NCBI GenBank assembly: GCA_024642295.1
Contig: JAHEBK010000009.1
Span: 1-15,715 of the forward strand
Length of the DNA: 15,715 bases
Direction of reading: 5' to 3'
From: Flavobacterium sp.
GTDB taxonomy: Bacteria > Bacteroidota > Bacteroidia > Flavobacteriales > Flavobacteriaceae
Made by a program: the position numbers and the translations under genes. Positions 1 to 15,715 of the stretch are shown here, in pieces (positions within the stretch are counted from its first letter, which is position 1; each line of letters starts with the position of its first letter). The notes below the pieces were generated by a model that was not told the DNA's origin, searched no databases, and saw nothing but the letters and a program-made list of their open reading frames with translations.

Positions 1-1515
1 AACCACAGCACAACCTGCAAATTTCTCCAATCCTTCCTCTAAAGCACGAAGGGTATTTACATCTAAATCATTGGTTGGCTCATCCAGTAGCAATACGTTT
101 CCTTCTTCTTTTAAAGTCATTGCAAGGTGCAAACGGTTACGTTCTCCTCCAGAAAGTGTTGCTACTTTTTTATTTTGATCACTTCCACCAAAGTTAAAAC
201 GACTCAAATAAGCTCTAGAATTTACTTGGCGTCCGCCCATCATAATCAATTCCTGACCATCACAGAAGTTTTCCCAAATTGATTTATTAGGGTCAATATT
301 AGAGTGTGCTTGATCGACGTAGGCAATTTTTACGGTATCTCCTACTGTAAATTCGCCGCTATCTGTTTCTTGCTCACCCATAATCATTCGGAAAATAGTT
401 GATTTACCCGCACCGTTTGGCCCGATAATCCCAACAATTCCTGCTTGTGGCAATGTAAAATTCAAGTTGTCATATAATAGTTTATCACCAAAAGCTTTCG
501 CAACAGCTTTGGACTCGATTACATTGGTTCCCAAACGAGGACCATTTGGAATATAAATTTCTAATTTTTCGTCCAGTTCTTTTTGGTCTTCGTTCAATAA
601 CTTATCATAGTTTTGCAAACGAGCTTTTTGTTTGGTTTGACGCCCTTTGGCTCCTTGACGAACCCACTCTAACTCACGTTCTAAGTTTTTTCTGCGTTTT
701 GAAGCTACTTTTTCCTCTTGTGCCAAACGACTTGATTTTTGGTCTAACCAAGAAGAATAATTTCCTTTCCACGGAATACCCTCACCTCTATCCAACTCTA
801 AAATCCATCCTGCTACATTATCCAAGAAGTATCTATCGTGCGTTACCGCAATTACTGTTCCTGCATATTGTGCCAAATGTTGTTCTAACCATAGAACACT
901 CTCTGCATCCAAGTGGTTGGTAGGCTCATCCAATAACAATACATCAGGTTGTTTCAACAACAAACGACATAAAGCCACACGACGACGCTCTCCTCCAGAA
1001 AGATTTTTAATAGGTGTATCGGCATCTGGCGTGCGAAGCGCATCCATTGCGATTTCTAGTTTGGTATCAATTTCCCAAGCTCCCAAGGCATCAATTTTAT
1101 CTTGCAAAGCCGCTTGACGGTCCATTAATTTATCCATTTTGTCTGGATCGGAATAGTTCTCTTCAAGACCAAACAAATCATTGATTTTGTTGTACTCGTC
1201 AAGAACTTGCATTGTTTCGGCAACTCCTTCACGAACAATTTCGATTACGGTTTTACTATCATCAAGAATAGGCTCTTGCTCTAAATACCCAACAGTATAT
1301 CCTGGAGCGAAAACAACATCCCCTTGATAGTTTTTATCTACTCCTGCAATAATCTTCAAAAGTGAAGATTTTCCCGAACCATTAAGTCCTAAAATACCAA
1401 TCTTAGCTCCGTAAAAGAAACTCAAATAAATATTTTTTAGTACTGGTTTATCTGCTCCTTGATAGGTTTTACTCAATTTTGACATTGAGAAAATTACTTT
1501 CTTATCGTCTGACAT
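1..1515 (-). CDS. ettA: Energy-dependent translational throttle protein EttA (ABC-F ATPase), C-terminus cut by window edge
   Basis: This is a cytoplasmic ABC-F protein with two ATP-binding cassettes and no membrane segment. EttA-type proteins bind the ribosomal E site and gate entry into elongation according to the ATP/ADP ratio. The 505 visible codons show Walker A GLNGSGKS at about residues 43-50, signature LSGGE at 172-176, Walker B VLLLDEPTN at 192-200, a charged inter-domain linker at about 255-320, a second Walker A GPNGAGKS at 365-372, a second LSGGE at 454-458 and a second Walker B LLLDEPTND at 475-483. Both catalytic glutamates are present. Family members are about 560 residues, so roughly 55-60 C-terminal residues lie outside the window. 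The ATG at 1513-1515 begins MSDDKKVIF, a normal start. Its leader is a GTTTNNN heptad array rather than a recognisable promoter. The subfamily assignment (EttA rather than Uup or another ABC-F) rests on overall length, linker and sequence similarity from memory. Confidence 0.95.
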   Translation of the reverse strand, partial: MSDDKKVIFSMSKLSKTYQGADKPVLKNIYLSFFYGAKIGILGLNGSGKSSLLKIIAGVDKNYQGDVVFAPGYTVGYLEQEPILDDSKTVIEIVREGVAETMQVLDEYNKINDLFGLEENYSDPDKMDKLMDRQAALQDKIDALGAWEIDTKLEIAMDALRTPDADTPIKNLSGGERRRVALCRLLLKQPDVLLLDEPTNHLDAESVLWLEQHLAQYAGTVIAVTHDRYFLDNVAGWILELDRGEGIPWKGNYSSWLDQKSSRLAQEEKVASKRRKNLERELEWVRQGAKGRQTKQKARLQNYDKLLNEDQKELDEKLEIYIPNGPRLGTNVIESKAVAKAFGDKLLYDNLNFTLPQAGIVGIIGPNGAGKSTIFRMIMGEQETDSGEFTVGDTVKIAYVDQAHSNIDPNKSIWENFCDGQELIMMGGRQVNSRAYLSRFNFGGSDQNKKVATLSGGERNRLHLAMTLKEEGNVLLLDEPTNDLDVNTLRALEEGLEKFAGCAVV

Positions 1516-1521
1516 ATTTTT

Positions 1522-1563
1522 GTTTATTGTTTATTGTTTGTGGTTTTTAGTTTGTGGTTTATG
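1522..1563 (+). repeat. GTTTNNN heptad array, left arm
   Basis: Six consecutive 7-base units all begin with GTTT: GTTTATT twice, then GTTTGTG, GTTTTTA, GTTTGTG and GTTTATG. Three more degenerate T/G-rich heptads follow to about 1584, where the four-helix-bundle frame ends. The phase is unbroken for 42 bases, which ordinary T/G richness would not readily produce. The array points inward, toward the pseudogene, and its first base lies 7 nt upstream of the ettA ATG, so it forms the whole near leader of ettA. The opposite arm is at 1968-1988. The same heptad type forms the ends of the element at 3233-3459. Confidence 0.75.
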
Positions 1564-1581
1564 TTTGTCGTTGGCTGTTGA

Positions 1582-1971
1582 TTACTTAAACTTAAGTCCT
1601 TTGATATCACAATTTCTTAAATAATTCATCATTGCTCCAATTTTATTTTTTTCTATTTCGGCCATTTCATTTAATTTCAAATGTTGTTCTTCTGAAATTA
1701 GTTTTTTATTAAAAGCTCGGTACGATTGCCATTTTACTTCACCAATTGAACCTTTGGCAATACTCAAAAATTGTATGAATTCTTTATTTCCGTTTCGTTC
1801 AAAACCTTCTGCAATATTATCCATCACTGAACCCGAACTTCTGTCAATTTGATCTTTTAACGAATAATTTGTTTTTAAAGTTGTTGTCTGAATCAATAAT
1901 TCAACATATTGTTAAATCTCTCTTGCTTTTTGCCAAATTTCTAAATCTTCAAATTTATTTATTTTCGCCAT
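1582..1971 (-). pseudogene. Four-helix-bundle (S23 rRNA intervening-sequence type) protein gene with an in-frame stop at codon 20
   Basis: From the ATG at 1969-1971 the frame reads MAKINKFEDLEIWQKAREI, a typical family N-terminus, and then hits TAA at 1912-1914. The same frame continues without a shift into [13 protein letters not shown] and on through the hallmark segments [18 protein letters not shown] and [16 protein letters not shown] to a stop at 1582-1584, 129 codons in all. Family members are usually about 115-130 residues, so a single substitution accounts for the break. A TTG at 1894-1896, six codons after the stop, could restart translation, but that product would lack helix 1. The segment [10 protein letters not shown] also looks unusual: from memory, relatives have a small and an aliphatic residue at the W and S positions. 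The biochemical function of this family is poorly known; relatives include Avd proteins of diversity-generating retroelements. No retroelement is present here. A sequencing error at 1914 is an alternative explanation. Confidence 0.8.
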
Positions 1972-1988
1972 AACAACAAACCAAAAAC
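1968..1988 (-). repeat. GTTTNNN heptad array, right arm
   Basis: Read on the minus strand, three heptads follow each other: GTTTTTG, GTTTGTT, GTTATGG. The last one contains the start codon of the four-helix-bundle pseudogene. The right end of the element at 3233-3459 ends in the same GTTATGG heptad after two GTTTNNN units, and its left end finishes with GTTATGA. The shared ending suggests a common terminal signal rather than chance. Confidence 0.6.
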
Positions 1989-2170
1989 TAAAGCCTTCCT
2001 TTCAACGAATTAAACACCCATGAAATTGCCAAAAATCCAACTCCAACAGCTGCAAATCCCCATCCTGCCACATCATCATATCGAAATGCTCCAAGGCCAA
2101 TCAATAAAAATCCCATTAACAGCATTATAAAAGTTGCCCAGCCTAAAATTGTGTTTTTGTTCATTCCCAT
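1988..2170 (-). CDS. Small two-helix membrane protein, CAL67264 family
   Basis: The 60-residue product is almost entirely membrane-embedded. A short polar start (MGMNKN) is followed by one hydrophobic helix at about residues 8-28 (WATFIMLLMGFLLIGLGAF), a short loop with RYDD, a second helix at about 35-53 (GWGFAAVGVGFLAISWVF), and a basic tail, NSLKGRL. I recognise this as the small flavobacterial membrane protein family that NCBI names after the locus CAL67264; its function is not known. It lies 44 nt downstream of holA on the same strand and is probably co-transcribed with it. Either ATG (2168-2170 or 2162-2164) could start translation. Its stop codon overlaps the right heptad arm of the four-helix-bundle cassette by one base. 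Confidence 0.8.
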   Translation of the reverse strand: MGMNKNTILGWATFIMLLMGFLLIGLGAFRYDDVAGWGFAAVGVGFLAISWVFNSLKGRL

Positions 2171-2214
2171 AGTTTGTGGTATTTTAAAAAGACAAATATC
2201 GTTAATTTATATGC

Positions 2215-3219
2215 CTAATTAAAAATTTGATACAGCATTTCTTTTAACAAATCGGCACTTGAAAGTGCATTTGCTCCTACTCCTTTGCTTTTTACATCAA
2301 TTTCTCTCAAAGCCGTTACAATTTGACTTACTTTTCGCATCGGGTAATTCTTTATTGCTACATCATATTCTTTCATGAAATACGGATTTACTCCTATCAA
2401 ACCGGCAACCTTTGTTGGATTTTTATCCTTGGCTCCGTGGTATTTTAATAATTGAACGAAAAAACCAAACACCAAACCCGTTGTCATCACCATGGGATTG
2501 TCTTTGGGATTTTGTGCAAAATTCTCCGCTATTTTATATGCTTTCAATTGGTTGCGCTCCCCTATTGCTTTTCGCAATTCAAATACATTAAAATCTTTGC
2601 TGAAACCAATATTTTCTTCGATATCATGAGCTGTTATCGTGCTTCCTTTAGGCAAAATAACTTGCAATTTTTCGAGTTCATTGTTGATTTTACTCAAATC
2701 GGTTCCCAAAAACTCAACCAACATAGCTGTCGCTTTAGGTTCAATATTGTATTTCTTTCCCGCTAAAACACGCTTAATCCAATCTCCTACTTGGTTTTCA
2801 TAAAGTTTTTTGCTTTCGTAAACCAATCCGTTTTTAGCGAGGGTTTTAGTTACTTTTTTGCGTTTGTCAAGCGTTTTGTATTTATAAGCCATCACCAAGA
2901 CTGTTGTAGGCATTGGATTTTCGGCATAAGATTCTAATTTTTCAATCGTACGGCTTAATTCTTGCGCTTCTTTTACAATAACCACTTGGCGATCCGCCAT
3001 CATAGGGTATCGTTTAGCAGTTGATACAATATCTTCAATTGTTACATCACGACCGTATAAAACCGTTTGATTAAATCCTTTTTCCTCTTCGGTCAAAATA
3101 GTATCTTCGATATAATCGGATAATTTATCAATATAATAGGACTCTTCCCCCATCAAAAAATAAATAGGTTTGATATTTCCCGCCTTTATATCATTAACAA
3201 TTTTTACTACTTCGTCCAT
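2215..3219 (-). CDS. holA: DNA polymerase III subunit delta
   Basis: Delta is the clamp-loader subunit that opens the beta sliding clamp, acting with tau/gamma and delta-prime in the cytoplasm. The 334-residue length fits the family. Typical features are the N-terminal PIYFLMGEESYYIDKLSDYI (about residues 18-37), then YPMMADRQVVIVKEAQ at about 71-86, which matches the conserved P-F/M-x-x-x-R-x-V-V-x-V block following the first strands, and a helical C-terminal collar domain containing DLSKINNELEKL. Delta keeps the AAA+ fold but does not hydrolyse ATP, and no intact Walker A is seen here. The start ATG at 3217-3219 gives MDEVVKIVNDI. The leader is a run of A residues followed by the heptad end of the 3233-3459 element. 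A TAnnTTTG match on the minus strand at 3459-3466 could serve as its promoter, giving a leader of over 200 nt, but this is speculative. Confidence 0.93.
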   Translation of the reverse strand: MDEVVKIVNDIKAGNIKPIYFLMGEESYYIDKLSDYIEDTILTEEEKGFNQTVLYGRDVTIEDIVSTAKRYPMMADRQVVIVKEAQELSRTIEKLESYAENPMPTTVLVMAYKYKTLDKRKKVTKTLAKNGLVYESKKLYENQVGDWIKRVLAGKKYNIEPKATAMLVEFLGTDLSKINNELEKLQVILPKGSTITAHDIEENIGFSKDFNVFELRKAIGERNQLKAYKIAENFAQNPKDNPMVMTTGLVFGFFVQLLKYHGAKDKNPTKVAGLIGVNPYFMKEYDVAIKNYPMRKVSQIVTALREIDVKSKGVGANALSSADLLKEMLYQIFN

Positions 3220-3232
3220 TTTTTTATTTCAG

Positions 3233-3459
3233 GTTTCAGGTTTCAAGTTATGAATAAGTCTAAATTAATCAGAAAAAGTTTGACACGAATTCCACAGATT
3301 TTCACAAAAGTGGAATCTTGAAAATGAAATTTCGCTAATTTCAACTGCCTAAAGCAGATTTCGTGAAATTATAGCATTATATGTTTCGTGTAAATTTGTG
3401 TAATTCGTGTAAAAAAATATTCAATCTGTGTAAGATTTCCATAACTTGAAACCTGAAAC
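3233..3459. mobile_element. 227-bp element with perfect 20-bp terminal inverted repeats (MITE/REP-like)
   Basis: Bases 3233-3252 and 3440-3459 are exact reverse complements over 20 bases. Each arm consists of the heptads GTTTCAG, GTTTCAA and GTTATG(A/G), and a further unit ATTTCAG precedes the left arm at 3226-3232. The interior holds words common in Bacteroidetes intergenic repeats: ACACGAATT at 3283-3291 with its complement AATTCGTGT at 3402-3410 (13 of 14 match over 3283-3296 and 3397-3410), CACAGATT at 3293-3300 with AATCTGTG at 3423-3430, and three GTGTAA boxes spaced 9-10 bases apart at 3388-3412. No gene of recognisable family lies inside. It fills nearly the whole 261-base gap between divergent holA and the HsdR-N gene. 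No target-site duplication is evident. Confidence 0.6.
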
Positions 3460-3476
3460 AAAATTAACTATTTTTG
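3446..3476 (+). promoter_or_regulatory. Candidate Bacteroidetes-type promoter for the HsdR-N / glycosyltransferase pair
   Basis: TATTTTTG at 3469-3476 fits the TAnnTTTG -7 consensus exactly. A TTG at 3446-3448, 20 bases upstream, fits the -33 box and lies inside the right terminal repeat of the neighbouring element. The -7 box ends only 4 bases before the ATG at 3481, so a transcript from it would be nearly leaderless. Such matches arise by chance in AT-rich DNA, so confidence is moderate. Confidence 0.4.
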
Positions 3477-3480
3477 CTCC

Positions 3481-3927
3481 ATGCAAAAGCTCAATTTTCC
3501 TTCTTATTCATTTCGATTCAAAAATAGCGAAAATAAAGTCTCTATCTTTGATGAAATCCGGAAAAAATTCATCATTCTTACTCCAGAAGAATGGGTCCGT
3601 CAGCATGTAGTACGTTTTTTATTGGAAGAAAAAAAGATTCCAAAATCACTTATCAATGTCGAAAAACTACTCAAAGTCAACGGATTAAATAAAAGATACG
3701 ACATAGTGGTTTTCAACTCTGATGGCTCTATCTATATATTAGTAGAATGCAAAGCCCCCGAAGTCAAAATAGCACAAGCGACTTTTGACCAAATTGCTCG
3801 TTATAATATGACGATGAATGCCACTCTTTTGATGGTAAGTAATGGTTTGAATCATTACTTTTGCCAAATGGATTATGAGAATGAAAAGTATCATTTTCTT
3901 CCAGATTTACCGCAATACAACAACTAA
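3481..3927 (+). CDS. Solitary type I restriction HsdR N-terminal domain protein (PD-(D/E)XK nuclease fold)
   Basis: The 148-residue protein consists only of the N-terminal nuclease domain of type I restriction R subunits. The visible active-site pattern is D74 in RYDIVVF, then E89-C90-K91 in LVECKAPE, followed by Q104 and Y108 in the QxxxY motif of HsdR-type nucleases. The PEEWVRQHVVRFLL segment (about residues 35-48) is the usual helix before the core. There is no helicase/translocase part and no HsdM or HsdS nearby, so this is not a restriction system. Stand-alone proteins of this type are common in Bacteroidetes and their role is not established; a repair or nucleic-acid processing nuclease is my inference from the intact catalytic residues. 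The stop is 3 nt before the next ATG, which indicates co-transcription with the glycosyltransferase. Confidence 0.85.
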   Translation: MQKLNFPSYSFRFKNSENKVSIFDEIRKKFIILTPEEWVRQHVVRFLLEEKKIPKSLINVEKLLKVNGLNKRYDIVVFNSDGSIYILVECKAPEVKIAQATFDQIARYNMTMNATLLMVSNGLNHYFCQMDYENEKYHFLPDLPQYNN

Positions 3928-3930
3928 AAA

Positions 3931-4923
3931 ATGAAAATAGCAGTCGTTATACTCAATTGGAACGGAGTCGCATTATTAAAAAAGTTTTTACCTTCGGTGG
4001 TGGAATTTTCACCAGAAGCCACAGTGTATGTCGCCGATAATGCCTCGACTGATGATTCTGTTGCTTTTGTGAGAAGCAATTTTCCAACAGTTCAAATTGT
4101 AGAAAATAAAGGAAATTTCGGCTTTGCCAAAGGATACAACGAAGCCTTACAACATATTGAAGCTGATATTTTTGCCCTAGTTAATTCAGATGTTGAAGTA
4201 ACCCAGAACTGGCTACAACCTATTATTAAAACCTTTGAAAACGAACCTAACACTGCCGTAATCCAACCAAAACTATTAGATTTTAAAAATAAAGCTTATT
4301 TTGAATATGCTGGTGCAGCAGGTGGATTCATTGACAAATATGGTTATCCTTATTGTCGTGGACGTATTTTTGATACTATTGAAAAAGACAACGGTCAATA
4401 TGATGACGAAATTGAAATTTTCTGGGCATCAGGTGCTTGTTTTTTTATCCGATCAGCTGTGTACCAAGAAATGAATGGTTTTGATGATGATTTTTTTGCT
4501 CACCAAGAAGAAATTGATTTGTGTTGGCGTATTATTAATAAGGGCTACACTATTAAGTACAATTCGAATTCTGTAGTCTATCATGTTGGAGGTGCAACTT
4601 TAGATCAAGGAAATCCTAAAAAAACATATTTAAATTTTAGAAACTCATTGTTGATGTTGGTAAAAAACGTACCCAAAAACTCGTTGTTTTTCATTTTATT
4701 TTTTCGCCTGATATTAGATGGGATTGCAGGATTACGATTTATTTCGCAAGGAAAATGGAGTCATTTTACAGCAATTTTAAAAGCTCATTTTTCTTTTTAC
4801 TGCTCAATACCAAATACATACAAAAAAAGAGTTCGTTTCCAAACTACAAAATACTATCAAAGTACTAGTATAATAAACCAATACTACATTAATAATGGCA
4901 AGGTATTTGTTAACAAAATTTAA
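3931..4923 (+). CDS. Family 2 glycosyltransferase (rhamnosyltransferase-like)
   Basis: This is an inverting GT-A fold transferase that moves a sugar from a nucleotide donor to a cell-surface acceptor at the cytoplasmic face of the membrane. The N-terminus MKIAVVILNWNG is the classic GT2 start. It is followed by VADNASTDDS (about 34-43), NKGNFGFAKGYNEAL (59-73), and the metal-binding NSDVEV with D87 in the DxD position. FWASGACFFIRS (164-175) and HQEEIDLCWRI (191-201) form the acceptor-side catalytic region found in WbbL-like enzymes. A hydrophobic stretch at about 251-268 (SLFFILFFRLILDGIAGL) probably anchors the basic C-terminal tail to the membrane. The sugar and acceptor cannot be read from sequence. 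Its only neighbours of possible surface function are the OmpA lipoprotein and the barrel protein downstream, and there is no O-antigen cluster. Confidence 0.9.
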   Translation: MKIAVVILNWNGVALLKKFLPSVVEFSPEATVYVADNASTDDSVAFVRSNFPTVQIVENKGNFGFAKGYNEALQHIEADIFALVNSDVEVTQNWLQPIIKTFENEPNTAVIQPKLLDFKNKAYFEYAGAAGGFIDKYGYPYCRGRIFDTIEKDNGQYDDEIEIFWASGACFFIRSAVYQEMNGFDDDFFAHQEEIDLCWRIINKGYTIKYNSNSVVYHVGGATLDQGNPKKTYLNFRNSLLMLVKNVPKNSLFFILFFRLILDGIAGLRFISQGKWSHFTAILKAHFSFYCSIPNTYKKRVRFQTTKYYQSTSIINQYYINNGKVFVNKI

Positions 4924-4958
4924 CAGTACTTTATAAGTATATTTTAAACATTAAAAAC

Positions 4959-4966
4959 TAAATTTG
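4959..4966 (+). promoter_or_regulatory. Candidate -7 promoter box for the OmpA-family gene
   Basis: TAAATTTG matches TAnnTTTG exactly and sits 24 bases before the ATG at 4991, implying a leader of about 20 bases. No clear -33 TTG is found about 20 bases upstream. The 67-base gap after the glycosyltransferase also favours a separate promoter. Confidence 0.4.
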
Positions 4967-4990
4967 TACCCAAACTTAATTATTGAATTT

Positions 4991-5824
4991 ATGAAAAAAA
5001 TCGTAGTTGCCTTATCAGTATTAACTTTATTAGCTTCATGCGTTTCAAAAAAGAAATACCAAGAATTAGAAGCTAGAAATAAAGAAACACAAGACTTATT
5101 AAACAGTTGTACAGTAAAACTTAATTCTTGTTTGGAAGAAAAAGCAGGACTTCAAGCCTCTGTAAATGGTTTAAAAGAGTACAACCAAAACTTAATTACA
5201 ACTTCTAAGGATTTAACAATGTTAACTTCAAAAGGAGCTGAAAACCTAGAAAAATCTTTAGAAAGCTTAAAAGAAAAAGATTTAAAAATTAGCAGATTAC
5301 AAGATGCATTGACACGTAAAGACAGCGTAACTCTTGCTCTTGTTTCAAGCCTGAAAAGTTCTGTTGGAATTTCAGATCCAGATATCGAAATCAACGTTGA
5401 AAAAGGAGTGGTTTACATTTCTATCGCTGATAAATTGTTATTCAAAAGTGGTAGCTATGATGTAACATCACAAGCAAAAAGTGTTTTAGCTAAAGTTGCC
5501 AAAGTTGTTAATGACAAACCAGACTTTGAATGTATGGTTGAGGGACATACAGATAACGTTCCTTACCTTGGAAACGGAGTATTATTAGACAACTGGGATT
5601 TAAGTGTAAAACGTTCTACATCTATCATCCGTGTTTTAACAGGTCAACTAGGTGTTAAACCAGAGCAATTAGTTGCTGCAGGTAGAAGTTCATACGTACC
5701 TTTAGTATCTAACGATTCTGCAGAGAACAGAGCTCGTAACCGTAGAACTCGTATCATTGTATTGCCAAAAATTGATCAATTCTACGACATGATCGAAAAA
5801 GAAATGAAAAAACAAAAACAATAA
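4991..5824 (+). CDS. OmpA-family peptidoglycan-binding lipoprotein
   Basis: The 277-residue product has a lipoprotein signal peptide, MKKIVVALSVLTLLASC, with lipobox LASC and lipidated Cys at residue 17. Residues about 22-112 are heptad-rich and charged, probably a coiled coil spanning the periplasm. The C-terminal OmpA domain (about 135-270) carries GHTDN at 185-189 and NRARNRRTRI at 246-255, including the Asp and Arg that bind diaminopimelate in peptidoglycan. The likely role is tethering the outer membrane to the cell wall, as in Pal or OmpA. I chose the ATG at 4991. A TTG at 4964 in the same frame adds nine residues that would spoil the n-region of the signal peptide, and it lies within the candidate -7 box. 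A strong hairpin terminator follows the gene, so it ends its transcription unit. Confidence 0.92.
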   Translation: MKKIVVALSVLTLLASCVSKKKYQELEARNKETQDLLNSCTVKLNSCLEEKAGLQASVNGLKEYNQNLITTSKDLTMLTSKGAENLEKSLESLKEKDLKISRLQDALTRKDSVTLALVSSLKSSVGISDPDIEINVEKGVVYISIADKLLFKSGSYDVTSQAKSVLAKVAKVVNDKPDFECMVEGHTDNVPYLGNGVLLDNWDLSVKRSTSIIRVLTGQLGVKPEQLVAAGRSSYVPLVSNDSAENRARNRRTRIIVLPKIDQFYDMIEKEMKKQKQ

Positions 5825-5846
5825 TTTGCAATTTGTTTTCCAATAT

Positions 5847-5878
5847 AAAACGTCTTGAGCAATCAGGACGTTTTTTTT
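5847..5878 (+). terminator. Rho-independent terminator after the OmpA-family gene
   Basis: AAAACGTC, a T, and TGA (5847-5858) pair with TCA, a G, and GACGTTTT (5863-5874). The stem is 12 bp with one T-G wobble, the loop is GCAA (a GNRA-type tetraloop), and eight T residues run from 5871 to 5878. It lies 22 bases past the stop codon. Confidence 0.9.
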
Positions 5879-5984
5879 GTTTCAATTTTCCGCTATTTAA
5901 ATAGTGTAATAATATATTCCCAAAATACCTTTATGATAATTTGGTTTTTAATGTACATTAGTAGTATTAAATACAGCCCCAAAA

Positions 5985-8813
5985 TTGAACTTATTTTCCA
6001 AAATACTTCTGTTACTACTTTTTTTATTCATTTCAGCAAAACAATATGGCCAACACCATTCCCAGTTGTTTGTTGAAGTAAATATGGAAGATAAAATTTT
6101 AAATATTCAGCAAAAAATTACTTACCACAATCAATCTACAGATTCCATCGGTACGATTGTTTTAAACGATTGGAATAACGCTTTTTCAAATGTAAATTCT
6201 CCTCTTGCCAAACGTTTTTCAGATGAGTTTTACAGAGGATTTCATTTAGCCAAAGAAGAAGAACGCGGCAGCACTCAAAACATTACCATTATTGACCAAA
6301 ATAAATTATTTCTTATATGGCAACGCACTACAGACAACCCAGATGTCATTAGTATTAAATTAAGAGAGAAACTGGCTCCAAACGAAAAAATAGCCCTACA
6401 ACTCACTTACATTGTAAAAGTTCCAAGTGATCGTTTTACTAGATTTGGATACAATGATTTGGATGGAATGAATTTAAGAAATTGGTATCTTACTCCTGCC
6501 CGTTATCAAAATCATCAATTCATTATCTATAACAATAATAACCTAGATGATATTGTTAACGCCATTTGTGATTACAACATTGAATTAAAAATCCCAAAAA
6601 AATATTCAATCGCTACCGACTTAAATAGTACTATTTCTACTCAAACTCAAACATCTTCAATTTATCAACTTCATGGTACAAAAAGAACTGATTTTAGTTT
6701 GATTTTAGAACCTATCTCTACATTTGAAAATTTTCAAATCGAAGATTTAAATGTTGTAACCAACCTAAAAGATACTAAATTATCATCCGTACAAAAAGCT
6801 ATAATTGTTGATTGTGTCGTAAAATACACCACTAATATAATTGGAAAATATCCATTTGATAAAATAATAGTTTCACAAACCGATTATGAAAAAAATCCCT
6901 TTTATGGATTAAACCAGTTACCTTCTTTTATAAGTCCATTTTCAGACACTTTTGTCTATGAAATTACGTTTTTAAAAACTTTTTTAAATGTTTTTTTAAA
7001 AAACAGTCTCGCATTAGACCAAAGAAAGGATGCTTGGATTCACGATGCAATTCAAGTATATACTATGATGAAATATATAGAAGTCAACCATCCAAATAGT
7101 AAAATGATGGGGAGCGCTTCAAGTTTCAAGCTATTAAAAAGTTTTAATTTAACCAATCTAAATTTCAACGAGCAGTATAGTTATTTCTATATGCTAATGG
7201 CTAGAAAAAATCTTGACCAACCACTGAGTCTTCCCAAAAACGAATTAATTAAATTCAATGAACAAATTGCCAGTAAATATCGGGCTGGATTAAGCTTGCG
7301 CTATCTTGATAATTATCTCGAAAATAATGTGGTTGTAAACAGTATCCACGAATTATACACTACTAAACAAGGTCTTGAAGTAAAAAACAATGATTTTGAA
7401 ACGATAGTAAAGAAAAATACAAATCAAAACATTGACTGGTTCTTTAATACCATTATTAATTCCAGAAAAGCGATTGACTATAAATTTTCAGACGTATTAA
7501 AAACCAAGGACAGTATTACTTTTAACATAAAAAACAAGACAGGGGTTATAGTTCCAATTCCTATTTATGGTATAAAAAATGGAGCAATTGTTTTTAAAAA
7601 ATGGTTAAACCCTAAAAACAATGACAGTCTTTATACTATTGAACGTAATAATGCTGATAAAATAGTTTTAAATTATAAAAACGAAGTTCCTGAATACAAC
7701 CTTCGAAACAATTGGAAATCATTAAGAGGTTTTTTTCCCAACAATCGTCCCGTAAAATTCGTATTCATGAAAGACCTAGAAGATCCTTATTACAATCAGG
7801 TTTTATATGTCCCAACCTTAGAATACAACCTTTATGACGGATTTATTCCAGGAATACGACTTCATAACAAAACAATTCTAGACAAACCATTCACTTTTGA
7901 TGTAACACCAGCTTATTCTATTGGAGCCAAAACATTTTCAGGATCAGGTTCATTAGTGGTTAATCAAAATTATAGAGAAAGTGCACTGTTTAATGTTCGC
8001 TACGCTCTTTCAGGCTCCTATTTCCATTATGCACCTGACGCTACTTATCTAAAATTCAACCCAAACGTACAAATTAAATTTAGAGACAATGATTTTAGAG
8101 ACAATCGAAAAGAACTTATTTATATACGCCAAGTGATTGTAAATAGAGAAATAAGTAAAATTATTCCAACTGACTTTTCAGAAAACTATTCTGTATTTAA
8201 TGCTAAATATTACAACACAAAAACTGAAGTTACAAATCACTTTAGTTTTATGTCTGAAATTCAAATTTCTAATAAATTCAGTAAAGCAATAACAGAACTA
8301 TCCTATCGCAAATTATTCGAAAACAATCATCAAGTCAACCTTCGCTTTTACGCTGGAGCCTTTTTACACAATAAAACAAATACTGATTTTTTTAGTTTTT
8401 CACTGGACAAACCAACAGATTATTTGTTTGATTACAATTACTATGGTAGATCTGAAAACTCTGGTTTTTTCAGCCAACAATTAATCATTGCCGAAGGTGG
8501 TTTCAAATCCAAATTAAATATGCCTTTTGCCAATCAATGGATTACTACTTTGAATGGCGGATACAATATTTGGAATTGGGTTGAAGTGTATGGAGATATT
8601 GGCTTTTTAAAAAACAAATACCACAACGAACGCTTTTTATTCGATAGTGGAATTCGTCTGAATTTAGTCACTGATTATTTTGAAGTTTACTTTCCGGTCT
8701 ATTCTTCAAATGGTTGGGAAATCAGTCAAAACAATTACAACGAAAAAATCAGATTTGTCATCACTTTATCACCAAAAATCATCACCAATCTATTCAATAG
8801 AAAATGGTTTTAA
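5985..8813 (+). CDS. Secreted M1/gluzincin peptidase-like protein without zinc site, fused to an outer-membrane beta-barrel
   Basis: The 942-residue protein starts with a signal peptide (about residues 1-22, MNLFSKILLLLLFLFISA). Residues about 25-250 resemble the N-terminal beta domain of M1 aminopeptidases. Residues about 260-490 resemble the catalytic domain: FDKIIVSQTDYEKNPFYGLNQL (291-312) corresponds to the strand leading to the GxMEN loop. There is no HExxH anywhere. The region where it is expected (about 325-340, EITFLKTFLNVF) has no histidine, and the later W-x-N-E-G zinc-ligand motif reads WIHDA (351-355). From about 600 to the end the sequence alternates polar and aromatic residues in beta-hairpin fashion and closes on Phe942, as in outer-membrane barrels. 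The TTG start at 5985 is required, since the next in-frame ATG (6084) would remove the signal peptide. Similar Flavobacteriia proteins are annotated as gluzincin-family metallopeptidases; catalytic activity is unlikely here. A surface binding or transport-related role is only a guess. Confidence 0.75.
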   Translation: MNLFSKILLLLLFLFISAKQYGQHHSQLFVEVNMEDKILNIQQKITYHNQSTDSIGTIVLNDWNNAFSNVNSPLAKRFSDEFYRGFHLAKEEERGSTQNITIIDQNKLFLIWQRTTDNPDVISIKLREKLAPNEKIALQLTYIVKVPSDRFTRFGYNDLDGMNLRNWYLTPARYQNHQFIIYNNNNLDDIVNAICDYNIELKIPKKYSIATDLNSTISTQTQTSSIYQLHGTKRTDFSLILEPISTFENFQIEDLNVVTNLKDTKLSSVQKAIIVDCVVKYTTNIIGKYPFDKIIVSQTDYEKNPFYGLNQLPSFISPFSDTFVYEITFLKTFLNVFLKNSLALDQRKDAWIHDAIQVYTMMKYIEVNHPNSKMMGSASSFKLLKSFNLTNLNFNEQYSYFYMLMARKNLDQPLSLPKNELIKFNEQIASKYRAGLSLRYLDNYLENNVVVNSIHELYTTKQGLEVKNNDFETIVKKNTNQNIDWFFNTIINSRKAIDYKFSDVLKTKDSITFNIKNKTGVIVPIPIYGIKNGAIVFKKWLNPKNNDSLYTIERNNADKIVLNYKNEVPEYNLRNNWKSLRGFFPNNRPVKFVFMKDLEDPYYNQVLYVPTLEYNLYDGFIPGIRLHNKTILDKPFTFDVTPAYSIGAKTFSGSGSLVVNQNYRESALFNVRYALSGSYFHYAPDATYLKFNPNVQIKFRDNDFRDNRKELIYIRQVIVNREISKIIPTDFSENYSVFNAKYYNTKTEVTNHFSFMSEIQISNKFSKAITELSYRKLFENNHQVNLRFYAGAFLHNKTNTDFFSFSLDKPTDYLFDYNYYGRSENSGFFSQQLIIAEGGFKSKLNMPFANQWITTLNGGYNIWNWVEVYGDIGFLKNKYHNERFLFDSGIRLNLVTDYFEVYFPVYSSNGWEISQNNYNEKIRFVITLSPKIITNLFNRKWF

Positions 8814-8926
8814 ACCAATGTTTTTATTACATAATAAATACCTATTCTTTATTAAAAAAATATATAAAACAAAAAACACTTGATTTTATGTAAAATATCT
8901 AATGAATTTTAAACTTTTTTTTTCAT

Positions 8927-8965
8927 TAATGCATTATGAAAATAGCCAGTTTTTAAGTAAATTTG
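8927..8965 (+). promoter_or_regulatory. Candidate promoter region of the E1 dehydrogenase gene with a 10-bp palindrome
   Basis: TAAATTTG at 8958-8965 matches the TAnnTTTG -7 box, 27 bases before the ATG at 8993. TAATGCATTA at 8927-8936 is a perfect 10-base palindrome lying where the -33 region would be, which is a possible operator position. The 179-base gap (8814-8992) is otherwise AT-rich with no other recognisable signal, and no clear hairpin terminates the barrel gene. Confidence 0.35.
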
Positions 8966-8992
8966 CATCACCAAGTTACACCTTCATAAACT

Positions 8993-11401
8993 ATGATAAA
9001 AGAAAAAAACAATACTGCATTAACATTTGAAGATTTCAAAACTGAAGTATTAAATGATTACACCATTGCCATAACAAGCAGGGAATGTAGTTTGTTAGGA
9101 AGAAAAGAAGTTTTAACAGGTAAAGCTAAGTTTGGAATTTTTGGTGATGGTAAAGAATTACCTCAAATTGCCATGGCAAAATTCTTCAAAAATGGTGATT
9201 TTAGGTCTGGATATTACCGTGACCAAACCTTTATGATGGCTATTGGCGAATTAACTGTCGAACAACTATTTGCTGGATTATATGGTAATACAGACATAAA
9301 AGAAGAACCGATGTCGGCGGGAAGACAAATGGGAGGTCATTTTGTTACACATAGTTTGAACGAAGATGGTTCTTGGAAAAATTTGGCACAGCAAAAAAAC
9401 TCAAGTGCTGACATCTCTCCTACAGCCGCACAAATGCCGCGTCTTCTTGGACTCGCTCAAGCTTCAAAAATATATAGAAACATTATCAATATTCCTAATC
9501 AAGCTAATTTTTCAGATAAAGGAAATGAAGTCGCTTGGGGGACAATTGGAAATGCAAGTACGTCAGAAGGAGTTTTTTTTGAAACTATAAATGCCGCAGG
9601 AGTATTACAAGTACCCATGGTAATAAGTATTTGGGATGATGAATATGGAATTTCAGTTCATGCCAAACACCAAACAACCAAAGAAAATATTTCTGAAATA
9701 TTAAAAGGCTTCCAAAAAGAAACTAACACTAATGGTCTTGAACTAATAAAAGTTAAAGGTTGGGATTATTCAGACCTTATTGCTGCTTATGAAAAAGCTG
9801 GTAATATTGCCCGAGAAAAACACATTCCCGTACTAATCCATGTTGAAGAACTAACACAACCTCAAGGACATTCTAGTTCAGGTTCACATGAAAGATATAA
9901 AAGTAAAGAACGTCTGGATTGGGAAAAGGAATTTGATTGCATCAGACAGATGCGACTATGGATGATTGCCATTAATATTGCTTCACCTGAAGAACTTGAC
10001 GAAATTGATGCTAAAGCAAAAAAAATAGTTCTTGAAGCCAAGAAAAAAGCATGGATTACTTTTATCACTCCTATTATCAATGAACAAAAGGAACTAGTTG
10101 CATTACTAGAAAAAATAGCTCCTTCCACCAAAAATATAGAGGAAATTCTTGTGCAAGCCAAAAGGCTAAAAAGCATCAAAGAACCTTTGAAAAAGGAAAT
10201 TTTAGTTGCCGCTCGTAAAAGCTTGCGACTGATTGAAAATAGTCCTGAAAAAACAGAACTTGTCAATTGGATTGCTTCTTTTACAAGAAAATATCAAGAT
10301 GCTTTTAGTAGAAATTTATATTCAGAATCTGAATTTAATGTATTTTCTGCCAAAGAAATAGCAGCTGAATATGAAGAAAATGCAAAACCTATTGCTGACG
10401 GTAGAATGATTATAAGAGATAATTTTGACGCTCTCTTTACCAAATATCCTGAAGCATTAATTTTTGGTGAAGATTCAGGAAATATTGGAGATGTGAATCA
10501 AGGTTTAGAAGGACTTCAAGAAAAATTTGGTGAATTGCGTGTAGCTGATGTTGGCATCCGCGAAGCTACTATTATAGGTCAAGGAATTGGAATGGCATTA
10601 AGAGGATTAAAGCCAATTGCTGAAATACAATATCTAGATTATTTGATCTATGCTATACAAATCATGAGTGATGATTTAGCTTCTTTACAATATAGAACAG
10701 CCGGAAGACAAAAAGCACCTTTAATTATTCGTACACGTGGACATCGATTAGAAGGTATTTGGCATTCTGGATCGCCTATGGGAATGATTATCAATGCCAT
10801 TAGAGGTATTCATGTATTGGTTCCTAGAAACATGACCAAAGCAGCTGGATTTTACAACTCACTTATGGAATGTGACGAACCAGCGGTTGTTATCGAATGT
10901 TTGAATGGTTACAGATTAAAAGAGAAAACACCTATTAATTTTGGCGCATTCAAAACTCCAATAGGTGTTGTTGAAACTATCAAAGACGGAACAGACATCA
11001 CTCTTGTTTCTTATGGCTCAACCTTACGATTAGTTGAACAAGCAGCAATAGAATTGATGGAAACAGGAATCAATTGTGAAGTTATTGACATTCAGTCATT
11101 AATCCCTTTTGATATTAATCATGATTTGGTTAAAAGTGTGATAAAAACCAATCGACTTTTGGTTATTGACGAAGACGTTCCAGGAGGTGCATCTGCTTAT
11201 ATATTACAACAAATTATAGAAGAACAAAATGGCTATCAGTATCTTGATAGTAAACCACAAACTTTAACTGCCAAAGCACATAGACCTGCTTATGGTACTG
11301 ATGGAGATTATTTTTCAAAGCCTTCTATTGAAGATATTTACGAAAAAGTTTACGCCATGATGAATGAAGTAAATCCATCTAAATATCCTAGCTTATATTA
11401 A
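8993..11401 (+). CDS. Fused alpha/beta E1 component of a branched-chain-type 2-oxoacid dehydrogenase
   Basis: This thiamine-diphosphate enzyme decarboxylates branched-chain 2-oxoacids (from Val, Leu, Ile) and passes the acyl group to lipoyl-E2, feeding iso-fatty acid synthesis. The 802 residues contain the alpha half (about 20-300), a helical linker (about 300-465) and the beta half (about 466-802). The alpha half shows SAGRQMGGHF (108-117), the cofactor region GTIGNASTSEG (183-193) and WDDEYG (214-219), and QGHSSSGSHERY (291-302). The beta half shows GEDSGNIGDV (492-501), VADVGIREATIIGQGIGMA (517-535), HSGSPMG (591-597) and DEDVPGGASAY (726-736). Canonical E1 alpha has GDG and NN in the two cofactor positions; here they are GNA and DD. 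Fusion of the halves is usual in Bacteroidetes. No E2 or E3 gene is adjacent. The substrate (branched-chain versus pyruvate) is inferred from overall resemblance. Confidence 0.88.
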   Translation: MIKEKNNTALTFEDFKTEVLNDYTIAITSRECSLLGRKEVLTGKAKFGIFGDGKELPQIAMAKFFKNGDFRSGYYRDQTFMMAIGELTVEQLFAGLYGNTDIKEEPMSAGRQMGGHFVTHSLNEDGSWKNLAQQKNSSADISPTAAQMPRLLGLAQASKIYRNIINIPNQANFSDKGNEVAWGTIGNASTSEGVFFETINAAGVLQVPMVISIWDDEYGISVHAKHQTTKENISEILKGFQKETNTNGLELIKVKGWDYSDLIAAYEKAGNIAREKHIPVLIHVEELTQPQGHSSSGSHERYKSKERLDWEKEFDCIRQMRLWMIAINIASPEELDEIDAKAKKIVLEAKKKAWITFITPIINEQKELVALLEKIAPSTKNIEEILVQAKRLKSIKEPLKKEILVAARKSLRLIENSPEKTELVNWIASFTRKYQDAFSRNLYSESEFNVFSAKEIAAEYEENAKPIADGRMIIRDNFDALFTKYPEALIFGEDSGNIGDVNQGLEGLQEKFGELRVADVGIREATIIGQGIGMALRGLKPIAEIQYLDYLIYAIQIMSDDLASLQYRTAGRQKAPLIIRTRGHRLEGIWHSGSPMGMIINAIRGIHVLVPRNMTKAAGFYNSLMECDEPAVVIECLNGYRLKEKTPINFGAFKTPIGVVETIKDGTDITLVSYGSTLRLVEQAAIELMETGINCEVIDIQSLIPFDINHDLVKSVIKTNRLLVIDEDVPGGASAYILQQIIEEQNGYQYLDSKPQTLTAKAHRPAYGTDGDYFSKPSIEDIYEKVYAMMNEVNPSKYPSLY

Positions 11402-11483
11402 ACAAAAGAAACCATTAAACAGCTACATCTCAAATTAAGTATACTGTTTTATATTTCAAATTTTCACAAACAAACAAAACCCA

Positions 11484-12221
11484 TTGAAAACTAAAGCCTT
11501 ATTCAACTGGAGCAGTGGTAAAGACTCTGCCCTAGCTTTATATAAAACATTACAAAATCCCGAATTAGAAATTTGCTGTTTACTTACAAGTGTAAACCAA
11601 CAATTTCAACGTATTTCAATGCATGGTGTACGCGTCGAATTATTACTCCAACAAGCAAAAAGCATTGGATTACCTCTTGAAATTATGAAAATTCCAGAAA
11701 TGCCAACTATGGAAGTTTATGAGGAAGTCATGTCGAATATGTTGACTAAACTTAAAGACCAAGGAATTACACATTCTATTTTTGGAGATATTTTCTTAGA
11801 AGATTTACGCAAATACCGCGAAGATAAATTGGCAACAATGGATTTCAAAGGGGTGTTCCCATTATGGAAAATCCCAACAACCGATTTGATTCAAGAATTT
11901 ATCGAATTAGGATTCAAAACCATTGTAGTTTGTGTCAATGAAAAATATCTTGACAAAAGTTTTGTTGGTCGTGTAATTGACCAAGATTTTATCGATGATT
12001 TGCCTGAAGGAGTTGATGTCTGTGGCGAAAACGGTGAATTTCACACCTTTACTTTTGATGGGCCAATTTTCTCTAAACCTATTGCTTTTGAAATTGGAGA
12101 AGTAGTATATCGTAAATATGAGAAACCAAAAGAAGCTAAACCATCCAATACCGCTTGTGATACCAACGATACAACAGCTTATGATTTTGGATTTTGGTAT
12201 TGTGATTTGATAAAAAAATAA
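11484..12221 (+). CDS. Dph6-like ATP pyrophosphatase (diphthine--ammonia ligase family)
   Basis: The 245-residue protein belongs to the MJ0570/Dph6 branch of N-type ATP pyrophosphatases, which adenylate a carboxylate and amidate it. The PP-loop SSGKDS at residues 10-15 binds ATP pyrophosphate. FGDIFLEDLRKYRED (100-114) and GENGEFHTF (181-189) are the family signatures. Eukaryotes and archaea use Dph6 for the last step of diphthamide synthesis on EF-2. Bacteria lack diphthamide, so the substrate here is unknown. The start is TTG at 11484: no in-frame ATG exists upstream, and the next ATG (11619) lies well past the PP-loop. The 82-base gap after the E1 gene has only a weak hairpin, so read-through from E1 is possible. 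The stop codon lies one base from the stop of the convergent DUF1697 gene. Confidence 0.85.
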   Translation: MKTKALFNWSSGKDSALALYKTLQNPELEICCLLTSVNQQFQRISMHGVRVELLLQQAKSIGLPLEIMKIPEMPTMEVYEEVMSNMLTKLKDQGITHSIFGDIFLEDLRKYREDKLATMDFKGVFPLWKIPTTDLIQEFIELGFKTIVVCVNEKYLDKSFVGRVIDQDFIDDLPEGVDVCGENGEFHTFTFDGPIFSKPIAFEIGEVVYRKYEKPKEAKPSNTACDTNDTTAYDFGFWYCDLIKK

Positions 12222-12251
12222 ACTACTTTTCATTATACATTTTAAGTAGTT
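12212..12251 (-). terminator. Candidate terminator of the DUF1697 gene, overlapping the end of the Dph6-like gene
   Basis: AACTACTT (12221-12228) and AAGTAGTT (12244-12251) form an 8-bp stem with a 15-base loop. Read on the minus strand, the stem is followed by TATTTTTTTA (12211-12220), a usable T-tract. On the plus strand no T-tract follows. The stem contains the last codons and stop of the DUF1697 gene, and the T-tract is the tail of the opposite gene. The long loop lowers confidence. Confidence 0.4.
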
Positions 12252-12774
12252 GAGTTACAGTATTCCAATTGCGAATTGTAGCCGTGACATTTAACTTCTT
12301 TTCAATATATTTTTGATCAAAACGAGTTTTCCCTGCTCCGACAGCATACTTGATAAATATACGATTACCATCTATTCTGGCTTCATCAGGCTTAAATTGA
12401 CTTATTTTTAAATTATTGATATTTTCCGCTTTTAATTCGACAGAAACAAAAGCAACATACAGTTTTTTAATATCCGTATCTTTTTCTTTTAAGAAAGGAT
12501 TATTAACAAAACAAGCTTCTAAATCTGCTTTATTAATCACAATCACAGGAACTTCATGACCAAATGCTTTGAAGATTTCTTGTTTGATTTTAAAACCTAC
12601 TGCTGCTGTACTATCTTCTTTGGTATCTACAAAAACATTTCCGGATTGAATATAGGTTTGTACATTAGTAAAACCAATTCCTTCCAAAGTTGTTTTTAAA
12701 ACCTCCATTTTCATCATATTGTGGCCTGAAACATTGATACCACGTAGTAAAGCAAGATGCGTTGTCATTGTCAT
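12223..12774 (-). CDS. DUF1697 domain-containing protein
   Basis: The 183-residue soluble protein shows the DUF1697 pattern: HLALLRGINVSG at residues 6-17, TNVQTYIQSGNVFVDT at about 36-51, and a C-terminal RNWNTVTQLL at about 168-177. No signal peptide or membrane helix is present. The family is widespread in bacteria and its function is not known. Two start codons, ATG at 12772-12774 and 12766-12768, are equally plausible. The gene is transcribed convergently to the Dph6-like gene, with one base between their stop codons, and divergently from recG across a 151-base gap that holds promoters for both. Confidence 0.88.
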   Translation of the reverse strand: MTMTTHLALLRGINVSGHNMMKMEVLKTTLEGIGFTNVQTYIQSGNVFVDTKEDSTAAVGFKIKQEIFKAFGHEVPVIVINKADLEACFVNNPFLKEKDTDIKKLYVAFVSVELKAENINNLKISQFKPDEARIDGNRIFIKYAVGAGKTRFDQKYIEKKLNVTATIRNWNTVTQLLKMYNEK

Positions 12775-12784
12775 TTTTTATTTT

Positions 12785-12815
12785 CAAAGATATTGGTTTG
12801 AATAAGAATTAACAA
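12785..12815 (-). promoter_or_regulatory. Bacteroidetes-type promoter for the DUF1697 gene
   Basis: On the minus strand TATCTTTG (12792-12785) matches the TAnnTTTG -7 box exactly, with a TTG -33 box at 12815-12813 separated by 20 bases. The start codon follows 10 bases after the -7 box. This is the best-spaced promoter candidate in the window. Confidence 0.5.
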
Positions 12816-12891
12816 TAGTAATTTTAAACAACCCTTTTATTGATTGAATATCGAAGTATGTTTACTGTTTCCAAATTTAAAAACAAAAAAC

Positions 12892-12899
12892 TATCTTCG
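12892..12899 (+). promoter_or_regulatory. Candidate -7 promoter box for recG
   Basis: TATCTTCG differs from TAnnTTTG at one base and lies 26 bases before the recG ATG. A convincing -33 box is not visible, although a TTG-like TTT stretch occurs near 12867-12870. Confidence 0.3.
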
Positions 12900-12925
12900 C
12901 TTTAGAAAGAAATTTAAGATTATAA

Positions 12926-15031
12926 ATGAACAACCTCCTCCTTACTCCTATCGAATACCTCAAAGGCGTTGGTCCTCATCGGGGCGAATTGTTTCGTAAG
13001 GAATTGGGAATTCATAAGTATAGTGATTTGATTAATCTATATCCAAACCGCTATATTGATCGTACTCGTTATTATAAAATCAATGAGTTACAAAACACCG
13101 TTGCCGAGGTTCAAATCATCGGAAAAATTATTCATATAAAGACCGTTGAATTTGGTAAAAACAGAAAGCGATTAGTTGCTACTTTTATCGATGATACAGG
13201 ACAAATGGAATTGGTATGGTTTCAAGGACACAAATGGATTCGGGAATCATTGAAGTTGAATGAAGTGATAGTAATTTTTGGGAAATGTACTGCTTTTGGT
13301 AGCCAATTCAATATGGCGCATCCAGAAATTGAATTGCTATCGGAACATCAACAAAGTTTGCGCTCAGCGATGCAACCTGTCTATCCATCGACTGAAAAAC
13401 TCACCAACAAAGGAATAACGAATCGTGTGGTAAACAAGTTGATGCAACAACTATTTCACGAAACACAAGCTTTGTTTTCAGAAACGTTACCCGATTGCCT
13501 GATTGAAGAATTAAAGTTAATTTCAAAGCGAGAAGCCCTATTCAACATACATTTCCCTACCAGTGCCGAAGCTTTGGCGAAAGCCCAATTTCGTTTAAAA
13601 TTTGAAGAACTCTTCTATATACAGATTCAGTTAATCCTGAAAAATCTGATTCAAAAACACAAAATTAAAGGACATCCATTTACGCTAGTAGGAGATTATT
13701 TCAATGATTTTTACCAAAACCATTTGCCTTTTGAACTTACCGGAGCGCAAAAAAGAGTGATAAAGGAAATCCGAACCGACATGGGAAGCAATGCCCAAAT
13801 GAATCGTTTATTACAAGGTGATGTGGGTTCCGGAAAAACCATTGTAGCATTTATGAGTATTTTATTAGCCATTGACAATGGTTTTCAAGCTTGTTTGATG
13901 GCACCAACAGAAATCTTAGCCAATCAGCACTATATTGGACTTTCAGAATTAGCCAATAAACTGAATTTAAATATTAAAATACTAACTGGCTCAACTAAAA
14001 CTTCAGCTCGTAAAATCATACATGAAGAACTCGAAAACGGCAGTTTACAAATCCTTATTGGAACACATGCTTTACTAGAAGACAAAGTGAAATTCCATAA
14101 TTTAGGTTTAGCCGTCATTGATGAGCAACACCGTTTTGGTGTGGAACAACGTTCTAAATTATGGAAAAAGAATACGATACCACCACACGTTTTAGTGATG
14201 ACTGCTACACCTATCCCACGAACTTTAGCGATGAGTTTGTATGGTGATTTAGATATTTCAGTCATTGATGAATTGCCACCAGGAAGGAAACCTATCAAAA
14301 CCGTACATCGATTTGACAGCAACCGATTGAAAGTTTGGAAATTCATTAAGGACGAAATTGCTTTGGGAAGACAAATTTACATTGTATATCCGTTGATTCA
14401 AGAATCTGAAAAAATGGATTTCAAGGATTTAATGGATGGTTACGAAAGTATTTCTAGGGATTTCCCCCTACCCGATTATGCTGTTTCTATCCTTCACGGA
14501 AAAATGAAACCTGCAGACAAAGACGCTGAAATGAAACGCTTCGCTGATGGAAAAACCAATATTATGGTCGCTACTACGGTGATTGAAGTTGGTGTAAATG
14601 TTCCTAATGCTTCGGTGATGATTATTGAAAGTGCCGAACGTTTTGGACTCTCACAACTTCACCAATTACGGGGGCGTGTAGGACGTGGAGCCGAACAAAG
14701 TTATTGTATCTTGATGACCAGTCATAAATTAAGTGCTGATAGTAGAACCCGTATGGACACGATGGTACAAACCAATGACGGTTTTGAAATTGCCGAAGTC
14801 GATCTCAAACTTCGAGGTCCAGGCGACATGATGGGAACACAGCAAAGTGGTGTACTCAACCTGCAAATTGCTGATATCGTAAAAGACAAAGAAATTTTAT
14901 CACTCGCCCGCTACCATGCACAAAAAATACTTTCGGTAGACGTAAGTTTAACCAAAACCGAAAACCAAATTATTAAGTCAATTTATTTAGAACTGTCTAA
15001 GAAGAAGAATATTTGGAATTATATTAGCTAG
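12926..15031 (+). CDS. recG: ATP-dependent DNA helicase RecG
   Basis: RecG is a monomeric superfamily 2 helicase that reverses stalled replication forks and processes recombination intermediates. The 701 residues have the expected layout. An N-terminal wedge/OB domain (about 1-150) includes YLKGVGPHRG (11-20) and the OB-fold core VAEVQIIGKI. The helicase core starts with LTGAQKRVIKEI (271-282, Q-like motif). Walker A GDVGSGKT is at 298-305, motif Ia at APTEILANQH (326-335), DEQH at 399-402, motif III TATPIPRT at 426-433, motif V TTVIEVGV at 550-557, and motif VI with QLRGRVGRG at 580-588. The C-terminal segment ADVDLKLRGPGDMMGTQQSG-like block (about residues 620-645) is the RecG TRG/hook region. 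The ATG at 12926 gives a standard start, and the length agrees with other Bacteroidetes RecG. A short hairpin terminator follows the stop. Confidence 0.97.
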   Translation: MNNLLLTPIEYLKGVGPHRGELFRKELGIHKYSDLINLYPNRYIDRTRYYKINELQNTVAEVQIIGKIIHIKTVEFGKNRKRLVATFIDDTGQMELVWFQGHKWIRESLKLNEVIVIFGKCTAFGSQFNMAHPEIELLSEHQQSLRSAMQPVYPSTEKLTNKGITNRVVNKLMQQLFHETQALFSETLPDCLIEELKLISKREALFNIHFPTSAEALAKAQFRLKFEELFYIQIQLILKNLIQKHKIKGHPFTLVGDYFNDFYQNHLPFELTGAQKRVIKEIRTDMGSNAQMNRLLQGDVGSGKTIVAFMSILLAIDNGFQACLMAPTEILANQHYIGLSELANKLNLNIKILTGSTKTSARKIIHEELENGSLQILIGTHALLEDKVKFHNLGLAVIDEQHRFGVEQRSKLWKKNTIPPHVLVMTATPIPRTLAMSLYGDLDISVIDELPPGRKPIKTVHRFDSNRLKVWKFIKDEIALGRQIYIVYPLIQESEKMDFKDLMDGYESISRDFPLPDYAVSILHGKMKPADKDAEMKRFADGKTNIMVATTVIEVGVNVPNASVMIIESAERFGLSQLHQLRGRVGRGAEQSYCILMTSHKLSADSRTRMDTMVQTNDGFEIAEVDLKLRGPGDMMGTQQSGVLNLQIADIVKDKEILSLARYHAQKILSVDVSLTKTENQIIKSIYLELSKKKNIWNYIS

Positions 15032-15059
15032 ATACTTCTTTCCCTTATTTTTAAACGGC

Positions 15060-15079
15060 AAACTGCACCAGTTTTTTTT
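15060..15079 (+). terminator. Rho-independent terminator after recG
   Basis: AAACTG (15060-15065) and CAGTTT (15069-15074) form a 6-bp stem with a 3-base loop CAC, and eight T residues run from 15072 to 15079. It lies 28 bases past the recG stop. The stem is short, so the terminator may be of moderate strength. Confidence 0.65.
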
Positions 15080-15139
15080 AAAACACTTTTAAAAAAATAT
15101 CTTTATGATTAAATGAATTTATAGATAATCCTAAACCTT

Positions 15140-15147
15140 TATATTTG
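15140..15147 (+). promoter_or_regulatory. Candidate -7 promoter box for the bestrophin-family gene
   Basis: TATATTTG matches TAnnTTTG exactly and ends 12 bases before the ATG at 15160. The recG terminator upstream means the gene needs its own promoter, which supports this site. No TTG -33 box stands out. Confidence 0.4.
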
Positions 15148-15159
15148 TATAAAAAAACC

Positions 15160-15715
15160 ATGATAAGCTACAATCCTAAAGACTGGATCATATTCATATT
15201 CCGTTTTCACAAAGCTGACACGTTTCGAAAATTGTTTCCCTTGATGTTATTGATTGGTTTTTACTCAGCGGCTGTAGGATATCTCGAAATCGAATATTTG
15301 AATTTACCTGATGACAGTCATGTCAAAAACATTTCGATGATGCACGGAATGTTGGGATTTGTAATTTCATTATTGTTAGTATTTAGAACAAATACTGCTT
15401 ATGACCGTTGGTGGGAAGGTCGAAAATTATGGGGTGCTTTAGTTAATAACAGTCGAAATCTTGCAATGAAACTAAATGCAATTTTAGAAGATGAAAAAGA
15501 CAAAGTATTTTTTAGAAAAATGATTCCAAGTTATGCTTCAATATTAAACAAACATTTGAAAGACGAAGAAACTGGAAAACAATTATCCGAAGAACTTATA
15601 TTCCCTTCTGAATACCATACCCACCGTCCCAATCAAGTAGCCAAAATGATGTTTCAAAAAATAAACGATCTTTATAAAAAACAAAAAATTACAGGGGATC
15701 AACTCATCATAATAA
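15160..15715 (+). CDS. Bestrophin-family ion channel, N-terminal part
   Basis: Bacterial bestrophins are inner-membrane pentameric channels, known to conduct cations (the Klebsiella homologue) while animal ones pass chloride. The 185 visible codons start MISYNPKDWIIFIFRFHKAD, followed by a first membrane helix at about 24-44 (KLFPLMLLIGFYSAAVGYL) and a second at about 61-77 leading into the family signature FRTNTAYDRWWEGRKLWG (75-92). The following NNSRNLA segment is also typical. The rest of the visible part is cytoplasmic helix. Full-length relatives are about 290-300 residues, so roughly the last third, including the later membrane helices, lies beyond the window. It is separated from recG by a terminator and has its own candidate -7 box. 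Confidence 0.9.
   Translation, partial: MISYNPKDWIIFIFRFHKADTFRKLFPLMLLIGFYSAAVGYLEIEYLNLPDDSHVKNISMMHGMLGFVISLLLVFRTNTAYDRWWEGRKLWGALVNNSRNLAMKLNAILEDEKDKVFFRKMIPSYASILNKHLKDEETGKQLSEELIFPSEYHTHRPNQVAKMMFQKINDLYKKQKITGDQLIII

Follow-up and report, generated by a model that had tools for sequence, protein, structure and literature searches.

Inward-facing arrays of a seven-base unit beside four-helix-bundle genes: a candidate pairing of protein and repeat, seen from a Flavobacterium locus

Introduction

Two neighbouring segments of a Flavobacterium sp. contig (JAHEBK010000009.1, positions 1 to 15,715, hereafter the window) are each bounded by short arrays of GTTTNNN heptads that face inward. 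One of them (segment 1) surrounds a gene for a four-helix-bundle (4HB) protein and the other (segment 2) holds no gene, which raises the question of whether a common code joins the two and whether the 4HB protein is its reader. The two sides of this question have been described separately and are put together here. PF05635 proteins are still termed functionally uncharacterised in the available parts of two reports (PMC4990558, PMC11270868), and heptamer repeats, whose binding protein is unknown, are described, again in partial texts, as GGGNATC in Xanthomonas and Nostoc (PMC4692102) and as TAACTGA in Beggiatoaceae, cyanobacteria and Bacteroidetes (PMC4679880).

Results

The window locus

Table 1. 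Features of the two segments and their borders, in window coordinates
Feature	Position	Strand	Basis
ABC-F ATPase; borders the element site on the other side; extends past the window edge	1..1515	-	translated, matched in relatives
Arm past the stop codon of the 4HB gene; run of six GTTTNNN heptads, facing inward	1522..1563	+	read from sequence
4HB gene (PF05635 / TIGR02436); pseudogene, TAA at codon 20	1582..1971	-	profile matches, translation
Arm at the 4HB start; GTTTTTG GTTTGTT GTTATGG, last heptad includes the start codon	1968..1988	-	
CAL67264-family membrane protein; borders the element site on one side	1988..2170	-	family match
holA, DNA polymerase III delta	2215..3219	-	
Outer arm of gene-less segment; GTTTCAG GTTTCAA GTTATG	3233..3252	+	
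Inner arm of the nested insert; repeats of ACACGAATT type, with a GxxExxY-like code	3282..3310	.	by eye
Inner arm, inverted partner of 3282-3310	3383..3434	.	by eye
Outer arm of gene-less segment; same 20-mer, inverted	3440..3459	-	
HSDR_N_2 protein; border of gene-less segment	3481..3927	+	family match

The six-heptad run of segment 1 (Table 1) is real, since 2000 shuffles of the window in two-base blocks never gave more than three heptads in a row. The opposite arm reads from 1988 to 1968 as an earlier note on this DNA had claimed. Its innermost GTTATGG, at 1968-1974, had been taken there as part of the terminal pattern; the letters are correct, but they include the codon at which the 4HB frame starts. 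The 4HB gene that the note placed in this segment is likewise present, but as an interrupted frame. The gene scores 100.4 bits against PF05635 (cut-off 33.8), and its open part scores 82.1 with TIGR02436 (cut-off 24) and has PF05635 as its sole Pfam match. No nuclease, recombinase or reverse transcriptase was found between these arms, where the 4HB frame is the only one, and Rfam gave no match in window positions 1-4000.

Segment 2 (3233-3459) is, as had been read, a gene-less inverted pair, with the 20-mer GTTTCAGGTTTCAAGTTATG at both ends as an inverted repeat. Runs of two heptads are frequent by chance (at least two in 1636 of 2000 shuffles) and several more occur in the window, so the claim for this segment rests on symmetry and not on array length. 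A second inverted pair, of ACACGAATT type and longer period, is nested within it (about 3282-3310 and 3383-3434, by eye).

The single heptad code that had been proposed for both segments did not survive. All eight NNN triplets of segment 1 have a middle T (ATT, ATT, GTG, TTA, GTG, GTC, TTG, GTT) and all four of segment 2 a middle A (CAG, CAA, CAG, CAA); these are sister sub-codes, each with a different 4HB clade, and they rule out GTTT as one code for the pair. The middle T was found in 8/8 loci of one clade and the middle A in 17/17 of the other, the clades being assigned from protein scores against the G051 copy rather than from a tree, and five of the 30 loci of the FEDLEIW subfamily (L223, L224, L226, L237 and L240) being excluded as having no GTTT heptads.

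Both border genes of the segment 1 site, one of them the ABC-F ATPase that we take to be ettA-like, are present in 23 of the 30 loci. The 4HB element lies between them in two (the window and G051), a gap of 27-86 bp in 20, and 561 bp of other content in one. This is the presence/absence variation whose lack, according to the earlier note, would speak against a family of elements; a fine-scale empty site was looked for in plasmids and none was obtained, nor was a filled and empty pair of near-identical strains. The window's 4HB clade occurs with arms at three sites among relatives, and at one of these G068 and G071 hold the gene-carrying form while the others hold a gene-less hairpin. The two forms that had been postulated thus both exist, at the same site in different species. 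An inward GTTT pair also stands at the segment 2 position, upstream of holA, in 14 of the 23 readable loci among 30 examined, window included, and segment 2 is therefore not a young MITE.

A seven-base period beside 4HB genes

Is the association particular to this locus? PF05635 is present in 60 of 61 genomes of the window's genus, and flanks of 4HB genes were examined in two sets. The named set comprised 80 loci from many phyla, with six of 160 flanks left out for N runs or short flanks; the genus set was brought to 95 loci by removal of one reverse-frame hit and to 93 by removal of L012 and L014, which are broken or cut. Six loci come from the window's own genome, L013 having been missed by the seed profile. 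At p<=0.01, period 7 was significant in 99/154 flanks of the named set and 63/183 of the genus set, leaving 55 and 120 flanks below this threshold. Period 8 reached it in 17 and 44 flanks, respectively, and the remaining periods from 5 to 12 in 1-9 flanks each. In controls from both sets, period 7 was significant in 5/334 stretches taken 260-400 nt away and in 53/457 flanks of other genes, where periods 6, 8 and 9 gave 13-14/457. Since the flanks of other genes lie well below those of 4HB genes, period 7 was rejected as a general intergenic feature; its value in 105 intergenic stretches was 0.018, or 2 SE. Dispersed arrays may be the source of the weak signal beside other genes.

Detected arms adjoin the 4HB gene on both sides, with median gaps of 5-22 nt across many phyla, and the G-rich strand is oriented inward in 156 of 175. 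The association of 4HB genes with inward-facing arrays is solid, and the link suspected at the window is both strong and general: 4HB genes commonly have an inward array on either side, built from a degenerate unit that is 7 or sometimes 8 bases long.

Units and proteins

The two arms of one locus are inverted copies of the same unit. In the named set (n=76, four of 80 loci being left out for N runs or short flanks), the cosine of the left arm with the reverse-complemented right arm was 0.237, compared with 0.050 on the same strand and 0.020 with other loci; the corresponding values in the genus set (n=93) were 0.228, 0.100 and 0.027.

Unit similarity between loci was measured by enriched 5-mers. 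Shared 6-mers were discarded as a measure, common A+T-rich words dominating them and 40/999 permutations reaching the Mantel value; the stronger result with 5-mers (r = 0.179 between unit and protein, reached by 0/999 permutations) is thus that of the second measure tried. A common neighbour gene was found in 321 of 4278 pairs, which make up most of the high-similarity pairs. Among pairs with no such gene, unit similarity was 0.02-0.03 at protein ratios below 0.65, 0.141 at 0.65-0.7 (n=17) and 0.284 at 0.7-0.8 (n=21), and the three closest pairs gave 0.597 on opposite strands and 0.574 on the same strand. Judged from these sequence comparisons, close 4HB proteins tend to have related units and distant ones mostly unrelated units; like units do occur in distant proteins, as in L170 and L132 (cosine 0.88, protein ratio 0.22). 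The flanks, read by eye among the matches listed, and the similarity test show that GTTT is one unit of many and that the rule is one unit per protein subfamily. As a separate observation, most high-similarity pairs are at orthologous sites.

Dispersed gene-less arrays

In 101 genomes of the genus, we counted 1416 inward GTTT pairs, 242 of the same pattern read backwards and 226 outward, and the inward orientation is thus non-random, as the earlier note had expected. Adjacent opposite arrays in five genomes were inward in 18 cases and outward in none, among the matches listed, one genome having neither kind and one being read from one of its contigs. Outward pairs, read by eye among the matches listed, resemble ordinary terminators.

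Genomes with the 4HB subfamily carry more GTTT arrays (median 24, n=41) than genomes without it (median 5, n=60), with a partial rank correlation of 0.375 given genome size, a figure that does not model relatedness. Owners of a GGGAATC-type element have 327, 145 and 54 dispersed copies, and a fourth genome with another unit has 0; the copies of a further unit number 43 in the owner genome and 0-5 in 11 others. The correspondence has exceptions, G114 holding 45 GTGACGA arrays though the 4HB gene read there has another unit, and GTTT hairpins occurring also in genomes with no detected cognate gene. In 45 parsed hairpins, doubtful ones among them, the variable triplets of the two arms matched in register in 23 of 108 cases, against a shuffled mean of 19.2. 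Exact hairpin pairing is not supported as a constraint by these counts, which favour recognition of the unit instead.

The 4HB protein

The intact relative in G051 was modelled with a pLDDT of 97.0 and shows an XCC0516-like four-helix fold; a single-sequence model was poor (pLDDT 46.6) and was set aside. Structure search returned 2gsc (solved in 2006; E 2.4e-5), 2rld and then Avd, in that order, with E 0.038 and a target TM of 0.87 for 4dwl_D and E 0.24 for 8ub7_E, a chain of the DGR RNP. The fold of the window family is that of XCC0516 and Avd; the likeness of PF05635 proteins to Avd is already in print in the available part of PMC10053308. The crystal entries of the two solved close relatives each contain five chains. 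Selection on the protein is purifying, with dN/dS of 0.02-0.31 in 21 pairs, and an XCC0516 fragment gave no match to phages.

Discussion

We consider it fairly probable that the 4HB protein recognises its own array, and that element and hairpins behave as a transposase-free counterpart of a REPIN/RAYT pair; both the recognition and the movement are what we infer. The protein would read its own repeated unit, with several subunits on successive units, and the target would most likely be single-stranded nucleic acid. Recognition of this kind would join array and gene into one co-evolving element, would spread or maintain gene-less hairpins in trans, and would let unit and protein drift together, as happens in REPIN/RAYT pairs.

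An array-binding regulator, for which TRAP and CsrA offer a comparison, would account for part of the data with no mobility at all. A 4HB ring would bind heptad arrays in transcripts, autoregulate its own mRNA and control genes beside dispersed arrays, whose dispersal would be due to ordinary duplication and selection. The GTTT pair kept upstream of holA fits such a role, as do the Xanthomonas repeats, which are conserved in place and mostly transcribed (Rehm 2015, from the available text), and the argument, in the accessible part of MacGregor 2015, that an unknown protein binds TAACTGA and regulates post-transcriptionally. We nevertheless regard this as rather unlikely, given that the 4HB gene has arms of its own on either side and, in one clade, occupies three sites together with them, that site occupancy is patchy, and that array matches run to hundreds in some genomes. 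Less likely still is that some other factor spreads the hairpins, which would serve as favoured landing places for 4HB genes, the correlation of unit and protein then reflecting joint inheritance only. Hairpins with no detected cognate gene, the concentration of high-similarity pairs among those with a common neighbour gene, and the 4HB element of G068 and G071 at a site where others hold a hairpin only would all be expected; yet unit similarity persists with no common neighbour gene and splits by clade, and, where detected, the arms lie a short distance to either side of the gene in many phyla. Finally, the arms could form a stem in the transcript that RNase III cuts, with the protein incidental, as in 23S rRNA intervening sequences (IVS), which have the same protein family and an RNase III-cut terminal stem (PMC4990558, in part). 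Folding of the 115 nt upstream of holA is indeed more stable than that of mononucleotide-shuffled versions (z from +1.2 to -9.2 in 30 loci, with a median of -2.6), but gene-less arms are not complementary in register at variable positions, the window element lies outside rRNA and the protein is under purifying selection, and we hold this explanation to be very improbable.

Recognition of the array by the 4HB protein would supply a candidate ligand for that protein and a candidate reader for the repeats, so that the link makes both testable, with another clade's unit as a built-in specificity control for each pair. If true, the code would be a natural series of protein variants matched with recognition units, and the element an additional mobile type with no known enzyme.

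Among known systems, REPIN/RAYT is the closest in arrangement: as the available part of PMC3116915 describes it, a protein gene is framed by its own short repeat, inverted doublets of which are dispersed and form hairpins, and several flavours each stand beside their own protein gene, with co-evolution proposed. Dispersed inverted doublets are found here too. However, RAYT is an IS200-like tyrosine transposase with a palindromic repeat (same source), whereas no such gene lies between the window arms, the 4HB protein has no recognised catalytic domain, and the arrays are of a degenerate 7-base unit. In IVS of 23S and 16S rRNA, the S23p/IVP reading frame is of the same family and lies inside inverted repeats, and the Coxiella IVS, where GACAGAT heptamers stand two or three in tandem ahead of the reading frame, is a single-element precedent (PMC4990558, PMC11270868, in the parts available); the window element, unlike these, lies between protein genes, and its unit varies with subfamily. 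Diversity-generating retroelements (DGR) share the fold through Avd, which is required for retrohoming, a step with no known counterpart here, but no reverse transcriptase, template repeat or variable repeat lies between the window arms.

The orphan heptamers are likewise arrays, mostly intergenic and with convergent pairs, in the available parts of PMC4692102 and PMC4679880, which propose G-quadruplexes or binding by S1, Csp or CsrA. By term count, 'four helix' is absent from both texts, '23S' from PMC4692102, and 'S23' and 'intervening sequence' from PMC4679880. GGGAATC, one of these published repeats, is the unit beside the Xanthomonas 4HB gene. A wider reading, which we offer tentatively and somewhat doubt, is a protein-to-repeat code across many bacterial phyla and one contig labelled archaeal, in which pentameric Avd-fold rings would read 7-base arrays, each subfamily with its own spelling, and would thereby keep up and copy an element that has no transposase, along with the gene-less hairpins belonging to it. 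Several orphan heptamers (Xanthomonas GGGAATC, the cyanobacterial ones, possibly Beggiatoa TAACTGA) and the rRNA IVS would then form one system, and GxxExxY genes, with a period of 9-10 bases (30 loci, 24 genes parsed, 23 flanks used), a second, parallel one. Convergent heptamer pairs number 70 and 75 in two Xanthomonas strains, and in the published Xcc/Xac comparison, as far as its text is available, 83% of repeats keep the same gene context, which points to persistence rather than frequent movement.

Heptad arms beside four-helix-bundle genes

Inward-facing GTTTNNN arms had been placed by the earlier note around two segments of the window, one with a gene of the four-helix-bundle (4HB) family (segment 1) and one without a gene (segment 2), and both pairs were found again when their positions were re-read. 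The run of six consecutive heptads in segment 1 is far above chance expectation, with more than three in a row seen in 0 of 2000 shuffles of the window, and runs of two are within chance. The 4HB gene of segment 1 matches its family profiles, but its frame is interrupted by a TAA at codon 20.

Genes and heptad arrays of the window
Feature	Position	Strand or orientation	Remark
4HB frame	1971-1582	minus	PF05635 and TIGR02436 matches; TAA at codon 20
GTTTNNN arms of the 4HB gene	1522-1563; 1968-1988	inward-facing	
Gene-less GTTT pair between holA and HSDR_N	3233-3252; 3440-3459	inward-facing	
holA, CAL67264-family gene, ABC-F ATPase		minus	
HSDR_N		divergent from the minus-strand genes	

Within the window's genus, at least 60 of the 61 searched genomes have PF05635 genes. 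In the 120 nt adjoining 95 of these genes, taken from the better-scoring matches listed, autocorrelation is highest at periods 7 and 8 on either side of the gene, with period-7 values of 0.051 and 0.041 (7 and 6 standard errors, SE), and no period-7/8 peak is found at 120–240 nt from the gene; 105 other intergenic stretches show weak autocorrelation (0.018, 2 SE). A scan of named genomes with a fragment of XCC0516 provided a second set of 80 loci, the best-matching ones among 571 confirmed relatives. They come from many phyla, with one contig bearing the label ANME-1 archaeon. Here the period-7 value is 0.099 on either side (7 and 10 SE), and shuffling the flanks gives p ≤ 0.01 at period 7 in 99 of 154, at period 8 in 17 and at each remaining period from 5 to 12 in 1–9. 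Controls 260–400 nt away from 4HB genes were significant in 5 of 334 cases, both sets pooled. Among 457 flanks of other genes at those loci, 53 stand out at period 7 against 13–14 at periods 6, 8 and 9; the period-7 background beside other genes is thus real, and dispersed arrays are plausibly its source. Matches occur in 24 plasmid records, from which eight 4HB genes on cyanobacterial plasmids were read; inverted heptads were seen by eye in seven of the eight, two of these being near-copies. Two Calothrix brevissima plasmids (L313, L314) carry near-identical 4HB elements with a neighbouring gene whose annotation is phage integrase family.

Arm symmetry and the unit of each subfamily

The arms are inverted: in the named set (76 loci) the cosine similarity of the left arm is 0.237 to the reverse-complemented right arm, 0.050 to the right arm on the same strand and 0.020 to other loci, and the matching values for the genus are 0.228, 0.100 and 0.027. 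Of the 175 arms detected, 156 have the G-rich strand pointing inward. By eye, among the matches listed, the repeated unit differs between subfamilies of the genus (TTAGA-type, TAGTNAT, GTATTAA, GTCGTGA, GGTTGAT, AAAGTCG, GTTTAAA and others), and unit similarity climbs with protein similarity even in pairs without a common neighbour gene. In such pairs it is 0.02–0.03 below a protein similarity ratio of 0.65 and 0.141 (n=17), 0.284 (n=21) and 0.574 (n=3) in the higher bins, opposite-strand similarity being equally high in the last. The Mantel correlation of unit with protein was reached by 0 of 999 permutations; removing shared-neighbour pairs leaves few pairs of high similarity, which is the weakest point of this test. 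In the named set, similar units recur with distant proteins.

The association of 4HB genes with arrays, the inward layout, the unit by subfamily and the dispersed gene-less copies are computed results; recognition of the unit by the protein would be the simplest cause of the covariation. The protein evolves under purifying selection (dN/dS 0.02–0.31 in 21 pairs, many with dS > 1). A model of the intact 4HB protein of the relative G051, built with 60 aligned relatives, has a pLDDT of 97.0, and its first PDB matches are 2gsc (XCC0516) and 2rld, followed by Avd (4dwl, E 0.038) and chains of DGR RNPs. Since 2gsc and 2rld each contain five chains, and XCC0516 is described in PMC4990558, citing Lin 2006, as a homopentameric torus, a ring of 4HB subunits that would read successive units is plausible.

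Dispersed gene-less arrays

The earlier note would have been contradicted by GTTT arrays lying at random in orientation and relative to 4HB genes; neither is the case. A count over 101 genomes gave 3076 arrays of four GTTT heptads and 456 of the reversed pattern. Counting overlapping matches, 1416 pairs face inward (reversed pattern, 242) and 226 outward, inward pairs being more numerous in 71 genomes, fewer in 17 and equal in 13. The median is 24 arrays in the 41 genomes with the window gene's subfamily versus 5 in the 60 without, with a partial rank correlation of 0.375 given genome size, kinship being ignored in both.

Other units behave similarly. GGGAATC arrays number 327, 145 and 54 in two Xanthomonas and one Dokdonella, whose 4HB genes carry GGGAATC, and 0 in a Saprospiraceae genome with a different 4HB unit. 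For GGGTGTC the owner has 43 and 11 other genomes 0–5; for GTGACGA the counts are 29 in the owner, 32 in a genome whose unit is similar and 0 in eight genomes, with two exceptions, G112 (23, the reversed control also 23) and G114 (45). Five genomes have 18 inward pairs of adjacent opposite arrays and no outward pair; one of the five has neither kind, and another is represented by a single contig among the matches listed.

Compared in register, the two arms of gene-less pairs have the same variable triplet in 23 of 108 comparisons (shuffled-order mean, 19.2), and the triplet vocabulary common to the arms of one hairpin is 0.21, versus 0.08 with other hairpins. The selected feature looks to be the repeated core, not exact pairing of the arms.

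Two sub-codes and their sites

Thirty loci of the window gene's subfamily (FEDLEIW) were read, and five without GTTT heptads were excluded from the sub-code counts. The middle base of the NNN triplet is T in 55 of the 58 units of the window's clade (8 loci, 3 sites) and A in 106 of the 108 units of its sister clade (17 loci, several at a common site). Segment 1 has the former sub-code and segment 2 the latter, so the two are sisters rather than two forms of one element, and the proposal of a single family with a common code does not hold for them. Seven other array loci in the window genome have middle A in 31 of 33 units; the window's own gene is the only FEDLEIW member found in this 69%-complete assembly.

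Gene-carrying and gene-less forms do exist, as the earlier note had it; both occur at the holA–HSDR_N site, in different genomes, and presence/absence variation is likewise found. Thirty relatives were fetched by holA, and both border genes of segment 1 are present in 23. The 4HB element is found there in two (the window and G051), 27–86 bp in 20 and other content in one; G003 also has the element at this site, with its stop at a different codon, and G025, the closest relative by holA, has an empty site. Copies at one site in L216 and L217 have stops at different codons, and the G051 copy is intact. The window-clade element lies between what we take to be folE and cysS in G046, G006 and G063, and between HSDR_N (identified by eye) and holA in G068 and G071. 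Of the 23 loci in which this last gap could be read, 14, the window included, have an inward GTTT pair with no gene there. The gap is enlarged to 261 bp in the window and 247 bp in G025; the site thus occurs in gene-carrying, gene-less and enlarged forms. We infer from these site patterns that the element moves. At the hairpin position of this gap, L024 has a different, ATAGATA-type heptad-like array, which by eye is similar to the repeat that goes with a further 4HB subfamily (L121, L131).

Precedents and a second protein family

A general link between 4HB/IVP genes and heptad arrays was not found in what was retrieved of the open PMC literature. A one-element precedent is the Coxiella IVS, in which, according to PMC4990558, GACAGAT heptamers precede the S23p ORF. 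PMC3936711 reports a link of 23S_rRNA_IVP to cas loci; insertion of elements, and not a function in CRISPR, may be behind it. Cyanobacterial 4HB genes at L310 and L317 lie between cas6 and cas4 with heptad arrays on either side. In a Riemerella record labelled plasmid (L318), lepA adjoins an iron-sulfur assembly gene and the 4HB gene, so the record may be chromosomal sequence.

GxxExxY (PF13366) is a second protein family with a layout like that of 4HB genes and a different period (9–10 bases). In the window's genus, 24 genes read from 30 loci (L245–L274) have flanks with periods of 9 (0.032, 3 SE, both sides) and 10, an additional upstream period of 2 (0.034) and no period 7 (−0.021, −0.012). 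By eye, the flanking repeats are inverted, with units such as GCAAAGNNC, CACAGAG and ACACGGATTT. Inside the GTTTCAG hairpin of segment 2, window 3282–3434 has inverted arms of ACACGAATT type, and the G025 gap (L016) is enlarged alike; these nested inner arms look like the GxxExxY type.
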